Of a stretch of 43,351 nucleotides of DNA, positions 1 through 43,351 are shown one piece after another. Position numbers and translations under genes: made by a program. This DNA is from a virus, in the IMG/VR virus record IMGVR_UViG_3300020473_002181, positions 1-43,351 of that record; one strand, 5' to 3'. The notes under the pieces were generated by a model, which ran no database searches, was not told where the DNA came from, and saw only the letters and a list, made by a program, of their open reading frames with translations. Positions within the stretch are counted from its first letter, which is position 1, and each line of letters begins with the position of its first letter.

Positions 1-58
1 TAAGTTATGACAAATATACACATCAACAAGATAAGAGTATAACTCAAAATTTTAAAGT

Positions 59-205
59 TTATATTGCATGGAGAACAAGGCTAGCAAGAGAGACAATAAG
101 CGCAACAAAACACAGAAGCTTCGTTTCTGACTGAGATCTTTCTATAGTGCTTATCTTGGTTACAAGTTTTCGAAACTTATCTGTGCTTATCCTTATTCTT
201 TCCAT
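59..205 (-). CDS. Small single-pass membrane protein (48 aa)
   Basis: This short reading frame starts at ATG 205 behind a near-perfect ribosome binding site (AGGAGG, 5 bases before the start). The product has a basic N-terminal half (MERIRISTDKFRKL) and a hydrophobic C-terminal segment (about residues 29-48, LLCFVALIVSLASLVLHAI), so it is probably a tail-anchored inner-membrane peptide. The family is not recognised. Small membrane peptides of this kind are common in phage accessory regions and may act on the host envelope, but no function can be assigned. The strong Shine-Dalgarno sequence is the main argument that the gene is real. Confidence 0.6.
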   Translation of the reverse strand: MERIRISTDKFRKLVTKISTIERSQSETKLLCFVALIVSLASLVLHAI

Positions 206-242
206 GTCTACCTCCTGCTATAGATAATTATTTTCCCGAATG

Positions 243-446
243 TTAAAATTTTGCAAAGACGTCTAGATCGTTTTCTCTAAAGTGTCTAACTTTACCCTCT
301 AGGAAAACGTGTACGTTAAAAGGGATATCTTCAGACATAACATCGATAACAAGCCCGAGTCGGCCAAGCCTGCAACAAACGAGATCGTATTTTTTAAATT
401 TCTTCACCAAAATAAATATCATGATAGCACAAGCAGCAGAATACAT
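243..446 (-). CDS. Small protein, DLV/SH3-like pattern (67 aa)
   Basis: The function is unknown. The core from about residue 20 (YDLVCCRLGRLGLVIDV, then VHVFLEGKVRHF, then NDLDVF) follows the same pattern as the proteins at 5074-5316 and 11803-12006: a DLV start, a G(L/V)(V/L)I strand, a V-F-x-G turn and a final NL/YL motif. This suggests a small beta-barrel (SH3- or KOW-like) family with three members here. The start is uncertain: ATG 446, ATG 422 and GTG 407 are all in frame and none has a clear ribosome binding site. The gene diverges from the plus-strand protease gene at 456, so control sequences for both must overlap here. Confidence 0.55.
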   Translation of the reverse strand: MYSAACAIMIFILVKKFKKYDLVCCRLGRLGLVIDVMSEDIPFNVHVFLEGKVRHFRENDLDVFAKF

Positions 447-455
447 AAAAATAAG

Positions 456-1028
456 ATGAAAAAAATAATTTTACTTGCATGCTTAATCTTCCTAACACTA
501 ACAACAGCATCTGGCACACAAGTAATAATTCAGCAGTCATCTACAGAAAACGTTTCGTCCGGTCTGCCAGAAAAAATTGCACACTGGAAAAGCAAGCCTG
601 ATATCAAAATATGCACAAGTGCACCCGTATCAGTAGACGAGGTAAAGCATGCAATTGCTTGGTGGCAGAAAAGAGGCTATAGATTCGGATCAATCATCAA
701 GAGTAACTGTGTTGAAAATCATCACTATGGCTTTATTGTGATTGATCTTATCGGTCAGGACTTTGACATCAGAAGAGACTTGGCAACGACGAAGATTCAT
801 CATGACACAAAGTCGAAAGAAATAAGATGGGCAAAAATATACCTAACAATTTCAGTGAGAGAGAGAATTCTAGAGCACGAGATAGGTCATGCCCTAGGGT
901 GGGGCCATTCTGCAATTAGAAAACACATTCTATTTCCAACCTGGCAAGGAGGAGGCTGGGAAGATGAGGGTCTGGAAGTACCAGCTTTAAACCTGACTAA
1001 GACAAAATCTGAGTCAAGAAAGCCTTAG
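456..1028 (+). CDS. Secreted metzincin-type zinc metalloprotease (190 aa)
   Basis: Residues 141-151 read HEIGHALGWGH, the full HExxHxxGxxH zinc signature of metzincins (matrixin-like): three His ligands and the catalytic Glu. A Sec signal peptide is visible (MKKIILLACLIFLTLTTASG), so the product is exported to the periplasm or beyond. The upstream in-frame Met codons (from 309) are ignored because the signal peptide begins at ATG 456. After the zinc motif the expected Met-turn position reads HILFP, with Leu where Met is usual. No long propeptide is obvious. This is one of only two plus-strand genes in the window. Its 3' end overlaps the convergent gene 997-1488 by 32 bp. It probably degrades host envelope or environmental protein; the target is unknown. 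Confidence 0.8.
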   Translation: MKKIILLACLIFLTLTTASGTQVIIQQSSTENVSSGLPEKIAHWKSKPDIKICTSAPVSVDEVKHAIAWWQKRGYRFGSIIKSNCVENHHYGFIVIDLIGQDFDIRRDLATTKIHHDTKSKEIRWAKIYLTISVRERILEHEIGHALGWGHSAIRKHILFPTWQGGGWEDEGLEVPALNLTKTKSESRKP

Positions 1029-1488
1029 TAATATCTCTCTCGTTTATGGCACCTGACTCCTCTAATGAAGCATCAGTCGGGTCTGCCCTATCTTTATCAA
1101 CCCCATACATTTCAGCAACGTCCTCTATGTACTCGTCGAAGTAGTCAATTTCAATTCTTCCAAGGAGATCGTCAAGGCTTTCTACGCTAAGATCACCTTT
1201 GTCATAAGCATCTTTTAAGCGAGAAGCTTCAAGCCTCCACTCGCTGTCAGGTATTCCTCTGTACCCTAGTTCTTCTGAATGGTCTGCAAATGCTGCTGCA
1301 ACTCTGTCTTCAAAATCAGAAGGTGCGGGCTCAGAAGGAGAAATAGGCTCATTGATACTAGAAAGATCGATCGGCGGCAAAGACGATGACTGCTCTTTTA
1401 AAATATTTTTTTCAGCAGGCACATCAGTATTTTCACTCAGCATATTTTGTAAAAATTCTCGCGTAATATCTCTTTCGTTAGTAGACAT
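997..1488 (-). CDS. Phage protein with duplicated NERDIT terminal helices (163 aa)
   Basis: The function is unknown. The ATG at 1488 is preferred over the TTG at 1503 because GAGG lies 9 bases upstream of it. The N-terminus (NERDITREFLQNMLSE) and C-terminus (NERDITKAFLTQILS) carry near-copies of the same amphipathic helix, flanking an acidic, Pro/Ser-rich linker and a helical middle. The N-terminal copy ends in LSE, matching the [L/I]xE pattern seen at the start of many proteins further along. It may be a virion-packaged or scaffold-docking protein; this is inference. It overlaps convergently with the metzincin gene. Confidence 0.7.
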   Translation of the reverse strand: MSTNERDITREFLQNMLSENTDVPAEKNILKEQSSSLPPIDLSSINEPISPSEPAPSDFEDRVAAAFADHSEELGYRGIPDSEWRLEASRLKDAYDKGDLSVESLDDLLGRIEIDYFDEYIEDVAEMYGVDKDRADPTDASLEESGAINERDITKAFLTQILS

Positions 1489-1514
1489 GTTTTTAATCCT
1501 CAATAACTAATTAT

Positions 1515-1754
1515 CTATGACAGGTCAAGATAACCTGATGGTACTTTTAAAATTATGACTCTATAGCTATATTTCTGTAAAGAAAAGTGCTTGGAGAGTG
1601 CTGGTGCATCACCGTGATTCTCAATGGCAACCTGAATATGAGTACCACCTCCATCAGATTCAAAAGAAACTTTAAAGTTTCCATCTGTTAGCTCGACGAC
1701 ATCAGCAATAACAAGGCTCTCTATATCTTTTTTTCTAAGCTCGGGTAATCCCAT
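1515..1754 (-). CDS. Hypothetical phage protein (79 aa)
   Basis: The family is not recognised. The protein is soluble with alternating beta-strand-like segments (VIADVVELTDGNFKVSF, HIQVAIENHG, YSYRVIILKVPSGYLDL), probably a small all-beta fold. It starts at ATG 1754, 6 bp below the stop of the DUF6356 gene, and is probably co-transcribed with genes 1761-2227. Confidence 0.6.
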   Translation of the reverse strand: MGLPELRKKDIESLVIADVVELTDGNFKVSFESDGGGTHIQVAIENHGDAPALSKHFSLQKYSYRVIILKVPSGYLDLS

Positions 1755-1760
1755 TTTAAT

Positions 1761-1991
1761 TTAATCTCGATTTTTTCTTTTTTCCGGATGCAACTCTTCC
1801 AGAAAAATAGACAAAGATTCAACGTCAGACTTAAAAGGTGGGTAGATAAATGGAAAAATAGCATGGGCTACTTGAGATATACATGCTACACCCAGGCGTG
1901 CACTAATCTTTGAAGCAGATACAAAGTGCTGCCAGTATGTCTCACCAACGCTATGCGGATGATCTGTAAAGATTTTCATGATCTTTTTCAT
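1761..1991 (-). CDS. DUF6356 family small protein (76 aa)
   Basis: The sequence pattern FTDHPHSVGETYWQHF followed by a hydrophobic stretch ending in AHAIFPFIYPPF matches what I recall of DUF6356, a small, partly membrane-associated family of unknown function best known from Alphaproteobacteria. The hydrophobic middle (about residues 33-53) could insert in or lie on a membrane. The start ATG overlaps the stop of gene 1988-2227 in an ATGA arrangement, so translation is probably coupled. A phage copy of this family is unexpected; its role is unknown. Confidence 0.65.
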   Translation of the reverse strand: MKKIMKIFTDHPHSVGETYWQHFVSASKISARLGVACISQVAHAIFPFIYPPFKSDVESLSIFLEELHPEKRKNRD

Positions 1992-2227
1992 CTCTTTACC
2001 ATTTTCATTGACTTAAGCCAGTTAATAATCTGCTTGTTGACAGGCACATCTTTACCTTTAACTCTAGTATGTGTACTTGGGAGTGCTTTAACTTCTTTGT
2101 CAAGCATTAAGCTTTTAACAGTCCCTTCTTCATAAGACTCATCTGGGTGATATCCAGCGTACTTTTCAGAAAGAGAAGCAAGCTCTTCTTTTATCAAATC
2201 TCTTATTTGCATCGAGGTGAGTTTCAT
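1988..2227 (-). CDS. Small protein with N-terminal LxE helix tag (79 aa)
   Basis: The product begins MKLTSMQIRDLIKEEL and continues ASLSE before an acidic, Tyr-rich stretch. This is the clearest example in the window of the amphipathic N-terminal helix (LRxLIxExL) ending in LxE that recurs in many of these proteins. The C-terminal half is basic. The function is unknown; it could be an internal head or scaffold-associated protein by analogy with T4-like capsid-targeting sequences. It is translationally coupled to the DUF6356 gene downstream. The divergent gap 2228-2325 separates it from the plus-strand gene. Confidence 0.65.
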   Translation of the reverse strand: MKLTSMQIRDLIKEELASLSEKYAGYHPDESYEEGTVKSLMLDKEVKALPSTHTRVKGKDVPVNKQIINWLKSMKMVKR

Positions 2228-2248
2228 GTAATCTTCTTAAAATTATAT

Positions 2249-2254
2249 TATAAT
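2249..2254 (+). promoter_or_regulatory. Possible -10 box in the divergent gap 2228-2325
   Basis: The 98-bp gap between divergent genes is the longest gene-free stretch here. It contains overlapping TATAAT boxes on both strands: 2249-2254 on plus, and 2242-2247 reading TATAAT on minus. Neither has a convincing -35 hexamer at the normal distance. They are plausible divergent promoters for 2326-2865 and 1988-2227, but AT-rich chance is a real alternative. Confidence 0.3.
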
Positions 2255-2325
2255 AGCTTTACAGCCAAATGCAAGTATAACTATATTTTTGGCACTGTTT
2301 TTAACTATTTTAAGGTAATCAAGCT

Positions 2326-2865
2326 ATGAAAACCCTGATGCTAGGTATTCTTATTAGCACACTTGACATTGCACATGGCGGACAGCATGAAGCTGCAATG
2401 TCAAGCGTCTCTTCTTTTCATAGCTACACTTCGAAAATACGAACACACAATCTAGAATACGAAATTTCATATTTTTCACTTGCTAATTCGACGCACAAAA
2501 GTGAATCTCAAAAAGTTGTTACGCAAACAACGCAGCACATATCTTTAGATTTTAAAAATAAAAAGCAATGTAAAAGCCTAAAACTAACTGTGTATGAAGT
2601 TCCTTTTCAAACTCTTAATGATAGAGACATCATGTCTTTTATACACGTTGAAAAAGGTTACTTAATTGATGGTCTGTATGACACGACTTATGCAATGCCT
2701 GGAAACGCAAGCATATTTGTAGCACCTGATATTGGCAGACAAACTTTAATTCGTGTCCTTTCTCACGAGATTGCACACTATCTTCATGATATTATGTGCC
2801 TATCAGAAGCTACAGAACCATTTGCAATCAAATATGAAATTGACAACGACAATCCGCTGAAATAA
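2326..2865 (+). CDS. Exported HExxH putative zinc peptidase (179 aa)
   Basis: The signal peptide is MKTLMLGILISTLDIAHG. Residues 147-151 read HEIAH inside RVLSHEIAHYLHDIMC, the HExxH core of zincin peptidases. There is no third His at the metzincin spacing; a downstream Glu (E161, E164 or E171) could be the third ligand as in gluzincins. The catalytic fold therefore looks minimal, and the protein may be either an active protease or a relic. It is the second of only two plus-strand genes, and both encode exported HExxH proteins. It ends 4 bp before the convergent HAD gene. The ribosome binding site is weak (AAGG about 11 bases upstream). Confidence 0.65.
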   Translation: MKTLMLGILISTLDIAHGGQHEAAMSSVSSFHSYTSKIRTHNLEYEISYFSLANSTHKSESQKVVTQTTQHISLDFKNKKQCKSLKLTVYEVPFQTLNDRDIMSFIHVEKGYLIDGLYDTTYAMPGNASIFVAPDIGRQTLIRVLSHEIAHYLHDIMCLSEATEPFAIKYEIDNDNPLK

Positions 2866-2869
2866 GAAA

Positions 2870-3469
2870 CTATTTTCTTTTCTTAGAAATCTTTCTATTC
2901 AGTCTAACTTGGCCTGTTTTGTCTGTCTCAACTTGTGCAACGTCGTGCTTGACGCCGGACTGCCTTAAATACTGACTAACTGCTTGAACGTTTGGGCCTG
3001 AGTCGTCAAAAAAACTTACAAATCTAACATTGTCAAGTATGTTTGTAAGATAGTCATGGATAACCTTAACTTTTGCAACTGGTCGCTTGTCACCGACACC
3101 GACAACGTCTATATTGGTATCATCTACGCCTATAGATTGAAGAAAATTTCTTATACCAGTTTCTGCATTTTGATTTCTAGCTGTCAGGATGAGAATTTTT
3201 CTAGTGCCTGGCGCATTAAGAGAGTTTTTTAGTATGTCAACAACTGGCAAGACAGGCTGAGCTGCATCTACATTAACATCGTCAAATTGATAAAATGAGC
3301 TCTCATCATAATACTCACCTCTTTTTAGCTGATATGTAGCAAACTCATCAGAGCTTTGCATTCTAAAATTATCTCCGTTGTTTGTGTACAGCTTAACCTT
3401 CTCACCCGTTTCAGCAAGTGTGTCATCAAAGTCAAAAATTCTTAATCTATTTTCTGTTACGCTTTTCAT
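2870..3469 (-). CDS. HAD-superfamily phosphatase (199 aa)
   Basis: The HAD motifs are in order: DFDDT (nucleophile and acid/base Asp, residues 13-17), ILTAR (motif II Thr), a Lys in the GDKRPVAKVKV region (motif III) and FFDDS (motif IV). The length suits a small cap-less or short-cap HAD enzyme. The substrate is unknown; phage HADs include polynucleotide 3'-phosphatases and nucleotidases. A nucleic-acid 3'-end role would fit the many nucleotidyltransferases in this genome, but that is inference. The basic C-terminus (RKISKKRK) could contact nucleic acid. The gene lies 12 bp downstream of the YkuK-like gene. Confidence 0.75.
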   Translation of the reverse strand: MKSVTENRLRIFDFDDTLAETGEKVKLYTNNGDNFRMQSSDEFATYQLKRGEYYDESSFYQFDDVNVDAAQPVLPVVDILKNSLNAPGTRKILILTARNQNAETGIRNFLQSIGVDDTNIDVVGVGDKRPVAKVKVIHDYLTNILDNVRFVSFFDDSGPNVQAVSQYLRQSGVKHDVAQVETDKTGQVRLNRKISKKRK

Positions 3470-3481
3470 AATTGTGCAACC

Positions 3482-3976
3482 TCATATTCTCTGCTTTGAA
3501 TGCTTATCTGCAACGGATGCAGAAGCCCACGCGTGAGGCTTTATCTTACACTTAAATCCTGCACTCTTTGCGTAAGATGTTAAAGCAGATATAAATTTAC
3601 TGGTTTTACTTTTTGTGCCTGATCCGATGTCAAGATGTATTTCTACGTCAGCGCCAGGAAAAAGCTCAGATAGCTCAATAGCAACCATTATTGAATCTTG
3701 TGCCTCTCTAAGCATTCTTAATAGCAGCTTTGGAAAATCCTCTCTTGCAGATTTCGATCTTTTAAAAAAGTATCTTCCGCCTGACTGCCCAGTCGCTCCA
3801 TGTAAGCAGATAGCAGTTGCAAATATACACTGAGAGCCTGCTATAAAGCTATCAGTTCCGATAAATATTTTTCCATTATTTGACACGTGTGCAGATATAT
3901 CATTGCATACATTGTCAAATCCATAAGATTTACCCGTGCCTGAAGTCCATTTTCCGTAAAGGTTGTTTTGCTCCAA
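3482..3976 (-). CDS. YkuK-like RNase H-fold protein (DUF458) (164 aa)
   Basis: The arrangement of IFIGTDSF (first Asp), an internal AIELSE helix (Glu), VEIHLDIG (second Asp) and a C-terminal ASASVADKHSK motif matches the YkuK/DUF458 group of ribonuclease H-like proteins known from Bacillus. The carboxylates expected for a two-metal RNase H site appear present. The start is TTG at 3976, with GGGAG 7 bases upstream; an ATG 7 bases earlier is out of frame. It probably acts on RNA-containing nucleic acid; the biological role is not established even in bacteria. Confidence 0.7.
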   Translation of the reverse strand: MEQNNLYGKWTSGTGKSYGFDNVCNDISAHVSNNGKIFIGTDSFIAGSQCIFATAICLHGATGQSGGRYFFKRSKSAREDFPKLLLRMLREAQDSIMVAIELSELFPGADVEIHLDIGSGTKSKTSKFISALTSYAKSAGFKCKIKPHAWASASVADKHSKQRI

Positions 3977-4009
3977 GGTGCATCTCCCGCTGCAGGCTGT
4001 CTAGGTGTG

Positions 4010-4291
4010 TTATCCGGCAAGAAAATATGTTAGGCAAGAAATAGAGAAAAAGAAAGCTGACCAAGTTAATACTAGAGTAATATTTCTATTTCTATTCTCT
4101 CTTCTTTCTAAAAAAACATTGAGATCTCTAGTGCTTTCAGAAATATAGTCTGACTGCTCCTGTAATTGATAGCTTAAGTTATCAACAGAAGCTGCTAGCC
4201 TCTCAACATCTGACTGCAATCTTTCTATTCTTCTATCCTCTTTTCTAGGATCCGATATTAAATTTTCTATGGCGTTTTTAATTTGTTTCAT
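4010..4291 (-). CDS. Coiled-coil protein with C-terminal membrane anchor (93 aa)
   Basis: Residues about 20-65 form a predicted coiled coil (heptad Leu/Val with RLQSDVERLAASVDNL), and residues about 72-92 are a membrane segment (LVLTWSAFFFSISCLTYFLAG). The layout resembles small phage membrane proteins such as XhlA-like haemolysin or spanin components, but no family was recognised. It sits between the YkuK-like gene and the serine protease gene. Confidence 0.65.
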   Translation of the reverse strand: MKQIKNAIENLISDPRKEDRRIERLQSDVERLAASVDNLSYQLQEQSDYISESTRDLNVFLERRENRNRNITLVLTWSAFFFSISCLTYFLAG

Positions 4292-4302
4292 ATTTTTTTA
4301 TT

Positions 4303-5016
4303 TTAAATTTCACTTAATATAGACTGAAGCTTAGTATCGTCTACTTTTGCTATGGATGATACCCACACAACATCTTCTATGATCTGGGGATTAGGGCCAA
4401 ACATTCCGACATCGACTGCAGTTAAAACACCGATAATTCTACCTTTCATATTTACAACAACAGAACCTGAAGAGCCCATCCATGCGTAAGAGTGCATAAT
4501 TAGAGACTCACCTGCTCTGCCTGCAACTCTTCCAAAAAATAGCAATAGATCATGAGAGTTTGGATAGCCTGCATAGATTGCAGATTCTCCCATTAGGTCA
4601 GTACTAGTTGATTTTTTATATGACAAAGGAATGCGAGATCTCATTTTGGGAACTAGCAAAAATGCAATATCGTTTTTATCATCCCTATATATGACTGTCC
4701 CTACAACAGTCTCATAGCCATTCTTCACATGTAAAACTTCCATGCCCTCAACTACGTGTGCAGCTGTCAACACTAGATAGTGATTATTAATTTCAATATA
4801 AGAGCCGCTTCCGTAAGAGTGACCTGCCGGATGAGAGACCTTGACAGCAGCATTTAAAACAGTGTCTTTTACTTTAGAAGAAATTTGAACAGGTATTTCA
4901 GAATATTTTTTAAAAGATGCTGCGCTTATTTCTCCGTAGGCTGAGCTGGGTGTGATCAAGCATACAAAGCTTAGCAGTATTAACAATCTGGAATATAAAA
5001 AAACAACACTTCTCAT
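4303..5016 (-). CDS. Exported trypsin-like serine protease (S1/HtrA type) (237 aa)
   Basis: A signal peptide (about residues 1-26, with a long hydrophobic core) is followed by a complete chymotrypsin-fold triad: His87 in VLTAAHVV, Asp116 in KNDIAFL and Ser183 in GSSGS. There is no PDZ domain, so it is shorter than DegP/HtrA. It should act in the periplasm. A role in host-envelope remodelling, prey-type degradation or defence is possible; the substrate is unknown. A ribosome binding site (AGGGTG) lies 8 bases before the ATG. With the metzincin and HExxH proteins it makes three predicted exported proteases in 5 kb. Confidence 0.85.
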   Translation of the reverse strand: MRSVVFLYSRLLILLSFVCLITPSSAYGEISAASFKKYSEIPVQISSKVKDTVLNAAVKVSHPAGHSYGSGSYIEINNHYLVLTAAHVVEGMEVLHVKNGYETVVGTVIYRDDKNDIAFLLVPKMRSRIPLSYKKSTSTDLMGESAIYAGYPNSHDLLLFFGRVAGRAGESLIMHSYAWMGSSGSVVVNMKGRIIGVLTAVDVGMFGPNPQIIEDVVWVSSIAKVDDTKLQSILSEI

Positions 5017-5073
5017 TCACAGCACCCTACTATAACTATGTTTATTTCGAGCCTGTTTTAAAAAAAGTATCTA

Positions 5074-5316
5074 TCAGGCCTGCTGAACGATTTCAAGGTA
5101 GTCTTCTTTTAAAGATTGAATCTCACCGTCTGGGAAAAAAACTTCGTATGTTAGAAAAGTATATTTTTGGCTACCTACATTTTTTGATTTAAATCTTTTC
5201 TTGATAACTATACCCATACTTTTAACCGGTCCATGTAAAACAGACCTGCGCTTTACAAGATCTCCTACACACAAAGACTGTTTAGTATGAAAAGTCATAT
5301 CAGTAACTATGCTCAA
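5074..5316 (-). CDS. Small DLV/SH3-like protein (80 aa)
   Basis: The function is unknown. The pattern GDLVKRRS, MGIVIKKRF, YEVFFPDGE and DYLEIV parallels the proteins at 243-446 and 11803-12006, suggesting a small beta-barrel (SH3/KOW-like) family. Such domains may bind nucleic acid or protein partners. The gene starts at ATG 5316, 15 bp after the stop of 5332-5526. Confidence 0.6.
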   Translation of the reverse strand: MSIVTDMTFHTKQSLCVGDLVKRRSVLHGPVKSMGIVIKKRFKSKNVGSQKYTFLTYEVFFPDGEIQSLKEDYLEIVQQA

Positions 5317-5331
5317 AAATAAGTCTATTCC

Positions 5332-5526
5332 CTAGTAGTCTTTCTTGATGATAACAAAGCCGACTAGACATAGAATAATAGTCGTCAGCATGTTAACTAG
5401 CAAGAACTCTCTGACAGCGTTTAAATTCGCGTGATAGAAAAATACAGAAAAAGAAGCAATATTTACTGTCATCACAAGAATCCATAGCACCTTCGTTATC
5501 TTGTTAATAGACAGTATTTTTTTCAC
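5332..5526 (-). CDS. Small two-TM membrane protein (64 aa)
   Basis: The start is assigned to GTG 5526 because GGGAG lies 4 bases upstream. The longer frame back to 5589 overlaps the real gene 5535-5705 in another frame. The product has two hydrophobic segments (VLWILVMTVNIASFSVFF and MLTTIILCLVGFVII) and a basic N-terminus. The family is not recognised; it is possibly a holin-like or host-membrane peptide. Confidence 0.6.
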   Translation of the reverse strand: MKKILSINKITKVLWILVMTVNIASFSVFFYHANLNAVREFLLVNMLTTIILCLVGFVIIKKDY

Positions 5527-5534
5527 TTTGCTCC

Positions 5535-5705
5535 CTAGTCTTCTTCTAGCTCCTCTCTTCGAGCTGCAAATTGAGCAGCTACAATGCATGCAACGCCAGA
5601 GACCAGGTTTAGCAATAGCATACTGCTATCATGAAGAGACCAGCTAAGAACAGCTAGGCCCATATTTAAGCCGACCATTACATGCCAGAAAGTTGTGAGT
5701 CTCAT
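5535..5705 (-). CDS. Small membrane protein, coupled to vWA lipoprotein (56 aa)
   Basis: The sequence MRLTTFWHVMVGLNMGLAVL continues with a second hydrophobic stretch and a charged tail (RREELEED). GGAGG lies 5 bases before ATG 5705. The ATG overlaps the stop codon of the vWA lipoprotein gene as ATGA, so it is translated after that gene. It has two predicted membrane helices and no known family. The gene is too short for common length cut-offs, but the ribosome binding site and coupling support it. Confidence 0.65.
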   Translation of the reverse strand: MRLTTFWHVMVGLNMGLAVLSWSLHDSSMLLLNLVSGVACIVAAQFAARREELEED

Positions 5706-6580
5706 TTTTCCTCCGTCAAATAAGTTGCAACAACATAAGATCCATAGTCAGGCATTGTATCAAGGTAAACTGTGTTGCTACCCTCATGATAAAACCACCC
5801 GTGCTTTATCTCTTCACCATCCACATAAACCTTTATGCTATCCACATCTGGCTCTCTAGTGAGAGTAACGTAATCTTTTAACATTGTTAAGAAAGATGAT
5901 TCCGATACCCATGTAGACCATTCTTTGTTGCATATGTCAAGAGCGCTTTTATTAAACAACGAAGAAAGCTCCATGTATTTATAGCCGACTGTGTTGCCGT
6001 ACCCAACATCGCACTCGCTCTCTTCCAAATTTACAATGCTAACTGAGTCAACACGTGCATTACTCTTAAACTCGTGTAACCAGTCGTAGAACATTTGTGC
6101 GCTTACATGACTTTGTTCCTCTTCATCAGATACAAAAAACATGAGCAAGTCAGCGTCACTTCTAAAAAATAGATGGCCTTCTTGATCCTGAGCAAACATA
6201 TATGCTGCAGCGAAACTTTCTTCTTTTGAAGCATAGGGTAGAAGGGAAGGTGCCATTAGTAGATCTATACTGGTTGAGTTGCGGTCATACGGCCCTTGTA
6301 AGCCAAGTCGCTCAGGATCACCAGTTATAAATGCAAAACGGTAATCATCTGTAAGTGACTCAATGTCAGACTTAAGTGTCTGCATTCCTTCACCGACAGT
6401 TTCAAAATTATCACTCATTGATCCAGACGTGTCTAGGACAACAAGAATGTCTAATGAACCTGTCTTGCTTGCTTGAACGAAAGAATCTGAAACTGCTTCG
6501 AGAATATTTTTTTCTACGACAGAGTAGTCACCTTGACAACCTAGCAGAAATAAGCAAACAATTGTAAAAAGCGTTGCCAT
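5702..6580 (-). CDS. vWA-domain lipoprotein (292 aa)
   Basis: The lipobox FLLGC (Cys15) marks an exported, lipid-anchored protein. The von Willebrand factor A domain begins ILVVLDTSGSMSD with the MIDAS DxSxS (D50, S52, S54), and continues through FAFITGD and LLMFFVSDEEE. The last 70 residues resemble the end of the larger vWA lipoprotein at 7683-9359, so the two are probably paralogues. The role is likely metal-dependent adhesion or protein binding at the cell surface. The only start, ATG 6580, has no ribosome binding site and lies inside a 9-bp perfect hairpin (6576-6597), with an in-frame stop just upstream. Confidence 0.8.
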   Translation of the reverse strand: MATLFTIVCLFLLGCQGDYSVVEKNILEAVSDSFVQASKTGSLDILVVLDTSGSMSDNFETVGEGMQTLKSDIESLTDDYRFAFITGDPERLGLQGPYDRNSTSIDLLMAPSLLPYASKEESFAAAYMFAQDQEGHLFFRSDADLLMFFVSDEEEQSHVSAQMFYDWLHEFKSNARVDSVSIVNLEESECDVGYGNTVGYKYMELSSLFNKSALDICNKEWSTWVSESSFLTMLKDYVTLTREPDVDSIKVYVDGEEIKHGWFYHEGSNTVYLDTMPDYGSYVVATYLTEEK

Positions 6581-6597
6581 ACTTTAATAAGTATGGC
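6576..6597 (-). promoter_or_regulatory. Hairpin over the vWA start codon
   Basis: GCCATACTT at 6576-6584 is a perfect inverted repeat of 6589-6597, with a 4-base loop. In the minus-strand transcript the start codon ATG (6578-6580) is paired in the 3' arm. No Shine-Dalgarno sequence is visible. It could restrict translation of the lipoprotein until unfolded. There is no T-tract, so it is not a standard terminator. Confidence 0.6.
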
Positions 6598-6618
6598 TTG
6601 GAGAAAATTTTTAAATTT

Positions 6619-7425
6619 TTAAAATTTATATTCAAATCTCTCTATGATTGTTTTAAACTTCTCTGCCACGATATCTCTACTGTAATCATTGTAATATGAG
6701 CTGTAGTGTTTTTTACTCTTTCTTACGTTTGACTTAAACCGAGGTAATTCTTTCTCTCTAATATCAAGTGTTCTGCATAACTTTGCATAATCGCTTTTTA
6801 AATCTTCAAACCTTAAAACAAGATCAACATCATCACATACAAAATCTGGATATAGCTTTTCAAGCCAAGAGATAACTGTGTCATTATCACTAAGGTATGG
6901 CAGACCAACTGCGTCGTCTTTGTTCATGCTTGATTCTATAAAGTTCTGAAATTTTGCTTTAAGAACCGGGTCTGGATCGCTTCTCATTGGCACTATAGAC
7001 ATTCTTCCTCGATGTGTGTATGAGTTATTCTTTTTCTCTTGCCCCACAGGAGTGAAACCATGAAAGCTCCACCAAAAAAATGACACAAGCATATCCCACG
7101 GATTTCTTATGATGCTAAACTTAAAATAATCCTGCAAAGAATCTGAAGTAATCTCTCTAAGCACAGTAGGAGGTGTATGTGAATGATATATAGGCTCTGC
7201 AGTTACTATGTGTGACTCTTGCCCCGGTATTTTTTGGATGCCTACTAGCTTCAAATTATTTCTTGGGGAATAGTTTATATTTTCAATTTGTAACTCTTCT
7301 TGATAAGCTGTGCCTGTCATGATATCATCCTTGCCTAAAGCTGGAATGAGAGAGACTTCAATACTTGTCCCTGCACACTTTATAGGCTTAAAAAAGATAA
7401 ACCTATGCTTATGAGAAATTATCAC
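6619..7425 (-). CDS. Sulfotransferase-family protein (268 aa)
   Basis: KPIKCAGTSIE near residue 15 corresponds to the 5'-phosphosulfate-binding loop of the Sulfotransfer_2 type (usual form PKTAGTS). FSIIRNPWDMLVSFFWW carries the Arg and Ser of the 3'-phosphate motif. Such enzymes move sulfate from PAPS to sugars or proteins. The length fits the family. The start is GTG 7425. In a phage it could decorate surface glycans or virion proteins; sugar epimerase genes further along make a glycan target conceivable. No PAPS-synthesis gene is present in the window, so the host would supply it. Confidence 0.75.
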   Translation of the reverse strand: MIISHKHRFIFFKPIKCAGTSIEVSLIPALGKDDIMTGTAYQEELQIENINYSPRNNLKLVGIQKIPGQESHIVTAEPIYHSHTPPTVLREITSDSLQDYFKFSIIRNPWDMLVSFFWWSFHGFTPVGQEKKNNSYTHRGRMSIVPMRSDPDPVLKAKFQNFIESSMNKDDAVGLPYLSDNDTVISWLEKLYPDFVCDDVDLVLRFEDLKSDYAKLCRTLDIREKELPRFKSNVRKSKKHYSSYYNDYSRDIVAEKFKTIIERFEYKF

Positions 7426-7432
7426 AGATTAC

Positions 7433-7618
7433 TTATTGAAAATTTACATAATCAGAAAGAACGTCCTCAAGACTTCTAACAGTGCTTTCCAGCACTGCTG
7501 CAACATCTCTCTGTAATGTCACAGCTGTAGACGGGTTCGCATTTCCATCCAGTGTTTTGTAATAATCGATCACGAACTGCCGAAGCTTAATAAGCCTATC
7601 TATCTCTTGCTTTTTCAT
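7433..7618 (-). CDS. Hypothetical helical protein (61 aa)
   Basis: This is a small, all-helical soluble protein (IDRLIKLRQFVIDYYKTLDG, then AAVLESTVRSLEDVLSDY). A good ribosome binding site (GGGAG, 5 bases before ATG 7618) supports it. No family was recognised. It lies 7 bp upstream of the sulfotransferase gene and is probably co-transcribed with it. Confidence 0.6.
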   Translation of the reverse strand: MKKQEIDRLIKLRQFVIDYYKTLDGNANPSTAVTLQRDVAAVLESTVRSLEDVLSDYVNFQ

Positions 7619-7682
7619 TTCTACTCCCAGTATAGATTTGCCTTTATTCTATACAAAACTACAAGAACGTTTCGGAATAAAT

Positions 7683-9359
7683 TTAAACATCTTCAAATAA
7701 ATCACAATCAGCAAGGACTGAGTAACTTATTTCTATCTCTGTTCCCGCTTCTGGGACATAGCTTCCCATAAAATCAACTGAATTTTCAACACTATTGTAT
7801 GACCAGTCAGCTACTTCTGTGCCGTCAACTTCTACAATAATTGTTTCTTCGTAGGGAATGTCAGTCAGCTCAAACGATCTGTTTAAGATAGAGTCATGTG
7901 CAAGGCCTTCAAGATCTGCGCCCCAATCTTCTGAGCATATTGATACAAACTCGCCGCCCATAAGTGCAGATACCTCGATATATCCTTCACCGTAATCTGC
8001 TCTTGTCCACGTGCCTGATGAGCTTGAACATCCACTAGGTGCATCACCGACAACCGCATGAGTCACAACCATGCTGTCGGTTGCCTTTAGTGACTTAAAG
8101 TGTGTCACATACTCCAGGTCTGTCTTTGTAGACCAATCTTTCTCATCAGAAACAAAGATAACAATTAGTTTTGCATCAGCTCTAAGAAACGCAGACCCAG
8201 GGCTGGCATCGCCACCAGGGAGAGTAGCAAGTTCTGCATAGTGAAGACCCTTTTCCATTGATGACCCGTAAGTCCCGGCAATGGCTTGATCAGTAAATTC
8301 CGTTGCTAAATCAGGTGTTGAATCAGTAAGAATAGGACCTTGAAATGTTTCATCGTCTGTTGTTATGACTGCTATCTGGTAATCGACACCGGTTATACCA
8401 AAGACACCTATGAAAGAATTAAAGTTATCTGTTAGTGCAGTTTGCCAAACGCCCATTGATCCAGAATTATCAATAACAAATAGAATATCAGCACTTGTAA
8501 CTTCGTCTTGCTCAAAATCATCTACAAGGTCAAGTGCAAAATCTCCGTCGGCTACTTGATCTGCACGAGCTATGGGTGTGATCGGATCATTTGATCCTAC
8601 CTCGATAAAACCTGAATCTGTTAGCTCATCATAAGGTTCATGACCAATCATGACGTTTTTTGAAGAAGCAGGCGGTATCGTCCAAGGGAGTGAGCCGTTG
8701 ATATCTTCGTACAAACTTATTTCTAACTCAGCAGGATAAGAAACATAAAAGTCTAAGCTGGTCACAACAAGGTCAACATCACCGATATTAGAAATGACGA
8801 CCTCTTTCTCTCCGTCACAACCGACTAGTGTTACACCAAAATCGTGGTAGTAAGGATCAATATCAATCACTGGTGCTGAACCGTTTCCTGTGATAGGAAT
8901 TGTTACAGTTGGTTCATCTGGGTCATTTGATGTTATTGTCACAGATTCAGAATTTGTCTCATAAGTTACTGGGTCGTATGACACGCTAAAGTCGCTTTGC
9001 TGTGATGGCGATAAAATAGAAGCGCCGAGCGGTGTGAGCGTATAAACGCTTGACCCTAAATTAAGCCTGAGGTCTGTTACGTTTAGATCAGCATCACCAA
9101 CATTTTTAACAGTAACAACTTCTGTTCCAACATCTCCTAGCGCGTTGAGATTTCCGAAATCAATTGCAGTGTGTGACACCTCTATATCTGGATAAGTTGG
9201 AGGCGGAGGGTCGGGTTCAGGCTCTGGTTCAGGCTCAGCTGAATCAACTACAATAGTGCCCGGCTCTGATACATCGTCGTTTATCGCATTGATCTTATAT
9301 TCACTACAGCTTGTTAAGAGCAGAAAGCAAAAAACAAAGCTGGCGAAACGCGAGACCAT
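7683..9359 (-). CDS. Choice-of-anchor D / vWA lipoprotein (558 aa)
   Basis: The start is ATG 9359, which gives a lipoprotein signal (lipobox LLTSC, Cys18). The same frame open to 9476 runs into the tRNA-Asn gene and is not used. Order: a flexible EPEP/Pro-rich spacer (41-54), two Ig-like ASPM/SPD-2/Hydin (choice-of-anchor D) repeats (about 57-160 and 163-265), then a vWA domain with MIDAS DNSGS (D297, S299, S301). The last 70 residues resemble the vWA lipoprotein at 5702-6580. It is a large surface-exposed adhesin-like lipoprotein, common in Myxococcota-type bacteria and rare in phages. There is no ribosome binding site, and the start lies in a hairpin loop (9340-9383). Confidence 0.85.
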   Translation of the reverse strand: MVSRFASFVFCFLLLTSCSEYKINAINDDVSEPGTIVVDSAEPEPEPEPDPPPPTYPDIEVSHTAIDFGNLNALGDVGTEVVTVKNVGDADLNVTDLRLNLGSSVYTLTPLGASILSPSQQSDFSVSYDPVTYETNSESVTITSNDPDEPTVTIPITGNGSAPVIDIDPYYHDFGVTLVGCDGEKEVVISNIGDVDLVVTSLDFYVSYPAELEISLYEDINGSLPWTIPPASSKNVMIGHEPYDELTDSGFIEVGSNDPITPIARADQVADGDFALDLVDDFEQDEVTSADILFVIDNSGSMGVWQTALTDNFNSFIGVFGITGVDYQIAVITTDDETFQGPILTDSTPDLATEFTDQAIAGTYGSSMEKGLHYAELATLPGGDASPGSAFLRADAKLIVIFVSDEKDWSTKTDLEYVTHFKSLKATDSMVVTHAVVGDAPSGCSSSSGTWTRADYGEGYIEVSALMGGEFVSICSEDWGADLEGLAHDSILNRSFELTDIPYEETIIVEVDGTEVADWSYNSVENSVDFMGSYVPEAGTEIEISYSVLADCDLFEDV

Positions 9360-9383
9360 ATTATTACATATGTGCGTCGCCAG
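9340..9383 (-). promoter_or_regulatory. Stem-loop spanning the start of the large vWA gene
   Basis: CTGGCGA (9340-9346) pairs with TCGCCAG (9377-9383), and after a 2-base bulge CGC (9349-9351) pairs with GCG (9374-9376). The start codon (9357-9359) sits in the 22-base loop. It lies 20 bases past the 3' end of tRNA-Asn, so it may also mark the 3' processing boundary. There is no T-tract. Together with the hairpin at 6576-6597 it suggests structured leaders on both vWA genes. Confidence 0.5.
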
Positions 9384-9403
9384 TTTTGTTTTATTACAAT
9401 ATT

Positions 9404-9480
9404 TGGCTGGGGCGGTTGGACTCGAACCAACAACGGCCGGGGTAACAACCCGGTGCACCTGCCTGTGGCGCTTCACCCCA
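9404..9480 (-). tRNA. tRNA-Asn (GUU)
   Basis: A complete cloverleaf of 77 nt includes an encoded CCA (9404-9406). The acceptor stem is TGGGGTG/CGCCCCA, the D arm GCGC/GTGC, the anticodon stem CCGGG/CCCGG with loop TTGTTAC (anticodon GTT), and the T arm GTTGG/CCAAC with loop TTCGAGT. Discriminator G fits Asn. It is separated from tRNA-Thr by 6 nt and presumably processed from the same transcript as its protein-gene neighbours. Confidence 0.96.
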
Positions 9481-9486
9481 TCAATG

Positions 9487-9562
9487 TGGAGCCACCTATC
9501 AGACTTGAACTGATGACCTACGGTTTACAAAACCGTTGCTCTACCAACTGAGCTAAGGTGGC
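9487..9562 (-). tRNA. tRNA-Thr (UGU)
   Basis: A complete cloverleaf of 76 nt includes an encoded CCA (9487-9489). The acceptor stem is GCCACCT/AGGTGGC, the D arm GCTC/GAGC, the anticodon stem ACGGT/ACCGT with loop TTTGTAA (anticodon TGT), and the T arm ATCAG/CTGAT. The first base of the tRNA (9562) is also the last base of the TAG stop codon of the upstream VOC gene, so 5' processing must cut at the very end of that message. Confidence 0.97.
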
Positions 9563-9855
9563 TAATATGGATATTTTACTAACTCATATATATTTCCCCA
9601 TGGATCTCGTTTGTACACCGATTCTGAGTCATCACGATGCTTTTTTATTTTATCTTCACCGCTAAAAGCGTCAACCTCAAAAGCAAAGTGAGCCGGGTGC
9701 TGAGTCTTGACAACAAAAGCAAGTTTTATATTTTCAAACTGAACAAAACCCCACGTGTCATCGACGTATAAGAGCTCTGCTCCAAAATTTTGTATATACC
9801 ACTCTGCAGCTTCTCTAGGGTTATCTACAACAATGGCAATGTGGTCAATTTTCAT
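9562..9855 (-). CDS. VOC/glyoxalase-fold protein (97 aa)
   Basis: MKIDHIAIVVDN, followed by AEWYIQNFGAEL, WGFVQFENIKLAFV, HFAFEVDAF and a final RDPWGNIYELVKYP, is the paired beta-alpha-beta-beta-beta pattern of vicinal oxygen chelate proteins. Likely metal ligands are His5 in DHIAIV and the Glu in YELVKY. Start ATG 9855 is preferred; the frame extends to TTG 9876, but its spacing to GGAGG is too short. The substrate cannot be predicted. The stop codon abuts tRNA-Thr, and the gene lies 1 bp below the stop of the nucleotidyltransferase gene. Confidence 0.8.
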   Translation of the reverse strand: MKIDHIAIVVDNPREAAEWYIQNFGAELLYVDDTWGFVQFENIKLAFVVKTQHPAHFAFEVDAFSGEDKIKKHRDDSESVYKRDPWGNIYELVKYPY

Positions 9856-9856
9856 T

Positions 9857-10411
9857 TCAGACGCTGCCTTTTTCAACGGCCTCCTTGCGAAGATTTCCTT
9901 CTAGCACTGCCTTAGCTAGCTCAGAGCTTGATCTAATTTTTCCGCCGCCGACGTTAAAAATAACTTCACACCCAATGTCTTCACACAACTTAAACTCTGG
10001 GACATTTGAAGCTGAATCTCTATCACCGCCCTTAGTAAAGAAACTAGGCTTTAGAGCATCAAGTGCACCTGTTACAGTCTGACTACCGTCATCCCACCCT
10101 AGAACATAATCAACACCTTCCAAGCCTGCCACTATTTCCATTCGCTCCGAGTGGGGCATGAATGCATATCCTTTCTTGCGATATAAAAAGCCGTCACCGT
10201 TAACAATCACCACAAAAACACCCGGAGCACCCCTTCCTGTTGCCCCTCCTTCACACATGATTGCAGTTTCCTGAATGCACCTTAGATGCCCAATATGAAG
10301 CGGATCAAAACCGCCAGACGTACAATAGACATCAAAACCTAGAGAGCCTATTTCTGCTTTTAATTCTTCTATCTCGCTGTGGGAGAATATTTTCTTAACA
10401 GTGTGATTCAT
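9857..10411 (-). CDS. HIGH-type nucleotidyltransferase (RfaE-C/cytidylyltransferase-like) (184 aa)
   Basis: TSGGFDPLHIGHLRCI contains the HxGH motif of the cytidylyltransferase fold, and GGGKIRSSSELA supplies the (K)(I)(R/S)SS signature near the C-terminus. SERMEIVAGLEGVDYVLGW matches the middle of RfaE C-terminal/heptose-phosphate adenylyltransferases and glycerol-3-phosphate cytidylyltransferases. The 184-residue length suits one such domain. It probably activates a sugar or polyol phosphate as an NDP derivative; it could act with the epimerases at 33.5-35.5 kb. A ribosome binding site (AGGA) lies 8 bases before ATG 10411. Confidence 0.78.
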   Translation of the reverse strand: MNHTVKKIFSHSEIEELKAEIGSLGFDVYCTSGGFDPLHIGHLRCIQETAIMCEGGATGRGAPGVFVVIVNGDGFLYRKKGYAFMPHSERMEIVAGLEGVDYVLGWDDGSQTVTGALDALKPSFFTKGGDRDSASNVPEFKLCEDIGCEVIFNVGGGKIRSSSELAKAVLEGNLRKEAVEKGSV

Positions 10412-10471
10412 TGCAGTTATCCTATTTTCTTACAACATTAACAATCTAATAAAAAATGTTTTAAAAACACC

Positions 10472-10810
10472 CTATCTTGTTTGAATTATTGGCTCGTATG
10501 ACATTGCAAGATTTGCATCTACGCAGCCGGGCATACCAGGTAAACCTGTAACGTCTACGATCTGTGTGTTTGCAAAGTAAAAATTAAAGTTTAACCATTG
10601 AGACTCACCATTAACTCGACTGTCGCCACAGTGAACTCTCACTAACTTGTTGTCTTCATTTCTCTCAACTGTGATGCTTTTACAGCCTGCCGAGTCCATG
10701 TTTACAACAACAGCGTCTAGGCATAAGCTGTTTGAAGACTCAAAACCCTGCCCAGCAACACGATGTTTTGAAACACAGCCTGAAATTAGCGCAATTAGTA
10801 AAATTTTCAT
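10472..10810 (-). CDS. Small lipoprotein (112 aa)
   Basis: MKILLIALISGC is a short lipoprotein signal with the lipobox ISGC (Cys12). The mature part is soluble with three further Cys, probably beta-rich. No family was recognised. A small phage lipoprotein may sit in the outer membrane, for example as a superinfection-exclusion factor or o-spanin, but no proline-rich spanin pattern is visible. Confidence 0.6.
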   Translation of the reverse strand: MKILLIALISGCVSKHRVAGQGFESSNSLCLDAVVVNMDSAGCKSITVERNEDNKLVRVHCGDSRVNGESQWLNFNFYFANTQIVDVTGLPGMPGCVDANLAMSYEPIIQTR

Positions 10811-10825
10811 ATTTCACCCTTATGT

Positions 10826-11530
10826 TTATGACTCATCAAGAGACATGTTAGAATCATAATCTTTATCATACGCGTCGTACATCTTTTTAATATATCCCGT
10901 TCGACGTAATAGCTTAAATGCAAGATTTTCTGAAGAATACTCTCCTGCTCTCTTTAGCCCGGCACTTCTCATATCTCTAAGCTTTTCTTTCATGTTTTCA
11001 ATTTTCTTCATTCTATTTGGGCTTTTTAGCATATTATCAATTTGTGCCATCATTGAGCGTGCCTTTTTCTTTGCTGCATCTAAATTTATTCGCGCTCCGC
11101 CCATGACAGGCGTATTAATCCACTCGTCATATAAGATGCTGAAAACACCTGTGGAATGATGTTCTTCAGAGCTATTTTGAGCATAAAGTTCTACTTCGTG
11201 TCCCTTTATTGTGATATTATGCTTATCGTTCCAGACTGTCTTTTTTGCACGCATGTAGTTCTCTACAAGTTCAATATTATCGTCAACAGACGCATAATCA
11301 ATAATTAAGTGTAAATCGATATCAGACTGATCGGTGTAATTAAAATTTGCCAAGCTTCCTGTAAGAGTAATATCTAAGATAGGCGCTGAAATATCAAGAA
11401 ACACGTAAAAATCGTAAGCAATTTTAAGTAGTTTTTGCCTTATCTGCTTGTCAATCTTTTTATCCTGCCAGATTTTAGGATGTAGATTTCTGTGTGGTGT
11501 TAGAGTTTTTATGTCAGATTTTTTAATCAT
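10826..11530 (-). CDS. Pol-beta-type nucleotidyltransferase (234 aa)
   Basis: ITLTGSLANFNYTDQSDIDL is the hG[GS]x(n)DxD signature of the DNA polymerase beta nucleotidyltransferase superfamily, and HEVELYAQ supplies a plausible third carboxylate. The C-terminal half is helical and basic (KKARSMMAQIDNMLKSPNRM). Members adenylate RNA, proteins or antibiotics. Phages carry many uncharacterised single-domain versions; the substrate is unknown. The N-terminus (HRNLHPKIW) resembles other phage members. Confidence 0.8.
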   Translation of the reverse strand: MIKKSDIKTLTPHRNLHPKIWQDKKIDKQIRQKLLKIAYDFYVFLDISAPILDITLTGSLANFNYTDQSDIDLHLIIDYASVDDNIELVENYMRAKKTVWNDKHNITIKGHEVELYAQNSSEEHHSTGVFSILYDEWINTPVMGGARINLDAAKKKARSMMAQIDNMLKSPNRMKKIENMKEKLRDMRSAGLKRAGEYSSENLAFKLLRRTGYIKKMYDAYDKDYDSNMSLDES

Positions 11531-11560
11531 TACAAATCTTAAACCTTGTAGTGCTTTAAT

Positions 11561-11806
11561 CTAATTATACTCTTCGTCCTCTGTAACAACCACAAGCTCT
11601 TCAATTATTTCACCATCGTGGTCTGCAGTTCCAATTTTAATATCACCAATTTCCAAGAGTGCCGATTTTGTTTCATTTAAATCATGCAAGAGATAGGAAA
11701 ATTCTTCAAGGGTTAGTGATATTGTAATGTTTTCACTTAGATCAATAACGACAAGCTCTCTATCTTCAACATACCATGATATCTCTGTTAGCTCGATCGG
11801 TTTCAC
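11561..11806 (-). CDS. Hypothetical acidic protein (81 aa)
   Basis: The product is acidic and predicted beta then alpha (ELVVIDLSENITISLTLEEF). No family was recognised. Start GTG 11806 overlaps the TGA stop of 11803-12006 as GTGA, so translation is probably coupled. Confidence 0.6.
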   Translation of the reverse strand: MKPIELTEISWYVEDRELVVIDLSENITISLTLEEFSYLLHDLNETKSALLEIGDIKIGTADHDGEIIEELVVVTEDEEYN

Positions 11807-12006
11807 TTTTTCTCAGTTTCTATTTTTTTTAAATTTGTTTCATACCAAGTCTGAAGATTTCCACAAGATAGAACTTGCCAGAATGATTTATGCACTCTTG
11901 ACTCACTAATTAGGACTCCGATAGATGTAGTGTCTTTTAGTTTTTGTTGATTTTCTACGGAGCTTTTATTTAACACGAGATCTCCTGCTTTAAAGTTTTG
12001 ACTCAT
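11803..12006 (-). CDS. Small DLV/SH3-like protein (67 aa)
   Basis: MSQNFKAGDLVLNKSS, then TSIGVLIS, then WQVLSCGNLQTWYETNLKKI follows the pattern shared with 243-446 and 5074-5316. ATG 12006 is taken as the start; a TTG 21 bases earlier is also in frame but lacks a ribosome binding site. The function is unknown. Confidence 0.6.
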   Translation of the reverse strand: MSQNFKAGDLVLNKSSVENQQKLKDTTSIGVLISESRVHKSFWQVLSCGNLQTWYETNLKKIETEKK

Positions 12007-12035
12007 TTTAAGTATCCGTAAAAACAAATGCTAGA

Positions 12036-12329
12036 TTAATTATTACCTGGCTTTTCAACATGTGTAACCTCAAGAGAGTCTTTTAGTATTTTTATTAAAA
12101 CTAGTGATTGTGCTTCTTCTAGTTTTGATAAAAGTTTCAAAGCTAATAATTTCTCAAATTCATCGTATGAGCCTATAAGCGGTACACTAGCTTGAATCTC
12201 AGCGAGACACTCCTCTAAGATAGACAGGGCTTCTGAGGCATGTTTTTCATCCCATTCACACGCCTCAAGAAGCTCTGTATGTCTATTTAAATTAATTTTT
12301 AAGTTTGATATATCATCAAACCGTATCAT
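12036..12329 (-). CDS. Hypothetical helical protein (97 aa)
   Basis: An acidic, Leu-rich, all-helical protein (LTRHTELLEACE-like heptads in the first half, LLALKLLSKLEEAQSL in the second). It overlaps the end of the HTH gene 12316-12606 by 14 bp and is probably expressed with it and the sigma factor. It could be a partner or anti-sigma-like protein by position, but no family was recognised. Confidence 0.6.
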   Translation of the reverse strand: MIRFDDISNLKINLNRHTELLEACEWDEKHASEALSILEECLAEIQASVPLIGSYDEFEKLLALKLLSKLEEAQSLVLIKILKDSLEVTHVEKPGNN

Positions 12330-12606
12330 TTATCTCTCTAATGGTATCCAATAATCCTGACTGGAATCTAGGGTCAGACGCTATTTTTTTTATATTTTCA
12401 CCCTGTGCTGGCGCATCATAAAGCCTACAAATCTCTGCTGCAAACTTAGACATTGCAGCTAAAAATACGTTTCTAGCTGTTGAGTGATTCATTTTAAAAC
12501 CCATGTCTGTCATTTTTTCTGCAATTTCTCTATAGCCGGCACCTCCTGCTAAAGAATCTATTGTTGCATAACCATGATCAACCTTGTGTCCTTTGGGCAT
12601 TGACAT
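12316..12606 (-). CDS. Small HTH protein, possible detached sigma region-4-like partner (96 aa)
   Basis: GYREIAEKMTDMGFKMNHST, followed by ARNVFLAAMSKFAAEI, has the helix-turn-helix spacing and Ala/Arg pattern of sigma-70 region 4.2 (compare TLEEVGKxF...RERIRQIEAKALRKL). AAGGAG lies 7 bases before ATG 12606. The gene begins 26 bp after the sigma factor, which stops just before its own region 4.2. It may supply -35 contact in trans or act as a co-activator, as T4 gp33 does for gp55. Alternatively it is an unrelated phage regulator. Similar KGHKVDHGYAT proteins seem familiar from marine phages, which I cannot verify here. Confidence 0.65.
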   Translation of the reverse strand: MSMPKGHKVDHGYATIDSLAGGAGYREIAEKMTDMGFKMNHSTARNVFLAAMSKFAAEICRLYDAPAQGENIKKIASDPRFQSGLLDTIREINDTV

Positions 12607-12632
12607 ATTACATCTCCTTTTTTAATTTATTT

Positions 12633-13361
12633 TTAAACTTCAAATGAACTGTTATTTTCAAGATCTTCGTATATTCCAAATCGCAAACGAAGAATTTTCT
12701 CCTCTCTTTCAGTGAGCGAAGTAAAGCAAGACTCTATCGTTTTGATTACCTTCTCCCTATCGATTTCGCTTTCTACGTCTACGGCGTTTGTGTCCTGCAA
12801 TATTTCAGAAAATTTTCTGCCGTCTTCATCAGAGCCTGGTGAGGAATCAATAGAGCAAACACGCGATAGTGCAAAAGAAGCAATACAAGTCTCTATCATT
12901 TTTTTAGAAACGCCTAGGAGATCTGCAAGCTCTTCTTCTGTAGGCAGCTGGCCAAATTCCTCTTCATACTCCTTGTTAAGATTAGTAATCTTCCACATCA
13001 AGCCTGATGTATGTGATGGTATTCTTACTGTATTCTTATGTATGCTAATATGACGGCTCACAGCTTGCCTAATCCACCAGCTTGCGTATGTGCTAAACTT
13101 AAAGCCTTTGCGCCAATCAAATCTTTCAACTGCTTTCATCAATCCAATGTTTGACTCTTGGATAAGATCTTCTAAATCGCAGCCTCTCTTTGAGTATTTC
13201 TTAGCGATTGATACAGCAAGGCGAAGGTTTGATTGAATCATAATATCTCTTGCTAGATTGTCTCCCTTTTCTATCCTTTGAGATAGTTCTACCTCTTGCT
13301 CACGTGTTAAAAGTTTATGCTTACCAACATCTTTAAAATAAGACTCTAGTATTGAAGACAC
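12633..13361 (-). CDS. Sigma-70-family RNA polymerase sigma factor lacking region 4.2 (242 aa)
   Basis: Region 2 is clear at about residues 40-105 (DLIQESNIGLMKAVERFDWR, FSTYASWWIRQAV), with the -10-melting aromatics intact. Region 3 follows (about 111-165, with LPTEEELADLLGVS), and region 4.1 is LTEREEKILRLRFGI. The protein then ends SSFEV, precisely where 4.2 (TLEEV...) should start. Neither other frame restores it. It should direct polymerase to -10 or extended -10 promoters, or work with a partner, most simply the HTH protein encoded next. Start GTG 13361 has AGGAG 6 bases upstream. It presumably drives phage middle or late genes. Confidence 0.9.
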   Translation of the reverse strand: MSSILESYFKDVGKHKLLTREQEVELSQRIEKGDNLARDIMIQSNLRLAVSIAKKYSKRGCDLEDLIQESNIGLMKAVERFDWRKGFKFSTYASWWIRQAVSRHISIHKNTVRIPSHTSGLMWKITNLNKEYEEEFGQLPTEEELADLLGVSKKMIETCIASFALSRVCSIDSSPGSDEDGRKFSEILQDTNAVDVESEIDREKVIKTIESCFTSLTEREEKILRLRFGIYEDLENNSSFEV

Positions 13362-13451
13362 AATTTTCTCCTGATCGTGTTATACTCTGATTAATTTCAG
13401 ACTTTTATTAGTTCAATAGAAATGTAGACACCTGGTATAGAAGTAAAGGTT

Positions 13452-13664
13452 TTATTTTCTCTTTATTTTTCTTAGATATAGCTGGTGCTTTTCTTTTCTT
13501 GCTTCTCTAATTTCTTTTTCTCTTTGAAGATAGCATATCTCTATCTCGACATTGGCACGCTGAGTCCCTGATGTCCTACGCGCCATTGACTTAGCTCGCG
13601 CTAAAAGCCTGGTAATTTCTGACTCATCCATCACTGTTAGGTGATCTTTATGTAAAATTCTCAT
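13452..13664 (-). CDS. Hypothetical basic helical protein (70 aa)
   Basis: Strongly basic and helical (ITRLLARAKSMARRTSGTQR, ending in YLRKIKRK). GAGG lies 6 bases before ATG 13664, and an extended -10 promoter candidate lies about 70 bases upstream. No family was recognised; it could bind nucleic acid. Confidence 0.6.
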   Translation of the reverse strand: MRILHKDHLTVMDESEITRLLARAKSMARRTSGTQRANVEIEICYLQREKEIREARKEKHQLYLRKIKRK

Positions 13665-13731
13665 TAGTTACCTCTTTGTTATGAGTTTTCTACTAATAAT
13701 ATTTTAATAAGTTGTTTCCGTATGTATTAGA

Positions 13732-13740
13732 ATTATAACA
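13732..13740 (-). promoter_or_regulatory. Extended -10 promoter candidate
   Basis: On the minus strand this reads TGTTATAAT, an extended -10 element (TGnTATAAT) with no good -35 hexamer. It lies in the 90-bp gap 13665-13754 upstream of gene 13452-13664. The extended -10 layout is what a sigma factor lacking region 4.2 would favour. Confidence 0.45.
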
Positions 13741-13754
13741 TAAATGTGGTATGC

Positions 13755-14102
13755 TTACATGATTTTCGTTACAAATATTTCAAAAATTATTCCAATGATA
13801 CAGGTAGAAACTATCCATAAAACTCGATTTAAAGTCTTTACCTGACTTTTCATAATTGCAAGATCTTCTCCTAGGCCCATGGGTATCAATTTAGAGCAGC
13901 TTTCATATTTCTCCTCTAGAATGCTTAGGCGCGTTTCTTGTCTTGCTGTTACACCGCTAAGCTCAGACATGGAGACTTCTATTTTTTCCATTCCTTCTTT
14001 TAACTGATCAAGCTTTGATTCAACATTAGTTGTTACAATCTTAAGATCGGTCAGAGCATCCTGGAGCTTTACGAGCCAATCTTCTGTGTTTCCATTTGCC
14101 AT
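13755..14102 (-). CDS. Coiled-coil protein with C-terminal membrane segment (115 aa)
   Basis: Residues about 5-65 are a coiled coil (VESKLDQLKEGMEKIEVSMS), and residues about 93-114 are a membrane helix (VLWIVSTCIIGIIFEIFVTK). The layout resembles phage XhlA-type haemolysin/holin partners. A strong ribosome binding site (AGGAGG, 5 bases before ATG 14102) is present. A function in lysis or membrane anchoring is possible but unproven. Confidence 0.65.
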   Translation of the reverse strand: MANGNTEDWLVKLQDALTDLKIVTTNVESKLDQLKEGMEKIEVSMSELSGVTARQETRLSILEEKYESCSKLIPMGLGEDLAIMKSQVKTLNRVLWIVSTCIIGIIFEIFVTKIM

Positions 14103-14121
14103 TTTATCCTCCTTGTCTGAA

Positions 14122-14352
14122 TTACTTTAAACTTACAAAAGTTCCAAATCGGTCCTTTGCTATATTTTTTGCCTTTTCCTTTTCTACTTTTAAACTTACT
14201 GATGATGAATATTTAGATTTATTTTTTCTTATAGGGCCTGCAGAAGATATTGCCTGATTTGACTTTAGCCATAAGAGTATAAGGTGCAAATCAGTAGATG
14301 AATTTGCAGAAACTGTAGCTTTGTTTATATTTCTTTTCTTTTTAAGTGACAT
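14122..14352 (-). CDS. Hypothetical basic Ser/Lys-rich protein (76 aa)
   Basis: Low-complexity and basic (MSLKKKRNINKATVSANSST; SKYSSSVSLKVEKEKAKNIA). No family was recognised and no clear ribosome binding site is visible. The gene lies 4 bp below the stop of 14357-14710. Confidence 0.5.
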   Translation of the reverse strand: MSLKKKRNINKATVSANSSTDLHLILLWLKSNQAISSAGPIRKNKSKYSSSVSLKVEKEKAKNIAKDRFGTFVSLK

Positions 14353-14356
14353 ATAG

Positions 14357-14710
14357 CTATACCAGTATAGGCTTCCCTTTTACCATTACCTCTCTACCAT
14401 CGATAGTAAGAATCTTTATTAGCTGGATACCCGGTAGCTTTTTTATCTTTTTTGAAATCTCGACTAGGTCTTTTACTACTTCGCTAGACTCAGGAAGAAA
14501 TTTAATGTAGACATCTAAAAACGTTCTTCCTCTTTTTTTTCTTTCTACGCGCTCACCTTGTCCCACCACAGCTACACCCTCTAAAACCCTTATTCTTGTA
14601 AGAGTGTCAGGAACATGAGCATTCTCATCCATGGCAAACCGAAGTGTAGATTTAACAAGGCCCCTGTTTAGCCTATACGGATCTTGTTGCTCTGACAGTA
14701 ACTTTTTCAT
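14357..14710 (-). CDS. Conserved-looking phage protein with N-terminal LLSE tag (117 aa)
   Basis: It begins MKKLLSEQQDPYRLNRGLVK, a short helix ending in LSE as in other tagged proteins. TRIRVLEGVAVVGQGERVER then suggests a beta-rich domain, and LVEISKKIKKLPGIQLIKI a helix-strand unit (ACT- or ferredoxin-like alternation). The function is unknown; it is likely a virion or assembly protein. It lies directly downstream of groEL. Confidence 0.6.
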   Translation of the reverse strand: MKKLLSEQQDPYRLNRGLVKSTLRFAMDENAHVPDTLTRIRVLEGVAVVGQGERVERKKRGRTFLDVYIKFLPESSEVVKDLVEISKKIKKLPGIQLIKILTIDGREVMVKGKPILV

Positions 14711-14763
14711 AAACGAGGAACTCTAAATAAAATAATCTTAGGCTTGCGCGCCTGGTATAAATA

Positions 14764-16565
<1,802 letters not shown>

Positions 16566-16585
<20 letters not shown>

Positions 16586-17024
16586 TTTTTACTCCCTCCT
16601 CTATGGATTCAATTGATATCTTTCCTACGACTCCTCCACCTAAATCTACGTCTAGGCTTTGAGATTTCTCTTCAGTAAAGTTTGCTTCTGGCTCTGGCTG
16701 GGTTTCTTCACTAGAAACGCGCTCTGGGTTTTCATGAGGGGTAAACCTGCCAGATGCTTTTTCTGCCTTTTGTATTATACTGTCAATAGTTGCAGTTGCT
16801 TTTTCAAGCATTGCAATTTTAATTTGATTAGTATCTTCGTACACAGACCCGTCAATTCCATCGAGCTTTCTTAAGTCTTTATTTTTTGTTGGAAGCTCAA
16901 CAATATAAGAGACGTTGTTTCCTTCTAGTGTTGTTCTAAGTATTTTCTCTGTTACCTGAACTGGGATCACACTATGCTCTTTATGCATTAGAAGATACAA
17001 GACTTGACCCACATAATAATTCAT
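16566..17024 (-). CDS. Conserved phage-type protein of unknown function (152 aa)
   Basis: MNYYVGQVLYLLMHKEHSVI followed by PVQVTEKILRTTLEGNNVSY looks like a family I associate with marine myoviruses, function unknown. It has a beta-rich N-terminal domain, then a helix (AMLEKATATIDSIIQKAEKA) and an acidic tail. ATG 17024 is chosen over upstream starts because GAGGAGAG lies 5 bases before it. It is the first gene of the groEL unit, directly after an intrinsic terminator. Confidence 0.65.
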
Positions 17025-17053
17025 CGAGACTCTCCTCGTTGCATATCGTACAC

Positions 17054-17082
17054 AAAAAAAGAGCTGTCGTATAAGACAGCTC
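17054..17082 (-). terminator. Intrinsic terminator upstream of the groEL unit
   Basis: GAGCTGTC (17061-17068) and GACAGCTC (17075-17082) form an 8-bp perfect stem with a 6-base loop. On the minus strand it is followed by seven T (17054-17060). It lies between genes 17104-17289 and 16566-17024, only about 30 bp before the next start codon. It may therefore act as an attenuator for the groEL genes as well as an end for the unit above. Confidence 0.75.
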
Positions 17083-17103
17083 AAAATAAATTAAGAAAAT
17101 ATT

Positions 17104-17289
17104 TTATGTAGTATTTTTAATGTAATCTTCGGTTAAAACTAGAACGCTTTTCTTTAAGCCAGTCTGTTGCTGGTACTCAGTGAGATCCATCTCCATAAGT
17201 GCCTGGCGCAATCTTGTTTCTTCTCTATAGCCGCCGTAATTTGAGTATATTTTTATTAGCTTTTCAATTGCGGTAGAGTGTAATTTCAT
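17104..17289 (-). CDS. Hypothetical helical protein (61 aa)
   Basis: It begins MKLHSTAIEKLIKIYSNYGG and continues with Glu/Arg-rich helices. It resembles the tagged N-terminal helix group but lacks an LxE end. The function is unknown. It lies 3 bp below the stop of 17293-17952 and above the terminator. Confidence 0.55.
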   Translation of the reverse strand: MKLHSTAIEKLIKIYSNYGGYREETRLRQALMEMDLTEYQQQTGLKKSVLVLTEDYIKNTT

Positions 17290-17292
17290 GTT

Positions 17293-17952
17293 TTACTTTT
17301 TAAATCCTTTAAACCCGATGCCTGGTCCGCCAACCCAAAGTTGTCCAGCCTTGCTTACACGGGGCTTATCTTTACCATACACCCATGATGCACCGAGGTT
17401 AAGGTCTTCAGGAGAAATCTGTTGAAAAATATTTCCGATCTCATGTCTAATAACTTCACGTACTCTAGCCTCTGCTAGTGCTTGCTCTCTCTCTTGTTTC
17501 ATGATAGCTAGCTCTCGACGCAACATGCCTTCATCTATTTCATAAACTGTATCTTCTGCAAGTTGATGACCGTGCTCATCTTCATCGCCCATCTCGTCTC
17601 TCTTACGCCTGTTTCCAAGCTCTTGCAAGTCTTCGTCGTGAGCTCCTTCATAATTCATCATGCCGTAGCCCTCATCCGTGCCATCATCATCGGCATCATC
17701 CGCTTCAGAGGTGCAATGAGCTTCATCAGGATCTTCTTCCATGTTGTGCATTGCCTCGTCAACCTCATCCATTGGATCAACTGGCTCTACATCTTCAGTG
17801 TATTCACCAGCCATTTCCTGGAGGTCATTTTCTGACTCATCACCCTCAACAATGTTTTCTGGCGTGTGTGCTCCTTCTGCACTTTCACTAAGCAGTGATC
17901 CTCCAGCGGATATACCTGCTAAAACTGATAATCTTTTTGCGTCAAATTGCAT
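17293..17952 (-). CDS. Acidic probable virion/scaffold protein with LSE tag (219 aa)
   Basis: It starts MQFDAKRLSVLAGISAGGSL, then LSE followed by SAEGAHTPEN, a typical LxE site after an N-terminal helix. The middle (about 25-125) is extremely acidic (Glu/Asp runs), followed by a charged coiled coil (about 125-175) and a Gly/Lys-rich end (GKDKPRVSKAGQLWVGGPGI). Highly acidic proteins with such tags suit scaffold or internal head proteins. GGAG lies 8 bases before the ATG. No family was recognised. Confidence 0.65.
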   Translation of the reverse strand: MQFDAKRLSVLAGISAGGSLLSESAEGAHTPENIVEGDESENDLQEMAGEYTEDVEPVDPMDEVDEAMHNMEEDPDEAHCTSEADDADDDGTDEGYGMMNYEGAHDEDLQELGNRRKRDEMGDEDEHGHQLAEDTVYEIDEGMLRRELAIMKQEREQALAEARVREVIRHEIGNIFQQISPEDLNLGASWVYGKDKPRVSKAGQLWVGGPGIGFKGFKK

Positions 17953-18010
17953 GATAAAATCTCCACGATGCTTTATTAACTATTACGCACATATAAAAAA
18001 ATAATCAAAA

Positions 18011-18367
18011 TTATTTAGAATCAGAAAGAGATTCTCTTACATTCTGAGTAATCTGCTTGCCTTTTTGTGATGCAACGCTTACAGACTCTAGGCCTAAAGC
18101 AAACCTGACATTATCGTAATCTGCTTCATTTAGTTTTTCTTTTAAAACTGCCATGTCAGCATATTGATGCAAATCCCATTGAACAACTGGTACTTCCTGA
18201 CCATCGATACCTGGTTCAAACTCTCCGGTTTCTCGACTTTCAAAAATATATAGAAGTTTTGGCATCTCCTCATCGCTAGGTACCATTATAAAAGGAATTT
18301 GCGAGTTGCCTTCTTGAGATTCCTCGTACATAATTTCAGGAACCCAGTTTGTAATACTTTCTGACAT
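18011..18367 (-). CDS. Conserved phage-type protein of unknown function (118 aa)
   Basis: The pattern SITNWVPEIMYEESQEG, SQIPFIMVPSDEEMPKLLYI, FESRETGEFEPG, QWDLHQYADM and NVRFALGLE recalls a small protein family seen in marine T4-like phages, with no assigned function (recollection, not checked). It starts a new transcription unit: a terminator and a sigma-70-like promoter lie just upstream. GAGG lies 8 bases before ATG 18367. Confidence 0.65.
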   Translation of the reverse strand: MSESITNWVPEIMYEESQEGNSQIPFIMVPSDEEMPKLLYIFESRETGEFEPGIDGQEVPVVQWDLHQYADMAVLKEKLNEADYDNVRFALGLESVSVASQKGKQITQNVRESLSDSK

Positions 18368-18405
18368 GTCATATACCTCAGCTTGACGTTATGAGTAGTA
18401 TACAC

Positions 18406-18434
18406 ATTATGTTAATTCAGTTAATAATAATCAA
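18406..18434 (-). promoter_or_regulatory. Sigma-70-like promoter
   Basis: On the minus strand, TTGATT (18429-18434) and CATAAT (18406-18411) are separated by exactly 17 bp, and TATACT follows a few bases later. It sits immediately after the terminator 18433-18468 and about 40 bp before the start of gene 18011-18367. Confidence 0.5.
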
Positions 18435-18468
18435 AAAAATTAATTATCTCTATTTAAAAGATAGAGAT
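18433..18468 (-). terminator. Intrinsic terminator
   Basis: ATAGAGAT (18461-18468) and ATCTCTAT (18446-18453) form an 8-bp stem with a 7-base loop that includes part of the stop codon of gene 18450-19403. On the minus strand it is followed by AATTAA and then seven T (18433-18439). The A/T-rich stem makes it moderate in strength. Confidence 0.55.
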
Positions 18469-19403
18469 GAAATGGTAGGCTCAAGCCTTAGAGCTTCTGT
18501 ATCTGAAAGATTTTCTTGAGCATCCAGCCGAAGCGAATTTTTTGTAGCATTCTCAAGTTGAGAAATATACTCAGGCATAATGTCTGATTTAATCACGTTA
18601 ATTGTCTCTCTACCTATTAGTCTTTTTTCCTCTTCGGGCATGCTTGGATCAGTCTGAGTTGCAAGTGCGTAAAAATCAAGATCATCATCTCTAACATCTC
18701 TTCCAACATAGCGTAGAAAATCTGCTATATCTGAATGAGTAGCTCTAGGGGAAACAGCATCATAGTATCTGCTCCTTACTTCCTGTGCATCTTGTATAAT
18801 TGCATCAATGATATTGTTAACATCTACAGATGTTTCTATTTCAGCTTGAGGGACTTCTTCGCCTTCTTCATTGTTTTCTAAAATAAAACCTAGGCTATGA
18901 CTTTCGTGAACAAAGCTTTCCTTTATTGTTGGCAGACCAAGTCTGCGTATAAAGCTCTTTGTCCTACCCCTGATAGTAGGCTTAGGTTGTGCAAGAGGCT
19001 TGGCGGCATCTTTTTCGATATTCTTTTCTACCTGACCTGGCTCGAGACGGCTGCCGTCAGGCTTTTGCCTGTATTTATCCATTTCAGCATCTCTCTCTCT
19101 GTAGGCGGCAGATCTTTCAAGAAAAGCTGTTTGAGACTTTCTCATAATTTTGTCATAATTAGCTGGGCCGCTTGTAAAAAGACCTTCAAGCATTTCAAGC
19201 CCTACAGCACCAATTCTCCATGTGCCTTTAATTGGTGCCATAATAACTCGCCAGGCGCCTGAAACTATATTAGAGATTGCTCGTAAGCCTCCCTTAAAGT
19301 CTTGCCACCATTGCAAGCCTAGAACAAAACCCGGCGGGGCATCCCTAGCCATGTCAAATCGTGCGAGCTTTTCACCTATAAGCTGTTTGTCTTCACAATA
19401 CAT
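18450..19403 (-). CDS. Hypothetical protein, possible virion component (317 aa)
   Basis: No family was recognised. An N-terminal amphipathic/hydrophobic region (about 37-75, IVSGAWRVIMAPIKGTWRIG) is followed by a charged helix. A segment around residues 149-163 (KSFIRRLGLPTIKESF) matches the helix-plus-IKE tag seen at the N-termini of other proteins but is internal here. The C-terminal part is acidic and helical. The start overlaps the end of 19393-19659 by 11 bp, so it belongs to the operon 24454 to 18450. Confidence 0.6.
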   Translation of the reverse strand: MYCEDKQLIGEKLARFDMARDAPPGFVLGLQWWQDFKGGLRAISNIVSGAWRVIMAPIKGTWRIGAVGLEMLEGLFTSGPANYDKIMRKSQTAFLERSAAYRERDAEMDKYRQKPDGSRLEPGQVEKNIEKDAAKPLAQPKPTIRGRTKSFIRRLGLPTIKESFVHESHSLGFILENNEEGEEVPQAEIETSVDVNNIIDAIIQDAQEVRSRYYDAVSPRATHSDIADFLRYVGRDVRDDDLDFYALATQTDPSMPEEEKRLIGRETINVIKSDIMPEYISQLENATKNSLRLDAQENLSDTEALRLEPTISSLSFK

Positions 19404-19659
19404 CTAAGAGTCTTCTCTCTTCTCGTGTTCTCACAACAAGATTAATCCCTGTTGCCTTCTTATAATAATTAATAAGCTCTTTCTCAAAATCATTTAGCCA
19501 TTGCTCTTTTGTCTTAGGATCTCTTGTAGAAAAATTTTTTCTCAGAGTCGAGGGTATACCTCTCATTACTTCTTTTTTTACTGTTACCCAGTCATCACAA
19601 TCATCAACGTACGAAGCAACAAAATTAATCTGCTCTATAATTCTGTCTGGGATTATCAT
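19393..19659 (-). CDS. Hypothetical protein (88 aa)
   Basis: A soluble helical protein (IIPDRIIEQINFVASYVDDC; DFEKELINYYKKATG). No family was recognised. Its ATG overlaps the stop of the 1143-residue gene as ATGA, and its end overlaps the next gene, so it is tightly coupled to both. Confidence 0.6.
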   Translation of the reverse strand: MIIPDRIIEQINFVASYVDDCDDWVTVKKEVMRGIPSTLRKNFSTRDPKTKEQWLNDFEKELINYYKKATGINLVVRTREERRLLDVL

Positions 19660-22600
19660 TTTGTATCCTTGACCAGCGACTTCGCGTTAGGAAAATTCAT
19701 CTCGCTGACAGCTTTTGCAAAATCCTCTCTATCACTCGGATTATCCAGGTTAATACCAGACTGCTTAAGCTTTGTAAGCGGCTTGGCACTAAACTGAGTT
19801 CTCATGGCATAGTTAATCCCTCGATTATTTCTAAAGTAGACTGCTCCCTGAGCCGGTGGAAAATCAAATAGCACTGTTTTTCTACCTCCGCCCAGATCAA
19901 TTTCAAAAGCCGGATTAAGATGATACAATCCTTTGCCCTTAACTTGTACCACGCCCGCGCCCTTGTACATGTAATAGTCACGCAATGCGTCAGTTGAGAC
20001 TGTGTATGCCGCAAGCCTTAAGCCCGTGGGTGTATCATTAAGAATCTTGTGAACAACACTGACATATTCATCTCTAGTGATTGAACCTAATACAGATTCA
20101 ATAGGTGCAATTTCACCCGTGTCGACACGCTGTTTGTTAATACCATTGCGAATTGCAAGCATTCTCTTTTTGACCTTTGGCATGTCTGGGTCCATGTTGA
20201 CGAGGTTTGCTATGTCCTGATTTTGTGGCTTAGGATTAGATGCATAAAATTCGCCCTTGTCATAATCGTATCTCATTGTAGGCTCACCAGCTTGAGCGTT
20301 TGGAAGCTTTACTTCGATGCCGAGCTCACCGTTAGCAGACTTAACATAAACGTCTGAATAAGCATTGTCAGTCTCAGCTCTTACACTCATTCCTGCAGAC
20401 TGAAGCTGATCACCTATTTCATCTTCATAAATATAACCCGCTTTTCTCTGGCCGCCCGAAGTCCCTGCTGTGCCAAAGATAATCAATAGATTGTCAAGGC
20501 CGGGCATCATATAAGCTGTATATGTTCCACTTGGATTGGGTGACTCATGAGGTGCTAGTTCGACAACTGAATCGGTAGACCCGGGTAGAAGTTGTCTGTA
20601 GAGCTTGTTTACAATATCATTGAAATCATGGTTATCACCTGATCCAGCCTTTAGACCAAACCGCATAAGATTCAAACTTGGTGATGTCGTATTTACTTTC
20701 TCTATGTCACCGTTTAGCAGATCTGAACCTTGTAAAATATTGAGAATAATTCGTGCTTTTCCTGCAAATGATTTCTGTGCATCAAGCAAGGATTCACCAG
20801 CATCTGGCTCAGCAGACAATTCGTTTTCAGACTCTTGCAATATTTTTCTTACAGCAAGCCTCAGAGTGTTTTCAGCAACAGATTGACTATTGGTTGACTC
20901 AACAGCTTCTATCGCCTTCTGTGCTGCGCTCCTTGTTCTTTCTGACTTAGCACTAAGCCTATTACCAATGTAATCTTTGAAACGCTCCAGAGCCTCCCTG
21001 AAGTCATCTGTGTTATTTCTAGACATATATTTTATTAACTCCTCAAAGGTTCTAACCTCTGATTTTGGTGCACTTATTCCCAACAGGGGAAGATAGTTAT
21101 CTGGATCTACAATTCTACCCTCTGGGTCTTCTTTGCCGTTAACTTTTTTACGCCAGCCACCCGGAAAAGACAGAGTGTATTTAACAACAGCATCTCCTGA
21201 TGACTCTCTCTCGCCCTTGATTTTTGCGAGAAGTGATAGCATTAATTTGTGATACTCACCCTTGACTTTTCCTTCGCCGCCGCCGGACAGTTCCCAAGCA
21301 GTGTCGTCGATGCTTGAACTGGGAAATAGATCAACCTGAAAGAGCTGGCCAGTCTGAGGGTCTTGTACCATTATTGCAATTAACTGACCTAGTTTCATCA
21401 CCCTAGAAACACCCTCAACTAGCTCTTCGCTCAAGTACGGTGCTTTAAGCATTGTCTGATACAGCTTTTCTTTATCTGGCTCATCAACAATTAGGTCGAT
21501 ATCACCTATTTCTTTCTTATCTGTTCCTGTGCTTCCTGCGGGTAAGAAATTTATTCCAAGCGGACCAAGTAGATTTTTCTCAAGATCGGCCATGATTCTA
21601 TTAGCTTGCTCACGAGTAATCCTGTCTTCAGACGTAACAACGACTTTCCTACCAGTCTCATCTTGCTTTTTAAATGCGTTCCCACCTTCAGAAAGCATTT
21701 TTATAATAATTTTTTTTAAGGATTCTCTAAGCTCTTCTTTGTTTCCTTTATCAGGAAGTGATGCTTTTCCAAACCCTTCGCGGCCCATGGCGCTGCCAAA
21801 GAAACCGCGCATCTTATTGATAGGCGTGAACAAACCCGTTAATTTATAAGTCTTGCCATTATAGGTAAACACTATTCCTTCAGTTGCACGCTGAAAGAGG
21901 TCCTCATTAGCCTCGAGCCTTGCCAAAGCCACTCTGATTCCCTCTAGAGTCTTTGTGTCTCCTGCCTCAAGGCCAAAATCAAACCCTGACTCGAAAGCTG
22001 CTCTAACGTCTTTTATGAACCCTAGAAGCTCTTCCTGATTGCTAGCAGTAAGTGCAAGATCAAGCTTGTCGATAATCATTACACCTAGGCGCTGAATAAT
22101 ATTTTCTAACGGAATAATAGCTTCTTGCACAATACGAGGTTTAACTTTGTCTAGTGCTCTAAACTTCTGGTAATCTTCAGGAGACACTACTTTCTTTAGT
22201 CTTAGTGCTATTTTCCCCTTGCCCGTCATAAACCTGTCAGCAACATCAGAGACTAACTCAGTGGGAATAAAGTCATATTTTTCAGCCAAAAACTTTTCCA
22301 ACCTAGCCTTAATATAGTCACCAACTGTATTTTTGCTGACAGACATGCCGACTTCGTTCACAACAGATTCAAGATCTTTCTCAAGCTGTTCAATTTGCGC
22401 ATCATCTTGTTCAAGACCTTTAATAAGCCTGGCAGTAGGAACTTCGTCCATGGTAAAAGCTTCAGTTGACGCCTGCTTCATTTCAGACTTAAAAGCATTA
22501 AGTGCGTCTTGATTAACAGATTCATCAGTTAACGGAATTGGAAGCACAGTGCGAAGTGAGTCTTCATCATATAGAATTGTATTTGGATTCTTTGACACCA

Positions 22601-23087
22601 TGATCTGAGATGCTATTACAACCTCACCGTTTCTAAAAAGCGAGTCTTGGTAAGAGAGTGCAACTGGTTCAAGTGCCTCATAGGCAATAGCGAAACCTTC
22701 GGCAATATTTGAACGCCCTCCAGTGTAGGTGGACATGATTTCTTCAAGAGTCATTCCGCCACCCTTGCTGCCAGTTCGAATTGCTTCTAGCTTTTTATCT
22801 TTAGCTGCCTGTCCCTGAAGATCCATCTTGGTGAAAAATCTCAGTCGACCATCAACAACGGTAAACGCAAGAAATTGGCCGTCCATCTTTTCCTGGACGT
22901 TCTCTAGTTTTCCTTCAAGCCCGAGGCGTCCAATCTCAACGATGTCGCTTAGGGGCATTGAGAACTCTTCATAGAGATTATAAATGTGTGCTTCTTCTCC
23001 TGGTGCACCGGCAGCTTCCGCTTGCTCGTTAACAGAAAATCTAGTAGCTGCTCTGTATATCGATGCAGGTGTAATTAATATTGCCAT
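19656..23087 (-). CDS. Three-module enzyme: ligase-type NTase, pol-beta NTase and PD-(D/E)XK nuclease (1143 aa)
   Basis: Module 1 (about 1-450) has covalent nucleotidyltransferase motifs: KMDG (Lys67 nucleophile, motif I), FRNGEVVI (151-158, motif III), TEGIVF (402-407, motif IV) and YKLTG (414-418, motif V), with a long helical insert between III and IV. Module 2 (about 470-720) has a pol-beta-type site: GS 518-519, Asp529-x-Asp531 and a third Asp586. Module 3 (about 760-1143) has a PD-(D/E)XK-like core: SDVYVK (Asp912) and GIEVKLP (Glu925, Lys927). Each boundary carries a basic helix ending in LxE (LSE 465-467, LQE 750-752), like the N-terminal tags elsewhere. It may be a polyprotein of nucleic-acid repair enzymes packaged in the virion. 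AGAGG precedes the ATG. Each domain call is from motifs only. Confidence 0.7.
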   Translation of the reverse strand: MAILITPASIYRAATRFSVNEQAEAAGAPGEEAHIYNLYEEFSMPLSDIVEIGRLGLEGKLENVQEKMDGQFLAFTVVDGRLRFFTKMDLQGQAAKDKKLEAIRTGSKGGGMTLEEIMSTYTGGRSNIAEGFAIAYEALEPVALSYQDSLFRNGEVVIASQIMVSKNPNTILYDEDSLRTVLPIPLTDESVNQDALNAFKSEMKQASTEAFTMDEVPTARLIKGLEQDDAQIEQLEKDLESVVNEVGMSVSKNTVGDYIKARLEKFLAEKYDFIPTELVSDVADRFMTGKGKIALRLKKVVSPEDYQKFRALDKVKPRIVQEAIIPLENIIQRLGVMIIDKLDLALTASNQEELLGFIKDVRAAFESGFDFGLEAGDTKTLEGIRVALARLEANEDLFQRATEGIVFTYNGKTYKLTGLFTPINKMRGFFGSAMGREGFGKASLPDKGNKEELRESLKKIIIKMLSEGGNAFKKQDETGRKVVVTSEDRITREQANRIMADLEKNLLGPLGINFLPAGSTGTDKKEIGDIDLIVDEPDKEKLYQTMLKAPYLSEELVEGVSRVMKLGQLIAIMVQDPQTGQLFQVDLFPSSSIDDTAWELSGGGEGKVKGEYHKLMLSLLAKIKGERESSGDAVVKYTLSFPGGWRKKVNGKEDPEGRIVDPDNYLPLLGISAPKSEVRTFEELIKYMSRNNTDDFREALERFKDYIGNRLSAKSERTRSAAQKAIEAVESTNSQSVAENTLRLAVRKILQESENELSAEPDAGESLLDAQKSFAGKARIILNILQGSDLLNGDIEKVNTTSPSLNLMRFGLKAGSGDNHDFNDIVNKLYRQLLPGSTDSVVELAPHESPNPSGTYTAYMMPGLDNLLIIFGTAGTSGGQRKAGYIYEDEIGDQLQSAGMSVRAETDNAYSDVYVKSANGELGIEVKLPNAQAGEPTMRYDYDKGEFYASNPKPQNQDIANLVNMDPDMPKVKKRMLAIRNGINKQRVDTGEIAPIESVLGSITRDEYVSVVHKILNDTPTGLRLAAYTVSTDALRDYYMYKGAGVVQVKGKGLYHLNPAFEIDLGGGRKTVLFDFPPAQGAVYFRNNRGINYAMRTQFSAKPLTKLKQSGINLDNPSDREDFAKAVSEMNFPNAKSLVKDTK

Positions 23088-23088
23088 T

Positions 23089-23919
23089 TTAACCTCTAAT
23101 TATACCGCGAATTAAAGCTCTAAGATGCGCTTCTGCAACTTGAATCGATTCCTCTTGATCTGAAAGTATTTGAATTATCTTGTCTTTTTCGTCATTGTTC
23201 AGAAAAGGGGGTAGAAATCTTTTTGCCTGGTCTGCAGTTTTATGTGATGATGCAAGATTTCTAACCTGGGTCCCTCTTACAGTTTGCCTTGCGGTGACTT
23301 CTTCATCGTCAAGCTCTTCACCCTTACTAGCATAAAAATCTTTCAATGCCTCTCGAGCTTCAACTTCGCCTTGTGCCATTAGCTGGTCAAGTTTTTCAGC
23401 ATAGTCATCTGGGCTAGACGGTACCGCACCACCAAATTGAATCTGTCCTGCTTGAACTGCATCTTTAAACTTTGGACTTCGCATGTACGGGCGCATTGAA
23501 TCCCCGTCACCATAGATTGTTACCTTTTCTATCTCGCCTGGATCATCGACAAAGTCCTCAAGTGTCTTAAAGATCGCTGTGACAGGTGCACGAATTGCAG
23601 CTAAGTTACCTTGAGTATCTTTAGCCTGGCTCTGAACAAGGACAACTTCAACTTCCGGGATGCGCTCTAGAGCAGACTTGTATATATCAAATATCTCTCT
23701 GGCAACTCTTTCGTCATATACTCGGCCAGAGTCTCCAATTGATCTAAATTTTTGGCGAGCTTTTAAAGGCTGGCCTTTCTTTCCATATCTTGTAGGCTCA
23801 AGCTGTTGCATTCCATAAAACAAGTAAACTTTATCATTATCTCTAATGGCATCTGCAAGCTTTGCAAAGTGACCTGTTGTAAAGGGCTTAAATCCTCCGC
23901 CATAAAGTCCTAACTTCAT
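23089..23919 (-). CDS. Cytidylyltransferase/NMNAT-fold nucleotidyltransferase (276 aa)
   Basis: MKLGLYGGGFKPFTTGHFAK has the (H/T)xGH nucleotide-binding motif at the N-terminus, IYGDGDSMRPYM a central substrate region, and RGTQVRNLA the C-terminal signature in place of (I)SST. This is the phage branch of the NMN adenylyltransferase/cytidylyltransferase fold. The substrate is unknown. The C-terminus (HLRALIRGIIRG) resembles the basic tag helices of neighbours. It is coupled to the gene upstream by ATGA and lies 1 bp before the 1143-residue enzyme, suggesting shared work on nucleotides or RNA ends. Confidence 0.75.
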   Translation of the reverse strand: MKLGLYGGGFKPFTTGHFAKLADAIRDNDKVYLFYGMQQLEPTRYGKKGQPLKARQKFRSIGDSGRVYDERVAREIFDIYKSALERIPEVEVVLVQSQAKDTQGNLAAIRAPVTAIFKTLEDFVDDPGEIEKVTIYGDGDSMRPYMRSPKFKDAVQAGQIQFGGAVPSSPDDYAEKLDQLMAQGEVEAREALKDFYASKGEELDDEEVTARQTVRGTQVRNLASSHKTADQAKRFLPPFLNNDEKDKIIQILSDQEESIQVAEAHLRALIRGIIRG

Positions 23920-24212
23920 TTCTTAACCTTTTTTTGAAAGCTTTTCTCAGACAGAAGTGCATTTTTTGCTGCAAACCTCTCTGCCTTTCTCTTCATATGT
24001 CGCAGGCTATCAATTGCCCTGCTTACCGTGTAGCGCTCTTTTCTCTCCGACCTTTTCATATTCCTTCTGATAAAGTCAAGTTCACCAATTACACGGTCAA
24101 GCTCAGCAAGATGTTTTCTTGAACCGTAAGGCACAGAAACTCCTCTTCTTGTTTTAACTTTGCTCTCCAGCAATGCACTTATGTATTTTCTTAAAAAGAC
24201 GTCTTGTTTCAT
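23916..24212 (-). CDS. Basic protein with N-terminal helix tag (98 aa)
   Basis: ATG 24212 has AGAGG 7 bases upstream, so the TTG two codons earlier is rejected. It begins MKQDVFLRKYISALLESKVK, the recurring helix with an LLE end, followed by a very basic helical body (RRNMKRSERKERYTVSRAID). It may bind DNA inside the head or in assembly; the function is unknown. Confidence 0.6.
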   Translation of the reverse strand: MKQDVFLRKYISALLESKVKTRRGVSVPYGSRKHLAELDRVIGELDFIRRNMKRSERKERYTVSRAIDSLRHMKRKAERFAAKNALLSEKSFQKKVKK

Positions 24213-24241
24213 TGACAAACCTCTATCTCTAATTATAAAGG

Positions 24242-24454
24242 TTAAACTGTCTCTTTCTCAGTCCTTGTATCTATTTCTGCTTTTTGCACAGCAGACCGGC
24301 AAGCTTCAATAACATAATCAGATATTTGACTATCTAAAAGATCAACACTCTCTGGTAGCTTGTAGTAGTTTTTAATTTTACTTAATAGCTCGTCAGTGCA
24401 AGAGATCTCTAATACTCCGCCGTCACTAAGTTTTATTTTCTTTATGTTGTTCAT
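24242..24454 (-). CDS. Hypothetical protein (70 aa)
   Basis: KKIKLSDGGVLEISCTDELL suggests a beta hairpin followed by helices. No family was recognised. It lies between tagged virion-like genes and is probably co-transcribed with them. Confidence 0.55.
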   Translation of the reverse strand: MNNIKKIKLSDGGVLEISCTDELLSKIKNYYKLPESVDLLDSQISDYVIEACRSAVQKAEIDTRTEKETV

Positions 24455-24488
24455 GAAAGTATTTTAATATAAAGTTTAATTTTTTACA

Positions 24489-25166
24489 CTAAAATGTCAT
24501 TAAATCTTTTACTTTTCTTCTAATGGCTTCAGTCTGCTGTGTTCCAACTCTTATCGGAGGTGTCGTGTCCTCACCCTTTGGGCGACGAGATGACTTCTCT
24601 TTCTCAGATACTTTAACCTCTTCCCTCTTTTTGACCGTAAAAGAGGATGGTGGCTCGCTAGGATCTTGTGCCTCCTGACCTGCAACCATATCTGTCATTA
24701 TATCTGATATTGAATTTAAGAAAGTGTATAAAACACCCCTTTCATCTCTAGACAGCCTATCAACGTAGCTTTCAAGCTCAATTTTTGTATCTTTATCCTT
24801 GAGAGATCTTCCGCTTCTGATTGTATTAAGAGCATCTCTGATCATAAAATAGGTAATTTCTTTAGCAGGAGTGCTAGCAGCACTGCTGGCTTCTTCAGAT
24901 TCCTGATCGGACTTTTCAACCTCTGGTGCGTTTTGAGATTCAACCTCTTCCTCGTCCTCAGATTCCACAGTATCCTCTACGTCCTCATCTCTTTCGCTCA
25001 CATTAGATGCAGAAAATCTCATCTTGTCTTTCTTCATCTGAGTTTCGAAATATTCTTGCTCTTTATCTTCTTTTATATCTGTGTGTGCTTTTTTTACACT
25101 TTCTTCTGCAAGTATTTTTAAAAAATTCTCTAAGTCAGAAACTGAATCTATTTTCACTTTGCTCAC
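24489..25166 (-). CDS. Acidic coiled-coil protein (225 aa)
   Basis: The start is assigned to GTG 25166, which overlaps the upstream stop as GTGA and has GGAG 6 bases before it; an ATG at 25202 would overlap the upstream gene by 40 bp. The N-terminal helix DLENFLKILAEESV ends in LAE. A long acidic segment (about 50-90) and a helical domain (EITYFMIRDALNTIRSGRSL; VDRLSRDERGVLYTFL) follow. It is likely a scaffold-like or internal virion protein. No family was recognised. Confidence 0.6.
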   Translation of the reverse strand: MSKVKIDSVSDLENFLKILAEESVKKAHTDIKEDKEQEYFETQMKKDKMRFSASNVSERDEDVEDTVESEDEEEVESQNAPEVEKSDQESEEASSAASTPAKEITYFMIRDALNTIRSGRSLKDKDTKIELESYVDRLSRDERGVLYTFLNSISDIMTDMVAGQEAQDPSEPPSSFTVKKREEVKVSEKEKSSRRPKGEDTTPPIRVGTQQTEAIRRKVKDLMTF

Positions 25167-25354
25167 TTTCTTCTCCGGTTGTATCTGATTGAATTTTGCC
25201 ACCGCTCGCGGTAAAGTCTATTATATTTACGCTGAGGCGACTCCTCTTGGCCTTCCAGGTGCTCTTCAATTTTTCTTCTTGAGGTATCTTCTCTTTCACA
25301 GATATCTTTCATAAACTTATCAAACTGTGATGTTTTATCTTTATTGTGGGACAT
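25163..25354 (-). CDS. Small basic/charged protein (63 aa)
   Basis: Highly charged (DTSRRKIEEHLEGQEESPQR, ending in YNRRRK). No family was recognised. Its stop overlaps the GTG start of the next gene. A weak promoter-like TTGTAT...TATAGA pair lies in the 47-bp gap upstream. Confidence 0.55.
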   Translation of the reverse strand: MSHNKDKTSQFDKFMKDICEREDTSRRKIEEHLEGQEESPQRKYNRLYRERWQNSIRYNRRRK

Positions 25355-25401
25355 TTTTCACCTTCTATTCTATATATTCTCTCTGTGACAATACAACCAG
25401 C

Positions 25402-25758
25402 CTAAGAGACGATTAACTTCACCTTGCAATTTGCATCTTGAATATTGCTTATGTCTATGCAGATATCAGAAAAGCTATCTTTTTTAATTTTTAAAATACT
25501 ATTTTCTTCATATTTTATTTCAATTCCAAAAATCGTATCGCCAGATATTAATCTAGATGCTATCTCCTGTGAGCACATTGTTGTTATCTCTGCTCCCTGA
25601 GCACTTCTTTTAAAGCCGGTAATATTTGATATAACACTCTCGTCTTCGAAGTCAATAAAGCAAGAAAAAAGCGTGGGAGTTGTTACTAAGTCATAGAACT
25701 CTGTCATATCAACACGCTCCATCAGAGACTCACTCATCATGACAGAGGCATCATTCAT
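25402..25758 (-). CDS. Hypothetical beta-rich protein with LME N-terminus (118 aa)
   Basis: It begins MNDASVMMSESLMERVDMTE, with a short helix ending in LME, then alternating strands (TLFSCFIDFEDESVISNITG; CKVKLIVS). No family was recognised. The ATG overlaps the stop of the PCD-like gene as ATGA. Confidence 0.55.
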   Translation of the reverse strand: MNDASVMMSESLMERVDMTEFYDLVTTPTLFSCFIDFEDESVISNITGFKRSAQGAEITTMCSQEIASRLISGDTIFGIEIKYEENSILKIKKDSFSDICIDISNIQDANCKVKLIVS

Positions 25759-26159
25759 ATGCTCTTTTCTCTTATATTTGAAAGATAGTATTGCAGGTCA
25801 TCGTAAAGATCATCTATAAATTTTGTCAGCTCTATGTCTAGCTCAGTAACTGCGTCTACATCATGTGTATAAGATTCAATCTTGACATTTCTATTTTTTA
25901 TTTCTATGTCTGCATGATGTCCCACTGATTCCTGATGCTTTAATATCTGGCTGATGAACTCTCTTAGAAGCGATGGATTTCTAAACTTAAACACTCTCCC
26001 AAGTCTTTCTGGGCTTGAAAGTGTAGTCCACTCTGACTCAGATACGCTAACGGGCAAAGAGTCAACTTCTTTTCCACCTAGGACGATATCTAAAGACCTT
26101 GATGAAAAAGAAGACTCAGTTAAAAGCTCGTTATCTACATAGCTGAGAAGAGATTTCAT
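25755..26159 (-). CDS. Pterin-4a-carbinolamine dehydratase-like protein with LxE leader (134 aa)
   Basis: From about residue 43 the protein follows the PCD/DCoH family: EWTTL, RVFKFRNPSLLREFISQIL, then the active-site pair His81-His82 in VGHHADIEI and His99-Asp100 in YTHDVDAVTELDIELTKFID. The 17-residue spacing between the second and third His equals that of the known enzyme. PCD recycles hydroxylated pterin cofactor or serves as a dimerisation factor. A 15-residue N-terminal leader (MKSLLSYVDNELLTE) precedes it, like the virion-type tags. No pterin-dependent hydroxylase is visible here, so the role is unclear. Confidence 0.8.
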   Translation of the reverse strand: MKSLLSYVDNELLTESSFSSRSLDIVLGGKEVDSLPVSVSESEWTTLSSPERLGRVFKFRNPSLLREFISQILKHQESVGHHADIEIKNRNVKIESYTHDVDAVTELDIELTKFIDDLYDDLQYYLSNIREKSI

Positions 26160-26164
26160 AAATA

Positions 26165-27814
26165 CTATTGATACTCCTTTATTGCTTTGTCTAGAGCATT
26201 TTTAACTTTAGGAGAATCAGCTGTCCGTTTCTTGATAAATTCAATTGCAAGCTTGTTAATTCTATCTCGATCTTCTATCCATTTTCTTGATTCACTTCTT
26301 GCTTTGCTAAAGTCAGTCTTGGACATAAAATCTTTTATTTTTTTGTTGCTAGGTGAAGTTTCACCGACAATCATTTTTGTGATAACTTGTTTTGAGTCAT
26401 CGACTCCAAAGCCAGAGAGTATTTTTTGAGTCTCATCTTTCCATGCACCAAGAGTATTATTGACAAAAGGTTGATAAAATATTTCTTTAAAAAATGATCT
26501 GAATATTTCATTTCCTTTTTCTTTTGGCCCTATTTTAGCAGTTCCCATTAGCTGCGTGGCAGTCGATTTGTCCATCTTCCCTTTTTTGCTTCTATTGAAA
26601 ATCTCCTGCCTAAAAGCTCTTGATGCTCTAGAGATTATCATTTCCATCACATTGTTCTTGATAACTTCAGATTGTAAAAACATTTTGATTTGCGGCTTAT
26701 AGGCAAATTGTCTTGCACCAGCTGCCCCTCTAAAACCTTCAAGCTCTGCAATTCTTGTCCAGGTGTCTGCATCTCTTTGAGACTCAGCTTTCTTCTTGGC
26801 TTCTAGATCTTTTGCGATGTCAATTAGTTCTGCCACGTCATCTGAATCATCATCGGGATCAGTATCGTCATATTTCTCTTCACCAGAGTCAGCTTCTCCT
26901 GCAGCAAGCTGAGCGTGTCTCTTTGCACCTACGAGAACTAGCAAGCCTGAAGAAACTTTGTCTTTCTTGCTTAGCTTTTGTATTTCTGCATCTAAAAGCT
27001 TTCTAAATTCTTCTGGATCATATTCTGCCTTCTTCTCAAGAGAATCAACTATAGAATTAATATTTCCAATTTGTAGATCTTCTGGTGTAACCTTTTCAGG
27101 ATTTTTAAGAAAGCCAGAAATATACTTCTTCATCTCTAAGGCTGCGCGAGTTCTCTCATCGCTAGACAGACCTGCAAGAGCTTTTCTGACTGTAGTATCT
27201 CTAAATAAATCCCTTGTTATGGTCTCTGCTTCGTCAATCATTTTTGCATATCTAACCGGAAAAGTATATGTCTGGCCTTTGTCGGTTATCTTTTGATCGA
27301 GAATATTATACACTGTTCTTTCAAACACGGCAGGTGTGTGAAAGTAATCTTGAATCTGATCGAGTGCATACTGAAGCTTGTTTTCCATTGAAAGGGGTGC
27401 ATCTAAAGAAGCTTCCTCGCCGGTCTCGTCATCTTCTTCAAAATCAATATCGTCTATTCTTTCAACCTTAGCCTCAGCCAGAGATGTTCTCAGAATATTG
27501 TCATGATTATCAAGTACTCTGTCGAGAAGCTTGTGAAGCATTCTGTAAAAATATTCAATCTGACTATCAGGAACTTCTTCAGATATTACAACCGCAGCTA
27601 AGCCAAGCTCTTTTTGCGAGCCCGGGACGAACTTTGGATCTGCAACAGGTGGTTTATCAACTGAAAGCTGTGAAGACATTTGATCATCAGGCTGGATCGG
27701 CGTGTCCATGCTTTTTTCAATTTCACCACCCATGCCAGAATGACCAGTTCTATTTTCTTTCAGAGAATTAGAAATAAACCTTTCTAATACTGATTTCTTA
27801 ACAATGACTTCCAT
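26165..27814 (-). CDS. Large acidic helical protein with LKE tag, probable virion protein (549 aa)
   Basis: It begins VKKSVLERFISNSLKE, the recurring N-terminal helix tag, followed by a Gly/Pro-rich linker, long helices, an acidic segment (about 120-140 and 305-330) and a basic C-terminal half. No enzyme motif was found. Size and company suggest a structural, scaffold or head-internal protein. CAGGAG precedes ATG 27814. It is the first gene of the cluster after the lysis-like genes. Confidence 0.6.
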   Translation of the reverse strand: MEVIVKKSVLERFISNSLKENRTGHSGMGGEIEKSMDTPIQPDDQMSSQLSVDKPPVADPKFVPGSQKELGLAAVVISEEVPDSQIEYFYRMLHKLLDRVLDNHDNILRTSLAEAKVERIDDIDFEEDDETGEEASLDAPLSMENKLQYALDQIQDYFHTPAVFERTVYNILDQKITDKGQTYTFPVRYAKMIDEAETITRDLFRDTTVRKALAGLSSDERTRAALEMKKYISGFLKNPEKVTPEDLQIGNINSIVDSLEKKAEYDPEEFRKLLDAEIQKLSKKDKVSSGLLVLVGAKRHAQLAAGEADSGEEKYDDTDPDDDSDDVAELIDIAKDLEAKKKAESQRDADTWTRIAELEGFRGAAGARQFAYKPQIKMFLQSEVIKNNVMEMIISRASRAFRQEIFNRSKKGKMDKSTATQLMGTAKIGPKEKGNEIFRSFFKEIFYQPFVNNTLGAWKDETQKILSGFGVDDSKQVITKMIVGETSPSNKKIKDFMSKTDFSKARSESRKWIEDRDRINKLAIEFIKKRTADSPKVKNALDKAIKEYQ

Positions 27815-27849
27815 GTATCACTCCTGCAATTAAATATTCTACTGTGAGC

Positions 27850-28293
27850 CTATTTTGTGTTAGCAATGTGACTATATGCATATGCAGTCAACAAGGATAC
27901 TGTTATGCCTCCCAATATTCCACCAGCGAACCACCATGCGGGTTGCGGACCCGTGTTTTTCCTTAGTTGCTCTGATAGCTCGTCTATTTGCTGCTGCTTA
28001 AGATCTACAACAACTGTATATTTTTCTAGACACGAATCAAGAGATGCTTGCTTCAAATCAAGCTGAAACTTATCATATGCCTTCTGCTTCTCAACAGCCT
28101 CACCTATCCTTAGATCGCATGCTGCTCTACTATTTTCTAAGTCGATAGCAATTCTAGCTGCAGCAGATGTGCTAAAAAGAGTTCCCGCAAAAGGAGCGGG
28201 ATCATTTTTCTTTAAGGTTACAATTTGGTCTTCTGCATTAGCCATGGATAGCGGCATAGAGAACATTGCAATTATTAAAAATCTACTTAACAT
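27850..28293 (-). CDS. Exported coiled-coil protein with C-terminal TM, candidate spanin/lysis partner (147 aa)
   Basis: Signal peptide (cleavage after MANA), then DPAPFAGTLFSTSAAARIAI, a coiled coil (about 60-110) and a C-terminal membrane helix (WFAGGILGGITVSLLTAYAY). ATG 28293 is chosen over a TTG three codons earlier. It overlaps the upstream coiled-coil membrane gene by 11 bp. I associate the PAPFxGxLxS motif with a phage membrane family near lysis genes; the role is unproven. Confidence 0.6.
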   Translation of the reverse strand: MLSRFLIIAMFSMPLSMANAEDQIVTLKKNDPAPFAGTLFSTSAAARIAIDLENSRAACDLRIGEAVEKQKAYDKFQLDLKQASLDSCLEKYTVVVDLKQQQIDELSEQLRKNTGPQPAWWFAGGILGGITVSLLTAYAYSHIANTK

Positions 28294-28696
28294 AAATGTC
28301 AAACCCAGTCAAACTTGCAAGCTTCTCAGTTATGGCATCAGGATCATCGTGATTTTCCTTAATTATCTTTTTAACTTGCTTCTTTTTCTTTGAGTCAAGC
28401 TTCTTTTCTGCTTCAGTGTATTTAGTTTCAACTTCTCGCATAGTGGTTTCTAAAACAACCCTTGCTTTCTCAATTTTCTGAACTTCGTCTTGGTGTGCCT
28501 TTTCAATCGCATCAACTTCTTTCTTATGCGACTCATTAATTGCTTCAAGTGCCTTTGCCATTGAATGAACTTTTGATCGCGAAGTGACATAAACTACAGC
28601 CAAGACAATGACCCCAAGAATAAGCTTCCAATATTTTTTAATATATGTTTTAGCTTTTCTAAACAAAGCTTTAAGTGCCAATAGCTTAATAGTCAT
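28283..28696 (-). CDS. Membrane-anchored coiled-coil protein, i-spanin-like (137 aa)
   Basis: A basic N-terminus is followed by a membrane segment (LILGVIVLAVVYVTS, about 25-40) and a long periplasmic-type coiled coil (about 50-115) rich in Lys/Glu. This is the layout of an inner-membrane spanin, but it is not definitive. It is arranged with the next gene, which overlaps its end, and a small holin-like gene upstream. Confidence 0.6.
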   Translation of the reverse strand: MTIKLLALKALFRKAKTYIKKYWKLILGVIVLAVVYVTSRSKVHSMAKALEAINESHKKEVDAIEKAHQDEVQKIEKARVVLETTMREVETKYTEAEKKLDSKKKKQVKKIIKENHDDPDAITEKLASLTGFDIYVK

Positions 28697-28700
28697 CTAA

Positions 28701-28895
28701 TTAATCCCTAGGACCATGCTTCCACGAGAGTGCAGCATCAATTACTCCCTGGCTGCCAATATAGACAATTGCAATCATTCCCCACGTATCAGACGTAAGG
28801 TCAGACCACAACATTAGCGCTGTTGCCGTTAAAAACACGGTAAACTTTCTTGAAATTACTTTTTCAGTAATTCTATCGAGGTAACCCTTGGTCAT
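28701..28895 (-). CDS. Candidate holin, small two-TM protein (64 aa)
   Basis: KFTVFLTATALMLWSDLTSD and WGMIAIVYIGSQGVIDAALS form two hydrophobic helices with a short loop; both ends are charged. Size, two helices and the position next to spanin-like genes suggest a holin. AAGGAG lies 8 bases before the ATG. No endolysin is recognised in the window. Confidence 0.55.
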   Translation of the reverse strand: MTKGYLDRITEKVISRKFTVFLTATALMLWSDLTSDTWGMIAIVYIGSQGVIDAALSWKHGPRD

Positions 28896-28918
28896 GTGAC
28901 TTTCTCCTTGCTCTTTGT

Positions 28919-29188
28919 TTAGTTAATAAGATCATCATCTTCATCAGCATAAGTGATAAAAATATTTGCTGATTTTGTCTTCTCTGATACACCGGCAGAC
29001 TTTTTAACATATTCTGACAAAACAACTTGATCGTTTGCCAGATCTGTTACAATTTTAGTTACTTCTAATATTATACATTGATTGTGAAGAGCAATCTGAT
29101 GTGACTCTTCAATCTTTTTTTCAAGCTCAGCAATTCTAGACTCCCTGTCTTTTATCCCAAATAGCTTTGATATAATTGAAATAAACAT
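28919..29188 (-). CDS. Hypothetical coiled-coil protein (89 aa)
   Basis: An N-terminal amphipathic segment (MFISIISKLFGI) could associate with membrane. It is followed by a coiled coil (RESRIAELEKKIEES) and an acidic end. No family was recognised. It lies between the RHH gene and the holin-like gene. Confidence 0.55.
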   Translation of the reverse strand: MFISIISKLFGIKDRESRIAELEKKIEESHQIALHNQCIILEVTKIVTDLANDQVVLSEYVKKSAGVSEKTKSANIFITYADEDDDLIN

Positions 29189-29194
29189 ATGCCT

Positions 29195-29488
29195 CTACTT
29201 ATCCGAAAATCCAATTTCATCTTCTATAGCAGAAAATATAGACTCAGCATCTGACTCAGAAATTTTCTTTATGACTTTGTTCTTCTTTCTGAGCGCAAGG
29301 TCATCGAGTATCTCAATCATATCTGCAGACTGATGTGCTATTTTGTTGGCGATTTCTTCAAATATTTCTTGCATTGATAGACCATGCTTAAAACATCTTA
29401 TCCTTAATTCTGCATGCGTATCCTTGCTAAGTGTAAAATGAACTGATTTCTTAGTATGAAAATCAATATTTGACTTATTGATAGCCAT
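29195..29488 (-). CDS. Ribbon-helix-helix-like regulator (97 aa)
   Basis: VHFTLSKDTHAELRIRCFKH followed by GLSMQEIFEEIANKI is the strand-helix-helix pattern of RHH DNA-binding proteins (Arc/MetJ fold). The tail is charged. It probably acts as a phage regulator; the operator is unknown. It is transcribed directly ahead of the lysis-like genes and could regulate them. Confidence 0.65.
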   Translation of the reverse strand: MAINKSNIDFHTKKSVHFTLSKDTHAELRIRCFKHGLSMQEIFEEIANKIAHQSADMIEILDDLALRKKNKVIKKISESDAESIFSAIEDEIGFSDK

Positions 29489-29490
29489 AG

Positions 29491-30120
29491 TTATTCACTT
29501 GCTGCTGGTGAACCGCCGCCGTCACTTCCTCCAAAAGCTCCAATAGCTACAGCCCTTTCATTTTCTTCTCTCTCTTTACCAAGATTGAAGTCAAACTGAT
29601 TGTTGAGAATATCTATCATCTGATCTATATGCTCCTGGTCATAATTTTCTTCAAGGAATGTGACCGCCCTGTTTATCACAACAGTGGGTACATCGAGCAG
29701 TGAATCATGGTTTAGCGCCAGCCTTGCAATACGCTTAGAAAAACTGTCAATATTTAGCTTAGGCTTCCTTAGAGATTCTGCAGGTTCTTCAACATCGATG
29801 TCCTTGCTATCAGCAGGTTCGTCTATCTCAACCTCTTCTTCTTCCGCTTGCTCTATGTCTTCAGCTTCGGCTTCCTCTTCCTCCTCATCAACCTGCTCAC
29901 TAATAATGTCAAGTAAAGAAAAGTTTGCTAATGAGCTTTCAAACATTGACTCATCAGCACCTTTTATAGAGTCTGTCTCAAACTTCAATATTAGAGAGTC
30001 AATTTGATCATCAGCTGAATCTCTTGACAACCTTGTAACGTTTGCAGCGTTGTCCATCACATATAGATCTTCAAGCTGCTCGAAGATAATCTTTCTAATT
30101 TCTTTAGCTGTTATTCTCAT
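29491..30120 (-). CDS. Very acidic probable scaffold/internal head protein (209 aa)
   Basis: It begins MRITAKEIRKIIFEQLEDLY, an archetypal N-terminal helix tag (IFE). The middle is dominated by Glu/Asp (about 75-115), and the C-terminus is Gly/Ser/Ala-rich. An extreme acid run with such a tag fits a scaffold or internal head protein. It lies 8 bp below the SOD-like gene. Confidence 0.6.
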   Translation of the reverse strand: MRITAKEIRKIIFEQLEDLYVMDNAANVTRLSRDSADDQIDSLILKFETDSIKGADESMFESSLANFSLLDIISEQVDEEEEEAEAEDIEQAEEEEVEIDEPADSKDIDVEEPAESLRKPKLNIDSFSKRIARLALNHDSLLDVPTVVINRAVTFLEENYDQEHIDQMIDILNNQFDFNLGKEREENERAVAIGAFGGSDGGGSPAASE

Positions 30121-30128
30121 GTGTACAC

Positions 30129-30821
30129 CTATTTTAATGCCCTTGCAATCTTCTCTGCCTTCTCTACTCTCTTTTCAATGACATCCCAGTTAAATTGCTT
30201 CATCATTGCAGAAACATATGTCTTAACATTTTTTAAATAATCTCTATAGTACGCATGTTGCCACACATCCATTACAATTACAGGATACGAACCTATGGGA
30301 ATATTTAAGCTGTGAAGATCAATTACACAATTTTGATATCTCTGTAGAAATACATTATAGACTGTAACAGCCCAGCCGCATCTAGATGCCATACAGCATG
30401 CTATAAAATCTCGCTGCCAGTCATCAAAGGTTCCGAAATCTCTGGAGAGGCGCATGTATGAGAGAGAATCCATTTTTATTTCACTGTGTAAGTCACTGAT
30501 GTTCGCAAAATAAAGCTCATGGAGAAAGACAGCGTTTTGATTGAAGGCTTCATCAATCTTAAGTGACCTATACTCAGAGCTGTTAGAGTTCGCATCTTCT
30601 CTGCTGGCTGTATCAAGCTTTGCGCTAATCTCATTTAGATCTTTAACGTAAGTATCGTAAAGCTCAATGTGATTTTTCTTGTTTGCCGTGCTTAACATCT
30701 CTGTCTTTAAGTCAAAATGCTTTACCTGTGCAACAAAAGCTTCGTTTATTGTTTCAGTCTCTTCTAGCTTTAAGCTTTCTCTAATATTGTCAGCTAGATC
30801 TTTGTTTGTGAAATTTTTCAT
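30129..30821 (-). CDS. Fe/Mn superoxide dismutase-like protein with N-terminal tag (230 aa)
   Basis: The family pattern is clear: NHIELYDTYVKDLNEI (ligand His51), FLHELYFANI (probable ligand His101), DFGTFDDWQRDFI (129-140) and MDVWQHAYYRDY with Asp185 and His189. The second ligand lies in an LHExYF motif rather than the classical NHxxFW, as in an atypical SOD clade, so activity is not certain. The first 28 residues (NIRESLKLEETETINE) are an extra leader like the virion tags. It could detoxify superoxide or be a structural virion protein that keeps the fold. Confidence 0.8.
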   Translation of the reverse strand: MKNFTNKDLADNIRESLKLEETETINEAFVAQVKHFDLKTEMLSTANKKNHIELYDTYVKDLNEISAKLDTASREDANSNSSEYRSLKIDEAFNQNAVFLHELYFANISDLHSEIKMDSLSYMRLSRDFGTFDDWQRDFIACCMASRCGWAVTVYNVFLQRYQNCVIDLHSLNIPIGSYPVIVMDVWQHAYYRDYLKNVKTYVSAMMKQFNWDVIEKRVEKAEKIARALK

Positions 30822-30829
30822 TTTTCTTC

Positions 30830-31120
30830 CTATAGGCGTGAATAATCTTTTTTAATTTCAGAAGCTGAGATTTTTATAAATTTACCATTTGGTTTTTTGC
30901 AAACTACAAAATCTTTACCATCAATTTTCATAAGTTTTGTGACAGTGTAAACTAGACCAGATTTATCATGCTTAATTTTTAAACCCTTGGACAGCAGAGG
31001 CTTCTTGTTCTTTCCGCTTCCTGAAAACATTACGAGCTTCTCAATTAAGTTGTCAACAACTCTGCTGTGCTCTTTGTAAACTATTCTTTCAATGTCAGTC
31101 TTTGTAAGCTTTTTACGCAC
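30830..31120 (-). CDS. Phage protein with tag helix and small beta domain (96 aa)
   Basis: It begins MRKKLTKTDIERIVYKEHSR, a helical N-terminus similar to the tags. The second half is beta-rich with KGLKIKHDKSGLVYTVTKLM, a small SH3-like pattern, and a Lys-rich end. The function is unknown. Confidence 0.6.
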   Translation of the reverse strand: MRKKLTKTDIERIVYKEHSRVVDNLIEKLVMFSGSGKNKKPLLSKGLKIKHDKSGLVYTVTKLMKIDGKDFVVCKKPNGKFIKISASEIKKDYSRL

Positions 31121-31146
31121 AATTATTCTCGCTCTTGTAGAATTAA

Positions 31147-31569
31147 TTATCTAATAGAAGAGAACTTTTTCACATCAATTCCTGACTCTGTAAGCAACTT
31201 TATTCCACTATCATCTCTGTATGCCTCATCGTAGACAACTTTTTCAACGCCTGAGTTTATTATTGCCTTTGCACACATCCTACACGGGCTAAGGGTAACA
31301 TACATAGTTTTACCCTTGGGATTGTTATAGTCCATCTTTAAAAGACAATTTATTTCTGCATGAAGCATGCCTGATTCACCAGGCAGTGTTGATTCAACTT
31401 CATTAGGTCCGCCAGAATAATTGCCATTATAGCCAACAGCCAGCACCTGGGTGTTATCTTCGGTAACAACAATTGCACCTACTCGATGTCTCGGGTCGTA
31501 CGATCTACGAGATATTGAATGCGCAAACTCCATCCAAACTGTATGCCACTCAGGTCGATTTGCTTCCAC
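31147..31569 (-). CDS. dCMP deaminase (140 aa)
   Basis: The zinc site is complete: HAE (His70, Glu72) and PCRMC (Cys96, Cys99). SYDPRHRVGAIVV and GYNGNYSGGPNE are typical of deoxycytidylate deaminases. It converts dCMP to dUMP for dTTP synthesis, alongside thymidine kinase and the ThyA-like protein. Start GTG 31569 with AAAGAG 7 bases upstream overlaps the DHH gene by 20 bp. Confidence 0.93.
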   Translation of the reverse strand: MEANRPEWHTVWMEFAHSISRRSYDPRHRVGAIVVTEDNTQVLAVGYNGNYSGGPNEVESTLPGESGMLHAEINCLLKMDYNNPKGKTMYVTLSPCRMCAKAIINSGVEKVVYDEAYRDDSGIKLLTESGIDVKKFSSIR

Positions 31570-32545
31570 TTAAAATCTCTTTAGGGGTTATGTCAAGTGC
31601 AGATCCAACCTCTTCTATAGACACACCTGCCTCCTGTGCTTTCTTAGCAATGACTTCAAGATCAGCTTTAATTTCTTCAACAACTTCTGGATCGGGCTCT
31701 TCGGTCTCTTCTTCTATGTCAAAGATGTCGTCTACGCATAGCTCTCCGGAAAGCTGAAACCCCGACGCCTTTTTATGACCGCCGCCGCCGAACTCTTTTG
31801 CTATTTCTGACACATCGATTTTATCGTGAAAAGATCTTAGGCTAACCTTTATCATCCTGTCATCGTGGTCATAATACCATATGACAGCAAAGTCGCAATC
31901 AGGAGCAAGGCGTGCACCTATCTCAGACATCCAGTGAGAAGAGTTAACAACAAGCACTTCTTTGCCCTTGTACTTCCTAGATACAGCCTTTTCACAAACC
32001 TTCTTAACGACAGTCTTAGAATAAGCTAGAATATAAGACCCTCTCTTAACAGCATCGTCGAACACTGAATCATCTTCATATTTTTCGAACTCCTCAAATT
32101 CGAAAGGCACCATGTCAAATGCAGCGGCAAATTCTTTGGAATAGGGCAATTCCCATTTCCATAAATCTCTATCTTGAATGTACTGAATAAATTTTGGTGA
32201 TTCTTTGCCGGGGTGGAAAAATTCCCATGCCAGCATTGCACCACTTTTAGTCATGTCAAAGTGGGCATTTGATATGTCGTGAAGCTCCACCATCGCAGAC
32301 TTGTGGTGGTCAATAACCAAAAGCTCAGCTGCGTCTTCAATCATTTGCTTTGTAGTTGCATTGTTGAATGAAAAATCTAGTATAACGACATTTTTGTCTT
32401 TGACGTCTGGAGGAGGCGTGCCGTGTTTACAAGCGTGATACTCGGCACGATTTCCGAGCTGCTTCCAGGCAGAGTACGCGGCACCAAAGCCGTCAGTGCA
32501 ATCAGCGTGGTAAATAACAACATTTACAGAGGAGGGTTCAAGCAT
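31550..32545 (-). CDS. DHH-family phosphoesterase (331 aa)
   Basis: ATG 32545 (AGGAAG, 4 bases upstream) is the start; it overlaps the thymidine kinase end by 8 bp. Motifs: YHADCTDGFG (motif I), ILDFSF (II), VIDHH (III) and a C-terminal DHHA1 motif GGGGHKKASGF. It is a two-metal phosphoesterase related to NrnA nano-RNase and exopolyphosphatase-like proteins. It probably degrades short oligonucleotides or nucleotide signals, which would recycle nucleotides. A C-terminal acidic extension (about 265-331) is extra. Confidence 0.88.
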   Translation of the reverse strand: MLEPSSVNVVIYHADCTDGFGAAYSAWKQLGNRAEYHACKHGTPPPDVKDKNVVILDFSFNNATTKQMIEDAAELLVIDHHKSAMVELHDISNAHFDMTKSGAMLAWEFFHPGKESPKFIQYIQDRDLWKWELPYSKEFAAAFDMVPFEFEEFEKYEDDSVFDDAVKRGSYILAYSKTVVKKVCEKAVSRKYKGKEVLVVNSSHWMSEIGARLAPDCDFAVIWYYDHDDRMIKVSLRSFHDKIDVSEIAKEFGGGGHKKASGFQLSGELCVDDIFDIEEETEEPDPEVVEEIKADLEVIAKKAQEAGVSIEEVGSALDITPKEILSGSKST

Positions 32546-33104
32546 TTTGCTTCCTAGAAAAGTGAGGATGATGATTCCAGCACCTTGGCTCATAAATATC
32601 TGACCCGCCGACCAAGATCTCTTCCTCGCCACCTACCTTTTTAAATGTGTAGTATGCATCAGACCCGCAAACGGGACAGACTGCCGGACACTTTTCAACC
32701 CTTGTTGCCCAACAAGACATCTTTTCAATCTCTTCAAATACATTAAATTTAGCAGAAAGATCAAGTGATGAAACCGCTATAGTTATCCCCATTCTAAAGA
32801 TTTTAATAAGACTGTCAGAAATTCCGTCTATCATAAATGCTTCATCAACAGCAACTACATCAGGTCGGGTTGGCATGTCTCTAATATATTGTAACACATC
32901 TTCTCCCTCAGCTACACAAACTGCACTAAGCTTCCCACCTGAATGCGTTACAATTGAGCTGCTGTCATACCTATCATCAATAGCAGGCTTAAAGGCAACT
33001 ATTCTCTTGTTTTGATATCTATACCTGTCTATAGTTGCTAAAAGCCTTGTTGTTTTTGAGCCAAACATCGGCCCCGTGTAAATTATGAATTCAGGTATGT
33101 TCAC
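32538..33104 (-). CDS. tdk: Thymidine kinase, type II (188 aa)
   Basis: The P-loop is TGPMFGSKTTR (residues 10-20). VVAVDEAFMI carries the Walker B/catalytic Glu, and the lasso and zinc region is CPVCG...LVGGSDIYEPRCW. The zinc site looks like CxxC plus C and His (RCWNHH) instead of the usual CRxCH. It phosphorylates thymidine for the dTTP pool. Start GTG 33104 overlaps the cupin gene by 14 bp. Confidence 0.94.
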   Translation of the reverse strand: MNIPEFIIYTGPMFGSKTTRLLATIDRYRYQNKRIVAFKPAIDDRYDSSSIVTHSGGKLSAVCVAEGEDVLQYIRDMPTRPDVVAVDEAFMIDGISDSLIKIFRMGITIAVSSLDLSAKFNVFEEIEKMSCWATRVEKCPAVCPVCGSDAYYTFKKVGGEEEILVGGSDIYEPRCWNHHPHFSRKQNA

Positions 33105-33558
33105 TTATCGCCCTCGCTAAATTTTCAACATTTTCTGATTCTCTACCATAATCGTCAATAACTCTCACAGGCTTTTCTGCACTGTGATTACCAATTTCGA
33201 TCATTTCACTATTTTCTAATGCTATTATACGATATGGACAACCAGACTGTACAAGCAAAGCATCCCCAGGTTCCAAAACTTCTGTTTGCAAAGGGTTAGC
33301 TACTGGGTCAGAAAAAGCACACTCATTTCCAAAGATAACCTTTATCTTTCCAGTTTTTAAAAACAAAACTTCTGATTTTTGACTATGAAATTTTAGGCTT
33401 GTTTTTTTACCACTGTCAATGTACAATAGCTTTCCATGAACTCCGCTAAAGCCGGTCCATGTTTTTTCTTTGCCCCACGGCTTTTCTTCGTAGTTGTCTT
33501 TTGATCGAGAGACCCAGGCGGACTTTAAATGCTTTTTAGATTCATACTTCGTTGTCAT
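33091..33558 (-). CDS. Cupin, sugar-phosphate isomerase-like (155 aa)
   Basis: PWGKEKTWTGF, then SLKFHSQKSEVLFLKTGKIK and VLEPGDALLVQSGCPYRIIA are the two conserved cupin motifs, closest in style to the mannose-6-phosphate isomerase type II and dTDP-sugar epimerase group. It sits in an overlapping run with two NAD-dependent epimerases, so it probably modifies a nucleotide sugar or sugar phosphate. Confidence 0.75.
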   Translation of the reverse strand: MTTKYESKKHLKSAWVSRSKDNYEEKPWGKEKTWTGFSGVHGKLLYIDSGKKTSLKFHSQKSEVLFLKTGKIKVIFGNECAFSDPVANPLQTEVLEPGDALLVQSGCPYRIIALENSEMIEIGNHSAEKPVRVIDDYGRESENVENLARAISEHT

Positions 33559-34558
33559 TTAGCCCCCACCAAGCCAAGGTTCTCTCGAGGCCGTCCCAAA
33601 ATCTTACAAGAGGCTCATACCCTAGGTCTTCTTTTATTTTAGAGATATCTGCCTGCGTGTGCATAACATCACCAGGGCGCCAGGGTGCATTTCTAATTGT
33701 TAAATCAGGAAATCTGTCTCTTAAGAAATCTAGTATCTCATTGTTTGTTGTTCGATCACCACATGCGACATTGTACCTTTCTCCTTTAAATTTTCTATCT
33801 GAGCACGCGGCTAAATAGTTTGCATGCACTATGTTGTCTATGTAGCAAAGGTCTCTCGACTGAGAACCGTCACCGTCACTTCTCAGCGGTAGATTATTTT
33901 TAATTGAGTGACACCATGCAGAAACTGCTGTAGAGTATGCTGAATCACCATATTGATATGGTCCAAAGGCATTAAAATATCTCAGGCAAACTATGTCAAG
34001 ATCGTACAGATTGCTAAAAAGAGAGGCTGCATCTTCTATTGCGCTTTTTTGCCAAGCGTATGGCGACTTTGGATCTTTTGAATGACTCTCGGAAGTCGGG
34101 AGAGTATCCGCACCTCCGTACACTGAGGAGGAGGATGCCCATATGACTCTTTTGACATTGTTAACACAAGATTCAAAAAGAGAAATAGTCTCAGCAATGT
34201 TAACCGCTGTAGTTTGCGAGGGATTCTCAACAGAATACAGAACTCTAGGGATTGCTGCTTGATGAAAAACTACATCATATTTTCCCCTAGAGATTCTCGA
34301 AATTATGCTATGGTGAGAAAAAGTATCTTGAACAACTAGAATTGTGTTGTCTGGCCTTTTTTCGCTTTCTACTTCTTCAAAATGCTGTAAAAAATCACCC
34401 GTGGGTATCACTCTAATGTCCAGGCCATCAAGATTCTCTAGTCTTCCGCTAGACAAATCATCGACGCCGTCTACAACCCAGCCCTCACTTAGTAATTTTC
34501 TTGCGAGATTTGAGCCTATAAATCCGCAAATCCCTGTTATAAGTGCATGTCTTTTCAT
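33542..34558 (-). CDS. NAD-dependent nucleotide-sugar epimerase/dehydratase (338 aa)
   Basis: An extended SDR enzyme: Rossmann GICGFIGSNLA at the N-terminus, SSSSVYGG (catalytic Ser/Thr) and SPYAWQKSA (catalytic Tyr-xxx-Lys). RYFNAFGPYQYGDSAYS and SRDLCYIDN are typical of the UDP-glucose 4-epimerase group. The exact sugar is unknown. It overlaps the cupin gene and lies 9 bp from a second epimerase. Confidence 0.9.
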   Translation of the reverse strand: MKRHALITGICGFIGSNLARKLLSEGWVVDGVDDLSSGRLENLDGLDIRVIPTGDFLQHFEEVESEKRPDNTILVVQDTFSHHSIISRISRGKYDVVFHQAAIPRVLYSVENPSQTTAVNIAETISLFESCVNNVKRVIWASSSSVYGGADTLPTSESHSKDPKSPYAWQKSAIEDAASLFSNLYDLDIVCLRYFNAFGPYQYGDSAYSTAVSAWCHSIKNNLPLRSDGDGSQSRDLCYIDNIVHANYLAACSDRKFKGERYNVACGDRTTNNEILDFLRDRFPDLTIRNAPWRPGDVMHTQADISKIKEDLGYEPLVRFWDGLERTLAWWGLNDNEV

Positions 34559-34567
34559 TTTTCCTTC

Positions 34568-35464
34568 CTAGTAATTTAAAATCATTTCTTCAAGAGAGAA
34601 CTCTGGCTCCCAATTCATTTCTCTAATTGTATCTGAAATATCAGCAAGTGTCTCTCTAACCTCAGCAGGCCTACTTGAAATAGAAATAGTTTTCACGTTA
34701 GGCCCTCCAATCATTCTTGATATTTCATTTATAGAGTAATTTTTACCTGTACCTATATTATAAATTTTATATTCTGATTTTTTCATTTCAATTGCTAATA
34801 AATTCGCATTTACAACATCTTGAACATAAGTGAAATCTCTTTTCTGCGTACCGTCACCCACTATTGTAATGCTCTCACCACTCTTGTGCTGTCTTTTAAA
34901 GAGGCCTACAACAGGTGCATAGCAGCCTTTTAAAGGCTCTCTTGGCCCATAAACATTAAAATATCTTAAGACTGTTGTGTCTAGGCTGTAGAGCTGGCTG
35001 TACAGCTTGCATATTTGCTCTCCCATCCATTTAGATAGTGAATATGGATTTAAGCAATCTGCTGGCATATTTGGAGCAAACGGTATTTGGTTCTGGTGGC
35101 CATAGAGTGAAGAGGTGCCTGAATATATAAGTTTCTTTATACAGTTAATTCTGGACCATTCTAGGACCCTTTGTGTGCCTACCACATTTACCTCAAAGCA
35201 CTGCCCAGGACTCCCAATAGTAGGCTGAATCCTGCTGCGGGCAGCGAGATGAAAGACATAATCAACGTCATTAAAAATATCACAGCAATCATCTTTAGAA
35301 ATATCTTTTTTCCAGTACTTAGCTTTTTCATTATAATAAAATTTTTCATTTTGTTGTGCAGATAAATCATCAATTACCACGACGTCGTGAGACAAAGATA
35401 CGAGATTATCAACTATATGACTTCCAATAAAGCCACAACCCCCTGTAACTAATGATTTAGGCAT
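34568..35464 (-). CDS. NAD-dependent nucleotide-sugar epimerase (298 aa)
   Basis: A second extended SDR: TGGCGFIGSH, YSGTSSLYG and NPYSLSKWMGE (Tyr-xxx-Lys), with LRYFNVYGPRE and RDFTYVQDVV. It is only moderately similar to its neighbour, so the two probably act at successive steps. It may provide sugars for virion or host-surface glycans, or for base modification. Confidence 0.9.
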   Translation of the reverse strand: MPKSLVTGGCGFIGSHIVDNLVSLSHDVVVIDDLSAQQNEKFYYNEKAKYWKKDISKDDCCDIFNDVDYVFHLAARSRIQPTIGSPGQCFEVNVVGTQRVLEWSRINCIKKLIYSGTSSLYGHQNQIPFAPNMPADCLNPYSLSKWMGEQICKLYSQLYSLDTTVLRYFNVYGPREPLKGCYAPVVGLFKRQHKSGESITIVGDGTQKRDFTYVQDVVNANLLAIEMKKSEYKIYNIGTGKNYSINEISRMIGGPNVKTISISSRPAEVRETLADISDTIREMNWEPEFSLEEMILNY

Positions 35465-35495
35465 TTATAATCTATTCTCTTTGTGCTAATAGAAA

Positions 35496-36404
35496 CTAAT
35501 CTAGAATATGAGCTGAATTTAGTGTAAATCTCATCTTAATAAATTCTATATTATCACAAGGCAGGCTTGAATAAACACACTTAGACAAATGATATAAAAA
35601 TTTTAAATCATGATGAAACGTATTTTTGACATCTGAAGAGCGTAGAACAAAATCAATATTGAGATTTCCATCTCTAAACATTGCATGTATGAATGAAATA
35701 CAAGAGTCGTTAGTGTGGATAAATCGACGTGAAAACATATCTTGTTTCCTATTGTACTCATTTATTCCTAAGATCTCGTTACTAATCTTTTTTAGAGTTT
35801 CCTGCTTGATTGATTTGTAATACGCCTCTTCGCCTTTTGTAAACATAACATCGGGATCATCTTCAAGAAAAGCACCATCATCGTAGATTGTAAAATTTAA
35901 ACCAGGAGCTTCTTTAGTGTGACATTTTTCAACAAATTTCTGAATATATTCCGATATATCACGCAGTGTTAGTGACTCCATAGATTCTAATTCTCTAAGT
36001 AATATCCCGGCATTTACATCTATATTGCTTCCTATAAGTTCAATAACATTAGGAAATATTACCTTTTTCCTGTGCTCCTCATCAAACATGTCATAAACTT
36101 TTCTCAAAGAGGAAAGATTGTGTATTTCGTCGCCCCTTACATCATATCTTCTTTTAATCTCTTGCCAAGGGGGAAGCAACATGACAAACTTATTATTGAG
36201 ATTATAAAATTCCTTCTGAGAAAAGCTTCTTATAAAAGGATTCTTTCTATTGTACATACTAGCAAATAGCTCTCTAGAAATGTAAGATCTATCGAGAAGG
36301 TGCCACCTATAATTTGTGATATCGTGCACTTTTCCTATAAGAGATGTCTTGCCGGAGCAGTCTGGACCTTCAAAAAAAACTGATTCACATGGAAAATATA
36401 ACAT
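35496..36404 (-). CDS. Fused P-loop (d)NMP kinase and ThyA/dCMP-hydroxymethylase-like protein (302 aa)
   Basis: The N-terminal half has a thymidylate-kinase-like P-loop FEGPDCSGKTS (11-21) and DRSYISRELF (38-47). The C-terminal quarter matches thymidylate synthase around the active site: SRR (225-227), then Cys235, Asp244-Gly245, Arg255-Ser-Ser-Asp258. The gap-free spacing from Cys to Arg (20) and to the next key residue (31) equals E. coli ThyA Cys146/Arg166/Asn177. At that last position this protein has Asp266, as in dCMP hydroxymethylase. SAHI near the end parallels the ThyA THLY motif, and the protein ends there, lacking the ThyA C-terminus. It may therefore act on dCMP, or be catalytically reduced. 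Confidence 0.72.
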   Translation of the reverse strand: MLYFPCESVFFEGPDCSGKTSLIGKVHDITNYRWHLLDRSYISRELFASMYNRKNPFIRSFSQKEFYNLNNKFVMLLPPWQEIKRRYDVRGDEIHNLSSLRKVYDMFDEEHRKKVIFPNVIELIGSNIDVNAGILLRELESMESLTLRDISEYIQKFVEKCHTKEAPGLNFTIYDDGAFLEDDPDVMFTKGEEAYYKSIKQETLKKISNEILGINEYNRKQDMFSRRFIHTNDSCISFIHAMFRDGNLNIDFVLRSSDVKNTFHHDLKFLYHLSKCVYSSLPCDNIEFIKMRFTLNSAHILD

Positions 36405-36413
36405 AATACAAAT

Positions 36414-39400
36414 CTATAGCTCAATCTGTCTCATTTTATACGATGAAGTAGAGCATCCCCAAGACTCAGACGATGCTACCTCGGCAATCCATATTGTGTA
36501 TAGCTTTGGCTTTACTTTAAACTTAGACCAAACTCTAAGCCAGGAACTTTCAAATGTATTGTCAATCACCTTCATTCTATAAAAAACTTTACCATTCTTT
36601 GTCTCTCTCTCCTCTATAGACTGAATGCAAAACCATGCTATGTCTTTTTCACTCCCTTGCAAATCTGTAATAGGTCTTACATTTGATTTTCTAATCTTTT
36701 CAATAATCTTAGGAGGAAAAACTAAAGATTCATCTGCGCCTGCCATGAGGCTCACACTGAAATCAATCTTGGTTTCCCTAGACCAGTCAGGTGATCCGTG
36801 CACTTCTTTAATTTTTTCATCTATAAAGATTGGTACTTTTAAACCTTGCTTTAAGATTTTCTTTGCCGCTGTTTTTGTCATACCGTGTCGACCTTTTTTT
36901 AGAAGATCATAGCTGGGGACAATGATATCATAAAGCTGCCTGTGATTTTGTATGTGTCCAGAATTAAACTCTCTAAGAGACGAGAATGCCTCAACTTTAC
37001 ACAGAGAATCGAAGCAGGTCTTATTCATCTTTGAAGGCTTCCATTTACCGTCTTCAGTAAACATCATATCATCAAGGCTAGAGAAGGGACGTCTCTCCAT
37101 AATTTCAGCAACAGCAGCATCTCCGACACCTTTGATTGCAGTTAGGGGTGGTACAAAACCTCCACGATCGTCACTATAGACCCAAACATCTGAAGAAGCA
37201 TTAATATCAGGAGGAAGAATTGTATAGCCTAGAGATTTAATTTCAGAGATTACTTTTCCAAACTTATTTGAACCATTTTGGGTTTGCAAGCACGTCGCTA
37301 GCCATTCTTTTTCATAGTAGGTATGCAGCCAAGCTGAATAATAAGAGTCAATAGCGTAGGATACAGCATGTGACTTGTTAAAACCATAGCCTGAAAAGAA
37401 CTCAATTGTTTCATAAAGCTTTTCGGCTTTACCTCTGTCCATGCCGGATATTTCAACTGCCCCGTTAACAAATTTTTTCCGAAGATCAACTCTTTCTTGC
37501 ACTTTTGCTGCATTAGAATCAAGAGATTTCTTAACAAGTGTCTTACGCATCTTGTCTGATGCGCCTTTATCAAAATTGGCAAGACGTTGTGCCAGAAGCA
37601 TAAACTGCTCTTGAAAGGAAATAAAGCCATAAGTTTCACTTAAAATATCTTTAATAACTGGGTGATCGTATTTAATTGGATTCCCGCTTTCAACAGATTT
37701 TTTAGCTTTAACATATTTTCTATGTACACCTGCAGATAAAGGTCCAGGTCGATAAATAGCAGTAATGGTTGCCAGCTCTTCAATAGTTCTAGGCTTGGCG
37801 GACATACAGAAGTTTCTTGCACCCTGTTGTGTAAACTGAAAGACTTGTACGAACCTTCCGCTGTGATAAACGTGTTCCCACACTTTCTGATCTTCAAGCG
37901 TGTTATATCGACAATTCATATTTTTATCAAAGAACTTTTGAATATCTGCAAACGCTGGTGCGGGATTACCTTGCTTTCTCAAAATAAGTCTTACACAATC
38001 CTCAACCATTTTAAGAGTTGTCAACCCGAGAAAGTCGAACTTTAGAAAGCCGTTAGGCTCTAAGTGTCTAAAGTTCATACCTTCTGACCAGGGTGTTTGA
38101 AGCTCGCCTCGTACTTTAATAACAGGCATATACTTCTCAAGGTCTGGGCAAATTAGAACTCCCCCAGCATGTCGACCGATTGACCTAGACTCCATAAATA
38201 AGTTTTGAACGTGCTCATTTACCTTTGGATACTTATCCATGAATTCAGCATATTTTGGTGAGTACTTCATGCAATCTTCGTGAGTTAGGACATATGTCGA
38301 CCTTTCCTCATGATCTCCCATGGCCTTGTGCATAACATCTTTCTCAAGAGTATTAGTCATAGCATTTACTTCTCCAAAATCAATACCATAAAACTTAGAG
38401 ACATCCTTAATCAATGACTTAAGCTTTAGCGTATTAAAGTTTGAAACTGGAACTACAGACTCCTCACCAAAAAGCTCACGAGAGGCGTCAATTAAGACGT
38501 CCCTATCGCCTGCGTCAGTATCAATATCAGGCCAGCCAGCTTTTGCCCTATGTAAGAATCTTTCCCACAAGAGGCCGTACTTAATCGGATCAGTGGTAGT
38601 AATCCCAAGCAAATAGTTAACAAGTGAGCCTGCACCTGAACCTCTACCTGGGCCGATAATTGTGCTTTGAGATGCTAAATCAAAAACCTTTGTCATTGTT
38701 AAAAAGTAATTCTCGAAACCAAGATACTTGATATCATCTAGCTCCATCTTGGCACGCTCAACATATTCGGGATCCAAATGAAGATTTTCATCAACCAGGG
38801 CACTCTTGACTCTGCTTGCCAGCTGATTAAAAGCAGAATTCTCAGAAGTACCAAACTTAGGAAGCTTTGCCTCTTCATCAAACCAGACATCCTCGCACTG
38901 TTCCCAGGCAATATCATAAGATCTTTCAATAGCATCAGATATTATCTGATCTTTACCTGCATAAAAATCATAATTTGGAACATGAAGTTTATACTCTTCC
39001 CACATCTGTTCTGCGTTTTTAGGATAAAGCTCACATTTTAAATCTTCAAAAGCAGGTAATGTAGGCATGGTATCGCCTCTTGCGCCCATTCGACCTAGCT
39101 TTCGGTAAAGCTCTCGTGCTTCCCACATATTCCGGCTATAATAGTGACTATCTGCAGTTGCTACTAGCGGGATCCCTGTTTTTTCATGAAGTGCTATAAG
39201 GTGACGGTTTGTTTTATGCTGCATCGACAGAGAGTTAAATTGAATTTCAAGATTGAAGTTGTCTCGACCCACAGCATCTATGAATCTATCAGACATGTTT
39301 TCTAAATCTAGCATTATATCTGAATCAGTCTTTCCTGTCGCGCTGCCCCTTGCAATCAAAGAAGCAGGATAACCACCAATACATGCAGTGCTTACAACAA

Positions 39401-39974
39401 GGCCTTCACCGTGAGTTTTAAGAAGATTATAGTCAATCCTGGGAAATCTATAAAAGCCGTCTGTGTAAGACTTTTTAACTAGTGTAAAAAGATTCTGCAA
39501 GCCTATTTGATTTTTTGCGAGGACGACAAGATGGTATCTTCTCTTCCAGTCATTTTTCTCAAAGTCATTCTTTGTCTCCTCTTCGTTTTCAATGACGAGG
39601 CCGCCGGAAATCTCATCTTCAGAATTTATATCAGTAGACTCTTTGGCTTTTTTCTCAGACCTTGCTGCTCGAACTTCTTCTCGATGTGCCTCGTAGGAGA
39701 CCCGCCACTCAGAGAGAGATGGGACAAAATAAAATTCAACACCATATATTTGACGATATTCTCTACCTTGCTTTTTTAGCTTTTTGGCATACGTATGAGC
39801 GTGTGCAAGACCGTTACCATTTCCATGGTCAGTTAATGCCCATGCATTCATCTCATTGGAAAGAACAAAGTCAATGTGCTGGCTTGGATATCCCAGACCG
39901 TCATAGGGGCTTCCAGTCCCACAGTGTGCGTGAAGACCTACAAATCTTTTGGGTAAAATAAGCTTAGATGACAA
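36414..39974 (-). CDS. dnaE: DNA polymerase III alpha subunit (C-family replicative polymerase) (1186 aa)
   Basis: PHP domain (about 10-280), then the palm with GPGRGSGAGS (441-450), PDIDTD (catalytic Asp483, Asp485) and KFDFLGL (Asp647), fingers, a helix-hairpin-helix and a C-terminal OB fold (about 1115-1165). All nine PHP metal ligands known from Thermus/mycobacterial DnaE can be placed (His15, His17, Asp25, His50, Glu80, His148, Cys198, Asp275, His277), so it probably proofreads by itself. Start TTG 39974 has GGAGAG about 7 bases upstream. It would replicate the phage genome independently of host PolIII alpha. It follows a terminator, forming a unit separate from dnaK. Confidence 0.96.
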   Translation of the reverse strand: MSSKLILPKRFVGLHAHCGTGSPYDGLGYPSQHIDFVLSNEMNAWALTDHGNGNGLAHAHTYAKKLKKQGREYRQIYGVEFYFVPSLSEWRVSYEAHREEVRAARSEKKAKESTDINSEDEISGGLVIENEEETKNDFEKNDWKRRYHLVVLAKNQIGLQNLFTLVKKSYTDGFYRFPRIDYNLLKTHGEGLVVSTACIGGYPASLIARGSATGKTDSDIMLDLENMSDRFIDAVGRDNFNLEIQFNSLSMQHKTNRHLIALHEKTGIPLVATADSHYYSRNMWEARELYRKLGRMGARGDTMPTLPAFEDLKCELYPKNAEQMWEEYKLHVPNYDFYAGKDQIISDAIERSYDIAWEQCEDVWFDEEAKLPKFGTSENSAFNQLASRVKSALVDENLHLDPEYVERAKMELDDIKYLGFENYFLTMTKVFDLASQSTIIGPGRGSGAGSLVNYLLGITTTDPIKYGLLWERFLHRAKAGWPDIDTDAGDRDVLIDASRELFGEESVVPVSNFNTLKLKSLIKDVSKFYGIDFGEVNAMTNTLEKDVMHKAMGDHEERSTYVLTHEDCMKYSPKYAEFMDKYPKVNEHVQNLFMESRSIGRHAGGVLICPDLEKYMPVIKVRGELQTPWSEGMNFRHLEPNGFLKFDFLGLTTLKMVEDCVRLILRKQGNPAPAFADIQKFFDKNMNCRYNTLEDQKVWEHVYHSGRFVQVFQFTQQGARNFCMSAKPRTIEELATITAIYRPGPLSAGVHRKYVKAKKSVESGNPIKYDHPVIKDILSETYGFISFQEQFMLLAQRLANFDKGASDKMRKTLVKKSLDSNAAKVQERVDLRKKFVNGAVEISGMDRGKAEKLYETIEFFSGYGFNKSHAVSYAIDSYYSAWLHTYYEKEWLATCLQTQNGSNKFGKVISEIKSLGYTILPPDINASSDVWVYSDDRGGFVPPLTAIKGVGDAAVAEIMERRPFSSLDDMMFTEDGKWKPSKMNKTCFDSLCKVEAFSSLREFNSGHIQNHRQLYDIIVPSYDLLKKGRHGMTKTAAKKILKQGLKVPIFIDEKIKEVHGSPDWSRETKIDFSVSLMAGADESLVFPPKIIEKIRKSNVRPITDLQGSEKDIAWFCIQSIEERETKNGKVFYRMKVIDNTFESSWLRVWSKFKVKPKLYTIWIAEVASSESWGCSTSSYKMRQIEL

Positions 39975-39989
39975 AATATCTCTCCATAT

Positions 39990-40030
39990 AAAAACCGAAC
40001 CAAGTAGCAGTATTCTACCACAAGGTTCGG
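39990..40030 (-). terminator. Intrinsic terminator after dnaK
   Basis: CCGAACC and GGTTCGG (39995-40001 and 40024-40030) pair to form a 7-bp G/C-containing stem, with an inner GTAG/CTAC stem. On the minus strand five T (39990-39994) follow. It lies in the 73-bp gap between dnaK and dnaE and ends the dnaK-dnaJ unit, or lets only some transcripts read into dnaE. Confidence 0.65.
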
Positions 40031-40047
40031 CTATTTTACACGATCAA

Positions 40048-41922
40048 TTAGGAAGTTTGAGTGGCAGTGCCGCCCTCTGTAACAACTTCAGGTTCTGGGG
40101 GAGTGACCTGATCTGCAAGGGGTTCAGTTTTGGCATGAAGCTCTGCGGCTGCAGCTATTAGAGTTTTCTGCAAGCTTTCTAAAACTGTTTCTATTTCCCC
40201 TATGTCTTCGCTAGAAAAAGCTGCTCGACCTTTCTCAGCTGCCTCTTCAACAGAGGATTTTGTATTAGGAGACATGTTATCTGCGTCTCTATTGAGAAGC
40301 TGATCCGCCTGATATACGAGACCGTCTAGAGCATTTCTCTTTTCAAGAAGCTGGTGTCTGGCATTATCCTCTTCTTCGTACTGTTCTGCTTCAGCAATCA
40401 TTTGATCAATCTCTTCTTTTGAAAGAGTACTGCCCTCTTGAATAGTAATAGACTGCTCTTTGCCAGTGGACTTGTCTTTTGCAGATACATTTACTATTCC
40501 ATCTGCGTCTATATCAAAGCTAACTTCAATCTGCGGTACACCCCTGGGTGCAGGTGTAATTTCAGATAGCTGAAACTGTCCCATAGTCTTGTTATCATTA
40601 GCAAACTTCCGCTCACCTTGCAAAACATGAATATCAACAGTTGTCTGACCGTCTGTAGATGTGCTGAACACTTCTGACTTCTTGCACGGAATTGTTGTAT
40701 TTCTTTCAATGAGAACAGTGTTTACACCCCCGAGAGTCTCAATCCCAAGAGAGAGAGGTGTAACATCTAGAAGAAGAAGATCATTAACATCTCCCGTAAA
40801 AACACCGCCTTGAACTGCAGCACCGAGAGCAACAACTTCGTCAGGATTTACAGAGTTATTTGACTTTTTCTCAAAAAAGTTTTCTACTGCCTGTCTTACA
40901 AGCGGGATTCTTGTAGATCCACCGACAAGAACTACTTCATCTATATCTTTTACCTTTAGCTTGGCATCTTTCAGTGCCCTTCTTGCAGGTATAAGTGTCC
41001 TCTCAACAAACGAGCCAATCATTCTTTCAAACTCAGATCGAGAAAGAACCTTCATAAGGTGCTTAGGACCTGTACTGTCAGCAGTCAAGAACGGCAAGTT
41101 AATCTCTGTTTGTTGTGCACTTGAAAGCTCTATCTTGGCTTTTTCCGAAGCTTCTTTCAACCTTTGCAAGACCATGTTATCAGAGCTAACGTCAATTCCC
41201 GTCTCATCTTTAAACGTATCTATCAGCCAGCTTGTTATCATCTGATCTACATCATCTCCTCCAAGCTGTGTATCTCCGTTGGTGCTCAGAACCTCAACTA
41301 CATTATCAGAAACGTCTAATATCGAAATATCAAATGTTCCTCCTCCCAGATCATAGACAGCAATTTTTTGATCTTTTGTTTTGTCTAGACCGTATGCAAG
41401 CGCTGCAGCTGTAGGTTCATTAATTATTCTCTTAACCTCAAGGCCGGCAATCTTACCTGCTTCCTTAGTTGCCTGACGCTGAGCATCATTAAAATATGCT
41501 GGAACTGTGATAACAGCCTCTTCGACCTTACACCCAAGGTAAGACTCAGCATCTCTCTTTAGCTTTTGCAAAACCATTGAGCTTATCTGCTGGGGTGTGT
41601 ATGCTTTTTTTGCAAGCTTAATATTACATGTTCCATCTTTTCTTCGAGTCACCTTATACGGGACATTTGACACATCTTCTTTTACGTCCTTGTGTTTCAT
41701 CCCGATAAATCTTTTCGCAGAAAAGACAGTATTTTCAGGGTTGGTAACAGCTTGTCTTCTGGCAGCTTGCCCAACAAGTCTTTCACCGTCACTAGCAAAT
41801 GCAACAACTGAAGGTGTTGTGCGAGAACCTTCCGAATTTGTGATTACCTTGGGTGATTCACCGTCCATTACAGAAACAACAGAGTTAGTTGTCCCTAGAT
41901 CAATACCGATTATTTTTGCCAT
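40048..41922 (-). CDS. dnaK: DnaK chaperone (Hsp70) (624 aa)
   Basis: A full-length Hsp70: [11 protein letters not shown] at the N-terminus, [10 protein letters not shown] (about 193-202), GGSTRIP (about 337-343), and a substrate-binding domain with [13 protein letters not shown] and SDGQT-type loops. The lid is present, but the C-terminal EEVD-like tail is replaced by a Pro/Glu/Thr-rich end. It probably works with the phage DnaJ directly upstream; no GrpE is seen here. AAGGAG lies 7 bases before ATG 41922. It would aid replication-complex or capsid assembly. Confidence 0.97.
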
Positions 41923-42010
41923 ATTTTATTTCTCCTTATCATCTTAAGAATATCGCAATTAAAGTTTAGACACGAATAAAAAAAAGAAAACGTGTTTATC
42001 AAAAAAAATA

Positions 42011-43063
42011 CTATTTTTTTCTTGATTGTTCAAAGTCTTTTAGAATTTTTATTGATTCTTCAGTGAGGCTCTGCGGCGTTTTTATGTGGATTTGCACATA
42101 CAATGAGCCTCTTTGTTTTGAGTCTACAGCAACAGGTAGTCCCATATTATTAATCTTAAAGTCTGTGTGAGTTTGCATCCCAGCAGGTATGTGTAGAGAC
42201 GCCTTCTCTCCATTTATTCCTTCAACTTGAATGTCTCCGCCTAGGATCGCATGCTCAATCTCAATCTGCTTTACTGTAAACAAGTCTGGCCCGTTTCTTT
42301 CAAACCTTCTATCGTCAACAATATTGACAACAAGATAGGCATCGCCTGGTGAATGACAGCCTTTTTCGAAATTTCCAAAGCCGGCGACTCTCATCTGTGT
42401 GCCGTGTGATACACCGGGCGGTATGTCAAGATCTATGCTCTTAATCTCTGGTCTGACTCCAGCGCCAGAACACAGGTCACACGGAGACTCTATAAGTGTG
42501 CCTGTACCTTCACATACCGGGCAGGGTCGGACAACAGTCATGAATCCTGCCTGGATTGCGACTTCACCTTTTCCGCCACACTGTGAACACGTTTTTATAC
42601 TGCTCGGGTCTTTTGCACCAGCGCCATCACACTTTTCACAGACAATGTTTCTTTTAACCTGAACCTTTCTACTAACACCTCGCAAGACATCCTGTAGCGT
42701 GATGTTAATCTGCATGCTTATGTCAGTACCTCTCTGCTGCCTTCTTCCTGAGCCTCGCCTTCCACCAAACATGTCGCCAAAGCCAAATCCTTGAAACATT
42801 TCAGAAAAAGACTCGAATATGTCTCCTGAAAAACCTGCTCCCTCACCGACCGTCCCAAACCTGTCGTACTGGCTCTTTTTCTCTTCGTCTGACAATATTG
42901 AGTAAGCCTCAGACACCTCTTTGAATCTCTTCTCTGACTCAGAGTCACCTTGATTTCTATCTGGGTGATATTTTAACGCAAGCTTTCTGTAAGATTTTTT
43001 TATATCTTCTTGAGAAGCATCTCTAGATAGCCCTAATATCTGATAGTAATCCGGTGCTTGCAT
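42011..43063 (-). CDS. dnaJ: DnaJ co-chaperone, type I (350 aa)
   Basis: J domain with HPD at 33-35 (KYHPDRN), a Gly/Phe-rich stretch (about 72-105), four CxxCxGxG zinc repeats (CEKCDGAG, CSQCGGKG, CPVCEGTG, CDLCSGAG) and the C-terminal client-binding domains. It is complete and divergent from host-type DnaJ only in detail. It stimulates DnaK ATPase. AGGAAG lies 4 bases before ATG 43063. It is followed by dnaK after an 88-bp gap with no terminator, so the two are probably co-expressed. Confidence 0.97.
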   Translation of the reverse strand: MQAPDYYQILGLSRDASQEDIKKSYRKLALKYHPDRNQGDSESEKRFKEVSEAYSILSDEEKKSQYDRFGTVGEGAGFSGDIFESFSEMFQGFGFGDMFGGRRGSGRRQQRGTDISMQINITLQDVLRGVSRKVQVKRNIVCEKCDGAGAKDPSSIKTCSQCGGKGEVAIQAGFMTVVRPCPVCEGTGTLIESPCDLCSGAGVRPEIKSIDLDIPPGVSHGTQMRVAGFGNFEKGCHSPGDAYLVVNIVDDRRFERNGPDLFTVKQIEIEHAILGGDIQVEGINGEKASLHIPAGMQTHTDFKINNMGLPVAVDSKQRGSLYVQIHIKTPQSLTEESIKILKDFEQSRKK

Positions 43064-43071
43064 TTTGCTTC

Positions 43072-43351
43072 CTATTCTATCTCTTGATCATACGGTTCGA
43101 CAATAAGCATTTCACTCTCAAAGCATCTGTCTAGATAGTCTTCAAGCTGCTCAAAGGATGTGCATACTTTAACCCCGCTTCTTGCGAGCATTAAATTAAA
43201 CTTTGCCCCGGTCGGAAGACCATTGCAGAAATATACAATTGGCACATCATTTGCAAAAGCATAGCCAGCCTCCCAGATAGTTCCGATGTCCTTATCCCGA
43301 GTGTTAACAATTAGGAAATCTGCTGTCTTGATATGGTGAAGATTCCCATCG
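43072..43351 (-). CDS. Nucleoside 2-deoxyribosyltransferase-like protein, 5' end missing
   Basis: The frame stays open to the window edge, so the N-terminus is missing (92 residues visible, stop TAG at 43072-43074). TADFLIVNTRDKDIGTIWEA followed by GYAFANDVPIVYF is the conserved core of the nucleoside 2-deoxyribosyltransferase family (aspartate and glutamate active-site region). It may swap bases in deoxynucleosides, a salvage step. It ends 8 bp before the dnaJ start, so it shares its transcript. Confidence 0.72.
   Translation of the reverse strand, partial: DGNLHHIKTADFLIVNTRDKDIGTIWEAGYAFANDVPIVYFCNGLPTGAKFNLMLARSGVKVCTSFEQLEDYLDRCFESEMLIVEPYDQEIE

Follow-up and report, generated by a model that had tools for sequence, protein, structure and literature searches.

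The locus raises the question of what a single viral protein would do with the catalytic signatures of three different nucleic acid enzymes. In the window, a 43,351-nucleotide stretch of viral DNA, an open frame with an ATG start (19656..23087, minus strand) encodes a 1143-residue protein, P0001, read here as a polyprotein of a ligase, a family X polymerase, and a putative PD-(D/E)XK module. Three motif sets had originally been predicted in order along this chain, and all of them (K67-M-D69-G70, EGIVF at 403–407, YKLTG at 414–418, G518-S519, D529, D531, D586, D912, E925, and K927) lie at the residues named, each invariant in an alignment of P0001 with five relatives that are 62 to 86% identical. 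Full-length relatives are encoded on six environmental phage contigs, with 53 to 85% identity in the best segment. Short motifs by themselves could be matched by chance in a chain of this length; chance does not account for modules 1 and 2, given their conservation, their modeled ligase and pol X folds, and, for pol X, its profile matches. Support for module 3 consists of conservation and a weak secondary structure fit. Searches of P0001 against Pfam, PHROGs, and NCBIfam returned nothing above noise; a Pfam Peptidase_M16 match (E = 0.048) was taken as chance. A pattern scan of 84,980 species genomes did not find the full-length protein, and profile scans of viral contigs with the nuclease and pol X modules returned only the same six loci, so these modules are either rare or too divergent for the profile method. 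The claim that no described system has this set stands for the exact set, within reach of these searches, but not for its elements, which have precedents in RNA ligase with RlaP Pol-beta, polyvalent proteins, LigD, and ASFV PolX with ligase.

The first module (aa 34–430; 21798..22988, minus strand), delimited by structure model and alignments, comprises motif I (K67-x-D-G), motif IV (EGIVF, 403–407), and motif V (YKLTG, 414–418), with a helical insertion of about 200 residues between them. An AlphaFold model of this module, built from an alignment that left out three rows from the phage collection, reached a pLDDT of 79 and a pTM of 0.70. Foldseek matched it best to T4 RNA ligase 1 (6e-4), and VIA gave Z scores of 8.6 for T4 Rnl2 and 7.6 for ASFV ligase; nearly all of the 50 structural matches listed are polynucleotide ligases, the top ones (T4 Rnl1/Rnl2, NgRnl, and ASFV ligase) being mostly RNA ligases. 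On the strength of the model, module 1 almost certainly has the ligase fold that was predicted for it. Across 33 ligase domains, most of them about 25% identical to the window's domain, K67, D69, G70, E403, G404, V406, F407, K415, and G418 are invariant. Features of covalent nucleotidyltransferases and polynucleotide ligases are present (nucleotidyltransferase-domain fold, motif I KxDG, and motif IV EGxVx). In motif V, the first lysine (K415) is invariant and the second lysine of the classical KxK is missing, and no C-terminal OB domain was seen in the module; activity could therefore differ. Judged from its sequence, classical ligase chemistry is likely. Ribosomal eS6, a PDB profile match of the ligase alignment, was judged a chance or composition effect.

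This ligase family occurs in at least 552 stretches of environmental phages and is not recognised by Pfam or PHROGs. Among cultured phages it was found in one of 50,697 phage records; the isolated Microcystis phage Mel-JY01 encodes the same ligase family together with a HIGH nucleotidyltransferase (WWT39297, with a putative IIAE↓GG site), as do uncultured Caudovirales in proteins annotated “Cytidyltransferase-like domain-containing protein.” A MAG contig (L137) that is 94% identical over aa 265–447 was set aside as what looks like a chimeric contig edge.

Module 2 (aa 470–725; 20913..21680, minus strand; GS 518–519, D529, D531, and D586) had been assigned to the pol-beta type, an assignment that profile, Foldseek, and structural matches narrow to family X. 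Its profile matched pol lambda (7e-4) and ASFV PolX (4e-3) in the PDB, and Foldseek matched pol lambda at 1.7e-5. VIA gave Z scores of 9 to 10 for pol beta, TtPolX, ASFV PolX, and TdT, with pol beta at 10.2 and ASFV PolX at 9.1. The module has a palm with the GS...GDxD...D triad, and a C-terminal subdomain following it is possible, the Foldseek alignment covering about 209 columns and VIA reaching model aa 231, though at an rmsd of about 8 Å. Pfam had no match to module 2, and even at E values as high as 1 P0001 hit no Pfam family of the RlaP type, a result compatible with a relation to RlaP. A CCA-adding type was rejected because family X polymerases fill the structure list. Module 2 resembles family X DNA polymerases in particular, more than RlaP or CCA types, and it is very probably a pol X.

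The third module (aa 770–1143; 19659..20780, minus strand) contains a putative PD-(D/E)XK core near E888, D912, and E925-x-K927 (20193–20450). The nuclease residues named in the original prediction are present and invariant, whereas the fold rests on a low-confidence model (pLDDT about 40) in which an alpha-beta-beta-beta pattern surrounds the D...(D/E)xK residues. Family profiles gave no PD-(D/E)XK match, and the VIA alignment lists, which barely cover this part of the model, hold no PD-(D/E)XK row; PHROG 26930, a family of no known function, matches the core weakly. A PDB profile match of the nuclease alignment to eS1 was also judged a chance or composition effect. Module 3 is probably a PD-(D/E)XK nuclease.

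Basic helices ending in LxE had been noted at both module boundaries, and they are present and kept in relatives. The first (aa 451–469; 21681..21737, minus strand) ends in MLSE↓GG, the arrow marking a predicted prohead protease site after E467, and the second (aa 737–756; 20820..20879, minus strand; AENTLRLAVRKILQE↓SENE) has a predicted site after E752. In the relatives' alignment, boundary 1 reads MLSE↓GG, ILSE↓GG, KIKE↓GG, or LVIE↓GG, and boundary 2 reads ILQE, LLYE, IFKE, VLFE, or MLHE; [LIVMF]xE↓GG directly precedes the ligase domain in 34 of 38 distinct domains. These sites match the T4 prohead protease motif, which for gp21 is L/I-x-E (PMC9026906). An N-terminal peptide (aa 1–21; 23025..23087, minus strand) ends in VNE (VSE, INE, or LSE in relatives) and is a putative targeting peptide with a cleavage site. 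For the window alone, the N-terminal tag pattern was not clearly above shuffles (3 versus 1.0 expected; shuffle maximum 5), while in relatives it was (11 versus 2.3 expected). Modules are gained and lost at the LxE sites: an extra module of about 230 residues is inserted exactly at boundary 1 in one relative (L005), an HD domain in another (L077), and further inserts in two more (L058 and L081). Sister polyproteins add a CCA-type nucleotidyltransferase (E = 3.6e-51; also L142), joined by an HD domain in L076, or else an RNase_T exonuclease. The suggestion that P0001 may be a polyprotein is supported by these boundaries, with processing a predicted step.

An S77 prohead protease and a gp23-type capsid gene were found on the contigs of four relatives (L001, L034, L037, and L039) and in the genomes of three others (L007, L008, and L010), and none within the 43-kb window. 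Relatives' ligase genes lie in head-gene clusters, adjoining terminase, portal, or protease genes. Of the features of T4-type capsid-targeted (CTS) proteins, a terminal L/I-x-E peptide is found here and an S77 protease in the relatives' contigs.

Next to P0001 lies a HIGH-type, NMNAT-like nucleotidyltransferase of 276 residues (23089..23919, minus strand) with a C-terminal basic helix, LRALIRGIIRG. That this neighbor may be a partner of the ligase protein is borne out by fusion of the two in three of the closest relatives (L001, L002, and L004) and, in a redundant set, by fusion (47) or adjacency (8) at 55 of 56 informative loci; module order is permuted in L080 and L034. The motifs of NMNAT/HIGH adenylyltransferases are present (the GxFxPxxxGH loop and SGTxxR, the latter replaced by RGTQVR in the window's copy), and the closest solved relatives are NadM-type NMNATs. 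The window's enzyme is divergent, scoring weakly against models and below curated cut-offs. Farther upstream, a small protein (23916..24218, minus strand), syntenic in L003, L005, and L006, has an N-terminal tag like that of P0001 (FLRKYISALLESK). The downstream neighbor, of 88 residues (19393..19659, minus strand), has a 4-base overlap and is kept in all relatives.

We place at about one in two the probability that P0001 is a modular, head-packaged enzyme polyprotein that is cut, injected, and used in end repair. Packaging, cleavage, catalysis, substrate, and timing are what we infer from the computed features. Terminal peptides and intermodule linkers ending in (L/I)xE would target the chain into the prohead, where a T4-type prohead protease would cut it into a polynucleotide ligase, a family X polymerase, and what is probably a PD-(D/E)XK nuclease, the NMNAT-like nucleotidyltransferase being a separate gene here. 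The enzymes would be injected along with the genome and would process, fill, and seal broken ends before phage gene expression. Processing in the head is more likely than not, and end repair is a probable purpose. The substrate could be phage DNA entering the cell or tRNA that host defense has cut, and for the version typified by P0001 we lean slightly toward DNA rather than RNA as the main substrate.

A DNA break or gap repair kit resembling LigD or the ASFV set, in which pol X fills, the nuclease trims, and the ligase seals the genome as it enters, or its ends, is a plausible but less than even reading. It draws on the family X fold of module 2, minimal ASFV PolX included, on the ASFV enzyme among the best ligase matches, and on a single chain holding polymerase, ligase, and putative nuclease; the ligase is nearer to RNA ligases, however, and lacks an OB domain. 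Ku-dependent NHEJ was considered, and Ku was found in 0 of 14 records, many being fragments. Slightly less likely is an RNA (tRNA) repair kit, with the ligase rejoining tRNAs that host anticodon nucleases have cut, module 2 putting lost nucleotides back on RNA as RlaP does, and module 3 or others trimming ends. The mostly RNA-ligase matches of module 1, the CCA tRNA nucleotidyltransferase, HD, and RNase_T modules of sister polyproteins, and the published cooperation of RNA ligase with Pol-beta (RlaP; PMC7824862) are in keeping with it, but the matches of module 2 are to family X DNA polymerases and to no Pfam family, nor did a kinase, phosphatase, or 2H domain turn up here. It is improbable that the NMNAT-like enzyme acts as the chief effector, delivered to restore NAD+ against host defense with the ligase as an NAD+-dependent enzyme or side passenger: near-universal linkage to the ligase and the NadM-type relatives suggest it, yet the expected partner NadV turned up in just 3 of 14 records, a set that includes many fragments, and the window's copy falls under curated cut-offs. 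Least credible are enzyme folds serving as catalytically dead virion filler, since the deviant motif V and the position of relatives' copies among virion-type genes are outweighed by the invariance, across their alignments, of the catalytic residues in both module 1 and module 2, which indicates selection for catalysis.

If the head-packaged polyprotein reading is true, phages may deliver their repair enzymes preformed, within a polyprotein that can be cleaved, and new protein N termini after LxE are predicted in virions. An extensive class of proteins from environmental phages labeled just “cytidyltransferase-like” would be explained, and a ligase family outside Pfam and PHROGs and a phage-borne family X DNA polymerase would be added. 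More speculatively, environmental T4-like phages might share an unrecognised, very abundant system of virion-delivered, prohead protease-cut polyproteins, in which an NMNAT-like enzyme is the constant partner of a new ligase family, sealing may couple to NAD+ (NMNAT regenerating it from ligase-released NMN), and end-repair modules are interchangeable (here a family X polymerase and a nuclease, in other polyproteins a CCA-adding enzyme, HD, or an exonuclease).

Among known proteins, WWT39297 of Mel-JY01 and the uncultured Caudovirales proteins are annotated for the nucleotidyltransferase only, and WWT39297 lacks pol X and module 3. Bacterial LigD, of NHEJ, is a single chain that can polymerize and ligate and has a nuclease-type activity as well. 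The polymerase of P0001 is non-homologous to that of LigD (pol X, not AEP primase), as is its nuclease-like domain, and Ku was not found in the 14 records, many of which are fragments. The ASFV repair set contributes a minimal pol X and a ligase to the best structural matches of P0001, but these are separate proteins in ASFV, and its nuclease is different. Phage RNA repair with RlaP or a CCA enzyme (PMC7824862) likewise pairs a ligase with a Pol-beta superfamily nucleotidyltransferase in one pathway, whereas module 2 of P0001 is family X-like and its ligase is invisible to Pfam and PHROGs, has a large helical insertion, and has an NMNAT-like partner. Polyvalent proteins, known from phages and conjugative elements, carry many effector domains per chain and are thought to be delivered with DNA (Iyer et al. 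2017, PMC5512222); in the parts of that survey drawn on here, 2H domains were never found associated with RNA ligases and no ligase-polymerase polyvalent protein is described. P0001 and its sisters similarly carry at least two effector domains per chain, with delivery putative, and the relative L008 has a ParB-like module whose own relatives include internal virion proteins of F116-like phages; P0001-type modules differ in being split by T4-type LxE sites and centered on the ligase-nucleotidyltransferase pair. T4 Alt and internal proteins lose short terminal L/I-x-E peptides to the S77 prohead protease and are packaged and injected (PMC9026906). P0001 has putative capsid-targeting peptides of this type, with packaging likewise putative, but where each T4 internal protein is just one enzyme or inhibitor, P0001 comprises several enzymes in one chain.

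The 1143-residue protein is encoded by an open reading frame at 19656-23087 on the minus strand, which starts one base past the end of an upstream gene for a 276-residue HIGH-type nucleotidyltransferase (23089-23919, minus strand) and shares 4 bases with a downstream 88-residue gene. Full-length relatives occur in six IMG/VR contigs (best-segment identity 53-85%) with the surrounding gene order kept, and all residues on which the original prediction placed ligase-type, pol-beta-type and PD-(D/E)XK motifs are invariant in their alignment. The ligase family is common yet has largely gone unnoticed: a profile scan of viral contigs detected it in at least 552 stretches, while among 50,697 phage records its only carriers were Mel-JY01, a Microcystis phage, and two huge phages that are uncultured. 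In Pfam and PHROGs, matches are confined to the nucleotidyltransferase part.

Module 1 (residues 34-430) was modelled from 33 aligned ligase domains, the majority sharing about 25% identity with that of the window (mean pLDDT 79, pTM 0.70). The predicted fold is that of a polynucleotide ligase, in agreement with the motif assignment. The top Foldseek match in the PDB was T4 RNA ligase 1 (E = 6e-4), and the best VIA-align matches were T4 RNA ligase 2 (Z 8.6), ASFV ligase (7.6), Naegleria RNA ligase (7.5) and fungal tRNA ligase (7.1), ligases making up nearly all of the 50 matches listed. These Z values are middling, yet all fall on one fold, with the motifs in place. Among predicted viral proteins, phage proteins labelled "cytidyltransferase-like domain" matched best (E = 1e-20), ahead of proteins annotated as RNA ligases. 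Two features set it apart from classical ligases: motif V is YKLTG, where a single conserved lysine replaces KxK, and the domain stops about 25 residues past motif IV in the majority of relatives, with no OB domain. Between motifs I and IV lies a helical insertion of about 200 residues instead. At two relatives' loci, L010 (10280-12241) and L040 (9359-12190), the gene past the ligase opens with a second KxDG-like motif (SENLDGST, TEKLSGSA) and possibly encodes a second, divergent ligase; that of L010 also encodes the HIGH nucleotidyltransferase.

Module 2 (residues 470-725), predicted from its pol-beta-type motifs, is a family X DNA polymerase, to which profile matches among PDB sequences also point (pol lambda, 7e-4; ASFV Pol X, 4e-3). 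Foldseek matched pol lambda (1.7e-5, probability 1.0), and VIA-align gave Z 9-10 for pol beta, TtPolX, TdT, pol mu and ASFV PolX. Residues past the third Asp follow the order of a C-terminal subdomain with uncertain geometry (rmsd about 8 Å when included). A second pol-beta-type nucleotidyltransferase signature (GSLANFNYTDQSDIDLH) lies at 10826-11530 of the window (minus strand). For module 3 (residues 770-1143), E888, D912 and E925-x-K927 are invariant on a helix-strand-strand-strand pattern; with a low-quality model (pLDDT about 40) and no family match, the PD-(D/E)XK assignment is a proposal at the level of motifs.

The HIGH-type nucleotidyltransferase, originally suggested as a possible partner, is a partner of the ligase protein. 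The two are fused in single ORFs of 1429-1439 residues in three close relatives (L001, L002, L004). The ligase-family set comprised 79 loci, 56 with enough flanking DNA; the nucleotidyltransferase shares the ligase ORF in 47/56 and occupies a neighbouring ORF in 8/56, counts of loci rather than independent events, since the set includes near-duplicates. The lone exception, L057, stops shortly past the ligase. The order is reversed in L080 and L034, the latter a 792-residue protein (7563-9941) with a HEICHHWQ metallopeptidase-like motif, then ligase, then nucleotidyltransferase. Judged by its motifs (GxFxPxxxGH, SGTxxR) and its closest PDB sequences (NadM-type NMNAT, 8e-4), the enzyme is probably NMNAT-like; the copy in the window has diverged. 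A second HIGH-type nucleotidyltransferase (GGFDPLHIGH) lies at 9857-10411 (minus strand), near tRNA-Asn/tRNA-Thr genes (9404-9562).

T4 prohead protease gp21 cleaves after L/I-x-E (PMC9026906). The LxE sites noted at both module boundaries, and one in the N-terminal peptide, are kept as L/I-x-E-type sites in the window family, and [LIVMF]xE|GG directly precedes 34/38 distinct ligase domains. Among related rows, LxE plus a small or polar residue occurs at 1.46 per 100 residues in linkers versus 0.35 in domains, about four times as often. Near-identical pairs (L077/L070, L058/L073, L081/L073) differ by whole modules beside xxE|A or xxE|G sites, and L005 carries an extra module of about 230 residues exactly at boundary 1, flanked by two LxE-type sites. 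This module (9390-10050, between ligase and pol X) gave no Pfam match; its GGTVGIGHFA stretch recalls lysozyme-type enzymes. Basic terminal helices are enriched in relatives' ORFs (N-terminal, 11 versus 2.3 expected; C-terminal, 9 versus 1.6) and not clearly so in the window alone. Genes for an S77 prohead protease of T4 type and for a gp23-type capsid occur in the L001 contig and in the L007, L008, L010, L034, L037 and L039 genomes, and in Mel-JY01 and L008 the ligase-family gene lies inside or beside a terminase-portal-protease cluster. Elsewhere in the window, all on the minus strand, a phage protein with a pterin-4a-carbinolamine dehydratase domain (25755-26159; Pfam 8.8e-15) has an N-terminus ending in an LxE-like tag, and reading points to GroEL (14764-16392), DnaK (40048-41922) and DnaJ-like (42011-43063) proteins, all full-length. 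The same phage, by reading, encodes a DnaE-like polymerase (36414-39974) and a sigma-70-like factor (12633-13361).

The ligase and family X polymerase folds, the nucleotidyltransferase-ligase association and the LxE sites are supported by computation. Packaging, cleavage, catalysis and substrate we infer: terminal peptides would target the chain into the prohead, cleavage there after LxE would free the enzymes, and these would enter the host with the DNA and mend broken ends ahead of phage expression. Processing, adding to and sealing nucleic-acid ends is a recurring theme across sister polyproteins, with both RNA-type and DNA-type partners. Repair of DNA and repair of tRNA are close rivals as the purpose, the former favored by the family X polymerase module and the latter by the RNA-ligase-like fold and by CCA and HD partners in sister chains. 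L076 joins a CCA-type nucleotidyltransferase (3.6e-51), HD, HIGH nucleotidyltransferase and ligase in one chain (1757-6118, 1453 residues), and L142 (835-6558, 1907 residues) likewise has a CCA-type head with HIGH nucleotidyltransferase and ligase; other added modules are an RNase_T exonuclease (L051), a ParB-like module (L008) and an HD domain (L077).

The HIGH nucleotidyltransferase-ligase fusion is unmentioned in the term-matched passages of surveys of jumbo phages and viral NAD+ systems (PMC7824862, PMC9503650). Conceptually, the polyprotein comes closest to polyvalent proteins (PMC5512222), to the capsid-targeted T4 Alt and internal proteins (PMC9026906), and to RNA repair in phages by RNA ligase with RlaP (PMC7824862).

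Follow-up and report, generated by a model that had tools for sequence, protein, structure and literature searches.

Among the closest described systems is the dCMP hydroxymethylase of phage T4 (gp42). In this enzyme Asp179 selects cytosine and protonates its N3, Cys148 attacks C6, the phosphate is bound by Arg123 and Arg124 from the partner subunit, and Asp145 activates water (PMC6400193). Glu60, conserved across TS/CH/dCH members, activates methylene-tetrahydrofolate, and the PABA ring and the glutamate tail are bound in the stretch that separates the first strand from the SRR motif and in the tail that follows the His (PMC6400193). The homologue from phage RB69 is described as a 5-hydroxy-dCMP synthase with sugar genes near it (PMC13390438).

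The window analysed here is a stretch of 43,351 nucleotides from the IMG/VR virus record IMGVR_UViG_3300020473_002181; all features given below by window coordinates lie on its minus strand. The gene P0001 (35496..36404; ATG start, 302 codons and a stop) encodes a single 302-residue protein with two domains: a P-loop dNMP-kinase-like domain (residues 1-145, 35970..36404), recognized by PHROG, profile and VIA matches, and a compact domain of the thymidylate synthase (TS) superfamily (residues 146-302, 35499..35969), recognized by profile, predicted fold and superposition. The first-pass annotation had proposed such a fusion with the TS-like part at residues 200-302, but the domain starts at about residue 146. 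The kinase placed ahead of it was confirmed by the P-loop EGPDCSGKT (residues 12-20), by profile matches and by the fold.

The putative active site of the TS-like domain comprises Ser225-Arg226-Arg227 as the phosphate-binding SRR motif (35724..35732; T4 Arg123/Arg124), Cys235 as the catalytic nucleophile (35700..35702; T4 Cys148), Arg255-Ser256 as the phosphate-site RS motif (35637..35642; T4 Arg168-Ser169), Asp266 at the cytosine-selecting Asn-to-Asp position (35607..35609; T4 Asp179) and His299 of the SAH motif (35508..35510; T4 His216). Cys235, Arg255-Ser256-x-Asp258 and Asp266 are spaced as Cys148, Arg168-Ser169-x-Asp171 and Asp179 of T4 gp42, the two proteins sharing a Cys-to-Asp distance of 31 residues. 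The gapless agreement with TS claimed earlier held for this stretch but not outside it, where, relative to T4, the SRR-to-Cys loop is shorter by 16 residues and the distance from Asp266 to His299 by 4.

The long TS motif (RR...C...RS..D...S.H) arose once in 200,000 shuffles of P0001 and was present, among the 174 open frames of the window, in the P0001 frame only; the short motif alone appeared in 61 of 200,000 shuffles. Conservation among homologues and the predicted fold are stronger evidence for a TS-like domain than the shuffle statistics. Single-sequence searches with P0001 did not find the TS domain in Pfam, NCBIfam or the PDB, and PHROGs returned the kinase only. No match to Pfam PF00303 above the gathering score was obtained for P0001, its C-terminal part or the relatives' records, and a single-sequence scan of viral contigs with P0001 gave no match. 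Relatives were reached through the neighbouring DNA polymerase III alpha gene, which led to syntenic contigs, all of them encoding a homologue in the equivalent position. A seven-sequence profile then recovered 58 full-length viral loci (L014-L071), and 53 distinct sequences, the window's included, entered the alignment, the homologues being 24-45% identical to the window protein. All 53 members are kinase fusions. Searching again with nothing but the TS-like domain as the starting point yielded 45 loci, every one kinase-fused and 11 of them on newly found contigs. The fusion was not found in isolate phages of the searched collection, and the genome contigs gave only four weak matches, all kinase-only. 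A tblastn match in Bacillus phage P59 (H4, E 3) proved to be an antisense chance match, and matches of profile segments to unrelated proteins (E 0.12) were likewise taken as chance.

The profile of the C-terminal domain, built from the 53-member alignment, had T4 dCMP hydroxymethylase as its top match (E 1.3e-4), followed by AfhB entries (E ~0.07), with no dUMP-type TS matched; hhalign of the TS-like domain against T4 gp42 gave an E of 1.1e-8. The structure prediction proposed as a check in the first-pass annotation returned a TS-like fold for residues 146-302 (mean pLDDT 96.6) and not an unrelated one. The top Foldseek match of this model was the dCMP-bound structure of the dCMP hydroxylase AfhB of phage HY126 (E 2.3e-7). 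TS, MilA and T4 enzymes came after it, so that the top matches all belonged to the TS superfamily. VIA gave Z scores of 10-12 across 139-144 of the 157 residues, with MilA (Z 12.1, 142 residues, 3.0 Å) and AfhB (Z 12.1, 139 residues, 2.8 Å) next to ordinary TS (Z 10-11), differences below 1 counting as ties. Model residues 1-157 superposed on TS residues 1 to ~210, which ruled out a reading of the domain as half a TS. As modelled, it spans the TS core in full, starting at helix A and ending at the His motif, but has a shortened middle and no C-terminal tail. The earlier remark that the domain could be reduced was correct as to its length of 157 residues, but the complete TS core is there and its active-site residues are under constraint. 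Judged by fold and active site, the domain almost certainly belongs to the TS superfamily.

Conservation in the alignment followed the active site. Asp266 and Arg226 were kept in 53/53 members, Arg227 in 51/53, and Cys235, Arg255, Ser256 and His299 in 52/53 each. The dCMP-type Asp reported at position 266 is therefore an invariant feature of the family, set in a TS-superfamily domain that both the family profile and the confident fold support. The sole exception to the 52/53 positions was L067 (5992-6879), in which the Cys, Arg227, Arg255, Ser256, His299 and Glu192 were all lost while the P-loop of the kinase remained intact; such a joint loss was read as a natural indication that they belong to a single active site. 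The same locus could be used to argue that the TS fold is non-catalytic and captures or senses a cytosine nucleotide, setting the specificity or the feedback control of the kinase, and the very short domain, devoid of the known cofactor sites, would also agree with such a role. Nevertheless, binding alone needs no Cys, and the nucleophilic Cys was retained in 52 of 53 proteins at 24-45% identity, which makes a purely binding domain improbable. The TS-like domain likely has a catalytic function beyond binding. Its substrate is, with high probability, a cytosine nucleotide, the preference for dCMP being suggested by Asp266.

The folate side of the active site was compared with ten phage TS-type enzymes, namely nine of the folate type (five of them annotated as TS/hydroxymethylase only) and the RB69 enzyme. 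T4 Asp171, Gly175 and Tyr218 were constant in the nine folate-type enzymes and corresponded to Asn, Val and Phe in RB69. In the fusion family, the Asp171 equivalent was Asn in 31/53, Asp in 17/53, the window protein among them, and Glu in 5/53. The Gly175 equivalent was never Gly, and the position of Tyr218 was occupied by Ile, Val or Leu, with Tyr in 2/53. The RB69/AfhB pattern, RSxN with the loss of Gly175 and Tyr218, is thus present in the family, its Asn occurring in the 31 members named above. As far as sequence can tell, the residues on the dCMP side are all kept and those on the folate side are not. Since the Gly175 and Tyr218 positions differ, the protein was not classed as a confirmed dCMP hydroxymethylase, and the altered folate-linked positions make a non-folate donor the most likely one.

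A different assignment, the one corresponding to the first-pass annotation, would be an ordinary, if compact, dCMP hydroxymethylase dependent on folate, which would use methylene-tetrahydrofolate to form 5-hydroxymethyl-dCMP, to be charged by the kinase. The T4 enzyme was the top match of the sequence profile and Asp266 is invariant, both in line with this assignment. Moreover, Glu192 (35829..35831) may replace the folate-activating Glu60. It was tentatively marked as the equivalent of catalytic Glu60 of T4 and Glu58 of E. coli, as it was kept in 52/53 members and fell opposite Glu60 in a low-confidence global alignment of profiles; a simple loss of Glu60 was dropped as an interpretation, given this conservation and its loss together with Cys and His in L067. 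Asp was also the commonest residue three positions before the Cys (26/53), where T4 has Asp145, though the register there is uncertain because the loop before the Cys is shortened. Against the folate-dependent assignment stand the missing equivalents of Gly175, Tyr218 and often Asp171, the loss or shortening of the segment linking the first strand to SRR and of the tail after the His, which in T4 hold the PABA and glutamate sites (PMC6400193), and the absence of dihydrofolate reductase (DHFR) from 15 large relatives. Overall, it was considered rather unlikely, whereas non-folate chemistry was regarded as moderately probable, and 5-hydroxycytosine or another non-folate product would be at least as likely as 5-hydroxymethyl-dCMP.

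The explanation that we favour, with about an even chance of being right as a whole, is a bifunctional enzyme that would modify C5 of dCMP, perhaps by folate-free hydroxylation, and then phosphorylate the product. The compact TS domain would bind dCMP with the SRR motif and Arg255/Ser256 on the phosphate and with Asp266 reading and protonating N3; Cys235 would attack C6 and thereby activate C5. A non-folate donor would then modify C5, for which the best precedent is the 5-hydroxylation by the RB69/AfhB 5-hydroxy-dCMP synthase, and the fused kinase would convert the modified dCMP to the diphosphate, en route to a triphosphate for the phage polymerase encoded next door. The fusion, the fold, the conservation and the neighbouring genes are computational results. 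The binding of dCMP, the Cys chemistry and the kinase activity would follow those of known families, and it is a guess which cofactor is used, which product is formed and whether virion DNA contains it; for an altered base in virion DNA the chances appear evenly balanced. Several points weigh against the favoured explanation. The sequence profile is nearer to folate-dependent T4 gp42 than to AfhB, and no flavin-binding site was recognized to match the flavin dependence that marks the AfhB/RB69 type. Only about half of the members have Asp at the Asp145 position, where the window protein has Asn. The missing DHFR carries little weight, since folate is available from the host and some records may not be complete.

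The N-terminal domain carries the features of dNMP kinases, that is, a P-loop, a DRxxxS motif, an Arg-rich lid and a matching fold, and the residues of the P-loop (12-20), D38-R39-S40-x-x-S43, R86 and R90-G91-D92 are invariant in the alignment. Residues 1-145 matched phrog_761 thymidylate kinase in PHROGs (E 2.3e-7), while the kinase-domain profile matched YorR (2axp; E 1.7e-10) and TMK (6.6e-5). VIA aligned the domain with YorR (3kb2) at Z 13.4; for the whole of P0001 it listed kinases only, as the kinase domain fills the list. YorR, deoxyadenosine kinase and TMK were matched alike as best folds, hence the fold does not settle the substrate of the kinase.

The DNA polymerase III alpha gene (36414..39974) lies directly upstream of the fusion, as in the loci of all 15 large relatives (G001-G015; records of 104-237 kb). 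The recurrent gene order was polymerase III alpha, fusion, sugar-nucleotide epimerase(s), thymidine kinase, DHH protein and dCMP deaminase, found in 59, 57, 34, 49, 32 and 42 loci, respectively. In the window, thymidine kinase occupies 32538..33104 and dCMP deaminase, conserved in 15/15 large records, 31147..31569. The C-terminal part of a nucleoside 2-deoxyribosyltransferase-family gene, present in 14/15 large records, is cut by the window end (43072..43350). Neither ThyA nor DHFR was detected in the 15 large relatives; a separate intact ThyA, which had been named as evidence against the first interpretation, was thus not found, though the relatives encode ThyX. ThyX matches occurred in 15/15, mostly two per record, one canonical and one a divergent protein of ~330 residues, with a weak match only in one record. 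A dUTPase_2-type pyrophosphatase was also found in 15/15.

The divergent ThyX paralogue has RHRxGSFxAQCTGDR in place of RHRxxSxNExSxRY (e.g., L097:10001-10981 and L084:10590-11576) and adjoins the deoxyribosyltransferase-type gene close to the fusion; frequently it is not the only ThyX, a canonical one being encoded as well. Since the window ends in the deoxyribosyltransferase-type gene and is syntenic with L097, this paralogue is expected just past its end. It is possibly a second modified-pyrimidine enzyme. The gene cluster fits a virus managing its own pyrimidine pool and alone does not show a modified base. Its salvage character, with thymidine kinase, dCMP deaminase, the deoxyribosyltransferase-type gene and the divergent ThyX, would suit an enzyme that acts on a cytosine nucleotide and makes no DNA base, by removing or exchanging a C5 group, by deaminating through a C6 adduct or by salvage together with the divergent ThyX. 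However, every large relative encodes a separate dCMP deaminase, and the studied TS-type enzymes with this Asp modify C5; such a role was deemed quite improbable. The glucosyltransferases anticipated by the first-pass annotation did not appear either, as no TAGT was detected in the 15 large relatives and family-2 glycosyltransferases were present in 3/15 only. The epimerases and a cupin following the fusion loosely echo the sugar genes near the RB69 synthase.

Other genes of these viruses were also recorded. Halves of the dUTPase_2 profile fell on two adjacent ORFs in reversed order (L097:7270-8581; also G001, G004, G005 and G009-G012), positions 105-162 in the first ORF and 2-90 in the second, where they are fused to an NT5C 5'-nucleotidase domain. 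The window encodes a protein matching iron/manganese superoxide dismutase (30129-30821; C-terminal domain, E 3.3e-18), whose cluster was found in 33 loci around the fusion, as well as phage-encoded Cpn60-type chaperonin, DnaK and DnaJ (14764-16392, 40048-41922 and 42011-43063), a pterin-4a-carbinolamine dehydratase-like protein (25755-26159; E 8.8e-15), unusual in a phage and possibly pterin-related, a sigma-70 family factor with regions 1.2, 2 and 3 (12633-13361) and tRNA genes for Asn(GTT) and Thr(TGT) (9404-9562).

Taken together, the fusion-bearing viruses are likely to synthesize and charge a cytosine building block that is chemically altered. It is conceivable, albeit doubtful as a combined proposal, that widespread uncultured phages swap cytosine for an undescribed base, that a miniature TS-fold enzyme, independent of folate and with its kinase built in, makes this base at the level of the monophosphate, and that the divergent ThyX paralogue and the deoxyribosyltransferase-type gene work alongside it. 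At 157 residues the domain would be an unusually small TS-superfamily enzyme, and the fusion would lead from dCMP to a charged modified nucleotide with a single gene, offering a compact system to ask what a TS active site can do without folate. As Pfam, NCBIfam and single-sequence searches are blind to it, annotation would miss nucleotide modification in these viruses; the fusion flags a set of large uncultured phages, and their DNA may be refractory to restriction enzymes and to sequencing chemistry.

Compared with the described enzymes, the fusion, shared by at least fifty related viruses, appears to be a novel form within that branch of the TS superfamily which modifies dCMP. T4 gp42 (PDB 1b49/1b5d) resembles it in the Cys-to-Asp spacing and in the Asp179 equivalent, and is its top sequence-profile match, whereas the fusion domain lacks Gly175, Tyr218 and the tail, does not conserve Asp145, is shorter by ~90 residues and is joined to a kinase. 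The 5-hydroxy-dCMP synthases of the AfhB/RB69 ORF048 type (PDB 9iqu, 9iqc), the top Foldseek and joint top VIA match, share with the family the dCMP-type Asp, the Cys, the RS, SRR and SAH motifs, RSxN and the lack of Gly175 and Tyr218. AfhB, however, is an unfused protein of 238 aa that retains the middle of the TS fold, and its sequence similarity to the 157-residue, kinase-fused domain is marginal (E 0.07). In RB69, a kinase gene lies two genes from the synthase. The CMP 5-hydroxymethylase MilA (PDB 5b6e), a joint best structural match, also acts on a cytosine nucleotide, but it has 318 residues, depends on folate and uses a ribonucleotide. YorR (SPbeta) and thymidylate kinases share the fold and the DRxxxS and RGD-type motifs of the kinase domain and have no TS domain.

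The fusion itself speaks for the two domains working together. Separate adjacent genes for a kinase and a TS/hydroxymethylase were found in HTVC119P, S28-C10, AXL_3, ct3Et533, Planchet, L073 and L075. The pairs of HTVC119P (gp15-gp16), ct3Et533, Planchet and L073 combine the same two activities with the kinase first, and HTVC119P gp16 has Asp at the base-selecting position, as in the fusion. Unlike the fusion, they consist of two genes with a full-length TS domain matched by Pfam PF00303. In L073 the kinase and the full TS-type genes overlap and DHFR is close, all within 3 kb. By gene content, the fused group, which lacks DHFR, would thus join in one protein activities that stand side by side in other phages.
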